The notes under the pieces were generated by a model that searched no databases, was not told where the DNA came from, and saw only the letters and a program-made list of their open reading frames with translations. This document shows, piece after piece, positions 1 through 42,681 of a stretch of DNA of 42,681 nucleotides. Every line of letters starts with the position of its first letter. Positions within the stretch are counted from its first letter, which is position 1. The DNA lies in contig JAQBYJ010000041.1 in the NCBI GenBank assembly GCA_027622555.1, forward strand, positions 1-42,681, written 5' to 3'. The position numbers and the translations under genes were made by a program. The DNA is from Verrucomicrobiota bacterium. GTDB lineage: Bacteria > Verrucomicrobiota > Verrucomicrobiia > Opitutales > UBA2995.

Positions 1-39
1 TCATATATAACCTTCTTATTGTATATAAGCAACTGACTG

Positions 40-714
40 TCAATGAGTTAATTTATCAAAGTGCCCTTTATTCTTTTGGATAAACTCCAAAGTACGATCC
101 ATCAGAAAATCGGTCGCATAGGATTCCTCATCGGCTTCGCCCACTTGGTACCCGGGAATCCCATCTCTTCCAGCCGGGGCATCTACGCGAGCCCCGTCCT
201 CCGTTTCTTCAAACTTTTTATAATGCCCGCGATTGAACATGAAACGGTTGTCTTGCCAACCGAACTTACGCTCAGGTTCCCATTGCGGCTTGCCGTCACC
301 ATCCAAATGCCATTTCCCGATATAGCTCGTTGCATATCCGTTTCGTCCCAGGACGTCCGCAAAAGTAACCATATGGCCGTGCATGGGGATATCGTTGGTA
401 GGAACCCCAGTCAGATGCGGATACATACCAGTGACGAATGCGGCTCGCGAAGGTGAACACACCGGTGATGTCACATAAAAGCTCGTGAGAAGCGCGCCTC
501 CCGTGGCCAAAGCATCAATGTTTGGTGTATCTACCTTCACACCCTTCCCCCACATAAACGCCTGATCCTCCGACATCTGATCCCGATAGCAGCCCAGTGT
601 TCGGAAGTTGTGCTCGTCTGTCATGACGATGACAACATTGGGTTTGCTGGCTGCAAAGGCGGATGACCAAGTTAACAGAACAAGAAAAACGGTAATAAAA
701 TGTTTCATATACAT
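40..714 (-). pseudogene. Truncated S1 sulfatase (N-terminal half only)
   Basis: This is the N-terminal 224 residues of a secreted type I sulfatase, a family of hydrolases that remove sulfate esters from sugars and normally run to 450-500 residues. A signal peptide (about 1-22) precedes the nucleophile motif C86-S-P-S-R90, followed by a GKWH motif. The usual first metal pair DD reads D33-E34, as in some sulfatase subgroups. The reading frame then stops just after the stretch where homologues continue KNKDKPFF; here it reads KNKGHF followed by five residues and TGA. The other two frames also close at once and the sequence beyond becomes AT-rich, so the C-terminal half with the second metal-ligand set is absent. 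Two nearby ATG codons (residues 1 and 3) are both possible starts. I read it as a decayed or broken gene that is unlikely to be active. Confidence 0.8.
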
Positions 715-759
715 TGATACTTTAAAGTGAAATCCTGAACAGATATCTGAATATAGAAA

Positions 760-823
760 TGTACAAGCTGCTTTAGCTGCGAATTGTAGCTTGTAACAAA
801 TCGCAGCTAAAGCAGTTCCTACA
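760..823. repeat. REP-like palindrome doublet, core GCTGCTTTAGCTGC
   Basis: Two inverted arms face each other: 760-782 and 801-823. The right arm ends TTCCTACA and the left arm begins TGTACAAG, a degenerate form of the GTAGGAGC/GCTCCTAC ends seen at other sites in this window. Each arm contains its own small palindrome (GCTGCTTTAGCTGC and its complement). It sits between the truncated sulfatase and the ThuA-like gene and may act as a transcript 3' hairpin. Confidence 0.75.
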
Positions 824-847
824 CTTCCTTCTAAATTCTGCCTTCAA

Positions 848-1618
848 TTACTCCTTCCCAGCAGCCCACAGAAATCCGTGTGACAACAAGTTAATGAAAA
901 CAGGATCTCCAAAGGTGGCATCTGAATGACCGTAGGTCGTACCGAATACGCGGGTACCCTCAAAATCGTTAACCCAGACAACGGGATAGTCGTTTCCATC
1001 CTTTTCACTTTTCGACGTCGCTAAAGCTGTGGCGCTCGGCCAAAGTTTTTCAATGATGTATAATTCATCCATAGGCGTTACCCAATCGCCAGGCGTACCC
1101 TTCATGGCCGGATGATTCTTTTTTAAAACCTTCACAGCATAATTACTCTGGTGATCATGCTTTTTACTGGTCACTCCGAGAAACTTGCGCCAATCATCGG
1201 CTTCGATATCGCGATAGGTGTGCATCGCACAATGAATTACTATTCCCGGCACACCGGCATTTTTATGACCGTCCGCTACTTGCTTAATATAGTTGGTATT
1301 GGTAACTTGAGCAAAACACTCGTTGTGAATTACAATATCATAAGGCTTCGCCCAATTCGGATCTGAATAAAACTCCGACTCGTGATCTTTTCCAGTTCCT
1401 CCTTCATGGAGAATCGTCCAATTCACATCGGTAATCTTACTGATACCTTCAGTTATGGCGCTCGTTTGGTAGTGGTAATTGTGACAGCACCCGCCTGTAA
1501 TAATGAGCGCTTTAATCGGTCCAGCTGAGGCCGGTTTCGAAGCGTGACGAGCGGCTGATAATGAAGAAGCCAACAAGGCTCCAAGAGCCAGAATTCCCAG
1601 GGTTTTAAATAGTTTCAT
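848..1618 (-). CDS. Secreted ThuA-like domain protein
   Basis: A 256-residue exported protein of the ThuA-like (trehalose utilisation) family, which has a class I glutamine amidotransferase-like fold. Members cluster with sugar 3-oxidation or 3-keto-sugar genes, but their reaction is poorly defined. Residues 1-22 form a signal peptide. The body starts KALIITGGCCHNYHYQT, the usual first strand and glycine turn of the family, and continues with a YDIVIHNECFAQ strand and a late WVNDFEGTRVFGTTYGHSD segment typical of secreted Planctomycetota and Verrucomicrobiota members. It stands alone between two sulfatase genes, with gaps of 133 and 197 bp. No Shine-Dalgarno sequence precedes the ATG. A 33-bp block at 1632-1664 just upstream is echoed upstream of the GDPD-M20 gene. 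The family call is good; the substrate is unknown. Confidence 0.85.
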   Translation of the reverse strand: MKLFKTLGILALGALLASSLSAARHASKPASAGPIKALIITGGCCHNYHYQTSAITEGISKITDVNWTILHEGGTGKDHESEFYSDPNWAKPYDIVIHNECFAQVTNTNYIKQVADGHKNAGVPGIVIHCAMHTYRDIEADDWRKFLGVTSKKHDHQSNYAVKVLKKNHPAMKGTPGDWVTPMDELYIIEKLWPSATALATSKSEKDGNDYPVVWVNDFEGTRVFGTTYGHSDATFGDPVFINLLSHGFLWAAGKE

Positions 1619-1631
1619 AAGGTAAATAATT

Positions 1632-1664
1632 AATCAGAGTCAAAAGCTAGCACCTCAACGAGCC
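1632..1664 (-). promoter_or_regulatory. Upstream block shared with the GDPD-M20 gene
   Basis: On the plus strand this reads AATCAGAGTCAAAAG, a 10-bp spacer, then AACGAGCC. The same 15-mer and 8-mer recur at 11580-11614 with a 12-bp spacer, upstream of a second exported-enzyme gene. Read toward the genes it is GGCTCGTT, spacer, CTTTTGACTCTGATT. It lies 13-46 bp before the ThuA-like start, so it may lie in the leader or be a protein-binding site. Function is inferred only from the repetition. Confidence 0.35.
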
Positions 1665-1815
1665 TTTGAAAAGGATTACCTAGCAGATTCTGAAGGAGGC
1701 AGATAATTTAGAAATTGAGACCCAGCCGGCGAAGATTCATAAAGAAGATCTCGGGGTAAAGCCGATTAGTGAAACGCGTGGTTTTTTATGATTACTTGGA
1801 TGAAAAAATATTTCT

Positions 1816-3294
1816 TCACCGCGGCCCATGCCGATTGATCTCGGATGCGAAATTCGATTCGCCTGGTGTTTCGTGTCGGTAGCTTTGGTTCGCCACAACC
1901 CGTTCACCGGTTTCTTTGTGGAATTCATCCTGAGTTATGAGTGCGGGATTTGAGTCTCCGGTTTCCTGCATCCAGATCTGCAATACTCCGGCAAGTGCTT
2001 TTTGAATTCCTGCATAACTATCGTTTTCCGCAAGGTTGTTCGTCTGGTAAATATCTTCATTCACTTGGTAGAGCTCTTTATCGGGACGCGGAGCGATAAA
2101 CACATCTTCCTGCACCGGGTTTAGCTTACCTTCCTTAAAGGCCGCCAAAAGTTGTTGATGCGAGGGCGACCTCACGGAGTCAGCCGGTCCCTGCCAGGCT
2201 TGTTCAGAGCGAAAATTCTCAAGGTATAGCCAATCCCTGGTTCTAACACTTCGCCCCAAGGCCTCGTAGTCATGCCAGTTGTGTTCTGAAAAGGCATACT
2301 GCCGAATCTCAGCTTTATTGTCGGTGAACAGTGGCAACATGCTGACACCTTGAAACGTTTCACTGGTTTCGCCTTCGGCTACCTCGACGATAGTCGGTGC
2401 CAAATCGATTACGCTCACCAGGCTATCACAGGTACCGGTGGCCTCAATACCGTCTGGCCAGTGCGCAACCAACGCTGTCTTCATGCCTGAATCATGCAAA
2501 CGTGTTTTCGCCCGGGGAAATGGGCGTCCGTTATCGGCGAGTACAAAAATCAAAGTATTATCCAACACATCTTGCTCTTTCAATTCTTCGACTACTTGCC
2601 CGATGAAGTAATCGAAGCGCTTTATTTCATTGTAATAACTAGCCAGGTCCTGGCGGGTTTCCGGAGTGTCTAAAAGAAAAGGTGGCACAGTAACATCGGC
2701 AATATCAGTCATGGGACCATATTGATCCGGCTTCCAGTCTTTATCCCCATCCCACTGCCGATGCGCATCACTGGATGCAAACCAGAAAAAGAACGGTTGG
2801 TCTTCAGGACGCTCCTGAGTGACTTCGACCCAAAAAGCTTCCCCACCCTGATTACCTGGTTCTTTGCCGCCATCCTCATGATCCCAAAATTCTTCGTGCG
2901 ATCCGTCCTCACGCTTCATGTGATTCTTACCGGATAGGGCAGTGTAATAACCTTCATACTGTAAGAGCTCCGGTAACCATGGCAGGTGATCAGCGATTGC
3001 GAGATGCAACTCTGCAGCCTTTCCATTGTTATGAGGGTACCGACCCGTTATAATACTGGAGCGACTGGGACTGCAGCTACTGGCCGTCAAATAAGCGTTG
3101 GTAAATTTCAATCCGTTGGCCGCCAGTGCGTCGATATGGGGTGTCCTTACTCCAGTGTTTCCATAACAGCCAAAATCATTCCAGCTAACATCGTCAGCGA
3201 TGAAGACAATGATGTTGGGTTGGTCTTGAGCGGAAAGACTGGCAAGGAGAAGGGCCAAACCAAGCAAAAGGCATATTAATCTTCGATGAACCAT
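1816..3294 (-). CDS. Secreted S1 sulfatase, heparan N-sulfatase (SGSH)-like
   Basis: A complete 492-residue type I sulfatase, expected to be exported and to hydrolyse sulfate from a glycan using a formylglycine made from C74. Residues 1-22 are a signal peptide. The metal-binding start is FIADDVSWNDFGCYGN (D34, D35), the nucleophile motif is C74-S-P-S-R78, and the second metal set appears as VLADNGRPFPRAKTRLHDSG, where a lysine and a histidine stand at the usual sites. The ADNGRPFPRAKTRLHDSG block and the SSDAHRQW segment resemble N-sulfoglucosamine sulfohydrolases rather than arylsulfatase A. The C-terminal tail (LYQVNEDIYQTNNLAEN) is the standard sulfatase end. It is flanked by 197- and 247-bp gaps, the latter holding repeats, so it is probably transcribed on its own. 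The sulfatase call is very sure; the sugar specificity is a guess. Confidence 0.93.
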   Translation of the reverse strand: MVHRRLICLLLGLALLLASLSAQDQPNIIVFIADDVSWNDFGCYGNTGVRTPHIDALAANGLKFTNAYLTASSCSPSRSSIITGRYPHNNGKAAELHLAIADHLPWLPELLQYEGYYTALSGKNHMKREDGSHEEFWDHEDGGKEPGNQGGEAFWVEVTQERPEDQPFFFWFASSDAHRQWDGDKDWKPDQYGPMTDIADVTVPPFLLDTPETRQDLASYYNEIKRFDYFIGQVVEELKEQDVLDNTLIFVLADNGRPFPRAKTRLHDSGMKTALVAHWPDGIEATGTCDSLVSVIDLAPTIVEVAEGETSETFQGVSMLPLFTDNKAEIRQYAFSEHNWHDYEALGRSVRTRDWLYLENFRSEQAWQGPADSVRSPSHQQLLAAFKEGKLNPVQEDVFIAPRPDKELYQVNEDIYQTNNLAENDSYAGIQKALAGVLQIWMQETGDSNPALITQDEFHKETGERVVANQSYRHETPGESNFASEINRHGPR

Positions 3295-3455
3295 GGGACG
3301 ACATTGGAAACTAGGTCCGCCATTAATTCTAGCTCAAACTTCCGATTAATACAACAAGCAGCACAGCAAGATGCTATCGACCCACTAACATGACCGATGG
3401 CACCGTCAGACTCTTAGCGACAGGAGAGAATTTTTTAGAGAACGTTGTGTTCCAG

Positions 3456-3511
3456 TGCCAAGCTGGGGCATGGCATTCCCAGAAAATGTCGCGAATAAAT
3501 TTGCTCCTACA
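3456..3511. repeat. Two intergenic repeats: TGCCAAGCTGGGG type and a REP half-element
   Basis: Positions 3456-3482 hold a near copy of a 27-bp sequence also present at 27491-27517; both begin TGCCAAGCTGGGGC and end in TTCCC, and both contain GCCAAGC..GC(A/T)TGGC symmetry. Positions 3490-3511 hold a single arm CGCGAATAAATTTGCTCCTACA, matching in inverse the left arm at 34182-34204. The same two repeat types are juxtaposed in the same order at 27491-27545, suggesting they travel or act together. Confidence 0.7.
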
Positions 3512-3541
3512 TTTTGCAGAACACGAAATCGAACACTACAA

Positions 3542-5650
3542 TTAATTATTCTCCCTTTGCTCAATTCGCTTTGTCAGCGCCTCGGCCAATATAAAGTGTT
3601 TCACATCCAGAATATCCTGATCCGATAATCGGTCGCCAAAGTTTGGCATGCCCTTTCCCAGAAAAGCGCCCTGCCCGACAATCATAGGAAAAAGCTCAAA
3701 GGTTTCCCGTGTAGCGGTTTTTAAATCCGGAATGATGCCACCAGCATGGCATTTTCCACAGTACGCACCATAAATCTGCCTCCCGTTTGCCAGTTCTTCC
3801 TCGCTGGCCTCGAAGGAAAGATCAATCAGTGATCTCGAAGTAAGTTCAGGAAATTCGGGAATTTTTTCATCCCTTCCAAGGGCAAATGTATAAACTGTTC
3901 CTGGATTGATCTGCTTCGTTCGGGGTGTCTGGTAAATTCCATATACCCCACCCCAGCCAACTGCGATGGTCAGATACTGAATACCGTCCACCATGTAAGT
4001 AATGGGCGGGGCAATGATGCCGGTCTCTACCGGAAAAGACCACAGGGTTTCTCCAGTTTGAGCATCATATGCTATGAGTAATCCTTCAGCGGTACCCTGA
4101 AATACAAGGTCTTTTGTAGACAGCACGCCGGAACTCGCGGTCGTGTCGTAGGAAATACTCCAGGCTTCCGCTTGTTTTACCGGATCCCAGGCAAGTAACT
4201 TTCCATAACGTTGAAGTGCTTTCTCATCGTCCCGGAGCATTTTGTCATTTGATGGATCGGCACCAATATTGAAAACCCGGGGATCAGGATTGAACACGAA
4301 GTTATCGGGTTGACCTCGCACCACGGAAGTTTCTTTGGCCGGAATGTAAACCAAACCAGTATAAGGATTAAAAGCCATGGGATGCCAGTTGTGGGCTCCA
4401 CCGTGGTAGGGAGCTATTCGCACATTCTGGTCGATGTACCGTGCGAAGGAAGTCTCAATCGGCCGACCTGTCATGTAGTCCACTTCTGTGGCCCAATTAA
4501 TATAGGCGAACGGTTCAGCGGAAATAAATTCACCGTTGGTGCGATCAAGGACGTAGAAAAAACCATTCTTGGGAGCCTGCATCAAAACCTTGCGTAGAAC
4601 TCCTTCGATTTCGAGCTCTGCCAAAGTGATTTGCTGCGTTGCCGTGTAATCCCAGGAATCACCCGGCGTTGTCTGATAATGCCAGACATATTCGCCCGTA
4701 TCAGGATTCAACGCCACAATAGATGACAAAAACAGATTGTCTCCCCCACCCGGACTACGGATTTCACGGTTCCAGGGAGATCCATTCCCAACACCGATAT
4801 AGAGTAAGTCGAGCTCCGGATCATATACCATGGAATCCCAGCAGGTTCCTCCTCCTCCCATGGTCCACCATTCGCCTGTCCAGGTTTTGGCTGCTTCTTC
4901 CATCGCCTGGTTCTCGAATCCCTCTGCGGGATTTCCAGGTACCGTATAAAATCGCCAAAGTTGTTCACCCGTCATGGCATCGTATACGGTGACAAAGCCT
5001 CGGACTCCATACTCGGCACCACCGTTTCCTATAATTACTTTTCCATCAAAAACTCGAGGGGCTCCTGTAATGGTATAGGCCTTTTTCTGATCCACCGTGA
5101 TGACAGTCCACACTTGTTTTCCTGTGGCGGCATCCAAAGCTACCAGTCGACCATCCAGAGTGCCGACAATAACGAGCCCTTTGTAGAGAGCGACCCCCCG
5201 GTTCACCACATCACAGCAGGCTTTCTCTCCAAACTCTCGCGGGACTTCCGGATCATGGATCCAGATAATTTTTCCTTTCCGCACATCGATCGCATAAACC
5301 ACGCTCCAGGGTCCGGTCAAAAACATGATACCATCCACCACTAAAGGGGTCGCTTCAATGCCGCGCGTTGTGCCGAGATTAATACTCCAGGCAAGACCCA
5401 ACTCATTGATGTTATTCTTATCGATTTGATCTAACGGACTAAACCGATCCTCCTGATAATTCCTGCCATGCAACAACCAATCTCCCGGGGTGTCGTTCGC
5501 GGACAATAACCGCTGATCATCAACCGCCTCAGTCACAGCCCGGATATGTTCCACTGAACCTGGCTTCGGTTTTTCTTTTGAACCACAGCCCGCAAATAAA
5601 AATGCCAGGCCGATGAAGAACAAAAGTTTGGGGTGGGATTCTGAGGTCAC
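3542..5650 (-). CDS. PQQ-dependent quinohaemoprotein alcohol dehydrogenase, lipoprotein
   Basis: A 702-residue periplasmic quinohaemoprotein that would oxidise an alcohol or sugar alcohol with PQQ and pass electrons to its own c haem. The N-terminus has a hydrophobic stretch ending in a lipobox (FAGC, C22), so it is probably membrane-anchored. An eight-bladed propeller follows. It contains the vicinal cysteine pair C145-C146 typical of quinoprotein alcohol dehydrogenases, the GNGSPWNRE block and the D331-S-W-D-Y motif that carries the catalytic Asp in this family. The C-terminal cytochrome has CGKCH at 631-635 and a probable axial Met in GMPNF (M668). The start is GTG (5648-5650), chosen because the signal sequence begins at once. 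It lies 85 bp downstream of the flavoprotein-polyferredoxin gene and may be co-transcribed with it. Family is sure; substrate is open. Confidence 0.92.
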   Translation of the reverse strand: MTSESHPKLLFFIGLAFLFAGCGSKEKPKPGSVEHIRAVTEAVDDQRLLSANDTPGDWLLHGRNYQEDRFSPLDQIDKNNINELGLAWSINLGTTRGIEATPLVVDGIMFLTGPWSVVYAIDVRKGKIIWIHDPEVPREFGEKACCDVVNRGVALYKGLVIVGTLDGRLVALDAATGKQVWTVITVDQKKAYTITGAPRVFDGKVIIGNGGAEYGVRGFVTVYDAMTGEQLWRFYTVPGNPAEGFENQAMEEAAKTWTGEWWTMGGGGTCWDSMVYDPELDLLYIGVGNGSPWNREIRSPGGGDNLFLSSIVALNPDTGEYVWHYQTTPGDSWDYTATQQITLAELEIEGVLRKVLMQAPKNGFFYVLDRTNGEFISAEPFAYINWATEVDYMTGRPIETSFARYIDQNVRIAPYHGGAHNWHPMAFNPYTGLVYIPAKETSVVRGQPDNFVFNPDPRVFNIGADPSNDKMLRDDEKALQRYGKLLAWDPVKQAEAWSISYDTTASSGVLSTKDLVFQGTAEGLLIAYDAQTGETLWSFPVETGIIAPPITYMVDGIQYLTIAVGWGGVYGIYQTPRTKQINPGTVYTFALGRDEKIPEFPELTSRSLIDLSFEASEEELANGRQIYGAYCGKCHAGGIIPDLKTATRETFELFPMIVGQGAFLGKGMPNFGDRLSDQDILDVKHFILAEALTKRIEQRENN

Positions 5651-5735
5651 AATGATTGAGACGCTGCTAAGAAAATGAGACTAAAGCAAAAATAAAAGAA
5701 GTTCACTTCCTGCGGTTTGACTCGCGACAAAGGTC

Positions 5736-7787
5736 TTAAGACTCAACAGCCGAGCTTTTCTCTTTTCGAGCATCGTTGTCAAAACTCAGGACTTCCATCG
5801 GACAAACCGTGATGCAGATTCCGCAATGGATGCAGGATGAATTGGTATTATCGAAAGCTTCTCCATTTTTGGCAAAGGCCATGACATCGACTCCCACCTG
5901 ACAATAGGTGGAGCATTGAGTGCAACTGATACATTTTTCGTTGGAACTGATTTGAAGGGTTCCATACCACTTCGACAGGATTTGCATGTATTTGGCCAAA
6001 GGGCACCACATGCGACACCATACCTTGCCTCCGAAAAACGGATACAGCGCGACAGGGATAACCGCGACTAACCAGAAGTCGACGATGAGCGCATACAACC
6101 CATGCCAAACGCCAGCAGTTCCGGTGTTACCGCCATAGGCAAATAAAATAACACCCGCAGAAATAAATGCCCAAAACATAATGATGGTTCCGACGGTTTC
6201 CCATTTCTGAGATCGAACACCTTTGGGTGCCAGGTGGCGCCAACGATCCCCAAAGGTTTCGGCAAGTCCACCACAACCACAAATCCAGGTACAAAACCGC
6301 TTTCCATGCCAACGAACCGAAATAGGTATCACCACAAAAGTAATCAATGCCCCTATCCCGATGATAATCCATTGCATCATGGCTTGATCGGATCCGCTCC
6401 AATTATAAAAGGAATCGAACAACAGGGGAAAGGGATTATTCCAGGCGTAAAACCTCCACCAATGCTGTGGAAGAAAAACAGCAGCCAGTACTTCTACACC
6501 AAGGAAACTGATAATTTGAAAACAAATTAAAGAGGCAAAGCGGTAGGTCTGATAAGTATCCTTTCCACCAAGATTCCAGCGCTTCATCGCTTTCAATCCG
6601 AAATAGGTCATGAGGAAGGTATACAATAACGAATACCACAGCGACGGATGGGACAATATACCCGGCAGGTCTTTAATTCCGAATTGATAAGGAAAAGGCC
6701 AGAACCCTTTTTTCCAGGCATAAAGGGTATATACAACAAGACTGGTGATTCCCAGCCAGGTCCACCGCGAACTTGTCCACTGAGACTCGAGACGGATGCC
6801 CACTTGTTTTAAAAATCCAATAGGCAGTTCGGCACCGATCATTTCAAAAACGGTATCATTAGGCAGGCGCTGCGGCTCTTCATCACCCGTTTTAAAACCA
6901 ACATCCTTCTCACCGACGCCAACCAAGGCAGAATTCAAATAAACCGAAACCTGCCCGGCTTTTTCGAGCTCTCTCAGTTTGTCGATATTACGTTTCTTAG
7001 GAAAAATAAGCTCTTTATCTATAGTGACCAAAGTGACTCGATTGTGCGGTGCCAGAGCTATCGCTGCCTCCATGGCCACATCTCCACCGCCATAAATAAG
7101 AAGATCCTGATCTTGATAATCGGCTGGATCGATCAGTCGGTGAAGAATCTTTTCAGCGTTTTCTTTTTCGCCAGGTACGCCCGCTTTACGTGGATTTCCA
7201 CTTTTACCAATCGCGAGAATGACATACTGGCTGGTAAAAGAGTCCTTGTTGGTGGTAACCAAAAACCGACCGTCCTTACGCTCAATGCCATCGATCTTTT
7301 CGTAGCTTCGAATTGGGAGCTGTTCCTCGGTTACAACCTGGTCCAACTGCTCAAGCAAGGTTTCCTTCGTTCCCTCCTTCAATTCCCAGCCACCTTCAAA
7401 CTCCATACTAACCGGTTCCAAATAAAGCGGCTTTCCTTTGGTAAAATCTCGAATGGTTTGGAAAGACTGGCGCGCATCGATTCCCACACTATTGATTCCA
7501 AGTTTGTGCAGTTGACGCAGGCTTCCCATACCAGCGCAGCCACAACCAATCACGGTAACCTGATAATCACAAGCGGAGTCTTCTTTTCCTTTTAACCGGC
7601 TGGCAATTTCGTTCGCAGTTTTGAAACCTTGATTGATCGTCATCTTGATCAATGCGGTTCCCGAAATATCGCCTATCACAAACAATCCAGGAATATTGGA
7701 TTCGGCATGGTCATCGATCACAGGAAGATCGGGGTAAGAAGGCCCGAGAACCTTTTTGCCGAACATGACTTTAAGCGTATCTATCAT
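5736..7787 (-). CDS. Flavoprotein-polyferredoxin fusion (permuted FAD/NAD(P) domain, NapH/CcoG-like membrane part, 2x[4Fe-4S])
   Basis: A 683-residue membrane redox protein. Residues 1-66 carry a segment (PGLFVIGDISGTALIK) that is normally the C-terminal FAD-binding piece of thioredoxin-reductase-like proteins. A full FAD Rossmann motif (GCGCAGMGS, 81-89) and an NAD(P) Rossmann motif (GGGDVAME, 233-240) come after it, ending at DTVFEMIGAELP (311-322), so the fold is permuted or partly duplicated. About six membrane spans lie between 340 and 587. NapH/CcoG-like cysteines follow: FCTWICGCGG (498-507) and WCRMWCPLA (590-598). Two ferredoxin sites sit at C619, C622, C625, C629 and at C652, C655, C658, C662-P. 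It probably shuttles electrons between NAD(P)H and membrane carriers. The frame is closed by a stop at 7815-7817, so no longer N-terminus exists. The neighbouring PQQ enzyme suggests a respiratory link, but this is inference. Confidence 0.85.
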   Translation of the reverse strand: MIDTLKVMFGKKVLGPSYPDLPVIDDHAESNIPGLFVIGDISGTALIKMTINQGFKTANEIASRLKGKEDSACDYQVTVIGCGCAGMGSLRQLHKLGINSVGIDARQSFQTIRDFTKGKPLYLEPVSMEFEGGWELKEGTKETLLEQLDQVVTEEQLPIRSYEKIDGIERKDGRFLVTTNKDSFTSQYVILAIGKSGNPRKAGVPGEKENAEKILHRLIDPADYQDQDLLIYGGGDVAMEAAIALAPHNRVTLVTIDKELIFPKKRNIDKLRELEKAGQVSVYLNSALVGVGEKDVGFKTGDEEPQRLPNDTVFEMIGAELPIGFLKQVGIRLESQWTSSRWTWLGITSLVVYTLYAWKKGFWPFPYQFGIKDLPGILSHPSLWYSLLYTFLMTYFGLKAMKRWNLGGKDTYQTYRFASLICFQIISFLGVEVLAAVFLPQHWWRFYAWNNPFPLLFDSFYNWSGSDQAMMQWIIIGIGALITFVVIPISVRWHGKRFCTWICGCGGLAETFGDRWRHLAPKGVRSQKWETVGTIIMFWAFISAGVILFAYGGNTGTAGVWHGLYALIVDFWLVAVIPVALYPFFGGKVWCRMWCPLAKYMQILSKWYGTLQISSNEKCISCTQCSTYCQVGVDVMAFAKNGEAFDNTNSSCIHCGICITVCPMEVLSFDNDARKEKSSAVES

Positions 7788-7863
7788 AATGGTGAAAACC
7801 TGGGCAACCTTACGTCAACCGGAGCGAGATTCGAGAGTTAAAGGAGAAACTCTTGATATTTAT

Positions 7864-7965
7864 TTAGGCTATTCGATTGGGAGCGTTGAATGATATCAAT
7901 ATTCCATCCTGGCTGAGCAAGCTGCTTTCAGGAATGTAAACCGTGGGATGCCAATAGCGAGAAAA
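7864..7965 (-). pseudogene. Short decayed coding remnant, possibly the 3' end of the DUF4185-like gene
   Basis: On the minus strand a run reads WHPTVYIPESSLLSQDG, then ILISFNAPNRIA and TAA (stop at 7864-7866). The composition is protein-like and has the shape of a late strand plus DG turn as in sialidase-like propellers. It has the same orientation as the remnant at 8132-8614 and is separated from it by a palindrome cluster, so it could be the far end of that gene. This is tentative. Confidence 0.35.
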
Positions 7966-8000
7966 CCTATTCGCTCAAAAGAAATTCCCCAGGAATAAAT

Positions 8001-8110
8001 AATCCCCGGGCAAGCCCTCGACCTTGCGGTCGCCAGCCGCTTCGCAGCTGCGGGGTATTTGAGATTTGAAATTGGAAATTTTAGAACGCCGCAAGCGGCG
8101 GGGTATTAGA
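8001..8110. repeat. Palindrome cluster in a gene-poor gap
   Basis: Several small perfect or near-perfect palindromes sit side by side: CGACCTTGCGGTCG (8019-8032), GCCGCTTCGCAGCTGCGG, and CGCCGCAAGCGGCG (8087-8100). The last two are both followed by GGGTAT, with an A/T-rich GAAATTGGAAATTTT spacer between. They differ from the GTAGGAGC family and interrupt what looks like a decayed gene. No transposase is visible. The whole gap 7788-8694 contains only these repeats and the two gene remnants. Confidence 0.6.
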
Positions 8111-8131
8111 CCCGTGCCGAATAAATAAAAC

Positions 8132-8614
8132 TCAAGCTGTCGTACTCCGGCCAGCCCGACCAGGCCAACCAGAAAGATTTCCATCCTCGGAAATATATTT
8201 GGGCGAAATGGTGTAACTGAACTTTACCAGCTCATCCACGAAGATGCCTTCGTAAACGACCGTTTTCAAAACTTAAAGTCCAAAGGGCACCTCCTTTCAC
8301 ATCCATTCCTTTAAACCAGTTGTATTGAGACGGATCTAATATGTCCTTTGTTTTTGTTTTCGCCAGGTAGACTCCGCTGGCCCGATTATAACCAAAATAG
8401 AGGTAGACAAAATCATCCGGAGCATCCGCATAATCAGGACCAAACTGACAAATACCGCGAACTCGAAAACCATCCGGTACTCGGGAAACGCACGCCCCTC
8501 AGACAAACTCCAGGACTCTCCATGGTCATTGGAAACAGCGGTGTAGGTGTTCTCCGAAAACACTTTACTCTTCCCCTTCGTCCAAAACATGAAGAGCTTA
8601 TCAGCGATCGGTCC
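8132..8614 (-). pseudogene. Frameshifted remnant of a DUF4185/sialidase-like propeller protein
   Basis: Three successive minus-strand frames give one coherent protein. Frame A from 8614 reads GPIADKLFMFWTKGKSK then TYTAVSNDHGESWS, the Ser-x-Asp-x-Gly-x-x-Trp type box of sialidase-like repeats. About 8488 the sense moves to frame B: FRVRGICQFGPDYADAPDD, FVYLYFGYN, YLAKTKTKDILDPSQYNWF, which resembles DUF4185 proteins (FGKDYAGARDDYVY..., KDRILDRSAYEFF). B closes with TGA at 8232-8234, while frame C carries on from about 8270 as YEGIFVDELVKFSYTISPKY to a stop at 8132-8134. At its 5' end the gene is cut off by a TAG and the CCCTACC/GGTAGGG palindrome at 8610-8664. It has at least two frameshifts and no start, so it is a dead gene. 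Confidence 0.7.
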
Positions 8615-8664
8615 CTACCTTGGGTTTGGGAAATTTCGGTAGGGCGGTTTCGCCGAAACCGCCG
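8610..8664. repeat. Palindrome pair GGTCCCTACC / GGTAGGGCGGTTTCGCC
   Basis: CGGTAGGGCGGTTTCGCCGAAACCGCCG occupies 8637-8664 and contains the perfect hairpin CGGTTTCGCCGAAACCG (arms CGGTTTCG/CGAAACCG overlapping). An inverse arm GGTCCCTACC lies at 8610-8619. The GGTAGGG/CCCTACC ends match those of the doublet at 11667-11742. It is followed on the plus strand by a T-rich run and coincides with the broken 5' end of the DUF4185-like remnant. Confidence 0.65.
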
Positions 8665-8694
8665 TTATTTTTTCCCTTTTAAAAAATCAAACTT

Positions 8695-9069
8695 CTATTT
8701 AATCGAGCTCTCCAGGTATTCTTTCAAAGCCACTGCTTGGTTATGTTGAGTATCACGAGCTGAGTAAAGAAGAGTAAGTATTTTCTCCTTCGAGACCAAT
8801 TGCTTAAATTCAGAAACCAACACCGGCGACGACTCCAGTTCCGCAAAATAATGTTTCTTAAATTCATCCCATCGGTCCGGGTCGTGATTGAACTCTTTGC
8901 GTAACTCAGTGCTCGGTGCAATTTCCTTAAACCAGATTACCCCTCTAAGATCAGACTTACTAACACCACGCGGCCAAAGGCGATCTACCAGGATGCAAAA
9001 GCCGTCTTCCGGTGATATCGACTCATAAACACGCTTCGTACTTATTCTCACAATAACAGTCTTATCCAA
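8695..9069 (-). CDS. DUF488 family protein (YeaO-like)
   Basis: A 124-residue small soluble protein of the DUF488 family. It shows the family signature FCILVDRLWPRGVSKSDL near residues 23-41, WFKEIAPSTELRKEFNHDP in the middle, and the conserved late strand LTLLYSARD followed by an H-x-x-A helix. The length is normal for the family. There is no signal peptide, so unlike most neighbours it is cytosolic. Its biochemical role is not established. The first codon is TTG (9067-9069), with AGAAGGAA directly before it; that is close for a ribosome site, and no better in-frame ATG exists. The gene follows the GDPD-M20 gene by 52 bp and could be its downstream partner, but the functions have no obvious link. 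Confidence 0.88.
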   Translation of the reverse strand: MDKTVIVRISTKRVYESISPEDGFCILVDRLWPRGVSKSDLRGVIWFKEIAPSTELRKEFNHDPDRWDEFKKHYFAELESSPVLVSEFKQLVSKEKILTLLYSARDTQHNQAVALKEYLESSIK

Positions 9070-9121
9070 TTCCTTCTATTACTTCTGGTCCAACAAACGC
9101 TGTCTTGATAATCGATTTAGG

Positions 9122-11503
9122 CTAAGGTTGTTTTAGTTGTGGATAGCTAATCCCCAATTGCTCCAGGTAGGTTTCGTATTTAGACGGATCGTAATAGAAC
9201 TCCTTCAGCCGGTCTTTGAACTCAGCCATGATTCCCACATTTTTTTCGATGGCGGGTGGATCGTCATCCGAGATAAAAGGCTGATAGGTTTCTTCTGCGG
9301 TTTGTACGTCCTTGAAATAGGTCCAGGCATCTTTAAGTAACTGTTCGTCCTGCAACATATCCAACATGGTAGCGGCAACAACCTTTGCCCCGGCATTTGC
9401 TCCCTTGTGGGCGATTGGAGTAGCCATGGCCATAGCACTGGACCAGTGATGCGCAATCATTCCACTCACATTTGAAGGATATCTCAATGTTACTGTGGGG
9501 ACGTTCCAGGAAACATCACCTATGTCATCGGAGCCACCAGACACTGGATCTTCTTTGGGTTCACTGATTCCACTCAATTTGGTAGCCAAGCCTTCGATTT
9601 TCTTTACCTTCATGAATTCCTGCAGGGCTTTGGCAAAGATCTGATCATCATCGCTCCATGGAGGCAAACCCACCGCTTTGATATTTTCATCCATGGCAAG
9701 GGCAATGGGTTTGTTAAAGTGGCGCGGGTAGGCAGTTCCAATGATTCTCCTGCTGATAGTCGTATCCGTCATCAACGCCGCGCCTTCAGCCATTTTCTGT
9801 AGTGTGGCAAAGTTTTCACGAATCCCTTCGGCCGTAATTTCACGAATAAAATACCAGACCGTTGCTTTGGAAGGCACGACATTGGGTTGATCGCCACCGT
9901 CTACAATCACGTAATGGGAGCGTTGCAGTGGATGAAGGTGTTCACGTCGAAAATTCCAGCCGACATTCATCAACTCGACCGCATCCAACGCACTTCGACC
10001 CTTCCAGGGAGCTCCTGCGCCATGAGCCGCAACCCCGTCGAAGGTATATTCAACAGAAACCAGTCCAGTCCCGTTGGGATTCCCCCAACTCACATTCATA
10101 TTATTAGCTACGTGAGTGAATAGAACCGCATCTACCTCTTTGAATAAACCGTCACGCGCATACCAAGCCTTGGCGGCGAGAAGCTCCTCCGCAATTCCCG
10201 GCCATATAACAATGGTCCCGGGCAGACCTTCTCGTTTCATCAGGTCCTTTACGGCCATCGCCGCGGTAATAATCACAGCCATACCCGAATTGTGCCCCTC
10301 TCCATGGCCCGGCGCTCCATCGATCATAGCTTGTTGATAAGCGACGCCCGGTAATTGCGAAGCCTTCGGGATACAATCCACATCCGTTCCCAGAGCGATA
10401 ACAGGTTTGCCACTCCCCCACTTCGCCCACCAGGCAGTGGGAATTCCGGATACTCCGTGCTCTACTACAAAATCATTTTTCTTTAACAACTTCGTCAGGT
10501 AGCGTTGGGTTTCAAACTCCTGAAAACCCAATTCAGAAAACGAGAACAGGCTATCGACAATTTCCTGATTCAGCTTGGCGAGATCATCGATTCGATCAGC
10601 AGCTTCCGCTTTTAAACCGGTTAAGGCCTGATGCTCTCTTCGCTCATTCGAATAATCACCAGCAGAGATACGTTCCAAAGTTGCCCGGAGCTTTTTTGGA
10701 TCATCAGCTCCGAGCGAATCCGGTTTATGAACCAACAGCCCGAGCGTTTCTTCCATTTCGCCTGTTCCGCCATTGAGATGCAACTTCTTACCTGTGCCCC
10801 TCACGCGTTTTACAGGTTCATCTCCTTCAGTCAGCCAGTGGGGCCAGATTCGAATAAACTCTGTACCCGCTTCGGCAAATGCTTCAACATCCTGGACCGT
10901 TGGAATAAGTCCCAATTGCTTGGCCTCCGGTAGCAACTTTCTAAAACGTTTCGCCTGCTCCACGCTCCGAACGCCAACCAAGGTTTTTGCAGGATCACCA
11001 TATTCACGAACCACTCGAGCAACCTGTTGATCATAGCTTTCACCTTGTTCTTTCAAATCGAGCAAGAGATCAATTTTACCACGGCAAAGCTGTGCTACTT
11101 CAATCAACGAGGGGATTCTCTCTCCACTAAACCTGCTATCGTAATGTGAACCCGCATCGAGCCGCTGAAGTTCCGCCAGCGTCAATGCATTCGCAGGTCC
11201 TTCTCCATTCGTAGTCCGTTCAAGAGTCGCATCGTGCAAAACAAACAACTGACCATCCTTGCTGGTACGCACATCCACCTCCGTAGCGGTAGCACCCACC
11301 TCGATGGCTCTCACCACGGAAGCGAGTGTGCATTCCGGACGTTCCGCGCTAGCACCACGATGGGCAATGACCTGTGACACCTGGCTCGCCGCCATTATAA
11401 GATCCTGCCTCGAAGCGAAAGAGTCCGATATAAGCCCAGCGAAAAATAGCAAAATTGTAGTCTTTGCAAACAGCTGGTTATTTGGAAGAATAGGAGCATT
11501 CAT
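9122..11503 (-). CDS. Exported GDPD - M20 peptidase fusion (glycerophosphodiesterase + AbgB-like amidohydrolase)
   Basis: A 793-residue exported two-enzyme protein. After a signal peptide (1-30), residues about 44-280 form a glycerophosphodiester phosphodiesterase domain with H48-R49 in IAHRGA, the metal pair E75/D77 in ATEVDVRTS and H90 in FVLHDATLERTT. Residues about 295-790 form an M20-family amidohydrolase like the p-aminobenzoyl-glutamate hydrolase subunit AbgB: ALGTDVDCIPK, GHGEGHNSGMAV, WPGIAEE, FDGVAAHGAGAPWKGRSALDAVELM and a late AHHWSSAMAMATP. All metal-binding motifs of both halves are present, so both could be active. The ATG at 11501-11503 was chosen over an upstream TTG (11579-11581) because it begins a good signal sequence directly. 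The pairing of these two domains is unusual. Substrates are unknown. Confidence 0.85.
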   Translation of the reverse strand: MNAPILPNNQLFAKTTILLFFAGLISDSFASRQDLIMAASQVSQVIAHRGASAERPECTLASVVRAIEVGATATEVDVRTSKDGQLFVLHDATLERTTNGEGPANALTLAELQRLDAGSHYDSRFSGERIPSLIEVAQLCRGKIDLLLDLKEQGESYDQQVARVVREYGDPAKTLVGVRSVEQAKRFRKLLPEAKQLGLIPTVQDVEAFAEAGTEFIRIWPHWLTEGDEPVKRVRGTGKKLHLNGGTGEMEETLGLLVHKPDSLGADDPKKLRATLERISAGDYSNERREHQALTGLKAEAADRIDDLAKLNQEIVDSLFSFSELGFQEFETQRYLTKLLKKNDFVVEHGVSGIPTAWWAKWGSGKPVIALGTDVDCIPKASQLPGVAYQQAMIDGAPGHGEGHNSGMAVIITAAMAVKDLMKREGLPGTIVIWPGIAEELLAAKAWYARDGLFKEVDAVLFTHVANNMNVSWGNPNGTGLVSVEYTFDGVAAHGAGAPWKGRSALDAVELMNVGWNFRREHLHPLQRSHYVIVDGGDQPNVVPSKATVWYFIREITAEGIRENFATLQKMAEGAALMTDTTISRRIIGTAYPRHFNKPIALAMDENIKAVGLPPWSDDDQIFAKALQEFMKVKKIEGLATKLSGISEPKEDPVSGGSDDIGDVSWNVPTVTLRYPSNVSGMIAHHWSSAMAMATPIAHKGANAGAKVVAATMLDMLQDEQLLKDAWTYFKDVQTAEETYQPFISDDDPPAIEKNVGIMAEFKDRLKEFYYDPSKYETYLEQLGISYPQLKQP

Positions 11504-11579
11504 GGCATCCAATTTTGACAAGCTTGTTAGCACAAACGCAAGGAGCCATTTCTCAACAATCAGATATGCGTGTGATTTC

Positions 11580-11614
11580 AATCAGAGTCAAAAGTGCCAC
11601 ATAACAAACGAGCC
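11580..11614 (-). promoter_or_regulatory. Second copy of the shared upstream block (GDPD-M20 gene)
   Basis: AATCAGAGTCAAAAG at 11580-11594 and AACGAGCC at 11607-11614 repeat the block found at 1632-1664 before the ThuA-like gene. Here it lies 77-111 bp before the chosen ATG, but directly before an upstream TTG. It may be a promoter-linked or leader element. The evidence is the 15-mer plus 8-mer match only. Confidence 0.35.
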
Positions 11615-11666
11615 ATTTTAAGGCAGGAACTTCGCGTTTTTGGGTAATCCGGTCTTTCTGTTCAAT

Positions 11667-11742
11667 GGTAGGGAAAGAGCGTCATCGCTCTGCCGACGTA
11701 AACCAGTAAGAAACGGCATCGCGAGGATGCGATTGCCCTACC
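11667..11742. repeat. REP-like doublet with GGTAGGG / CCCTACC ends
   Basis: Left arm 11667-11695 runs from GGTAGGGAAAGAGCG to GCTCTGCCG; right arm 11714-11742 runs from CGGCATCGCGAGG to TTGCCCTACC. The outer ends are inverse copies (GGTAGGG..TGCCG / CGGCA..CCCTACC), but the cores differ: AGCGTCATCGCT in one and ATCGCGAGGATGCGAT in the other, each a palindrome by itself. It lies in the 330-bp gap 11504-11833 between the GDPD-M20 and DUF6090 genes. I see no gene in that gap. Confidence 0.75.
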
Positions 11743-11833
11743 GAAAGACATTTTTTTGACATGTTTTAAAATCACACCGAAAGATCAGCTCGATCGGCAG
11801 AAATATAGAAAAATTAAAGTGCCTCCAAAGCAG

Positions 11834-12544
11834 CTAGGATTTCTTCGGTTGTCGCCTATTCAAGCGATGCTTTAAATCGAAATGAGCGTAGACTTCTTTG
11901 CGCGAAATAAATTTGCGATATTCTTCCTCCGACAAGTTATATGACTCGGGAATATACCGAGTACTCGCAAAACTTGACCACAAAACATTCAAAGTCCCCA
12001 ATTGCTTACTAATTTCCATAAATGAACCTGAATCACTAAAATTGATTCCAACTCCAATGGAGTCATAATATTGCAAACGATTGTTATGATGCTCAAATTC
12101 GACAAGTAAGTTATTTAACTCAGAATCTCCGAGAAGTGCTATTGAACCGGTGGATATTGCGGCCCGATAAAAACCAAGAAATGGCTCGAATCTATTATTC
12201 GGCCTGACATTTTCTGCCAATGTTTTAAGCTCATCGACGGTCAAATCGCTGTTATCTCCAGTGGCATTTTCAAGGAAAGTTTCCAGACCGGATTGAAGTT
12301 CCTCAACATCGGCAATGACCTGTTCCACACTTTCAAGATTCCTCTGAAAATCCGATTCCAAATTCTTTATGAGCTTCAATCGCTGTTGCTCAACCTTTCT
12401 CTCTTCATTCCAATTATTAACCGATAAGGCCAACAGGATACCAATCATCACCAGCAGGATTTCACCTATGGCATACTTAAGATACTTCAGCACTTTATTC
12501 TCATTGATAAGGCCCTGGCGAATGGTTCTGAAGAATCGGATCAT
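11834..12544 (-). CDS. DUF6090 family membrane protein
   Basis: A 236-residue protein matching the DUF6090 pattern: MIRFFRTIRQGLINENK, then KYLKYAIGEILLVMIGILLA (about 21-40) as a single N-terminal membrane helix, and ALSVNNWNEERK just after it. The rest is predicted to be outside the membrane and begins with a coiled coil (about 48-95, rich in L, E, Q, with VEQQRLKLIKNLESDF). The family occurs in Bacteroidota and some Verrucomicrobiota, usually alone or in pairs, and its role is not known. The gene is 18 bp downstream of an iduronate-2-sulfatase-like gene and so may be read through from it, though a functional link is not implied. It is of normal family length. No Shine-Dalgarno sequence is present. 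Confidence 0.8.
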   Translation of the reverse strand: MIRFFRTIRQGLINENKVLKYLKYAIGEILLVMIGILLALSVNNWNEERKVEQQRLKLIKNLESDFQRNLESVEQVIADVEELQSGLETFLENATGDNSDLTVDELKTLAENVRPNNRFEPFLGFYRAAISTGSIALLGDSELNNLLVEFEHHNNRLQYYDSIGVGINFSDSGSFMEISKQLGTLNVLWSSFASTRYIPESYNLSEEEYRKFISRKEVYAHFDLKHRLNRRQPKKS

Positions 12545-12562
12545 CGGATTATTTATTTAATA

Positions 12563-14026
12563 CTAAAAGCTACTGTTCTTTTCTGCTAATCGATCACGCA
12601 TTTGCCTGAGAGCGCTTGCGTGGTCTTTCGAACCAGCCAGGTTGGTAAACTCATTCGGGTCGTTGACAATGTCGTATAGCTCCTCGTCTCCCCCAGACCA
12701 ATAATTGTAGCGGTAGTGATTCGTGCGGATGGATTCTCCCATTCTATTTTTATTTCCTACCACCGTGTAAGCTTCCGTCTTCCCTTTCGCGCGGGCAGGA
12801 TCCTTCATCAAACCAGTCAGACTCATACCTTCCAGGTTAGATGGGGCCTTCTCCATTATTCCCGTGAGCTCAGCAATGGTTGGATACAAATCAACAAGCT
12901 CAACCAAGGCATCCGTGCTCTTACCCGCTGAACTTTCGAACCCCGGAGCAGATATTAACAGAGGCACCCGAGCACTATTCTCGAACAAACTGCCTTTCTG
13001 CCACAGAGTATGGTGTCCTAAATTGTAACCATGGTCAGACGTAAAAATGACGACCGTGTTTTTGCGCTGATCCAATCTATCGAGTGTATCCAACAAGCGC
13101 CCCACCTGGTCATCCATAAATGAGACACTGGCATAGTAGGCAGCGAGTGACTGCTTTTGCTGAAGCTCACTCATGCCGTATTTGAGTTCGTTGGCATTCG
13201 TTGCTGCCATGGCTGGAATATCATCGAGGTCCCCCTCAGGAACATAAGGCAATACCGAGTCATCTTCCGGGTATTTATCGAACAGCGACTTCGGAGCAAC
13301 CAAAGGCACGTGAGGTCGCACGAATCCAACAGCCAGAAAGAAGGGTTCGTTTGGCCTTAAAAACTTTGAGTGATCTCCGTCACGAGCTCGACTTTCCAAA
13401 ATCGCTATCGCCTGGTTGGCCGCCAGGATATCGGCCTGGGTTTCAATACGATCATCAGGCACAATGATTCGGGCGAAGTTGGAGCCGTAATGCGCTCTTT
13501 TAGGAGAGAGTAATTCCAAGATTCCAGGACTCGCGGTCTCGGGTGCCATGACGTTGAACGCGCGATCCCAGGAATCGGGCTCATCGCCGCCAGCATCGCC
13601 CGCTTCAATCCCTCCCGGAACACCCATGTGGTATATCTTAGATACCCGGAGTGAGACATAGCCATTGGTGCGCAGCAATTCCCCGATACTCGGGTGATCC
13701 GCTAACGCCGAATTAAGCACCTTATAACTTCCAAGCGTGTAGTCGTTACCCAGCATCTTTGTGCGCTTCGGATACAAACCACTCATGAAGGACGCGCGCG
13801 ACGGCCCGCACACCGGATACTGACAATAGGCCTTGTTGAACTGAACGCCTTCACTGGCCAGACGATCCAGGTTCGGGGTCTGGCAAACCTCGTTTCCGTA
13901 GGAGCCAAGGCAAGCTGTCAGGTCGTCACTGACGATAAACAGAATATTAGGTTTGGCGGCCATAAGAGCCGTGGTTAGACAAGCCAGACCAAGCGAGATA
14001 AAGGCAAAGAGTTTTCTAAAACTCAT
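12563..14026 (-). CDS. Secreted S1 sulfatase, iduronate-2-sulfatase-like
   Basis: A complete 487-residue exported sulfatase. A signal peptide (1-23) is followed by the metal pair D34-D35 in IVSDDLTACLGSYGN, the nucleophile C73-G-P-S-R77 (the CGPSR version common among iduronate-2-sulfatase-like enzymes), a late IFTSDHGYNLGHHTLWQKGS block that supplies Asp and His ligands, and SARVPLLISAPG. The C-terminus keeps the ELYDIVNDPNEFTNLAG signature. It closely resembles the sulfatase at 26003-27406 across most of its length, so the two are paralogues in one window. Expected substrates are 2-O-sulfated uronic acids or similar sulfated sugars in polysaccharides, but this is only by family. It is the first gene of a likely pair with the DUF6090 gene. 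The 234-bp gap before it holds only a small AGGAG/CTCCT hairpin near 14111. Confidence 0.93.
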   Translation of the reverse strand: MSFRKLFAFISLGLACLTTALMAAKPNILFIVSDDLTACLGSYGNEVCQTPNLDRLASEGVQFNKAYCQYPVCGPSRASFMSGLYPKRTKMLGNDYTLGSYKVLNSALADHPSIGELLRTNGYVSLRVSKIYHMGVPGGIEAGDAGGDEPDSWDRAFNVMAPETASPGILELLSPKRAHYGSNFARIIVPDDRIETQADILAANQAIAILESRARDGDHSKFLRPNEPFFLAVGFVRPHVPLVAPKSLFDKYPEDDSVLPYVPEGDLDDIPAMAATNANELKYGMSELQQKQSLAAYYASVSFMDDQVGRLLDTLDRLDQRKNTVVIFTSDHGYNLGHHTLWQKGSLFENSARVPLLISAPGFESSAGKSTDALVELVDLYPTIAELTGIMEKAPSNLEGMSLTGLMKDPARAKGKTEAYTVVGNKNRMGESIRTNHYRYNYWSGGDEELYDIVNDPNEFTNLAGSKDHASALRQMRDRLAEKNSSF

Positions 14027-14260
14027 ATTGAGTACGGGTTAATTTTGAGAAGCTTAGGGTGAGACAATAAGTGAACTTATTAGTTATCTTCGGGCAATCT
14101 ATAAAAAACAGGAGAAAACTCCTCTGCTATAAGCATCGAGCAATTGCAAAATAGTAGTGTCAGTTGCTTGCAACTCGACCTCCACCACCAATACAAGCAT
14201 CGAAGCGAGCACGAGCCCTACATGCGTACTGAATCACCGACACGGCAAACACCTCCAGAA

Positions 14261-16411
14261 TCATTCAGGCAAGGCGAAGGCGATAACGGCGTCCCCACTG
14301 GGCACCGGCGTTTTAGGCCCTCCTCCTGCGCAGATCACGACATACTGTTTTCCATTCAGCTCAAACACCGCAGGTGTGGCATTTCCGGCGTAGGGCATTT
14401 TATACTCCCACAGCACCTTGCCGGTAGCTGCATCGAACGCTCGCATTTTTTCATCAGCAGTTGCGCCGATGAAAACAACACCTCCGGAAGTCGCGACCGC
14501 CCCACCCCAGTTGAGCGTACCGGTATTTCGTATACCTTTGGCAACGAGGTCCGGGTATTCCCCCAACGGAACCTTCCACTTGATCTCTGCCGTGTTCATA
14601 TTCACGGCAGCCAGACTACCCCAGGGAGGTTTTATGGCAGGGTGCCCTTGATCGTCGAAAAAGCGCTTGTAACCATCCATGAGATAAACGGTTTTCATGG
14701 GCCTTGCCATCCTGTCCATTGGCTTGTCACTGGGATCCCTCAGAAATGCCAGCAAGGCCTGAATATTATCATCCGGCAAATTTTTAAACGGAGGCATGGT
14801 CCCTTTACCCAGACGAATGGACGTAAGGATATCCGTGTCGCTTCTTGCAGATAGGTCCTGCAGTGATGGCATGACAGGTGGCGCACCTTGAAGCTCCAGG
14901 CCATGACAGGCGACACAGTTAGCCTGGTAAAGTAAGCGACCTTTGTTTTCAGGACTGAGTCCTCTATCGTCTAGCAGGGTCGTAACCGGAAGCATATCAA
15001 TCAGGTTGGGCATCTCATTCACGTTCACAAACAGCGTGCGACTGCCGGGATCGAAAGAAGCGCCATGCCATTCCATGCCACCACTCATTCCGGGCAGTTG
15101 CACGGAGGGCTCCAAGCTCGAAGGCGTAAACATTTTCGAGCCCTTGTATTTCTTAAAAACTTCACTCACATAAGCGTGAATCTCAGGTGTTACATCCGAT
15201 AAATCCGCTTCGTTAAATTCCTGACGGACCAAAGCGGGAGGCTTCAACGGATATGGCTGAGTTGGCCACGTTTTTTCGCCGGGTATAGTTGACGGCGGCA
15301 CCGAACGTTCTTCCACTCCAAAAACCGGCTCACCCGTATTGCGGTCGAGGACAAAAATGAACCCCTGTTTCGTGAGCTGAACAACGACATCCCGATCATA
15401 CCCATCTTGCGATATAGTGATGAGGATGGGCGCTGGTGGATTGTCCATATCCCAAATGTCATGGTGTGTTGTCTGGTAGTGCCATATTCGTTTTCCAGTG
15501 CGTGCGTCCAAAGCAAGAACACAGTTTCCAAACAGATTTTGTCCATGCCGATTGGCACCATAAAAATCATAAGTCGGAGAACCCACCCCGGCAAATACCC
15601 ATCCTCGATCTTCGTCGACCGTAAGCCCTCCCCAGGGATTGGCACCTCCGTAAGTTTCCCCTTCAACCCATTCCCAGGTATCGTATCCAAATTCTCCTTC
15701 TTGAGGGATCGTGTGAAAAATCCAACGAAACTCTCCTGTGCGAGCATCCCAGGCACGAATATGACCTGGGGTAGAGCCAAACGTCTCACCTGTCCGCATA
15801 CCTAAAATATAAAGGTCTTCAAAAATGACTCCAGGCGTGGTTGCCGACACAGATACCGGCACATCTCCAGCATCCATATTCTCACCTATATCCACAATAC
15901 CATCCACGCCAAACTCCTGAACCAATTTTCCTGTTTTCGCATGGATAGCATAGAGAGACATTTCCATCGTATAAAACAACCGACCTTCCCCATCTTCTTC
16001 GAAATAAGTAAGTCCCCGATTCACAACCGAATAATTACTGTCAATTTGCTCCTGCGTCCTCGCATCGAAATCCCAAATCTCACGACCCGTTGCCGCGTCC
16101 AAGGCAATAACACGGCCCCCTGGAGAAACTATGTAAAGAAAGCCGTCGATCATCAATGGATTATTCTGAAACACAGAACGGTTGGTATGATCGCCTGTAT
16201 TGAATTGCCAAATGGGCTCCAACAGATGGACGTTCTCCTTGTTTATCTGGTCCAACTCGGAAAACTGGTTCGCACCCTGGTCACCCCGATAGATACCCCA
16301 ATCCCTGTAATTGTTAAAGTCGCTTCGTTTCTGAACGTTTTCAATTTTTCCACAGCCAGCCCAAAGGCCAACAAAGCATATTCCAAGAAGCAGGGAAACA
16401 GGTCTAATCAT
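14261..16411 (-). CDS. PQQ-dependent glucose/quinate-type dehydrogenase with inserted cytochrome c, lipoprotein
   Basis: A 716-residue membrane-anchored quinohaemoprotein. A lipobox (LWAGC, C20) ends the signal sequence. The eight-bladed propeller carries SNYSVVNRGLTY, a GVGSPTYDFYGANRHGQN block and THHDIWDMDNPP (315-326), the motif seen in membrane glucose, quinate and related PQQ dehydrogenases. A cytochrome c domain is inserted near the end of the propeller (about 485-560), with CVACH at 499-503 and a probable axial Met in GTMPPF (M539). The propeller then resumes with LNWGGAVATSGGVVFIGATAD. The enzyme would oxidise a sugar or polyol at the outer face of the inner membrane. The gene follows the enolase-superfamily dehydratase by 18 bp in the same direction, so the two are very probably one operon. 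That suggests oxidation to an acid followed by dehydration. Confidence 0.92.
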   Translation of the reverse strand: MIRPVSLLLGICFVGLWAGCGKIENVQKRSDFNNYRDWGIYRGDQGANQFSELDQINKENVHLLEPIWQFNTGDHTNRSVFQNNPLMIDGFLYIVSPGGRVIALDAATGREIWDFDARTQEQIDSNYSVVNRGLTYFEEDGEGRLFYTMEMSLYAIHAKTGKLVQEFGVDGIVDIGENMDAGDVPVSVSATTPGVIFEDLYILGMRTGETFGSTPGHIRAWDARTGEFRWIFHTIPQEGEFGYDTWEWVEGETYGGANPWGGLTVDEDRGWVFAGVGSPTYDFYGANRHGQNLFGNCVLALDARTGKRIWHYQTTHHDIWDMDNPPAPILITISQDGYDRDVVVQLTKQGFIFVLDRNTGEPVFGVEERSVPPSTIPGEKTWPTQPYPLKPPALVRQEFNEADLSDVTPEIHAYVSEVFKKYKGSKMFTPSSLEPSVQLPGMSGGMEWHGASFDPGSRTLFVNVNEMPNLIDMLPVTTLLDDRGLSPENKGRLLYQANCVACHGLELQGAPPVMPSLQDLSARSDTDILTSIRLGKGTMPPFKNLPDDNIQALLAFLRDPSDKPMDRMARPMKTVYLMDGYKRFFDDQGHPAIKPPWGSLAAVNMNTAEIKWKVPLGEYPDLVAKGIRNTGTLNWGGAVATSGGVVFIGATADEKMRAFDAATGKVLWEYKMPYAGNATPAVFELNGKQYVVICAGGGPKTPVPSGDAVIAFALPE

Positions 16412-16429
16412 AGATGTCGTTTACAGTTT

Positions 16430-17698
16430 TTAGAAATCTCTTACAGATCCATCCTTGGCCTGCAAGTATGGTTGCATCGGAACTTTTCCAAAAGGAATAC
16501 TCGCAGCCTCTGCCTCATCGAAGCTGACTCCCAGTCCGTTCCCTTCCAGGGGAAGAGCATAGCCATCGACAACCGTTGGGAAAGGTCTAACTACTTTTGG
16601 ATCCTGTTCAGCCCGATTCACCCAGCCTCCTTCCATCATGGTTACGTTCGGGATTGCCAATGCGGCATGTAAAGTAGCGGCGGAACCAAGAGGGCCTGCG
16701 TTGTTATGAGGCACCAGGTTGATATAATAGACCTCGGCCATGGCGGCGATTTTCTTCATTTCGCTGATGCCGCCACAATGATTCACATCCGGACGAATGT
16801 AATTTACATACTGCTTTTCAATTGTCTCCCGGCAATCCCACTTACTGTGATACCGCTCACCAATCGCCAGTGGCTGGTCTGTGTGCTCACGCAACCATTT
16901 CAAAGCCTCGGGATTTTCATGGCGGATAGGGTCTTCAATAAAAAAGGGCCGGAAAGGCTTGGCTAACTCGAAAAGTTTTAGAGCCCATTCAGGATCGTAG
17001 CGGCCGTGAACTTCCAGAATCAAATCGACATCCTCACCCACCGCCTCACGCATGGCTTCCAGATACTCGATTTGCTGGTACACTGCGGTCTTGTGGTCGT
17101 GAAAATCATTGGCATCGTGATTATGAAACGCCCGGAAACGTATCGCCGTGATCCCACGCGAAGCTCTCTCCTTGGCCTGAGTTGCCGCTTCCGCAGCTGT
17201 CATTCCGGTCACATGACCATACACTCTGACCGAGGTGCGAGCTAACCCGCCTAGTAACTGATAAACCGGCATACCAGCAAGCTTGCCCTTGATATCCCAA
17301 AGCGCCTGATCAATTCCGGCGATCGCGGTGCCCGTGGACGGTCCTCCCCGTTGGAATCGCCTGCGGAAACAACTCTGCCAGAGGTACTCAATTCGCTGGG
17401 GATCTTCGCCGATCACATAAGGCGACAGATCCTTGAGCATTCCTTCCACGCTATAAGGTAGAAAATGATTGGTCGCATCGCCATACCCCACAATCCCGGC
17501 ATCTGTTTCAATTCGAACAAAGACGTCCCGACCCGTCATGATCGTATCCATTTTGGTGATCTTTATTTTGGGGATCTTGCGATTGGACAAATCGACGGGA
17601 ATTCTTGGTGTGTTGTTCTGAGCAAGCGATGGAGCTGCACCGATGGCCAAAAGGGCACTGCTTCCAGCGAAGGTCTTGAGAAGTTTTCTGCGATTCAT
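16430..17698 (-). CDS. Tat-exported enolase-superfamily acid-sugar dehydratase (galactonate/mannonate dehydratase-like)
   Basis: A 422-residue member of the mandelate racemase/muconate lactonising group. The N-terminus MNRRKLLKTFAGSSALL is a twin-arginine signal, so the protein is exported folded, unlike typical cytosolic homologues. The capping domain spans about 41-160 and the barrel follows. Probable metal ligands are E229 (in LEVHGRYD), E255 (FFIEDP) and E281 (AIGERY), with acid/base histidines H231 and H331 (LVPHNNAGP). The E-x-H-G-R pattern resembles D-galactonate dehydratase, except that Glu stands where that enzyme has Asp. The RPDVNHCGGISEMKKIA segment also fits. It would remove water from an aldonic acid to give a 2-keto-3-deoxy acid. 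It is the upstream gene of a likely operon with a PQQ sugar dehydrogenase. The family is sure; the substrate is inferred. Confidence 0.9.
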   Translation of the reverse strand: MNRRKLLKTFAGSSALLAIGAAPSLAQNNTPRIPVDLSNRKIPKIKITKMDTIMTGRDVFVRIETDAGIVGYGDATNHFLPYSVEGMLKDLSPYVIGEDPQRIEYLWQSCFRRRFQRGGPSTGTAIAGIDQALWDIKGKLAGMPVYQLLGGLARTSVRVYGHVTGMTAAEAATQAKERASRGITAIRFRAFHNHDANDFHDHKTAVYQQIEYLEAMREAVGEDVDLILEVHGRYDPEWALKLFELAKPFRPFFIEDPIRHENPEALKWLREHTDQPLAIGERYHSKWDCRETIEKQYVNYIRPDVNHCGGISEMKKIAAMAEVYYINLVPHNNAGPLGSAATLHAALAIPNVTMMEGGWVNRAEQDPKVVRPFPTVVDGYALPLEGNGLGVSFDEAEAASIPFGKVPMQPYLQAKDGSVRDF

Positions 17699-17744
17699 AA
17701 GTGATTTGAGTAGAATTTTGTACTAAAAAAGGGGGACTTAAGAG

Positions 17745-17808
17745 GTAGAAGCGAGCTTGCTCGCGAATCGAACTCACAAGGATTTTCGCGAGCAAGCTCG
17801 CTCCTACA
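17745..17808. repeat. REP-like doublet, core GCGAGCTTGCTCGC
   Basis: Left arm 17745-17767 (GTAGAAGCGAGCTTGCTCGC plus GAA) and right arm 17785-17808 (inverse, ending GCTCCTACA) are almost perfect complements. Each arm contains the palindrome GCGAGCTTGCTCGC. The arm sequence is very like well-known REP elements of Pseudomonas. It lies between the dehydratase and the TIM-barrel lipoprotein gene. Confidence 0.85.
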
Positions 17809-17824
17809 TTCTTATTCGGCAATC

Positions 17825-18646
17825 TCACAATCTTGATTGGATGGCACGTAATCCTTCAAGGTTTTCCTTGAGAGCGATCTCTGCATCCAGATCACTCTGA
17901 TGACCTAGAATTCCAATAGGGCCGTCGTAGCCGGATTCCTTGATAATCCTTAACAGCGCTTCCTCATGCTCACCCTTGCCCAAGGCCAGTATTTTGGGAT
18001 CAGGATCCGTATTCATTCCGTTCAGATTCAGGCAGTGAAGGTAAGGAAGCATAAGCTCCAAAGATTCCTTAAAATGGGAAATGTGCTCATGACCGTGATG
18101 CAGGTTGTAAACCAGTCCCACATGTTCAGCATCCGTGTTCGCTCGCAGCCAATCTACAACAGCCACCAGATTTTCCGGTTCACCTCCCCAGCCTCCATGG
18201 TTATAAAGGCCAAACTTGCAACCTAGCTCACGTGTTTTTTCAACCAAGGGCAGCAGACTCTTTCCAGCCAACTCCACACGCTCCTCTTGCGAATTTCCCT
18301 GTGGAGATGGTAAGGTCTTCCAGATTTGTGGGTGCAAATCATACTTCTCAAACAGGGCAAACGCTTCGGGGTGCTCTCCCCAGAAAGCAAAATACTCGAT
18401 ACCATATTTCTGGCACATCAAAATCTCTTCCTCAAATTCCGGCACATGTTTTTCACGCCAGTCGTAGGCGAACTTTCGGATTCCAAGCCGCTGTAACATT
18501 TGGGCCCGCTCTTCCGGGGAGCGTTCGTTTTTGTCGAAAGGAACAATACACCAGGCAACCAGATTGTCCTGACGGAATAAGTCGGAGGCAATTTTCTGAT
18601 CAGCGCACCCCGCGACAAAGACCAAAAAGACCATAAGCAGCTTCAT
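17825..18646 (-). CDS. Lipoprotein TIM-barrel sugar isomerase/epimerase-like protein
   Basis: A 273-residue protein of the xylose isomerase-like TIM-barrel group (sugar phosphate isomerase/epimerase family), with an N-terminal lipobox (VAGC, C14), so it is probably anchored outside the inner membrane. Barrel strands are visible as KFAYDWREKHVPEFEEE, YGIEYFAFWGEHPEAF, CKFGLYNHGGWGGEPEN, HVGLVYNLHHGHEHI, LHCLNLNGMN and GPIGILGHQSD. His, Glu, Asp and Asn residues at strand ends fit a divalent metal site. Exported members of this kind are frequent in Verrucomicrobiota and Planctomycetota, where some act on 3-keto-sugar intermediates, but no reaction can be fixed here. REP-like doublets flank the gene on both sides (17745-17808 and 18678-18744), isolating it from its neighbours. 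No Shine-Dalgarno sequence is seen. Confidence 0.85.
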   Translation of the reverse strand: MKLLMVFLVFVAGCADQKIASDLFRQDNLVAWCIVPFDKNERSPEERAQMLQRLGIRKFAYDWREKHVPEFEEEILMCQKYGIEYFAFWGEHPEAFALFEKYDLHPQIWKTLPSPQGNSQEERVELAGKSLLPLVEKTRELGCKFGLYNHGGWGGEPENLVAVVDWLRANTDAEHVGLVYNLHHGHEHISHFKESLELMLPYLHCLNLNGMNTDPDPKILALGKGEHEEALLRIIKESGYDGPIGILGHQSDLDAEIALKENLEGLRAIQSRL

Positions 18647-18677
18647 TTCAGTATTAGAAAGGATGGTGAAATTCGAA

Positions 18678-18744
18678 TCGGCAGCAAGCTACCTCCTACA
18701 CTTCGACTTGAAGCCGACAAATGTAGGAGGTAGCTTGCTGCCGA
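18678..18744. repeat. REP-like doublet, perfect 23-bp inverted repeat
   Basis: Arms 18678-18700 and 18722-18744 are exact complements; the right arm begins TGTAGGAGGTAGCTTGCTGC. The core is AGCTTGCT-like rather than GCGAGCTTGCTCGC, while the TGTAGGAG end is kept. The 21-bp loop holds CTTCGACTTGAAG, a further small palindrome. It lies between the TIM-barrel and isochorismatase-like genes and would form a strong hairpin in transcripts of either strand. Confidence 0.85.
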
Positions 18745-18773
18745 AAAACGGAGTCCTATGCGCGATAATCTGA

Positions 18774-19625
18774 TCACTTTTTTATCCCCGCAAATACGAA
18801 GGGTTTACCGCCAAGAAAATCCGCACTGGTGATGGTTGGACACCAGTATTTTTCGACATGATCGACGACTAAATCAGTTCCGGAAAAATGGTCCACATAA
18901 GGTGGCATGCGAGAATTATACATCGTATCGGTCAGATCACGCATCAGGAATACATTTTGATCCTGGTAAACCATCTGCCGGATAGAGAATGGCCGCCCCA
19001 AGACGCACATATTCAAATGTACTCCCATAGCGATGACATTGGTGATACCTCGTTGCTTCATCAGGTTATAGGCTTCTGCAGAATCAGTGATCGCGTCACC
19101 GTCTTTTATCTCTATGGCTTCTATCTGACGCGACCATGCTTTATAGTTTTTACACATTGGTTCGTCGTCACAGCCTCCATCAGAATCGTCGATGGGCAAC
19201 GCCGCTTCGTTTTCGGGATCAAGGTGACACCAGGTTTGCAAAGGAACCTTGGCTTCCACAACCGGTGCCGACATAGCCAATTTCCGGGCAGGATGATCTT
19301 TGTAGAAATCCAAAGTATTGCTCGGGCAATGGATAATCAATACACCCTGCTCACGGGCTTTTGAGATAACTGCATTCATCCTGGGAGCCATTTCGGCCAC
19401 TCGCTGCGTTGCACCTTTACACCAGTGTTTATCCCACATGTCACAAACGACAATGGCGGTTTGTTCAGCTACTAAAGTCCTCTTTTCATTCATCAGGCCG
19501 AAGGTGCCATCAGCCGTTTTATTCTGATACCGCGTATTTAAATCCAACTCAGTTGCGACGAGGAGGCTCTCGTTAATGGAAGCTAAAACAAACAGGAAAT
19601 AGAATATTGCCGTAAACTTTCTCAT
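18774..19625 (-). CDS. Exported isochorismatase-like cysteine hydrolase
   Basis: A 283-residue protein of the isochorismatase/nicotinamidase superfamily. The ATG at 19623-19625 was chosen because MRKFTAIFYFLFVLASINES forms a signal peptide at once. An open frame runs up to 19757, but it crosses a REP-like doublet and has no sequence character. The catalytic Asp is D62 in AIVVCDMWDKHWC, and the nucleophile is C207 in MGVHLNMCVLGRPFSIRQM. Between them an acidic cysteine-containing loop (DDSDGGCDDEPMCKNY, 147-162) is longer than in small cytosolic members. The typical core is about 180 residues, so this secreted form has extra loops as often seen in Planctomycetota and Verrucomicrobiota. Substrate is unknown. 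REP-like doublets stand on both sides. Confidence 0.85.
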   Translation of the reverse strand: MRKFTAIFYFLFVLASINESLLVATELDLNTRYQNKTADGTFGLMNEKRTLVAEQTAIVVCDMWDKHWCKGATQRVAEMAPRMNAVISKAREQGVLIIHCPSNTLDFYKDHPARKLAMSAPVVEAKVPLQTWCHLDPENEAALPIDDSDGGCDDEPMCKNYKAWSRQIEAIEIKDGDAITDSAEAYNLMKQRGITNVIAMGVHLNMCVLGRPFSIRQMVYQDQNVFLMRDLTDTMYNSRMPPYVDHFSGTDLVVDHVEKYWCPTITSADFLGGKPFVFAGIKK

Positions 19626-19641
19626 GGGATCTGACACGCTT

Positions 19642-19722
19642 TGTAGGAGCTGCTTCAGCTGCGATGCAAAAATGGTCATTCTTATGAATAGCACTAACAG
19701 ACAATCGCAGCTGTCTCCTACA
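19642..19722. repeat. REP-like doublet, core GCTGCTTCAGCTGC
   Basis: Left arm 19642-19665 (TGTAGGAGCTGCTTCAGCTG plus CGAT) and a shorter right arm 19704-19722 (ATCGCAGCTGTCTCCTACA) are inverse copies, the right one lacking five bases of the core. The core belongs to the same type as at 760-823 and 27523-27545. It fills the gap between the sulfatase at 19758 and the isochorismatase-like gene, which supports the downstream start chosen for the latter. Confidence 0.8.
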
Positions 19723-19757
19723 TTTTTAAAATAGTTATTCGAAATTACAGTGGCCAT

Positions 19758-21092
19758 TCAATTCACCACTTTTGGTAGAGTACCTTGCACGCGATCATAG
19801 TCTATTCTTTTCCCTTGGGACGGATAGGAATCCAGTACCTCCTGAAGTTTCTCACGCGCGCGTTTAACACGGTTGTTTTCGCTCCCTTCTTTGGAAGGTT
19901 TCTTTTCCAGCACATCCTCAATGGCGTCATAGAGATCACCGTTTCCGTAAAGTTTGTAACGCTCATCCCTCGCATAACGTACTTCCCAGTGATTATACAT
20001 TTCGTCAAATTTTTGACTGTAGGGACGAGGGAAATAGTAACCGTAAATAAAATCCCGTTTGGTCCCCTGTTCACCGATACACTGCGGCCAGAAGCTCCAT
20101 CCGTCACCGTCGGAGATGGCCTTGGGAGGCAGGCCAGTCGCTTCCACTATGGTTGGGAAAAAATCCGAGAAGGCAATCAGGTCCTGGTTTAACTGACCTT
20201 GAGGAATGGTACCAGGAAGATTAACGATGAGAGGAACGTGCGTGCCATGATCCTTGGTAAATCCTTTTCCACCTTGAATTTGCTCACCCTTGAATTCCGA
20301 CGTCAGGACATGATTCGTTCCATTGTCCGCTGTAAAGACAACTAAGGTATTCTCCCGTATGCCCAACTCATCCAGTGTGTCTACGATCCGACCAACCAGA
20401 AAGTCTACGTATTGAACCATATCGATGAAGTTCTTCTTATCATCCTTAGACTCTTTGTCAGTACTGTGAGGAGTTGGTGGAAATGGATTATGGGGAAGTA
20501 TCAAAGGGTTATATACAAAAAAGGGTTTATCTTTGTTCTCCTTGATGAAATCCAATAAGAAATTGTTAACTACTGTGGGGCCATAAGATCCTTCAGGCAA
20601 TTCGAGCACCTTGCCATCTTGGTCAATCGACGGGTTCCAATAACGTTCACGCCCGGTAGTGGGCAAATTCCAAAGACAGTAGGTATCGAACCCGGCTTCC
20701 GTTGGCGATATTCCATCGTCATTATTCATCAGCTGCCACTTGCCACCCACCGCCGTTTTGTAGCCATTCTTTTTAAAATGATTTCCGAATGTCGGCTCTC
20801 CTTTGGGGAATATGCCAAAATCCACATAATTAAACACATTGGATTTACCCGTCATCAGATTCACCCGGCTCGGGGTGCACAAGGGAGTTGAATGACAATT
20901 TTCAAATCGTATCCCCTCTTCAGCCAGTTTATCCAATCGAGGCGTCGAATACTCCTTACTGCCATAACTACTGAAGCACTCAAATCCAACATCGTCGCAA
21001 AGAATAAGTACAACATTGAGCGGCTTGACTCCGAAGGTCGAAAGGCTTAAAAAAAGAAAAGTCGTCAGCAGCGTGGTCCAAATACGTATCAT
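19758..21092 (-). CDS. Secreted S1 sulfatase, arylsulfatase A-like (CTPSR)
   Basis: A complete 444-residue exported sulfatase. Signal peptide 1-22 is followed by LILCDDVGFECFSSYG (D33, D34), nucleophile C72-T-P-S-R76, an AVGGKWQL lysine motif, and VVFTADNGTNHVLTSEF with the second Asp-Asn pair. HVPLIVNLPG and KLYGNGDLYDAIED complete the usual layout. It is a clear paralogue of the sulfatase at 27582-28976: both share the segment FDT(Y/F)CLWN, an NPF(P/D)PTP motif and ADNGTN. The pair differs at the formylglycine motif, canonical here and CTSSR there. The substrate is some sulfated glycan unit. Its neighbours are the NHL-propeller gene 57 bp upstream, probably co-transcribed, and a repeat doublet downstream. 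Confidence 0.93.
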   Translation of the reverse strand: MIRIWTTLLTTFLFLSLSTFGVKPLNVVLILCDDVGFECFSSYGSKEYSTPRLDKLAEEGIRFENCHSTPLCTPSRVNLMTGKSNVFNYVDFGIFPKGEPTFGNHFKKNGYKTAVGGKWQLMNNDDGISPTEAGFDTYCLWNLPTTGRERYWNPSIDQDGKVLELPEGSYGPTVVNNFLLDFIKENKDKPFFVYNPLILPHNPFPPTPHSTDKESKDDKKNFIDMVQYVDFLVGRIVDTLDELGIRENTLVVFTADNGTNHVLTSEFKGEQIQGGKGFTKDHGTHVPLIVNLPGTIPQGQLNQDLIAFSDFFPTIVEATGLPPKAISDGDGWSFWPQCIGEQGTKRDFIYGYYFPRPYSQKFDEMYNHWEVRYARDERYKLYGNGDLYDAIEDVLEKKPSKEGSENNRVKRAREKLQEVLDSYPSQGKRIDYDRVQGTLPKVVN

Positions 21093-21149
21093 CGTAATAT
21101 CAGTTTTGAATAATTAAAGTAGAAGCTAACGGTTACTTGAGCTTGCCCT

Positions 21150-22070
21150 TTACTTGGAGAGTACAAATTTCTGGATACGTTGGTTGACCGTCTCGGCAGT
21201 GTAGATGGCACCCTCATCGTCGACAGCCAGGCTGTGCACCTGGTGCAACTGACCCGGGGCTTGACCAGAAGAACCAAATCCACCGAGTACTTTGCCTTTG
21301 AGAGAAAGTTTCTGAACACGTCCAACGTCACCATCGCACATCCAGATCACTTTTTCACGAAGATCGAAGGCGACATTCCACGGCGTTCCGAGTCCATCCC
21401 ACTTGGCGAGAAATTTTCCATTCTTGTCGAAGACCTGAATTCGTTTGTTTCCGCGATCTGCCACATAAATACGATCACGGTCGTCGAGAGTCAGGCCATG
21501 AACGAGGTTGAAAAGTCCGGGCGCGTCTCCTTGGCCTCCCCAGTGGGTAATGTAATCACCGTCAGGACTATACTTCGCCACGCGAGTATTTTTATAACCA
21601 TCAGCGACATAGGCGTTCCCTTGACTGTCAAAGGCGACTCCGGCGGGGCGATTGAATGCGTAGTGCGTATCATCGGTCCCTTGTTTGGCACCGAAACTGC
21701 CAATGGTGAGTAGTGTTCGTCCCTCTTTCGAAAACTTAAATATCGTATGCGTCTCGCGGTCAACGAGCCACACGCCCCCGTCGGGGCCGATCCCCATGCC
21801 ATGCGCCGCTCCCTGATGATTGGAAAGCGCTATGTCCTCAGGCCAGGCTTGAAGCAATTTTCCTTTTTTGGTGAATTGCATCACTGGCAGGGCGCTTCGA
21901 GTGTAATACCAAATAGAACCGTCGCCGGCGACGGAAACCGCCATACCTGCACCTGTGACGTAGTCGGCGGGCAGCGTTCCCCAGCCTTTGACCGGCTTGT
22001 AGGCTAACTCGGGCTGTGCCAGTAACGGCAGAACTGAAATAAACAAAAGAAAGAGAATTCGTCGGGTCAT
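21150..22070 (-). CDS. Secreted NHL-repeat six-bladed beta-propeller protein
   Basis: A 306-residue exported propeller. After a signal peptide (1-18), NHL-type repeats follow: GMGIGPDGGVWLVDRETHTI, then GVAFDSQGNAYVADGYKNTR, then GLTLDDRDRIYVADRGNKRI, then VAFDLREKVIWMCDGDVGRV and SLAVDDEGAIYTAETVNQRI, each with the D-x-x-G-x-x-Y/W-V-A-D pattern. Such proteins resemble the lyase part of peptidylglycine alpha-amidating monooxygenase, and related bacterial NHL proteins. They commonly bind ligands or act as lyases or lactonases, but no catalytic residues can be assigned here. It stops 57 bp before the arylsulfatase A-like gene start, so the two probably share a transcript. The 158-bp gap before the start shows nothing notable. 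Confidence 0.88.
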   Translation of the reverse strand: MTRRILFLLFISVLPLLAQPELAYKPVKGWGTLPADYVTGAGMAVSVAGDGSIWYYTRSALPVMQFTKKGKLLQAWPEDIALSNHQGAAHGMGIGPDGGVWLVDRETHTIFKFSKEGRTLLTIGSFGAKQGTDDTHYAFNRPAGVAFDSQGNAYVADGYKNTRVAKYSPDGDYITHWGGQGDAPGLFNLVHGLTLDDRDRIYVADRGNKRIQVFDKNGKFLAKWDGLGTPWNVAFDLREKVIWMCDGDVGRVQKLSLKGKVLGGFGSSGQAPGQLHQVHSLAVDDEGAIYTAETVNQRIQKFVLSK

Positions 22071-22228
22071 AATAGTGCTATTAAGGATTTATTCGAGTGG
22101 TGGAGTCTTAGATTTGGGGCTTTAGTGAAGAAGAAAAACAGACTTCATTGCGTTCTGCTTTCAATGTTTGTGAATGAATTAAGGAAACACAACTTGAATC
22201 CTGTTGATCGCTTCATTTGAAGACCATC

Positions 22229-23746
22229 CTAATACTTAAGCGACGATGAAGACACAGGATCTTGTAAATACACCAGTGCCGGATCATTGATCTCTTCCAT
22301 TCGGCTCAGGAGCTTTTCATCAAGCTTTGCTATCAGTGATCGATGTGTTGGATTTGTTATTTCATTTTCTAATTCTTCGGGATCATCCGCCAGGTTAAAG
22401 AGCTCGTCGCGTTCAGATGCTAGTAAGTAACGAACAAGTTTCCATTGTGGAGTTCGCATCATACGCATCTCATCTACAAATTGACGCGCATACGCTTCAC
22501 TGCTTGAATAAAAGCCAAACATATCGTTATCCCACTCGGTTGGAGATTCTCCCCGAAGGAGTGGTAAAATACCACGTCCTCGAAGCAATTTGTTTTCCGG
22601 ATTGGGGATCCCTGCCATTTCGAGCAGAGTCGGATACCAGTCAAGATTTGATGTCGTCTCAGGAATACGAGTGCCTGCGGGTATCACGCCGGGCCAACGA
22701 ACCATACTGGGAACGCGCACTGAATGGTCGTACATATTGGGGCGCATGTTGGTTCCGACATTGTGCGTCGCAGGAACCTCGTGATTCAAAATCCAGATAC
22801 CGTTCCCTTTGTGCCAGATTCCATGATGCCCCATGTTGTAACCATGATCGGACGTAAAAATGACGACCGTATTTTCACTGAGTTTCAACTCATCCAAAGT
22901 CTGCATCACCCGTCCGAGGTTTCTATCCACGCTCCGCACAGATGCAAGATACTCGCGCATCATACCCGTAACCTTTTTTGTATCGAGGTCCGGGTAATCG
23001 GGTATCGCAATTTCGAGCTCACCTTCATAAGGTTCCATGTCCTCGGGTGCCACCGGTAGCCATTTGGTATGGGGAGCCCGTGTGTTCCAACATAGCAAAA
23101 ATGGTTGCTTCTGATAGTCTGCAACATGCCCTTTTAGGAAGCCAATCACATGGTCGCCCAGAACATCCGCAGTGAGACCCTTATATTGTTTCTTCATTCC
23201 CTGTTCTTCCAATTCGGGATCTACCGTTTTGAAGCCGCCATGCCGATGGCCCATGAAATAATCGAATCCGTAGTTGGTCGGATAATAACGATCATTCATC
23301 CCCAGGTGCCACTTGCCAACCAGTCCGGTATGGTAACCAGCTTCTCGCAAGGCTTTGGCAAAGGTTGTTTCGTCGAGATTCAATCCATGATCCTGGTCAG
23401 CCGGCATAAACCAGTTGAATACACCTACTTCAAAACCATAACGTCCCGTCAGCGTAGCTGCCCGCGAAGGAGAACATACCGGCGTACTTACAAACGAATT
23501 TACCAAATAAGCACTTTGAGAAACCAGCTGATCCATGTGAGGTGTAAAAGCTTGTTCATTGCCAGAAGCGCCCAATGCCCATGCCGCCTGATCATCGGTA
23601 CAGATGAACAGTATATTCGGTCGAGCCTGTCCGGCGGAATTTTCGGCAGGAGACCCGTTCGACGAATCGGCTCCATGGGTCCGGAGCAAAAAGCCAACCA
23701 GAACGAACAAGACTAAGTTCCGCACATGTGATATCCGCGCAGGCAT
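22229..23746 (-). CDS. Secreted S1 sulfatase (CSPSR)
   Basis: A complete 505-residue exported sulfatase. The ATG at 23744-23746 is preferred to a TTG four codons upstream, since the signal peptide (MPARISHVRNLVLFVLVGFL) begins there. Metal-binding ICTDDQAAWALGASGN, nucleophile C91-S-P-S-R95, GLVGKWHLG and the late VIFTSDHGYNMGHHGIWHKG block are all present, so it should be active. SVRVPSMVRWPG and a C-terminal ELFNLADDPEELENE follow. An extra Asn- and Pro-rich loop (GIWILNHEVPATHNVGTNMR) sits between the DHG block and the SVRVP strand, longer than in its neighbours. It is only 31 bp downstream of the sulfatase-DUF1080 fusion, so the two probably form an operon, perhaps also with the sulfatase at 26003. 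Substrate unknown. Confidence 0.92.
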   Translation of the reverse strand: MPARISHVRNLVLFVLVGFLLRTHGADSSNGSPAENSAGQARPNILFICTDDQAAWALGASGNEQAFTPHMDQLVSQSAYLVNSFVSTPVCSPSRAATLTGRYGFEVGVFNWFMPADQDHGLNLDETTFAKALREAGYHTGLVGKWHLGMNDRYYPTNYGFDYFMGHRHGGFKTVDPELEEQGMKKQYKGLTADVLGDHVIGFLKGHVADYQKQPFLLCWNTRAPHTKWLPVAPEDMEPYEGELEIAIPDYPDLDTKKVTGMMREYLASVRSVDRNLGRVMQTLDELKLSENTVVIFTSDHGYNMGHHGIWHKGNGIWILNHEVPATHNVGTNMRPNMYDHSVRVPSMVRWPGVIPAGTRIPETTSNLDWYPTLLEMAGIPNPENKLLRGRGILPLLRGESPTEWDNDMFGFYSSSEAYARQFVDEMRMMRTPQWKLVRYLLASERDELFNLADDPEELENEITNPTHRSLIAKLDEKLLSRMEEINDPALVYLQDPVSSSSLKY

Positions 23747-23777
23747 GACTTCAACCAATTAGAAAAGAATAACCAGG

Positions 23778-25964
23778 TTACCGTCCATAGACTGGCGGCT
23801 TCCAGTCGTTTGGCAATTTTCCTTGAGGACGAACACCGAGCGAACCTTCAGGAATAGGATGATCTTCCGGTTGTTCAAGAGGTAAATTATCGGGCAGGTG
23901 TTTGATCTTGAAATCCTTGTATTGAATTTTCATCTCAGGGCCCACATGTACCTGGACAGCTAATACCCCGTCCAACGTCCGCCCTGCTTCATCGAAGTCG
24001 AGTAGGTCCGCGGTGGGATGGCCGTCGATCCAGTGTTGGTGATGATTGCCACGAACCAGAACGCGATAGTCGTGCCACTCGCCAGGTGCAAATTCCTTTA
24101 CTGGCATGGTACCGACGACCCAAGGTTGTCCGTCGGGATCGACAATTACTTTTTCGCCGGTGTGCGACAGAATGCGCCTACCCTTTTCTTCATAGAGCAT
24201 GCCGTTGTAGTTGGGGTTGTTGGCGACAACGTCTGCCTGGTAACCGGTCACAATATCCAAACCCAGCTCGGGTGCCATAACTCCGCGATATTGAAGGCCA
24301 CTGTTTCCACCAGGAGTGACTTTCACCTTCACGCGAAGATCGAAGTTTTGGATGGTTGATCCTTTCCAGGAAATGAAACGGTTCATTTTAAGGGAGCCAT
24401 CGGTAACGCCGGTAAGAACACCTCCTTCGCCAGACCAGTATTGTGGATCCCCCGACCAACTTCTGAGAATATTACCATCCAGTAAATCGACAAAACCATC
24501 GGAACCCGGTTTAACGGTGACTGCAGCGGACGCTACGGGGTACGGATCGGTGGACTTGGTAAACGCACCCTTTAGTGGTTCAAGTGGTCCGCCATAAGCG
24601 GTAACCGTTTTGTCGGTACGCTCGCGAAGGTCTTCAAGAACCTTTTTAAACTTCGAGCTACCTACCAGGTTAACCAGCTCGTCGGGATCGTTTTTCAGAT
24701 CATGCAGAAATTCATGCTTACCGTGATCGACATAGCGGACATATTTGTAGCGCTCAGTGCGGATACCTTCATAGGCGGGAATCCGATTCCGCACGGCAAA
24801 GTGTTCATGAAAGGTTTCGGCCCGCCAATCCTTCGGCTTCTTTCCGGAAACCACAGGAGCCAGACTACGTCCCTGGTATCTTTCCGGCACGGGAACGCCT
24901 GCCCAATCAAGGAAGGTCGATGGCAAATCTAGGTTCAATGCCAACGCTTCAGTTTTCTTACCTTGCTGACGGCGAGAAACTCGAGGGTCCATGATTATCA
25001 TGGGCACACCAATGGATTCCTCGTAGTGAGACCACTTGCCTGCAAAACCTCGGTTACCCTTGTGGTAGCCGTTGTCAGCCGTGTAGACGATGATCGTATT
25101 ATCGGCCAATCCGGCTTCTTCCAATGCTTGAACAAATCGACCTATAGCTCCGTCGATACCGCTGACCATGCGGTAATAAGCACGCATGTTGATCTGATAT
25201 TTCTCATCGGTATTCCATCTCCAGAAATAGCGCTCACGATTAATGGTGGTTTTCAAGAAGTCGGGTTGACTATCGAAAATCTCTGGTGTGTCCAAACGGG
25301 GAGGATCGAAGGTAACATCCTCATACATTCCATCCACCGCACGCGGCCAGGGAAAGTGCCCGATGCCTGGACGGCGATCACTATCCTCCGCGTGGCAGGC
25401 GTTGAACCACATGTTAAGAGCAAAGGGTTTGTCTTTGGGTTGGTTCTTCAAGAACTCAATACCCCGATCGACGATGATCTCGGTTTCGTGCCGAAGAGAT
25501 CCGTCAGGCTGTTTTTTATAGAAAGGATTACGAGAGATTGCTTCGAATTCATCAAAGTGATCCTCCGGCTTGTAACCCTGTGGCATTTTAGCATGCCATT
25601 TCCCGAAATACCCCGTACGGTAGCCACGTTCTCTCAGGAGATCCGAGTAAAGTGTCTCCACCGCATCAGCCCGCGCCTGATCGTGATTGCCTGGCGTTCC
25701 ATAACTGCGACCCGTGAGACCAGTAAGAATCGTTGTGCGACTCACCCAGCAAATGGCCTGGCTGACAAATGCATGTTGAAAAAGGGTTCCTCGATCGGCC
25801 AAACGATCAATGTTCGGGGTCTGAACAATTGGATTTCCATAACAGGCCAATGAGTCGGAGGTCTGATCATCCGTGAAGAAGAATACAATATTTGGGGGTC
25901 TTTCGTTAGCAGCGAATAATGCATTCGCGCACAGGACGAACAAGAAAAGGAACTTAGATTTCAT
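23778..25964 (-). CDS. S1 sulfatase fused to a DUF1080 (3-keto-disaccharide hydrolase-like) domain, CWVSR active site
   Basis: A 728-residue exported fusion. Signal peptide 1-18; sulfatase domain about 23-460; DUF1080 domain about 488-700. The sulfatase part keeps D32-D33, GKWH (121-124), TADNGYHKGNRGFAGKW with D297-N298 and K310. Its nucleophile motif reads C72-W-V-S-R76, with Val in place of the Pro or Ala of the formylglycine motif, confirmed in the codons TGC TGG GTG AGT CGC. The DUF1080 part starts FVDLLDGNILRSWSG, then GGVLTGVTDGSLKMNRF, NSGLQYRGVM, GYQADV and GEWHDYRVLVRGNHHQHWID, all usual landmarks of that concanavalin-like domain, which in characterised members attacks 3-keto-glycosides. 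It could couple desulfation to cleavage of an oxidised sugar. Whether the cysteine is converted to formylglycine is open. Confidence 0.92.
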   Translation of the reverse strand: MKSKFLFLFVLCANALFAANERPPNIVFFFTDDQTSDSLACYGNPIVQTPNIDRLADRGTLFQHAFVSQAICWVSRTTILTGLTGRSYGTPGNHDQARADAVETLYSDLLRERGYRTGYFGKWHAKMPQGYKPEDHFDEFEAISRNPFYKKQPDGSLRHETEIIVDRGIEFLKNQPKDKPFALNMWFNACHAEDSDRRPGIGHFPWPRAVDGMYEDVTFDPPRLDTPEIFDSQPDFLKTTINRERYFWRWNTDEKYQINMRAYYRMVSGIDGAIGRFVQALEEAGLADNTIIVYTADNGYHKGNRGFAGKWSHYEESIGVPMIIMDPRVSRRQQGKKTEALALNLDLPSTFLDWAGVPVPERYQGRSLAPVVSGKKPKDWRAETFHEHFAVRNRIPAYEGIRTERYKYVRYVDHGKHEFLHDLKNDPDELVNLVGSSKFKKVLEDLRERTDKTVTAYGGPLEPLKGAFTKSTDPYPVASAAVTVKPGSDGFVDLLDGNILRSWSGDPQYWSGEGGVLTGVTDGSLKMNRFISWKGSTIQNFDLRVKVKVTPGGNSGLQYRGVMAPELGLDIVTGYQADVVANNPNYNGMLYEEKGRRILSHTGEKVIVDPDGQPWVVGTMPVKEFAPGEWHDYRVLVRGNHHQHWIDGHPTADLLDFDEAGRTLDGVLAVQVHVGPEMKIQYKDFKIKHLPDNLPLEQPEDHPIPEGSLGVRPQGKLPNDWKPPVYGR

Positions 25965-26002
25965 GATAATTGAAAAGTATACAGAGGAGTCTATTAATTT
26001 TG

Positions 26003-27406
26003 TTAACCGCGTTGCAAGCCAGCGGCGGCAACTCTGGCATTGAGTTTTGCTCTTTGCGTTACAAGCACTCTGGCATATTTTGGATCTCCTGCCAGGTTCG
26101 TAAACTGCTTGGGATCTTTTTTCATATCGTACAGTTCCTCAGTATCATCTTTATAGTGAATGTAGGTCCACGCATCGCCACGAATGGCGAAACCACTTCC
26201 GCCATTTCCCACACTGAAAGCTTCTTCACGAACCGAACCACCCGGGTTTTTTAACAGTGGAACCAAACTCTTCCCCTGGACCGTCTCTGGAACTGAGATC
26301 CCCATCAAATCTGAAACGGTGGGATACATATCCACGAGTTCCACGAAGGCATCTGACCTGCCCGGCTTTAATCCAGGAGCCGAAATAATAAGAGGCACGC
26401 GTGTAACGTCTTCATGCAAATTGTTCTTCTGCCAGAATGTGTGCTCTCCCAAGTGATAGCCGTGATCGCTCATAAACACGATGGCGGTGGATTCGCGCAA
26501 TCCCAGCCGCTCCAATTCCTCCACAATCCGGCCCAGCTGTTCATCCATGTAAGTGATGGTCGCGTAATAGGCGGCCCACATACGCTTCTGGTTATCCGGA
26601 TAAAGCCCGATCGGATCGGTATCGCTTCTCACAGCGGTGTATCCAATTTCCGGAATATCGTCGAGATCGCCTTCCACTTGTTCGGGCAATGATACATCCG
26701 TGTAGGGATACTTATCGAAATATTGTTGCGGCGCGACATTGGGGTAATGCGGTCTCACAAATCCCGCGGCGATAAAGAATGGTTTGTCTTTGTGCTTTCG
26801 CAGAAGATCGATTGTTTTGGTGGCTGTTTTCCAATCGGGTTGATCCGAGCCGTCGCCTTCGTATTCCACGGAAACAAACCAACGATCTTTCTCCGCTGTG
26901 CTGGCCCGGTCCTTCATGCTCATGGTAAAAATATTGTGGTTAAACAGTGAATACTTTCCAGCGGTGTGGACTTCCAGGCCAGGCGAGTTAAACCGTTCTG
27001 TCCAGCACTCGGCATAGTCCTCACCGTTGGCGCCCTCAACGATATCACCCGGAACCTTCATATGGAAAATCTTTCCTACCCGGGCACTGTAAACGTCGTT
27101 GTTGATAAAATTCTGTCCCAGACTGGTTCCATGATCGCCCTTGTATCTACTGAACATGAATGATTGCCGGGATGGCCCGCAGGTCATGCCCTGACAATAG
27201 GCTCGATTAAAAACAACTCCCTGGGCAGCCAAGGCGTCGATGTTCGGCGTCTGCACGAGTGGATCGCCATAGCAGCTCAGAGTGCTGGCTTTCAAATCAT
27301 CCGAAATCAAAAGGAGTACATTTTTTATTTTTGATTCAGCCGCAGAAGAAATCGTAAGAGTCAGACTAATACCAAAAAAGATCCGCAATTTTTTAAGATA
27401 CATCAT
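26003..27406 (-). CDS. Secreted S1 sulfatase, iduronate-2-sulfatase-like (CGPSR)
   Basis: A complete 467-residue exported sulfatase with signal peptide 1-23, metal pair in LLISDDLKASTLSCYG (D36, D37), nucleophile C76-G-P-S-R80, VFMSDHGYHLGEHTFWQKNN and TRVPLIISAPG. The C-terminal ELYDMKKDPKQFTNLAGDP is typical. It resembles the sulfatase at 12563-14026 along its length, including FFIAAGFVRPHYP versus FFLAVGFVRPHVP and the shared DLDDIP segment, so these are two iduronate-2-sulfatase-like paralogues. It stops 38 bp before the sulfatase-DUF1080 fusion start, which suggests one operon of three sulfatases (26003, 23778, 22229). ATG codons at residues 1 and 2 are both possible starts. Substrate is not determined. 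Confidence 0.93.
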   Translation of the reverse strand: MMYLKKLRIFFGISLTLTISSAAESKIKNVLLLISDDLKASTLSCYGDPLVQTPNIDALAAQGVVFNRAYCQGMTCGPSRQSFMFSRYKGDHGTSLGQNFINNDVYSARVGKIFHMKVPGDIVEGANGEDYAECWTERFNSPGLEVHTAGKYSLFNHNIFTMSMKDRASTAEKDRWFVSVEYEGDGSDQPDWKTATKTIDLLRKHKDKPFFIAAGFVRPHYPNVAPQQYFDKYPYTDVSLPEQVEGDLDDIPEIGYTAVRSDTDPIGLYPDNQKRMWAAYYATITYMDEQLGRIVEELERLGLRESTAIVFMSDHGYHLGEHTFWQKNNLHEDVTRVPLIISAPGLKPGRSDAFVELVDMYPTVSDLMGISVPETVQGKSLVPLLKNPGGSVREEAFSVGNGGSGFAIRGDAWTYIHYKDDTEELYDMKKDPKQFTNLAGDPKYARVLVTQRAKLNARVAAAGLQRG

Positions 27407-27461
27407 AAGTAATATTTTTGAATTATCAGCTTCACGCTTTTATTCTTAATGTTGGATGAAT

Positions 27462-27545
27462 GGTAGGAGTAGCTGAGATAGGTTGAAAGGTGCCAAGCTG
27501 GGGCTTGGCGTTCCCGGGAAAATCGCAGCTAAAGCAGCTCCTACA
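27462..27545. repeat. Composite intergenic repeat (REP arms around a TGCCAAGCTGGGG element)
   Basis: A partial left arm GGTAGGAGTAGCTGAGAT (27462-27479) and a full right arm TCGCAGCTAAAGCAGCTCC plus TACA (27523-27545) surround a 27-bp element at 27491-27517 starting TGCCAAGCTGGGGC. That element matches 3456-3482 except for about three bases. The right arm is the GCAGCTAAAGCAGC core type seen at 801-823. The whole sits in the 175-bp gap between two sulfatase genes, directly after the end of the CTSSR sulfatase's upstream neighbour region. Confidence 0.75.
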
Positions 27546-27581
27546 TTTTGATAGCAATTGATATGTGAAAAAAACATCTGC

Positions 27582-28976
27582 TTACTTTTCCAATCCCTTC
27601 GGACCGAATTCTGGCCGAAGTTTAGGGGATGTTTTAGGCATGGAATCAAGTGCCTTTTGTAGCATCTTCCTCGTGCGCTCGGCCTCTTTATTTCCAGATC
27701 CCTTTTTAATGTCTTTAATCTCCTGATGGTCCTCCACAGCGTAGTAGGACCCATCGTCATAGAGTTTATAATGCTGGTTTTGGGTCCAGATGATCTCGAG
27801 ATTCCGAATTCCTTGACCGTGAGGCAAGGCAGCCGGAGTAAATTTAGGAAAATGATACTGATAAATCCAATCCCGAGGATTGCCTTTCTTGCCCTGTAAC
27901 TGGGGCAAGAAACTAACTCCATCTAGCTCCACATCCGGAAGCTTGGCTCCCGCAATCTCTGCCAAGGTCGGGAGGATATCTGAGAATTCTATCAAATCGT
28001 CAGAGACAATTCCTTTCCGCACTAATCCAGGAGCATTCACAATGAGCGGCACATGAGACCCTCGCTCCGTGGCCAATCCCTTTTCCCCTTTTCGCTGCTC
28101 CTCGTGAAACGGATAGGTCAACGTTCGATTGGTTCCATTGTCTGCGGTAAAGATGACTATGGTGTTATCTCGAATCTTCAATTCCTCTAATTTGTCTACA
28201 ATCTTACCCACAATTTTGTCGGCGTAGGAGACCATGTCTCGATAATTCTCCAGTGCTTCTTGCTGTTTGCTTCTTCCTTTGACTTGCACACTGTCCGGAG
28301 TCGGATCGAACGGATTATGGACTAGGATCATTGGATAATAGGCAAAAAAGGGTCCGTCCTTATTCTCCTCCATAAAGTTCATAAGGAAGTTCGAGACGAT
28401 ATCTGGGCCATAATCCGTTTCCTTTGTCTCAAGCAAGCGGCCATCCTGAACCAGACTAGGATGCCAAAACCGCGAAAGTGCTCCGCCAGGAAAATTCCAG
28501 AGACAGAAAGTATCAAAACCGTGATCCGAAGGAACTGAGCCATTGGGTTCACCATGAAGCTGCCATTTACCGGCCACGGCTGTTGCATAACCTGCATCCT
28601 TCAGCATACTTCCGAAGGTCTTCTCTTTATTGTCCAGACAGCCAAATATGACATAGTTTCGCACATTGGATCGCCCGGTCATGATTTTAACCCGGCTGGA
28701 CGTACAGACCGGAGTCGAATAAGCGTGGTTAAACTTCACTCCTGATTGAGCCAACTTATCCAGACGAGGGGTGTGAAAATAATCACTTCCATAACAACTG
28801 TAGTTATCGACCGCCGAGTCATCCGCCATGATGAGGATGATATTCGGCTTCTTATCAGCTCCATCCGACAGTGGCAGAAGCACAGAAAAGGGCAGCAGAT
28901 AGATGCCGATGCGTTTAATCAAAATGGGAACCGTTCTTGGAATTTTAGGGTATGACACATCACAAGAGAGAAACAT
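27582..28976 (-). CDS. Secreted S1 sulfatase, arylsulfatase A-like, with variant CTSSR motif
   Basis: A 464-residue sulfatase. The leader is longer than usual: about 20 residues precede the hydrophobic stretch (IGIYLLPFSVLLPLSDG), so a TTG within the region could be the true start, though the ATG at 28974-28976 is kept. The metal pair is D52-D53 in LIMADDSAVDNYSCYG. The nucleophile motif is C91-T-S-S-R95 (TGT ACG TCC AGC CGG), where the proline of CxPSR has become serine; its paralogue at 19758-21092 has CTPSR in the same place. AVAGKWQL, IFTADNGTN and SHVPLIVNAPG are intact. So everything but that proline suggests a working enzyme. It may be poorly converted to formylglycine or may use an altered maturation. 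It lies 74 bp after the EF-hand sulfatase gene. Confidence 0.92.
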   Translation of the reverse strand: MFLSCDVSYPKIPRTVPILIKRIGIYLLPFSVLLPLSDGADKKPNIILIMADDSAVDNYSCYGSDYFHTPRLDKLAQSGVKFNHAYSTPVCTSSRVKIMTGRSNVRNYVIFGCLDNKEKTFGSMLKDAGYATAVAGKWQLHGEPNGSVPSDHGFDTFCLWNFPGGALSRFWHPSLVQDGRLLETKETDYGPDIVSNFLMNFMEENKDGPFFAYYPMILVHNPFDPTPDSVQVKGRSKQQEALENYRDMVSYADKIVGKIVDKLEELKIRDNTIVIFTADNGTNRTLTYPFHEEQRKGEKGLATERGSHVPLIVNAPGLVRKGIVSDDLIEFSDILPTLAEIAGAKLPDVELDGVSFLPQLQGKKGNPRDWIYQYHFPKFTPAALPHGQGIRNLEIIWTQNQHYKLYDDGSYYAVEDHQEIKDIKKGSGNKEAERTRKMLQKALDSMPKTSPKLRPEFGPKGLEK

Positions 28977-29050
28977 TTGCGATGCCTAGGCAAGGCCAAG
29001 GTTTTGACCATTTTTCCTCCGATCCAGGAATGGGATGCCAATAAACTCGT

Positions 29051-30694
29051 CTAGATACTTGGAACCGATTCATGAATGTGGACAATGGGAGCGTTCGGGT
29101 CGACTTCCGCTGTAGCTCCAGGACCACCAGCACCACCAGGGCGACCGCCACCAGGACGACCACCACCTGGACCTCCGCGACCACCGCCGCCAGGACCACC
29201 GCGACCACCGCGACCACCGTCTGCAGCTCTAACAACTGCAAATTCAGCTGCATCGACTACCTTGTCCTGATTCGTATCAGCACTGTTGAAGGCATCAAGA
29301 TCAGTATCCTCTATATCCCTCAAATAAATAATGTCATCGCCATCCGTATCATAACGACGCAGACCGCCCCGATTGCGACGATTTGTCTGAGGTGGAGCCT
29401 TCCTCACCCAATCGGCAGCAAATGCACTGTTACTAATTATTTTTTTAACTACAGCAGGGTATTTATCCGCCACATTCGTAGTCTCATTGGGATCCTCGTA
29501 TATCTTGAAAAGCTCAATCAGTTCCGAGTCGGTTCCTTGGTTGGCACTTAAATTTGAATGAACCAACTTATAATCGCCCGAGTGCACAGAATAGGAGCTG
29601 GCATTACCGATAATCATATCCGTTTTCCGAGGACGGGCTTTACCGGTTTGCAGCGCATCCCAGACACTTTCACCATCAAAGGGCGTGTTTAGTTTTGTTC
29701 GAATGCCTAAAGCATCCACGAGGGTTGGGAAAACATCGTAAACAACCATTTGTTGTTCGCTCTTTACATTGGAAGGAATTTTCCCAGGCCAACGAATAGC
29801 CGCAGGCATCCGGGTTCCACCTTCGTACACCACTCCTTTGCGTCCGCGGAATTCACCGTTATCCGCACCGGCAGAGCCACCATTATCAGAGAAAAAGAGC
29901 ACAATCGTATTATCCCGGATACCTTCGTTGTCGATGGTCTTAAGAATATTTCCGATAGCCACATCCAACACTTCCACCATGGCGCAATAGACCCGTCGGT
30001 CCATGTCTTCGATATGGGCGTATTTATCTACAAAGGACTGAGGTGCCTGCAAGGGTGTATGCGGCGCGGTGAAAGCGACATAGGAAAAGAATGGTTTTGA
30101 TGTATCGCGTTCCCGAATCAGTCGACTGATTTCATTTCCAAATAAATCGGTCGCGTAACCGCCTTCATGAACGGTTTTTCCATCACGCCCCCAATCTAAA
30201 TGATCGCCTCTACCATGCGTCCAGTAGTCGGGCCCGGCGCGCAAGGAACCGTAAGTATGATCGAACCCGCGGTTGATGGGCAGGTCACGTTGACTCAACA
30301 TTCCCAAATGCCATTTGCCAGCCGTCATAGTCATATAACCGGCATCCTTGAAAGCTTCATTCATTAGCTGCTCGTCGTGTGTCAGAGTCATATTTCCCGG
30401 CATGGGGGAAAATATTCCGTGACGCATGGAAATGTGTCCTGTTAACAGGGAAGTTCTGGTGGGCGAGCATATCGGGTAAGCATAAAATCGGTTCAGCTCC
30501 GTTCCGTCTTTTACCAACTGATCGATATTGGGTGTTGAGGGTTCACCTCCGTGGTAACCAACATCCATCCAACCCTGATCGTCAGAAACTAAAATCAATA
30601 CATTGGGTTTTGTTGTGGCGGCTGACAAACCCACGTTTGCAAACAATGCGCCCGTGAGGGTGACAAGCATTAGGAATAATCTTAAGAAATGCAT
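29051..30694 (-). CDS. S1 sulfatase with EF-hand pair and glycine/arginine-rich tail
   Basis: A 547-residue exported sulfatase; the ATG at 30692-30694 begins a good signal peptide (MHFLRLFLMLVTLTGALFAN), with GGAA four to eight bases ahead, and is preferred to an ATG 49 codons upstream. The catalytic part is normal: VSDDQGWMDVGYHGG, nucleophile C76-S-P-T-R80, GKWHLG, FSDNGGSAGADNGEFRGRKG and TRMPAAIRWPG, resembling arylsulfatase B-type enzymes. After about 440, two EF-hand-type calcium loops follow (DTDGDDIIYLRDIE from 449; DTNQDKVVDAAEF from 473), then a low-complexity Gly/Arg/Pro tail at about 493-527 (RGGRGGPGGGG and similar) and a short acidic end. The tail may bind polysaccharide, surfaces or calcium; this is not known. 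It is the first minus-strand gene after the divergent gap. Confidence 0.92.
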   Translation of the reverse strand: MHFLRLFLMLVTLTGALFANVGLSAATTKPNVLILVSDDQGWMDVGYHGGEPSTPNIDQLVKDGTELNRFYAYPICSPTRTSLLTGHISMRHGIFSPMPGNMTLTHDEQLMNEAFKDAGYMTMTAGKWHLGMLSQRDLPINRGFDHTYGSLRAGPDYWTHGRGDHLDWGRDGKTVHEGGYATDLFGNEISRLIRERDTSKPFFSYVAFTAPHTPLQAPQSFVDKYAHIEDMDRRVYCAMVEVLDVAIGNILKTIDNEGIRDNTIVLFFSDNGGSAGADNGEFRGRKGVVYEGGTRMPAAIRWPGKIPSNVKSEQQMVVYDVFPTLVDALGIRTKLNTPFDGESVWDALQTGKARPRKTDMIIGNASSYSVHSGDYKLVHSNLSANQGTDSELIELFKIYEDPNETTNVADKYPAVVKKIISNSAFAADWVRKAPPQTNRRNRGGLRRYDTDGDDIIYLRDIEDTDLDAFNSADTNQDKVVDAAEFAVVRAADGGRGGRGGPGGGGRGGPGGGRPGGGRPGGAGGPGATAEVDPNAPIVHIHESVPSI

Positions 30695-31047
30695 ACGCTT
30701 TCCAAGAAGTTCAGGGTTCGAGTGAGAAGCTGGGGGATTTGGAGCTAATTTCATCATTAGTTGAGCTAGTTGTTTTGTCCCGAGAGCTGAGTTCGAGCAC
30801 GAAGTAGTTTTCCAAATTGTATACTTTGAAACGAACATCAAGAATGGAATTTGACACCCGACCGGATCCCCGACCTCAACGATATCTAATGTGTCCGCTC
30901 GTTCGAAATTGACCCATCTCGGCGCTTACCCATTTAGTTGATTGTTACCCAAGGTAATATCTCATAAGAAATGGTTCTTCGCTATTTTTAGTGGATCAAT
31001 ATAAAGCAGGCATTTTGAGTTTACCGGCTACGAAGTAAAAAATCATC
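30695..31047. promoter_or_regulatory. Divergent control region between minus- and plus-strand blocks
   Basis: This 353-bp gap separates two outward-reading sulfatase genes and is the only strand switch in the window, so it must hold promoters for both. It contains the palindrome TTACCCAAGGTAA (30945-30957) and a direct copy of its left half, TTACCCA, at 30926-30932, exactly 19 bp earlier. Plus-strand promoter-like boxes are weak: TTGTTA (30942-30947 region), a 17-bp gap and TAAGAA, or an isolated TATAAA at 31000-31005. No Shine-Dalgarno sequence precedes the ATG at 31048. I see no gene inside; an open frame into the region from the left gene has no protein-like character. Confidence 0.5.
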
Positions 31048-32430
31048 ATGAAACATACTAGTCTACTAACCTTCGCCTTAACTTTCCTCTCTATCGGTTC
31101 CTTTCATCTAATATCGGCCAAGAGTCCAAATATAGTGCTCATTCTAACAGACGACCAGGGCTGGAGCCAAATGTCTGATTACATGGATCCGGATTTGAGG
31201 TCATCCCGATCCACTTATCTTGAGACACCCAATATGAATCGTTTGATGAATGAGGGTCGGCGGTTTACCAGTGGTTATTCCCCTGCCCCACTCTGCACGC
31301 CAACCCGTCGGAGTATTCTGTGTGGCACCTCAGCCCCCAGAAGTGGAACGGAATTTGCAAGCCCCTCCTGGATCCCTTCGGAACATCTCACGATCCCCAA
31401 GGCACTTAAGTTAGCAAATCCGGATTATAAAACCGCCCATTTTGGTAAATGGGGTGAGCAAATGATTTCAACACCGGAAGAAAGCGGCTATGACCTCAGT
31501 GATGGAATGACCGGAAATATAACGGGAGGAATGCCAAAATCTTTAGGCATTGAATCAGGGAGTCACACCGAAGGACCTCCCCACTTCATCGACAACGAAG
31601 ACCCAAAAAGAACCAAAACCATTACGCAACGTGCCATTGGGTTCATTAAAGATCAGGTCGAAAGCCAAAAACCTTTTTACGTCCAGGTCAGTTATTACGC
31701 GCAGCATCTCTCGGTGGTAACTTCCGATAGGATGCTAAAAAAATACCAGGACAAAGGTCCGACCGACCGGGCTTATCCCCACGCGTGGGCCGCCATGATG
31801 GAAGAACTGGATACAGGAATTGGTCAATTACTCGATACTTTGGCAGATTTAAAAATCACCGACAATACCTACGTGTTCTTTACAACGGATAATGGTGGTC
31901 GCGGAACGGTACCTGGTGGAGACAACACCAAGACAGCTCCGAACGCTCCGCTAACCGGTGCCAAGCATCATCTTTATGAGGGCGGCATCCGTGTTCCCTT
32001 TATGGTGTCCGGACCGGGAATAAAACCAGGATCCCTAAACAGAACGCCGGTGGCGGGCTATGACTTCCTTCCTACCTTCCATGCACTGGCCGGAGGAAAC
32101 CAAAAACAACTGAGCAATGAAATTGATGGAGTCAGTTTGGTTCCTTTGTTTGCAGATTCAACGGTCGATTCATTCAAAAGACCCCAAGAAGCATTGTTCT
32201 TCCATCGCCCGCGAAACGGATATTCAGCCATTCGCCAAGGCTCCTACAAGCTCATGCTCTTTTGGAACAAGGATGGCTCTATAAAAAACCTCGAGCTGTC
32301 GAAAGTGGATAAAAACCCGACCGAAGAAGGAAGAAACATCGCCACTTCGCAACCAGCCATGGCGGAAGCACTGCAAAATAAGTTACTGGGATTCCTCTAC
32401 CTGGTGAACGCTGAACGCGTAGTAAAGTAA
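31048..32430 (+). CDS. Secreted S1 sulfatase (CTPTR)
   Basis: A complete 460-residue exported sulfatase. Signal peptide 1-24 precedes LILTDDQGWSQMSDYMD (D35, D36), a short insertion rich in Asp, Arg and Ser (DPDLRSSRSTYLET), the nucleophile C83-T-P-T-R87, AHFGKWGEQM where the usual GKWH has Gly for His, FFTTDNGGRGTVPGGD, and GGIRVPFMVSGPG. The GKWG change removes a histidine that often contacts the sulfate, which other members of some subgroups also lack. The end keeps KLMLFWNKDGS and a NPTEEG stretch. It is the first gene of the plus-strand block, read away from the EF-hand sulfatase. The specific substrate is not evident. The 239-bp gap downstream contains a possible promoter for the next gene. 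Confidence 0.92.
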   Translation: MKHTSLLTFALTFLSIGSFHLISAKSPNIVLILTDDQGWSQMSDYMDPDLRSSRSTYLETPNMNRLMNEGRRFTSGYSPAPLCTPTRRSILCGTSAPRSGTEFASPSWIPSEHLTIPKALKLANPDYKTAHFGKWGEQMISTPEESGYDLSDGMTGNITGGMPKSLGIESGSHTEGPPHFIDNEDPKRTKTITQRAIGFIKDQVESQKPFYVQVSYYAQHLSVVTSDRMLKKYQDKGPTDRAYPHAWAAMMEELDTGIGQLLDTLADLKITDNTYVFFTTDNGGRGTVPGGDNTKTAPNAPLTGAKHHLYEGGIRVPFMVSGPGIKPGSLNRTPVAGYDFLPTFHALAGGNQKQLSNEIDGVSLVPLFADSTVDSFKRPQEALFFHRPRNGYSAIRQGSYKLMLFWNKDGSIKNLELSKVDKNPTEEGRNIATSQPAMAEALQNKLLGFLYLVNAERVVK

Positions 32431-32605
32431 TCCGCTTTTTACGAAACAAGCTACATCCGTTTCCAGCACAAGTTATTCGCGAAGTAGTAATTGCAAGTAG
32501 GCGTCATTTTCGCCCGCCTGGGTTTGAGTTCTGATCAGTTGTTATCAATATGGTCTTCCAAAATCTTTCAATGACCCTACTCCGGTTTTTCAATTAGTAT
32601 GGCAC

Positions 32606-32634
32606 TTGACCGGGTTCAATCATGAGTGAACAAT
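32606..32634 (+). promoter_or_regulatory. Possible sigma-70-type promoter
   Basis: TTGACC (32606-32611), a 17-bp spacer and AACAAT (32629-32634) lie 35 bp before the sulfatase start at 32670. The -35 box matches five of six and the -10 box four of six consensus bases. It is the best such pair in this gap, but promoter rules in this phylum are uncertain. Confidence 0.3.
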
Positions 32635-32669
32635 AGCCCCAGAATTTACCCTATTCACCATAAAGTTCC

Positions 32670-34106
32670 ATGACTCGATTCTCACGTTCCCTAGGCGCTC
32701 TATTACTATTGTCTTTTCTGGCACCAATTTCCTATGCGGCTGAAAAGCTCCTTCGACCGGCTCAGGACAGGCCGAATTTTATCATCATTTTCTGTGACGA
32801 TATGGGCTACGCGGATATTGGACCCTTCGGCGCGAAAGGTTACGAAACGCCCAACCTCAATCGCATGGCAGCGGAGGGAATGATTTTCACGGACTTCCAT
32901 GTAGGTTACGCAGTTTGCAGTCCTTCGCGTTCGGCTATCCTGACGGGATGCTATCCCAAACGCATTAGCGTGAATGGTAACTTCGGGCCAACTTCCAAGA
33001 CAGGTCTCCATCCCGACGAGATGACCATCGCGGATGTGCTGAAACAAGAGGGTTACGCCACAGCCTGTTTCGGGAAATGGCATTTGGGTCATGAAAAAGA
33101 GTTCTTACCGACCAGCCAGGGGTTTGATGAATTCTACGGGCTTCCCTACTCGCACGACATGTGGAATCTTCATCCGGAAAACGGTACCCGCTACAATTTC
33201 CCCGTGTTGCCTTTGTATGAGGGAACCAGGGTTATTAAAACCGAGTTGACCGTAGAGGACCAGAAATCCCACACGAGAAAACTGACCAGCCGAACGGTAC
33301 AATTTATTGAGAAGAATAAGAATCATCCCTTTTTTATCTACTTGCCTCACCCACTACCTCACGTGCCGCTTTATACGGGTCCCTACTTTGAAGGAAAAAC
33401 AAAACGAGGCACTTATGGCGATGTCGTCGAAGAGCTCGATTGGAGCGTAGGCCAAATACTCAAATCACTAGATAACAACGCCATTCGAGAAAACACCTTG
33501 GTGGTGTTCACCTCGGACAATGGACCCTGGTTACGTTATGGTGACCACGGTGGAAGTGCTGGCCCGCTGAGAGAAGGGAAAGGCACCTTTTTCGAAGGCG
33601 GCTATCGAGTTCCGGGAGTCATGAGTTGGCCAGGCAAGATCGAGCAAGGTGCCATTAATGATAAATTCGCTTCAACCATCGACCTCCTGCCCACCTTTGC
33701 CAAACTGGCTGGTGCAAGCTTGCCGAAAAACCGGCCCATTGATGGTGAAGATATTGGGCCACTACTCATGGGCAATGAACCCGAAAACTACAGCCGCGGT
33801 TTTTTATATTGGTCAGGACGTCGCCTCAGTGCAGTTCGCGGCGGAAAATGGAAACTCGTATTCCCCGGCAACTATACTGTTTGGAGTGGAGGCGGAGGCG
33901 GTTTACCCGGTCATGGCGAAAGCAGTGAGTCGATTGAACTGAGTCTTTTCAATCTTGATACCGATGTCGGTGAAACCACCAACGTGATCGACCAATATCC
34001 CAACATCGTAGCACGACTGCAAAGATTCGCCGCAGAAGCCCGTCTCGACCTCGGGGATGCGGAGACGCCCGGAACGGGCATAAGACCTTTGGGAGGACAG
34101 AAGTAA
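32670..34106 (+). CDS. Secreted S1 sulfatase, arylsulfatase A/GalNAc-6-sulfatase-like
   Basis: A complete 478-residue exported sulfatase with signal peptide 1-23, IFCDDMGYADIGPFGAKGY (D43, D44), nucleophile C83-S-P-S-R87, CFGKWHLGH, the characteristic FYLPHPLPHVPLY-like strand (FIYLPHPLPHVPLY), VVFTSDNGPWLRYGDHGGSA with the second ligand set, and EGGYRVPGVMSWPG. This layout is that of the arylsulfatase A/N-acetylgalactosamine-6-sulfatase group. The C-terminus has ESIELSLFNLDTDVGETTNV. All catalytic motifs are intact. It sits between the CTPTR sulfatase and the giant haem protein gene, all read on the plus strand, separated from the latter by a 180-bp gap holding a REP-like doublet. The substrate is not known. 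Confidence 0.94.
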   Translation: MTRFSRSLGALLLLSFLAPISYAAEKLLRPAQDRPNFIIIFCDDMGYADIGPFGAKGYETPNLNRMAAEGMIFTDFHVGYAVCSPSRSAILTGCYPKRISVNGNFGPTSKTGLHPDEMTIADVLKQEGYATACFGKWHLGHEKEFLPTSQGFDEFYGLPYSHDMWNLHPENGTRYNFPVLPLYEGTRVIKTELTVEDQKSHTRKLTSRTVQFIEKNKNHPFFIYLPHPLPHVPLYTGPYFEGKTKRGTYGDVVEELDWSVGQILKSLDNNAIRENTLVVFTSDNGPWLRYGDHGGSAGPLREGKGTFFEGGYRVPGVMSWPGKIEQGAINDKFASTIDLLPTFAKLAGASLPKNRPIDGEDIGPLLMGNEPENYSRGFLYWSGRRLSAVRGGKWKLVFPGNYTVWSGGGGGLPGHGESSESIELSLFNLDTDVGETTNVIDQYPNIVARLQRFAAEARLDLGDAETPGTGIRPLGGQK

Positions 34107-34181
34107 CGAAACGAAATATTTTGTTTAAAATCCCAAGTTTTTCAGATCACATGAAAAAAGATTTTGCCCCATTTTTTATTT

Positions 34182-34244
34182 TGCAGGAGCAAATTTATTC
34201 GCGACCAATTACAAAGATCTATCGCGGTTAAAACCGCTCCTACC
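34182..34244. repeat. REP-like doublet with mismatched cores
   Basis: Left arm 34182-34204 (TGCAGGAGCAAATTTATTCG plus CGA) and right arm 34221-34244 (ATCGCGGTTAAAACCGCTCC plus TACC) share only the outer ends and the CGCGA/TCGCG join. Their cores, AAATTTATT and GGTTTTAACC, are different. The left core matches the arm at 3490-3511. This shows that arms of different types can be joined in one doublet. It lies upstream of the giant haem protein gene. Confidence 0.75.
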
Positions 34245-34286
34245 TTTTCAAGTGTTACCTAATAAAATTACAGTGCCTAATATCCT

Positions 34287-37200
34287 ATGAAAACTTTCTC
34301 CATTTTTTTCCACTATGTTTTTATTAGTGTTCTCTCATTATCCTTACACGGACAATCTCAGTCAGGCTGGAAGTCGACCACGCTCCACAACGATTTCTAT
34401 GCAGAAGGGGCAGGATTCGGAGATATTGATGGAGACGGAAAAGGCGATCTGGTTAGCGGCCCGTTCTGGTATAAGGGACCTGCCTTTGAAGAGAAGCATG
34501 AGTATTATGAACCGAAGCTTTTCGATATCCGCTCCTACTCTGATAACTTTTTCGCCTACATTCATGACATCAACAGCGATGGATTAAACGACATCCTTAT
34601 TTATGGATTTCCTGCCAAAGAAGCGCGGCTCTACATTAATCCCGGCCGGGCGGCATCTGCAAATCGCTGGCCGATGAAAATCCTCGCCGACGATATCAGT
34701 ACCGAATCTCCCCATTGGATAGATCTGATTCCTGGTGGACTGCCAGAGATGGTATGCGGACAAGGATCTGCATTTGGATATTATGAAGCTGGCGATGACC
34801 CTACCGAACCCTGGATTTGGACGGCGGTTTCCGACGAGGGCGAAACGCGAAAATTTGATCATGGCTTGGGTGTTGGGGACTTGGACGGTGACGGACGACT
34901 GGATGTCATTTCAAAAAGTTTCTGGTGGAAGCAACCTTCTGGCGAATCCAAAAAGGCAAATTCAAGAAGGTCGATTAACCGCCGTCGACCTGCTCAGTTT
35001 GTTAAAACAGACGACACGGATTGGACCAAGCATACCTGGAATGAAGAGATCTATCCGGGCGGTGCCCAGATCATTTTATATGATGTAGATGCGGATGGCG
35101 ACAATGACATCATAACCAGTCTCCATGCGCACGGCTTTGGCCTCGCCTGGCATGAGCAAACGTCGCCTGGCGATTTCGCCGAACACCGCATCATGAATTC
35201 AAGCTCCACCGATAATCCATATGGAGTAAGTTTTTCTCAACTACACGCGCTTGAGCTGTCAGATATCGACGGCGACGGAATCAAGGACATCGTCACAGGT
35301 AAACGTTGGTATGCACACCACGGGAAAGACCCAGGTGGCTTACAAGATCCGGTCTTGTATTGGTTCCGGCTGGTAAGAGGTTTGGACAGCGTCGATTTCA
35401 TCCCTCACCTGGTCCATGATGATTCAGGCGTTGGCGTTGAAGTACTGGTCGACGATCTTAACAGTGATGGACGACCCGACATTGTAAGCGCAAATAAGCA
35501 CGGACTCGCGGTCCATATCCAGGATCCAGGTACGTCCATGGTCGCAGTGGAACGTTGGAAAGTTCACGGGGGACGATCCCAGGACAATTACCAATTGGAC
35601 CTGAAGCCTGAGGAGTCACTCAAGCTCATCGACGTGCCGGAAGGATTCGATGTGGATCTGATTACAGCCGAGCCGGACCTGGTTCAACCGATCGCCATGT
35701 GCTTCGACGCCAAAGGAAGGATTTGGGTGATTGAAGGAACAACCTATCCAAGACGCGCACTGGAAGGCGAAGGGACCGACCGCATACTCATTTTTGAAGA
35801 CAAGGATGCCGACGGTTCATTCGAATCGCGCAAAGTGTTTGTTGACGGCATCAACCTGGCCAGTGGTTTGGAAATTGGATTCGGCGGAGTGTTTGTCGGA
35901 GCCGCACCCAATCTATTATTTTTCCCCGATGCCGATGGCGACGATGTTCCCGACAGAGAGCCTACGATACTTCTCGATGGTTGGGGATTTCACGACACGC
36001 ACGAAACGCTGAACAGTTTTACCTGGGGACCCGATGGTTGGCTCTATGGCACACACGGCGTATTTACCTATTCCAAGGTGGGAAAGCCGGGGACTCCAGA
36101 CGATGAACGCCAGGACTTCAATGCCGGTGTGTGGCGCTACCATCCGACCAAGGACGAATTTGAAGTCTTCGCTTTCGGAACAAGTAATCCATGGGGAGTC
36201 GACTTTAACGACAAGGGTGACTTTTTCATCAGTGCCTGCGTGATCCCACACTTCTATAATATGATTCAGGGTGGCCGTTATATTCGCCAGGGATCGGCGT
36301 CTCATTTCAATCCCTACATCTTTGAAAGCATTGATACCATCGCGGACCACGCCCACTACACAGGCCGAATCCAGGAACACGCTTTTTGGCAGGAAAACAA
36401 AGCCCTTCGCCCAGCAGCTCCAGCTGATACATCCGCACTCGGAGGAGGCCACGCACATGCCGGACTCGCACTCTATTTGGCCGATACGTTTCCGGAAAAT
36501 TATCGCGGCGAAGCCTTTTTCCACAACCTGCATGGCCATAGAATTATTCGGGAAGCACTCAATCCGAATGGCTCAGGCTATACGGCACAACACAAGCCCG
36601 GATTCATGTTCACCAACGACCACGACTTTATCGGCGTCGGAGTGATGCTTGGACCCGACGGGGCTCTTTATTTTTCCGACTGGCATGATGCCCAAACCTG
36701 TCATCACCGCGACGTGGAAATGTGGGACAAAACAAACGGTCGAATTTTCCGCGTGCGTTATGGAGACGTAAACAAAGTCAGCATCGATCTCACTCAAGAG
36801 TCCGATGCGGCATTGACGGACTACCTGGCAAATTCCAACGCCTTCTATGCACGCCAGGCTCAACGCATTTTGCAAGAACGCGCCCATTCTGGTAGCTTGG
36901 ATAAAAGCACCATTAAGCTTAGCCTCGAAACTCTGGCTTCCGAGAATGAACCTCAAACCATTCGACTACGAGCAATCTGGACACAATGGGTTTGCGGCCT
37001 TCTGGATGAGGCTGACCTATTAACTCAACTCAAGGACAACGATCCCTATATTCGAGCATGGTCCCTTCAGTTTCTGGGCGAAAGCAAATCTCCACTAAGC
37101 AAAATGGCTCTATCGGTCGTTGAATCCCTGGCCAAGAATGAAAGCTCACTAGTGACCCTGCGCTACGTGGCCAGCCTCATGCAGCGCATTCCTTTGGAAC

Positions 37201-38540
37201 AACGTTGGGGAATCGCAGAAGCTTTGCTCAAACAACCTGATGGATATTCACACGACATCAATCTACCCTATTTACTTTGGTATGGCATGGAGCCACTCGT
37301 CGGGGAAGATCCGGTCCGAGCCATGGCCATGGCCGAAGGTACCAAGTGGGAAAAATTGAAAAGTTTCATCTTCCGCCGTGCAGCGGTCAAAGAAGCCGGC
37401 CGAGCCCTTCTGGTTGCATCACTAAGCAAGGCTCCCAATGCCGTTACCTACAAATCACGCGCCGACCAATTGCTCCTGGCTCTGGAGGAACTGCCTCCGG
37501 TTGAAAAACCTGCTGGCTGGGATCAAGCCCGAAATCATGGCGAGAGCTTGGCGAAGAAAGCCAATCAATTGGATGAAGGAATTTTACAGCTCAGCACCCG
37601 CTTCGGAGATAGCGATACCTTTCCAAAATGGAGGGAGATTGTTCAAAATAAAAAGGCCCGCTTTGAAAATCGAGTCGAGGCCATGGAAATCCTGTTGGCT
37701 GGAGGCGACGAACAACTGGGAGCTATTTCCAGGCTATTGGTAAAAGAAAGGCAAATGCGTGAGGCCGCCTTGGTTACCTTGGCTTACTTCCCCGGTCCGG
37801 AAACGGCACAAGTTTTAATCTCAACGATAAACAATCTGCCTCCATTCATGCGTAACCAGGTTGTCAATACCCTTACTTCGACACCCGATATGACAGTGGC
37901 TCTTTTGAAAGCGGTGGACACGGGGGAGCTAGACACCTCGCTCATTTCCCCGGTACTTCTCGATCAAATCGGACGGTACGATAACGAGGACATTCAATCA
38001 TTAATCGCAGCTAACTGGACACGGACCAGCGTCAAGGATGTCGAAGACCTGGAAGCCGCGATAAAAGAATGGAAGGACGTAAAATTGACAGCAGGCATAC
38101 GCTCCGATGGAGATGCCTCACGAGGCCGCGCCGTCTTCCGCAACACCTGCGGCACTTGTCACAGCATGTTCGGAGATGGTGTGGATATCGGACCCAACCT
38201 CACTGGATCCAACAGAGCCGACCTCGACTACGTTTTGGAAAATGTGTTGGCACCCAACGCCATCGTTTCCAAGGATTACCTGGTCAACATTTTCAACCTC
38301 AAAGACGGTCGCGTCATCAGCGGAATGATCCAAAAGGAATCGCCCGAGGCCATCGCAGTCGCGATGCCCGGAGGAACAACCATGGAATTTTCTCCAAGCC
38401 AGGTAATGGACCGCACACAGCTAAACCAATCGCTCATGCCCGCCGGTCTTTTTAACGCACTGACCATCGAACAGGTCAGCGACCTCATTGCCTATCTCGC
38501 CAGCCCGGAACAAGTGCGCTTGCCATCTGGCGAGCTCTAA
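34287..38540 (+). CDS. Giant PVC-type haem protein (FG-GAP repeats, dehydrogenase-like propeller, HEAT repeats, cytochrome c)
   Basis: A 1417-residue exported protein. A signal peptide (1-22) is followed by about 430 residues of FG-GAP/VCBS-type repeats with calcium loops (DIDGDGKGDLVSG, DINSDGLNDILIYG, DLDGDGRLDVISK, DVDADGDNDIITS, DIDGDGIKDIVTG, DLNSDGRPDIVSA). Then comes the propeller known as the putative membrane-bound dehydrogenase domain (TIGR02604-like, from about VPEGFDVDLITAEPDL at 450 to 840), a helical HEAT-like region (about 850-1240), and a C-terminal haem domain (TIGR02603-like) with CGTCH at 1288-1292 and a probable axial Met in SLMPAG (M1384). This is a hallmark Planctomycetota/Verrucomicrobiota architecture, although the N-terminal FG-GAP part is an extra in this one. 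It likely oxidises a sugar-like substrate, but no reaction is established for the group. Confidence 0.92.
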   Translation: MKTFSIFFHYVFISVLSLSLHGQSQSGWKSTTLHNDFYAEGAGFGDIDGDGKGDLVSGPFWYKGPAFEEKHEYYEPKLFDIRSYSDNFFAYIHDINSDGLNDILIYGFPAKEARLYINPGRAASANRWPMKILADDISTESPHWIDLIPGGLPEMVCGQGSAFGYYEAGDDPTEPWIWTAVSDEGETRKFDHGLGVGDLDGDGRLDVISKSFWWKQPSGESKKANSRRSINRRRPAQFVKTDDTDWTKHTWNEEIYPGGAQIILYDVDADGDNDIITSLHAHGFGLAWHEQTSPGDFAEHRIMNSSSTDNPYGVSFSQLHALELSDIDGDGIKDIVTGKRWYAHHGKDPGGLQDPVLYWFRLVRGLDSVDFIPHLVHDDSGVGVEVLVDDLNSDGRPDIVSANKHGLAVHIQDPGTSMVAVERWKVHGGRSQDNYQLDLKPEESLKLIDVPEGFDVDLITAEPDLVQPIAMCFDAKGRIWVIEGTTYPRRALEGEGTDRILIFEDKDADGSFESRKVFVDGINLASGLEIGFGGVFVGAAPNLLFFPDADGDDVPDREPTILLDGWGFHDTHETLNSFTWGPDGWLYGTHGVFTYSKVGKPGTPDDERQDFNAGVWRYHPTKDEFEVFAFGTSNPWGVDFNDKGDFFISACVIPHFYNMIQGGRYIRQGSASHFNPYIFESIDTIADHAHYTGRIQEHAFWQENKALRPAAPADTSALGGGHAHAGLALYLADTFPENYRGEAFFHNLHGHRIIREALNPNGSGYTAQHKPGFMFTNDHDFIGVGVMLGPDGALYFSDWHDAQTCHHRDVEMWDKTNGRIFRVRYGDVNKVSIDLTQESDAALTDYLANSNAFYARQAQRILQERAHSGSLDKSTIKLSLETLASENEPQTIRLRAIWTQWVCGLLDEADLLTQLKDNDPYIRAWSLQFLGESKSPLSKMALSVVESLAKNESSLVTLRYVASLMQRIPLEQRWGIAEALLKQPDGYSHDINLPYLLWYGMEPLVGEDPVRAMAMAEGTKWEKLKSFIFRRAAVKEAGRALLVASLSKAPNAVTYKSRADQLLLALEELPPVEKPAGWDQARNHGESLAKKANQLDEGILQLSTRFGDSDTFPKWREIVQNKKARFENRVEAMEILLAGGDEQLGAISRLLVKERQMREAALVTLAYFPGPETAQVLISTINNLPPFMRNQVVNTLTSTPDMTVALLKAVDTGELDTSLISPVLLDQIGRYDNEDIQSLIAANWTRTSVKDVEDLEAAIKEWKDVKLTAGIRSDGDASRGRAVFRNTCGTCHSMFGDGVDIGPNLTGSNRADLDYVLENVLAPNAIVSKDYLVNIFNLKDGRVISGMIQKESPEAIAVAMPGGTTMEFSPSQVMDRTQLNQSLMPAGLFNALTIEQVSDLIAYLASPEQVRLPSGEL

Positions 38541-38584
38541 GCTGAGGAATAACCGGTTCCGCCGGAGTCTGCTCTGATTGTAGG

Positions 38585-38918
38585 ACCATTGAAACAGGAG
38601 GCGGCCGGGGCGCAACCTTGGGACCAGGCGTATTTCTGAATTATGATCCCGATTAAAAGCTGCGGTTTCTTCGGAGCTCGCTTTGAATCACTGCGGTTTC
38701 GTATCGATGACGACGGCATCGCACCTGGAGGTGTAGGTGAAGATAAAAACTTTTGCTTCATCGCAGATGCACGCTACTCACCCAGTCGAGCGATGCAATT
38801 TTCAGCTTTTGCCGGCACCAAATTCTCCGGCACTCTAACCCTGGACGACAAATCCGGGAATCGACAAACGGATACCTTTGATTGCTTTGCGCGTACACGC
38901 TATTGCGAAGAATTCTAG
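38585..38918 (+). pseudogene. Frameshifted C-terminal remnant of an outer-membrane beta-barrel (DUF6268-like)
   Basis: Two overlapping plus-strand frames give one coherent piece. From 38585: TIETGGGRGATLGPGVFLNY then DPD and TAA at 38654-38656. From 38643: GARFESLRFRIDDDGIAPGG, VGEDKNF, RYSPSRAMQFSAFAG, KFSGTLTLDDKSGNRQTD, ending in CEEF. Alternating hydrophobic strands, an acidic DDDG loop, GVGEDK and a final Phe are those of a small outer-membrane barrel resembling DUF6268 proteins. The start and all earlier strands are missing, as the upstream gene ends at 38540, and a frameshift lies near 38650. It is therefore a dead fragment. The rest of the gap, to 39086, has no other protein-like content and no obvious repeat. 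Confidence 0.65.
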
Positions 38919-39086
38919 AACCCAATTTCCTTATCCGAATTGATGGAGAAGATTATACCCCAACTTGGGTGTCAAACAGACAAAGAAAAGGACATTTAAC
39001 AGGCGAACCTTCTAAGGCTACAGACCAGGCGAAAAACAGGGAAAAACCCGCTTGGAAAGTATTCGAGAATCGGATAGATTCAAATA

Positions 39087-42000
39087 ATGTCTTTCTTTCG
39101 CGCATGCTTGCTGGCAGCCCTGTTGTCGCTGACCGGTCCACTTACCGGGGCTGTTGTGTCGATCGCAGTCGAAAGTGGTGTGACACAGGACGAAGGTGCT
39201 AATACATTTTACTTTGCCAATGATGACTTCATTCACCTGACGCCCAACGGCAGAATTCTATTCAATGGGCGGACAGATCCATTGGGAGACGATGATATGC
39301 TTGTATTGACGCTTCCTGGACAAAGTCCGGAGATCCTTTATCAGGGAGTTGATGGTAACAACTATGATCAATTGGTCTACAACGGCAAACATACGGTGGC
39401 CTTGGAGGATGAACTGGAGAACCTGCAGGCCGTCAATGTTTCCAGCGGAGAAGTGATTCAACAGGGCAGCCTGGTATACGGCATCCTGGATGTCTCCGAT
39501 GATGGGCGTGCCCTTTACGTCGCCTGGGATGAGAATGCGAACATTCAACACGTAAGGTTGGGTAACGACCTTATTTACACGGAGTCTGAAACCTTTGAAT
39601 CCTACGCAACCTTTGGCTTTGAGTGGGATGATGTAATGGTCGACGGTGATGGGAATGTTTTTATTGGCATAGAAGGTGCATCGGAGGAATCCGGGCAACG
39701 TGTTCTGCTGACAAAAAATGGCGATCTGCTTCAGACGTATGTCCGCTCCGATTTTGCTAGCATAAGGCCGGGAAGCGGCTCCGATTTTATTCTTCACTTA
39801 AATGATCCCGGACGCGCTTTGCTGAACGGCGAACACACTTTCTTAAAGAGCGATGACAGCGTTCCTGACATTCGTCTTGGATATACCGTACTGACCGGAG
39901 ATGGGGATATCTATTTTAATGGCGGTGGTGAAATCCTTTTTTATGATGCCTCAGCGCCCATTACTGACAATAAGGCTGTGGTTGAAACCGTTGTTACTTC
40001 AGGGACTGAGGGATTTCCCTCGGTCGACTTTCCGGTAGGCGAGAGCAGTCGAGGCGACCTGGTCTTTAAAGCCCACGGACCGGAAGCCGGTAACGGACTC
40101 TTTTTATTCGACGCAGAAAAGAAGGAAGTGAGATCCCTAATTCGACCCGGTGACCAGGTAGAGGGACGTACGGTTTCATCCATAAACGTATCCTATGAAC
40201 GCGAACATCTCATGGGAGTGGGAATGGCGAACAATCAGGTGGCGGTTGCCGGTCGCCTGGAAGATTCAAATTCCGATATTGTGTTCCACATAGATCTTTA
40301 TCCGTTAAATCCCGTGGTTACGCTTGAGATAGAAAGTGGAGTAACTCTGGATAAAGATGGCAACACGATCTATATCGGTGAAGAGGATTACATCTACATG
40401 ACGCCTGAAGGATCTATCCTGTTTCACGGTGCGATCTCGCAGTTTGACGATCCTTCCCTTATCTTTTCCAGTAAACCGGAAGAAACGCCAAGCGTCCTTC
40501 ATATCGGACCGCTGTGGAACGATTCCATCTATGATATCACCGACCTGATCTACACGGGCGATCGATACCTGGGTTACATCGATCCGAGTGATAACATCCA
40601 GGTTCTGGATGTCACAACGGGAGAAGCGGAGCAACGGGGGGCGCAGGTACGGGAATTTTTGAGCTTAAGCGACGACGGACAACCACTCTATGTCGCCTGG
40701 GATGAAGCGGACAGTTACGACCGTGTGTGGTTGGGCAATACGCTGCAATTTATTGAACAATCCAATTTTGGTGACTTCACCACCGGCAGCTTTGGCCCCT
40801 ACCAAGACCAATTCGCCGTCAGCGCGACAGGAGACGTCTACATCGCTCTTTCTGCCCATAGTGAAGCAACCGGTAATGTGGATCTCGTCCTGAAGAATGG
40901 TGTCCAACTATTTGAACTGGAATATAGCGAATTCGAATACCTCGTTCCAGCGACGGGTGACAATTTCCTGTTATTCAAGAATTTCTCCAACTATTGGGCT
41001 TCCCTAAACGGTGAACACGACCTGAAGGCTCCAGACGGCACAGATCCCGACCTGTCATCCGGCTATAATCTCATCACGGATGACGGGGATATCTATCTGA
41101 CCGGCGGAGGAGAAATCTGGTATTTTGACGCATCCCAGGAACCCACCGAAAATGGTGTAATAGTTAAGAAAGTACTGTCGGTCCAGGATCATGGATTATC
41201 CTTTAACTTCGCTCCCATCGGCGAAACCAGCAAAGGTGACCTGGTATTCGCAGGCAGAGACCTGGAAGCAGGTGATGGTATTTTCCTGTATGAAGCCGGA
41301 ACGGATCAGGTAATTCCTTTGCTTACCGAAGCGGACGAACCGGAAGGCAGGATAATTGCACAAATTAATTGGAATTATTATGGGCAAATATTAGCGGGTG
41401 TAGGATTCGCCAACGATCAGGTGGTGGTATCCGCGGAATTGGACGACACGGAGAATTGGGCCATCTTTCGCATAGAAATCTACGGGGAAAGCGTCCCGGG
41501 CAATACCGCCCCGGTCTATACCGTTTCGGAACTCTGCCCGGAAGTCCCGGCCGGTGCACCGGAAGCCGGGGAGCAACTCTACCCCGACCCATTCATGGCC
41601 TCCGATCCCATCCAACTCAACGAAGGCCCCTGCGGCGGCGATTGGCATATGCGAATCTGGAAAGATACGGGGACCGGGAAGGATATTCCTGGTTACACAC
41701 CCGGTATTCCCGGCAATGAGGATGTCATTGTCAGGGTTGAAGAAACCGACCTGGCCCTTTCAAAGGATCCAATTGAACTCGAGGCTGTATTTCTGACAGG
41801 ATCTTTTCAGCTGAACAATTCCCTTACCCTTAGAAACGATTCCGCTATTGAAGATACAACTATTAACGCCGACCTCGAAACGAATGGGCAATTGGTCCTC
41901 TCCGGCCAATCAACATGGTTGAGTGGAAGGTTGCTAGGTACGGGCGAGGTTAATATACCAGCCGGGGAAACAAACCATCTCCTCTGGAATGCCGGAGCAC

Positions 42001-42635
42001 GCGCTTTAGGGCTTCGAATGACGATTGCCGGAAACCTGACGCAAGGTGGAGGTGAGCTAAATTTATTGGATGCAGCCGGCGAGATAGTAATTACAGATGG
42101 AGGAAAGTACACGATAAACGCACAAACGGTTTCTGGAGAGCGGTCCGAACCAAACTTTCTAAATTCAGGAACTTTACTGAAAATCTCAAATACTGAAGCA
42201 GCAATCGGTACGCCTTTCAAAAATACTTCAGGTGGAAATGTTCAAATCCAACAAGGGACACTTAAATTTTCGAAATCCAGCATCTGGCTAGGCAACGTGA
42301 GTATCGCTCCTTTTTCGACCGCCGTTTTTAACTCGGGTCCGCATAAAATTGCTGAGAACGGCGGTTTTGTGGCGAGTGGATTTGGCGATTTCATTCTAAA
42401 CGATGCGGAGGTTATCCTGTCAGGAGATCAAAACCAGTTTGATATTTCAGCAGGAAAGGGAAGTCCGAACGTACCCGAAACTTTTTTTGACGTGGCAGGA
42501 GGAGTGGTAATCCAAGGCGAGACAATTATCAGTGGCGAGCATCCCTATCGGAATATGGGAATAACGTTTATGGAGGACGGTCTGATCTCGGCTCCCATAA
42601 TAAACGATTTGAGACTAGTACCATGTAACACATAA
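39087..42635 (+). CDS. Large secreted protein with a tandemly duplicated ~387-residue domain and beta-helix-like C-terminus
   Basis: A 1182-residue exported protein of unknown function. A signal peptide (MSFFRACLLAALLSLTGPL) is followed by two homologous halves: the first from about 25 (VSIAVESGVTQDEGANTFYF) and the second from about 412 (VTLEIESGVTLDKDGNTIYI). Each has a D-Y/F-I-H/Y-L/M-T-P box, a GNVFIG or GDVYIA strand, GDIYFNGGGEILFYDAS or its match, and a GESSRGDLVF / GETSKGDLVF strand. The pattern suggests a beta-propeller; it recalls the DUF7453-like repeats of Planctomycetota, but this is uncertain. A cysteine-containing linker (about 810-890) joins a Ser/Thr/Asn-rich part (LTLRNDSAIEDTTIN, LSGQSTWLSGRLLGTGEVNI) with the rhythm of a parallel beta-helix. 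It ends LRLVPCNT and TAA without a sorting or anchor sequence. The 46 bp after it to the window end show nothing clear. Confidence 0.8.
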   Translation: MSFFRACLLAALLSLTGPLTGAVVSIAVESGVTQDEGANTFYFANDDFIHLTPNGRILFNGRTDPLGDDDMLVLTLPGQSPEILYQGVDGNNYDQLVYNGKHTVALEDELENLQAVNVSSGEVIQQGSLVYGILDVSDDGRALYVAWDENANIQHVRLGNDLIYTESETFESYATFGFEWDDVMVDGDGNVFIGIEGASEESGQRVLLTKNGDLLQTYVRSDFASIRPGSGSDFILHLNDPGRALLNGEHTFLKSDDSVPDIRLGYTVLTGDGDIYFNGGGEILFYDASAPITDNKAVVETVVTSGTEGFPSVDFPVGESSRGDLVFKAHGPEAGNGLFLFDAEKKEVRSLIRPGDQVEGRTVSSINVSYEREHLMGVGMANNQVAVAGRLEDSNSDIVFHIDLYPLNPVVTLEIESGVTLDKDGNTIYIGEEDYIYMTPEGSILFHGAISQFDDPSLIFSSKPEETPSVLHIGPLWNDSIYDITDLIYTGDRYLGYIDPSDNIQVLDVTTGEAEQRGAQVREFLSLSDDGQPLYVAWDEADSYDRVWLGNTLQFIEQSNFGDFTTGSFGPYQDQFAVSATGDVYIALSAHSEATGNVDLVLKNGVQLFELEYSEFEYLVPATGDNFLLFKNFSNYWASLNGEHDLKAPDGTDPDLSSGYNLITDDGDIYLTGGGEIWYFDASQEPTENGVIVKKVLSVQDHGLSFNFAPIGETSKGDLVFAGRDLEAGDGIFLYEAGTDQVIPLLTEADEPEGRIIAQINWNYYGQILAGVGFANDQVVVSAELDDTENWAIFRIEIYGESVPGNTAPVYTVSELCPEVPAGAPEAGEQLYPDPFMASDPIQLNEGPCGGDWHMRIWKDTGTGKDIPGYTPGIPGNEDVIVRVEETDLALSKDPIELEAVFLTGSFQLNNSLTLRNDSAIEDTTINADLETNGQLVLSGQSTWLSGRLLGTGEVNIPAGETNHLLWNAGARALGLRMTIAGNLTQGGGELNLLDAAGEIVITDGGKYTINAQTVSGERSEPNFLNSGTLLKISNTEAAIGTPFKNTSGGNVQIQQGTLKFSKSSIWLGNVSIAPFSTAVFNSGPHKIAENGGFVASGFGDFILNDAEVILSGDQNQFDISAGKGSPNVPETFFDVAGGVVIQGETIISGEHPYRNMGITFMEDGLISAPIINDLRLVPCNT

Positions 42636-42681
42636 AGTTTCGTATAGACAGGCTTCTGAGATTGCGCCATGTTTGAGTCAT

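Follow-up and report, generated by a model that had tools for sequence, protein, structure and literature searches.

A predicted Tat-exported acid-sugar dehydratase of the enolase superfamily in a sulfatase-bearing Verrucomicrobiota locus

The window, by which we mean the whole 42,681-nucleotide stretch of DNA analysed here, encodes a putative acid-sugar dehydratase of the enolase superfamily (DHT) with a Tat leader. On balance, we favor the view that DHT is a working exported sugar-acid dehydratase, linked to a lactonase and to sulfatases, for which the PQQ-type dehydrogenase encoded next to it would be optional and whose product would be imported to cytosolic aldolases. DHT most likely serves in the breakdown of sulfated glycans, as an exported enzyme that dehydrates sugar acids. 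What can be read from the sequences is the leader, the fold, the catalytic residues, a single leader-bearing branch and an occurrence independent of PQQ. Enolase-superfamily acid-sugar dehydratases are known as cytosolic enzymes. No report of an exported member, or of a PQQ–enolase pairing, was found in the open-licence literature, and passages of PMC8857213 held no lead on PQQ or on an exported dehydratase.

The sequence-only reading had described three genes, for a TIM-barrel protein (ISO), DHT and the PQQ enzyme, as a possible exported route from sugar to 2-keto-3-deoxy acid. All three genes were recovered on the minus strand at the positions it gave, the PQQ start (16411) following the DHT stop (16430) after 18 bp, and chance falls far short of explaining their reading frames and domains. 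Genes in loci were called mechanically, with approximate starts and gaps. The features are as follows:

12563..14026, minus strand: sulfatase downstream of the PQQ gene (PF00884; synteny)
14261..16411, minus strand: PQQ-type dehydrogenase, 716 aa, probable lipoprotein (Cys20) (PF01011, 621 bits; PF13442)
16430..17698, minus strand: DHT, putative acid-sugar dehydratase with Tat leader, enolase superfamily (mandelate racemase subgroup), 422 aa (Pfam MR_MLE_N and MR_MLE_C)
17621..17698, minus strand: Tat leader of DHT, residues 1-26 (read from sequence)
17745..17807, no strand assigned: REP-like palindrome separating ISO from DHT (folded as RNA, -46.6 kcal/mol, z -8.9)
17825..18646, minus strand: ISO, TIM-barrel protein with xylose-isomerase-like fold and lipobox VAGC (PF01261, 41.6 bits)
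18678..18744, no strand assigned: REP-like palindrome separating the isochorismatase-like gene from ISO (folded as RNA, -56.8 kcal/mol, z -10.0)
18774..19757, minus strand: isochorismatase-like gene, which adjoins DHT in sister genome G002 (PF00857, 33.4 bits; synteny)
19758..21092, minus strand: sulfatase whose homologue adjoins ISO in G001, G005 and G004 (PF00884; synteny)

A homologue of the sulfatase at 12563..14026 lies 1.9 kb from PQQ in G005 and 6.3 kb from it in G001. The window also encodes a ThuA protein and a sulfatase with a 3-keto-disaccharide hydrolase domain (DUF1080).

DHT passed the NCBIfam cut-off for galactonate dehydratase PRK14017 (NF010624; 316 bits, cut-off 311) and missed that for D-mannonate dehydratase ManD (NF043051; 278 bits, cut-off 550). 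By Foldseek, its fold matched structures of both families, with 3rr1_B at the top (E 4.6e-38, TM 0.89 on target). The DHT clade, defined by at least 57% identity and a single midpoint-rooted tree, has at least 29 members, the contig scan having kept the best 80 of 146 relatives; for the active site, the clade was set against 37 comparison sequences, namely those of the 52 loci L160-L211 with a blastp-matched ORF. Residues E229, H231, E255, E281, H331 and E356, which we take to include three acidic metal ligands, the acid of the D/E-x-H motif, the His base and the final Glu, are invariant in 29/29 listed members. DHT has the metal and catalytic positions of an enolase-superfamily acid-sugar dehydratase, and with all six invariant it is very probably catalytic. 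The clade signature R-x-R / E-x-H is likewise found in 29/29. Compared with PRK14017 (3rr1/3rra, Ralstonia pickettii), DHT shares the fold and the His/Glu catalytic and metal positions, but differs by its Tat leader, by Glu229 as first metal ligand (Asp there) and by R187-x-R189 (K-x-N in 3rr1). Both active-site differences hold in all 29 listed members, none of which has the Asp and K-x-N arrangement of 3rr1, and the reaction could therefore differ from plain aldonate dehydration. With the ManD subgroup DHT shares the fold and an Arg at the R187 position (alignments to 3thu and 4fi4), but differs by its score, the Glu metal ligand, R189 and the leader. DHT thus keeps galactonate-dehydratase-type catalytic positions, and its clade is uncharacterised.

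The N-terminus of DHT reads MNRRKLLKTFAGSSALLAIGAAPSLA, then Q after the predicted cut, and is a plain Tat leader with a twin Arg, a hydrophobic stretch and small residues ahead of the cut (rule-based call). In the predicted model, pLDDT is <50 over residues 1-34. By a fixed rule supplemented by eye, a leader was called in 19/29 listed clade members and was lacking in the remaining ten. The 19 form one branch with 100/100 support, covering Acidobacteriota, Planctomycetota and Verrucomicrobiota, and the leaderless orthologues fall outside it. DHT is thus probably exported by Tat, as the sequence-only reading had claimed, and export was probably gained once within the clade. The clade is a clean natural experiment: one active site occurs with and without a leader, and the leader is confined to a single branch.

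The idea that exported enolase-superfamily proteins are rare had to be rejected. The window's genome holds 34 enolase-superfamily matches, 32 of them over the cut-off, at 30 loci, which reduce to 28 distinct blastp-matched ORFs (L040 and L061 had none) and, as L054 and L059 are the same ORF, to 27 scored paralogues; 16/27 carry a Tat leader by the fixed rule. One further Tat leader was seen by eye in paralogue L047. When the leader label was mapped onto a wider, quickly built tree, 11 changes were needed, and well-supported branches force at least six of these, suggesting that relocation, or its loss, has been repeated.

A fixed route in which the PQQ enzyme precedes the dehydratase was not borne out, since across sister genomes the presence of one gene does not follow that of the other. 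The window-family PQQ gene, sought with the window protein at E 1e-5, adjoins DHT in 3/29 listed clade members, all in Opitutales family f1, with flanks being short at L150 (right, 147 bp), L134 (left, 126 bp) and L149 (left, 39 bp). The eight genomes of the family divide into three with both genes, two with PQQ only (G001, G006), two with DHT only (G004, G007) and one with neither. Many genomes are fragmented, and genes may have been missed in G004 (88% complete, 900 contigs) and in G002 (75%). G358 and G360 have a Tat DHT orthologue and marginal PQQ-family matches (best E 6.4e-4 and 6.0e-5). In G002 and G005 the pair is kept, with identities of 78-80% (PQQ) and 86-91% (DHT). The gap of 18 bp in the window corresponds to 72 bp in G002, and in G005 to 12 bp if counted to the earliest possible start or ~57 bp if counted to the start that homologues suggest; such short gaps suggest one transcript. 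When 34 enolase and 14 PQQ genes were shuffled among an assumed 5,200 genes, a neighbour pair arose in 16.9% and a co-directional one in 8.8% of cases (13.8% and 7.1% with 11 PQQ genes), and the adjacency alone is not beyond chance. A general DHT–PQQ operon is weakened by the 3/29 count and by the independent occurrence in the eight genomes; among the 29 listed members, no conserved PQQ–dehydratase operon was found outside one genome family. The partnership looks like a local arrangement.

A dedicated two-step exported route, in which the PQQ enzyme makes the acid that DHT then dehydrates, is consistent with the 18-bp gap on a shared strand, with the retention of the pair in G002 and G005 and with the PQQ protein itself, in which the catalytic Asp and Lys are present and whose nearest NCBIfam type is the glucose/quinate/shikimate one. 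It also gains from L155 (Poribacteria, leaderless), where a cut-off BamB-like propeller gene of another subfamily, found by Pfam, lies 0.55 kb downstream (PQQ_2 59.6 bits; PF01011 27.3 against a cut-off of 26.7). We nevertheless consider this route unlikely, given that the genes are apart in 4/8 sister genomes, that the PQQ family is beside so few listed members, that the adjacency is not rare by chance and that no pqqC match clears the cut-off, as described below.

A looser relationship, to which we assign slightly less than an even chance, is that PQQ, DHT, the TIM barrel and the sulfatases are separate exported tools that act on different sugars of one sulfated glycan. Gene order and presence vary, from sulfatase-isochorismatase-ISO-DHT-PQQ in the window to sulfatase-ISO-DHT-PQQ in G005, sulfatase-ISO-PQQ in G001 and isochorismatase-DHT-PQQ in G002; ISO and PQQ are also found together where DHT is absent, namely in G001 and, in the form of paralogues, at C21; and REP-like hairpins set ISO apart from both of its neighbours. 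The short DHT–PQQ gap in all three paired genomes, however, speaks against mere co-membership.

The PQQ protein has a cytochrome c domain inserted at residues 489-558. Its assignment as a lipoprotein stands as probable, with Cys20 in WAGC, though the lipobox is atypical (Trp at -3), and in the G006 orthologue Tyr replaces the lipobox Cys. D321 and K348 align with D295 and K322 of 1kv9, presumably the catalytic Asp and the PQQ-binding Lys, making the window protein a PQQ dehydrogenase in the wide sense. It is not a membrane glucose dehydrogenase of the TIGR03074 type (457 bits, cut-off 833): it shares the propeller core and the catalytic Asp and Lys, but the match begins at profile position 148, and the window protein has no N-terminal membrane part, contains the inserted cytochrome c and probably has a lipid anchor.

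No genes for PQQ synthesis were found to accompany the PQQ genes. No pqqC match exceeded the cut-off in 88 related genomes (two scored weakly, at 63.8 and 45.3 of 240 bits), whereas with this model 6/288 genomes of the phylum had pqqC over the cut-off, all in family f30; the best pqqE match in the window's genome reached 63.6 of 381 bits. PQQ would therefore have to come from outside. A natural lack of dehydrogenase activity in the PQQ protein, the organism making no PQQ, would fit these absences, but seems quite improbable: the genome retains 14 PQQ-family matches (about 11 of them solid, the weak ones being two pieces at C100, and C76 and C37 near E 1e-3), the window copy retains its catalytic Asp and Lys, and PQQ scavenging occurs in other bacteria, as in E. 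coli, which has Gcd and takes up PQQ. Relying on PQQ made elsewhere would tie the organism to other bacteria much as a vitamin requirement does.

ISO, which the sequence-only reading had placed just upstream as an isomerase, is indeed there, with Cys14 in a VAGC lipobox, but 126 bp from DHT and with a strong REP-like hairpin in between. Its AlphaFold2 model (pLDDT 89.7) matches 3cqi_A with Z 20.4, and phmmer with ISO returned no solved relative. Xylose-isomerase-like TIM barrels bind their metal through Glu, Asp, His and Glu. At the corresponding E, D, H and E positions of 4ovx, ISO has Y148, L178, M211 and L247 (the profile match being weak, E 0.0016). It lacks the ligands of a metal-dependent sugar isomerase or epimerase, and "isomerase" is a fold label only.

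A better clue than the PQQ and ISO neighbours is a Tat lactonase-like amidohydrolase (PF04909) near DHT in two phyla. In G007 its gene starts a further 468 bp downstream of DHT, and both run in one direction with an MFS gene and a sulfatase; in the Acidobacteriota genome L151 it is divergent from DHT and ~30-50 bp away. Both proteins are nearest to L-fucono-1,5-lactonase (97.1 and 88.2 bits, short of the cut-off of 400). This neighbour occurs at 2/28 clade loci, the window not among them; within the window's genome, 0/16 PF04909 matches lie within 5 kb of any of the 34 enolase-superfamily matches. That genome does have a lipoprotein homologue of the amidohydrolase at C97 (111.5 bits), and at C179 a PQQ gene and a Tat-leader amidohydrolase are neighbours, 0.7 kb apart. 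The neighbours of leaderless DHT orthologues name no substrate.

The claim that every step is exported held as far as the dehydratase, but not for the aldolases. None of the 14 matches (8 + 5 + 1) to families able to take a 2-keto-3-deoxy acid has a leader. Among these matches there is no exported aldolase to complete the route and, with it, no sign of a non-phosphorylative Entner-Doudoroff pathway with its aldolase in the same exported compartment. No 2-keto-3-deoxy acid transporter was identified.

In the explanation that we favor, the sulfatase cluster would free sugars, which exported oxidation and an exported lactonase would turn into acid, the PQQ enzyme being one possible, replaceable oxidant that needs PQQ from outside. 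Acting outside the cytoplasm, DHT would then dehydrate this acid, of the aldonic or uronic type, to a 2-keto-3-deoxy acid, which would be imported and cleaved by the leaderless cytosolic aldolases. We infer the reaction, the substrate, the lactonase and sulfatase link and the import from the invariant catalytic positions, the fully supported Tat branch, the PRK14017 score and the fold matches, from the amidohydrolases of G007, L151, C97 and C179, and from the leaderless aldolase-family genes and the co-directional G007 cluster. The Glu ligand with R-x-R, the missing transporter and the small number of lactonase-linked loci count against it.

A published cytosolic analogue is in SAR202, with a lactonase (COG3618), an enolase-type dehydratase (COG4948) and aldolases (PMC10444878). 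The non-phosphorylative sugar-acid pathways reconstructed in PMC10444878 and PMC6946804 resemble our case in the lactonase, enolase-superfamily dehydratase and aldolase classes and in the large paralogue set, but have NAD(P)-dependent dehydrogenases where a PQQ-type enzyme is found here; in both texts, "periplasm" and PQQ are absent and "signal peptide" is used for archaellin only.

Alternatively, the exported chemistry may be of the 3-keto-glycoside kind (oxidation, then elimination or hydrolysis) rather than Entner-Doudoroff, with ISO and PQQ taking part and DHT added. As described in passages of PMC9007349, that pathway (LacABC/DUF1080, BT2157-type) involves exported sugar oxidation, with DUF1080 in periplasmic 3-keto-glycoside hydrolysis, and has neither an enolase-superfamily step nor a PQQ enzyme. 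The window's DUF1080 sulfatase and ThuA protein would suit it, as would the YcjR (3-keto-glucoside 4-epimerase) fold of ISO, which is shared with many others. A Tat Gfo/Idh/MocA dehydrogenase follows PQQ in two sister-genome clusters (G001, 3.6 kb; G005, 0.5 kb), with BT_2158 glycoside 3-dehydrogenase as best NCBIfam match (475.3 and 472.6 bits, missing the cut-off of 750). However, the window has no room for a Gfo/Idh gene between PQQ and the next sulfatase, and ISO is without the metal ligands of its fold, leaving this reading somewhat unlikely.

More broadly, and doubtfully, Verrucomicrobiota, Planctomycetota and Acidobacteriota may have moved the first steps of non-phosphorylative sugar-acid breakdown (oxidation, lactone opening and dehydration) outside the cytoplasm, with Tat capturing enolase-superfamily enzymes repeatedly and with cells importing 2-keto-3-deoxy acids, not sugars, as a result. 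Provided that the enzymes are active there, bacteria living on sulfated glycans may convert sugars to acids and keto-acids ahead of uptake, with consequences for how their carbon uptake is modelled and for what their neighbours can take.

The closest named relatives are uncultured Verrucomicrobia and Opitutales assemblies. The genome (6.0 Mb in 238 contigs) contributes here, from contig C41, a stretch rich in sulfatases, in which the enolase-superfamily gene (DHT), the PQQ-type dehydrogenase gene (PQQ) and the TIM-barrel gene (ISO) lie in the following order of transcription:

19758-21092, minus strand, sulfatase
18774-19757, minus strand, isochorismatase-like gene
17825-18646, minus strand, ISO, TIM-barrel gene
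16430-17698, minus strand, DHT, enolase-superfamily gene
14261-16411, minus strand, PQQ gene
12563-14026, minus strand, sulfatase

The gap between DHT and PQQ is 18 bp, as the sequence-only reading had it, and the export signals it assigned were also found: a Tat leader on DHT and a lipobox Cys on both ISO and PQQ, the latter less typical (WAGC). Elsewhere in the window, one 728-aa protein (23778-25964) combines sulfatase and 3-keto-disaccharide hydrolase (PF06439) domains, and glycerophosphodiester phosphodiesterase and M20 peptidase domains share a single frame at 9122-11581; the counterpart of its first part is a 287-aa protein in G005, and G001 has a lone M20 peptidase (both genomes of the same Opitutales family, f1).

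By its anatomy, DHT is predicted to be a dehydratase. It narrowly passes the NCBIfam galactonate dehydratase model (316 bits, cut-off 311) and falls under that for D-mannonate dehydratase (278 versus 550 bits). The AlphaFold2 model has a mean pLDDT of 85.6, with residues 1-34 below 50, and a structure search ranked 3rr1 first (TM 0.89 on target, 36% identity), followed by D-mannonate dehydratases. In the 3rr1 alignment, H231, E255, E281, H331 and E356 fall on identical residues, whereas E229, R187 and R189 replace Asp, Lys and Asn. All eight positions are invariant (29/29) in the window protein and its 28 orthologous loci, a clade size that is a lower bound, since members were drawn from the best 80 of 146 relatives. 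In 37 other relatives, position 229 is Asp in 30 and Glu in seven, position 187 is Lys in 35 and Arg in two, and position 189 is mixed. The clade thus looks like a single conserved, uncharacterised functional type, and galactonate is not a suitable name for its substrate.

In a 34-row tree of cores without leaders, the clade was recovered with 100/100 support. Within it, 19 Tat-bearing rows from Acidobacteriota, Planctomycetota and Verrucomicrobiota (one, L145, with phylum not named) form a single branch (100/100); the ten leaderless rows belong to Chloroflexota (five), Poribacteria (three), Latescibacterota (one) and Bacillota (one). A single gain of the leader would explain this distribution, with leaders judged by rule and by eye. 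The leader is present in 19/19 branch members despite protein divergence down to ≈65% identity, and such retention speaks for genuine export in this branch. Of the 27 distinct enolase-superfamily paralogues scored in the window's genome, 16 carry Tat leaders under a fixed rule, and in a quick 72-row tree the leader label needs 11 changes, at least six forced by starred branches. The open-licence literature searched showed no earlier account of an enolase-superfamily dehydratase that is exported, and this predicted exported dehydratase is the real find of the locus. Two Tat-bearing orthologues have esterase-type genes in their vicinity: a glucuronyl-esterase-like gene 4.4 kb upstream (L139, 2435-3541) and an acetyl-xylan-esterase-like gene 0.2 kb downstream (L064, 1605-2801).

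The PQQ enzyme is closest to the glucose/quinate/shikimate type, far under that type's cut-off. It has a cytochrome c domain and no membrane part, and retains the catalytic Asp and the Lys of PQQ enzymes; "sugar dehydrogenase" is a plausible name. The genome has 14 PQQ-dehydrogenase matches and no pqqC, and its pqqE match reaches 63.6 of 381 bits. None of 88 related genomes had pqqC over its cut-off, the two weak hits scoring 63.8 and 45.3 of 240 bits; across the phylum 6/288 genomes did, all of family f30, so the search was able to detect it. The organism is therefore predicted to be a PQQ scavenger, and the enzyme would rely on scavenged PQQ. A second PQQ protein in the window (3542-5650), of the methanol/ethanol type (TIGR03075, 651.9 versus 480 bits), has a C-terminal cytochrome c domain.

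The link between PQQ and DHT is local. Among the eight genomes of family f1, both genes are present and adjacent in G000 (the window's own), G002 and G005; G001 (82%; one contig, 97% complete) and G006 (80%) have the PQQ orthologue without DHT, G004 and G007 the reverse, and G003 neither. Across the clade, a window-type PQQ gene is seen beside DHT in 3/29 members, those of the three genomes with both, and 27 of the 28 loci carry at least 1 kb on the flank where it would sit. Counting against this tally, a leaderless Poribacteria DHT orthologue is followed, 0.55 kb downstream, by a BamB-like propeller gene that the contig end truncates (L155, 9712-10464; PQQ_2 59.6 bits, PF01011 27.3 with cut-off 26.7). 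Two further genomes with a Tat-bearing orthologue, G358 and G360, gave only marginal matches to the window's PQQ family. When gene order was randomized (34 enolase and 14 PQQ matches, 5,200 genes assumed), at least one enolase–PQQ neighbour pair arose in 16.9% of trials, or 8.8% if co-directional. PQQ has another partner, ISO: the two genes adjoin in G001, which lacks DHT, and paralogues of both are likewise side by side on contig C21. We consider the proposed two-step route from PQQ enzyme to dehydratase possible but rather unlikely, and do not prefer it to a reading in which the genes are simply neighbours within a glycan cluster.

ISO and PQQ could also be explained, without DHT, by periplasmic 3-keto-glycoside hydrolysis, a process proposed in the literature (PMC9007349). 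A Tat Gfo/Idh protein nearest the BT_2158 glycoside 3-dehydrogenase (475.3 and 472.6 of 750 bits) is encoded downstream of PQQ in G001 (3.6 kb) and G005 (0.5 kb), and the window encodes a ThuA protein as well as a sulfatase that carries a 3-keto-disaccharide hydrolase domain. The ISO model (pLDDT 89.7) has the fold of sugar 3-epimerases; its best structural match, 3cqi_A (Z 20.4), is tied with others, and 5b7y, 4ovx and 6wn6 are among the matches listed. Its earlier designation as an isomerase is doubtful: against 4ovx, a weak profile match (E 0.0016), Y148, L178, M211 and L247 replace E, D, H and E. In nine ISO homologues, Y148 and M211 are invariant (9/9), position 178 is L, I or M, and 247 is L or I. 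An ISO-like domain also ends a 603-aa protein (L251, 1483-3294, G036) whose first part has no Pfam match. The ISO gene is flanked on both sides by REP-like palindromes (17745-17807 and 18678-18744) that fit a single pattern, with stems that differ yet still pair (four half-sites seen, 0.03 expected); the pattern resembles REP elements of Pseudomonas.

Two rows of genes in the window's genome may encode cytosolic routes. L240 (2006-7695) has sodium:solute symporter, sulfatase, leaderless aldolase, Rieske protein and amidohydrolase genes, possibly a lactone/acid route with its own transporter; L241 (6907-10904) has a leaderless aldolase, a leaderless enolase-superfamily gene and a sodium:solute symporter, a putative cytosolic counterpart. 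A cytosolic lactonase–dehydratase–aldolase chain is described for SAR202 (PMC10444878). None of 14 aldolase-family matches that could follow DHT (eight PF00701, ordinary DapA included, five PF03328 and one PF01081) has a leader.

A better pathway clue than the PQQ link is an exported amidohydrolase. A Tat-leader amidohydrolase (PF04909) lies 468 bp downstream of DHT in G007, adjoins DHT divergently in an Acidobacteriota locus (L151), and adjoins a Tat-bearing ISO relative in G006; the sole NCBIfam match of the first two is L-fucono-1,5-lactonase, below cut-off. A lipoprotein homologue is encoded on contig C97 of the window's genome (37% identity, 111.5 bits), and on C179 a PQQ gene adjoins a different exported amidohydrolase, for which 4-sulfomuconolactone hydrolase is the closest match (73.6 of 500 bits). 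These pairings, in few loci each, fit an exported pathway in which oxidation, lactone opening and then dehydration would take place outside the cytoplasm.
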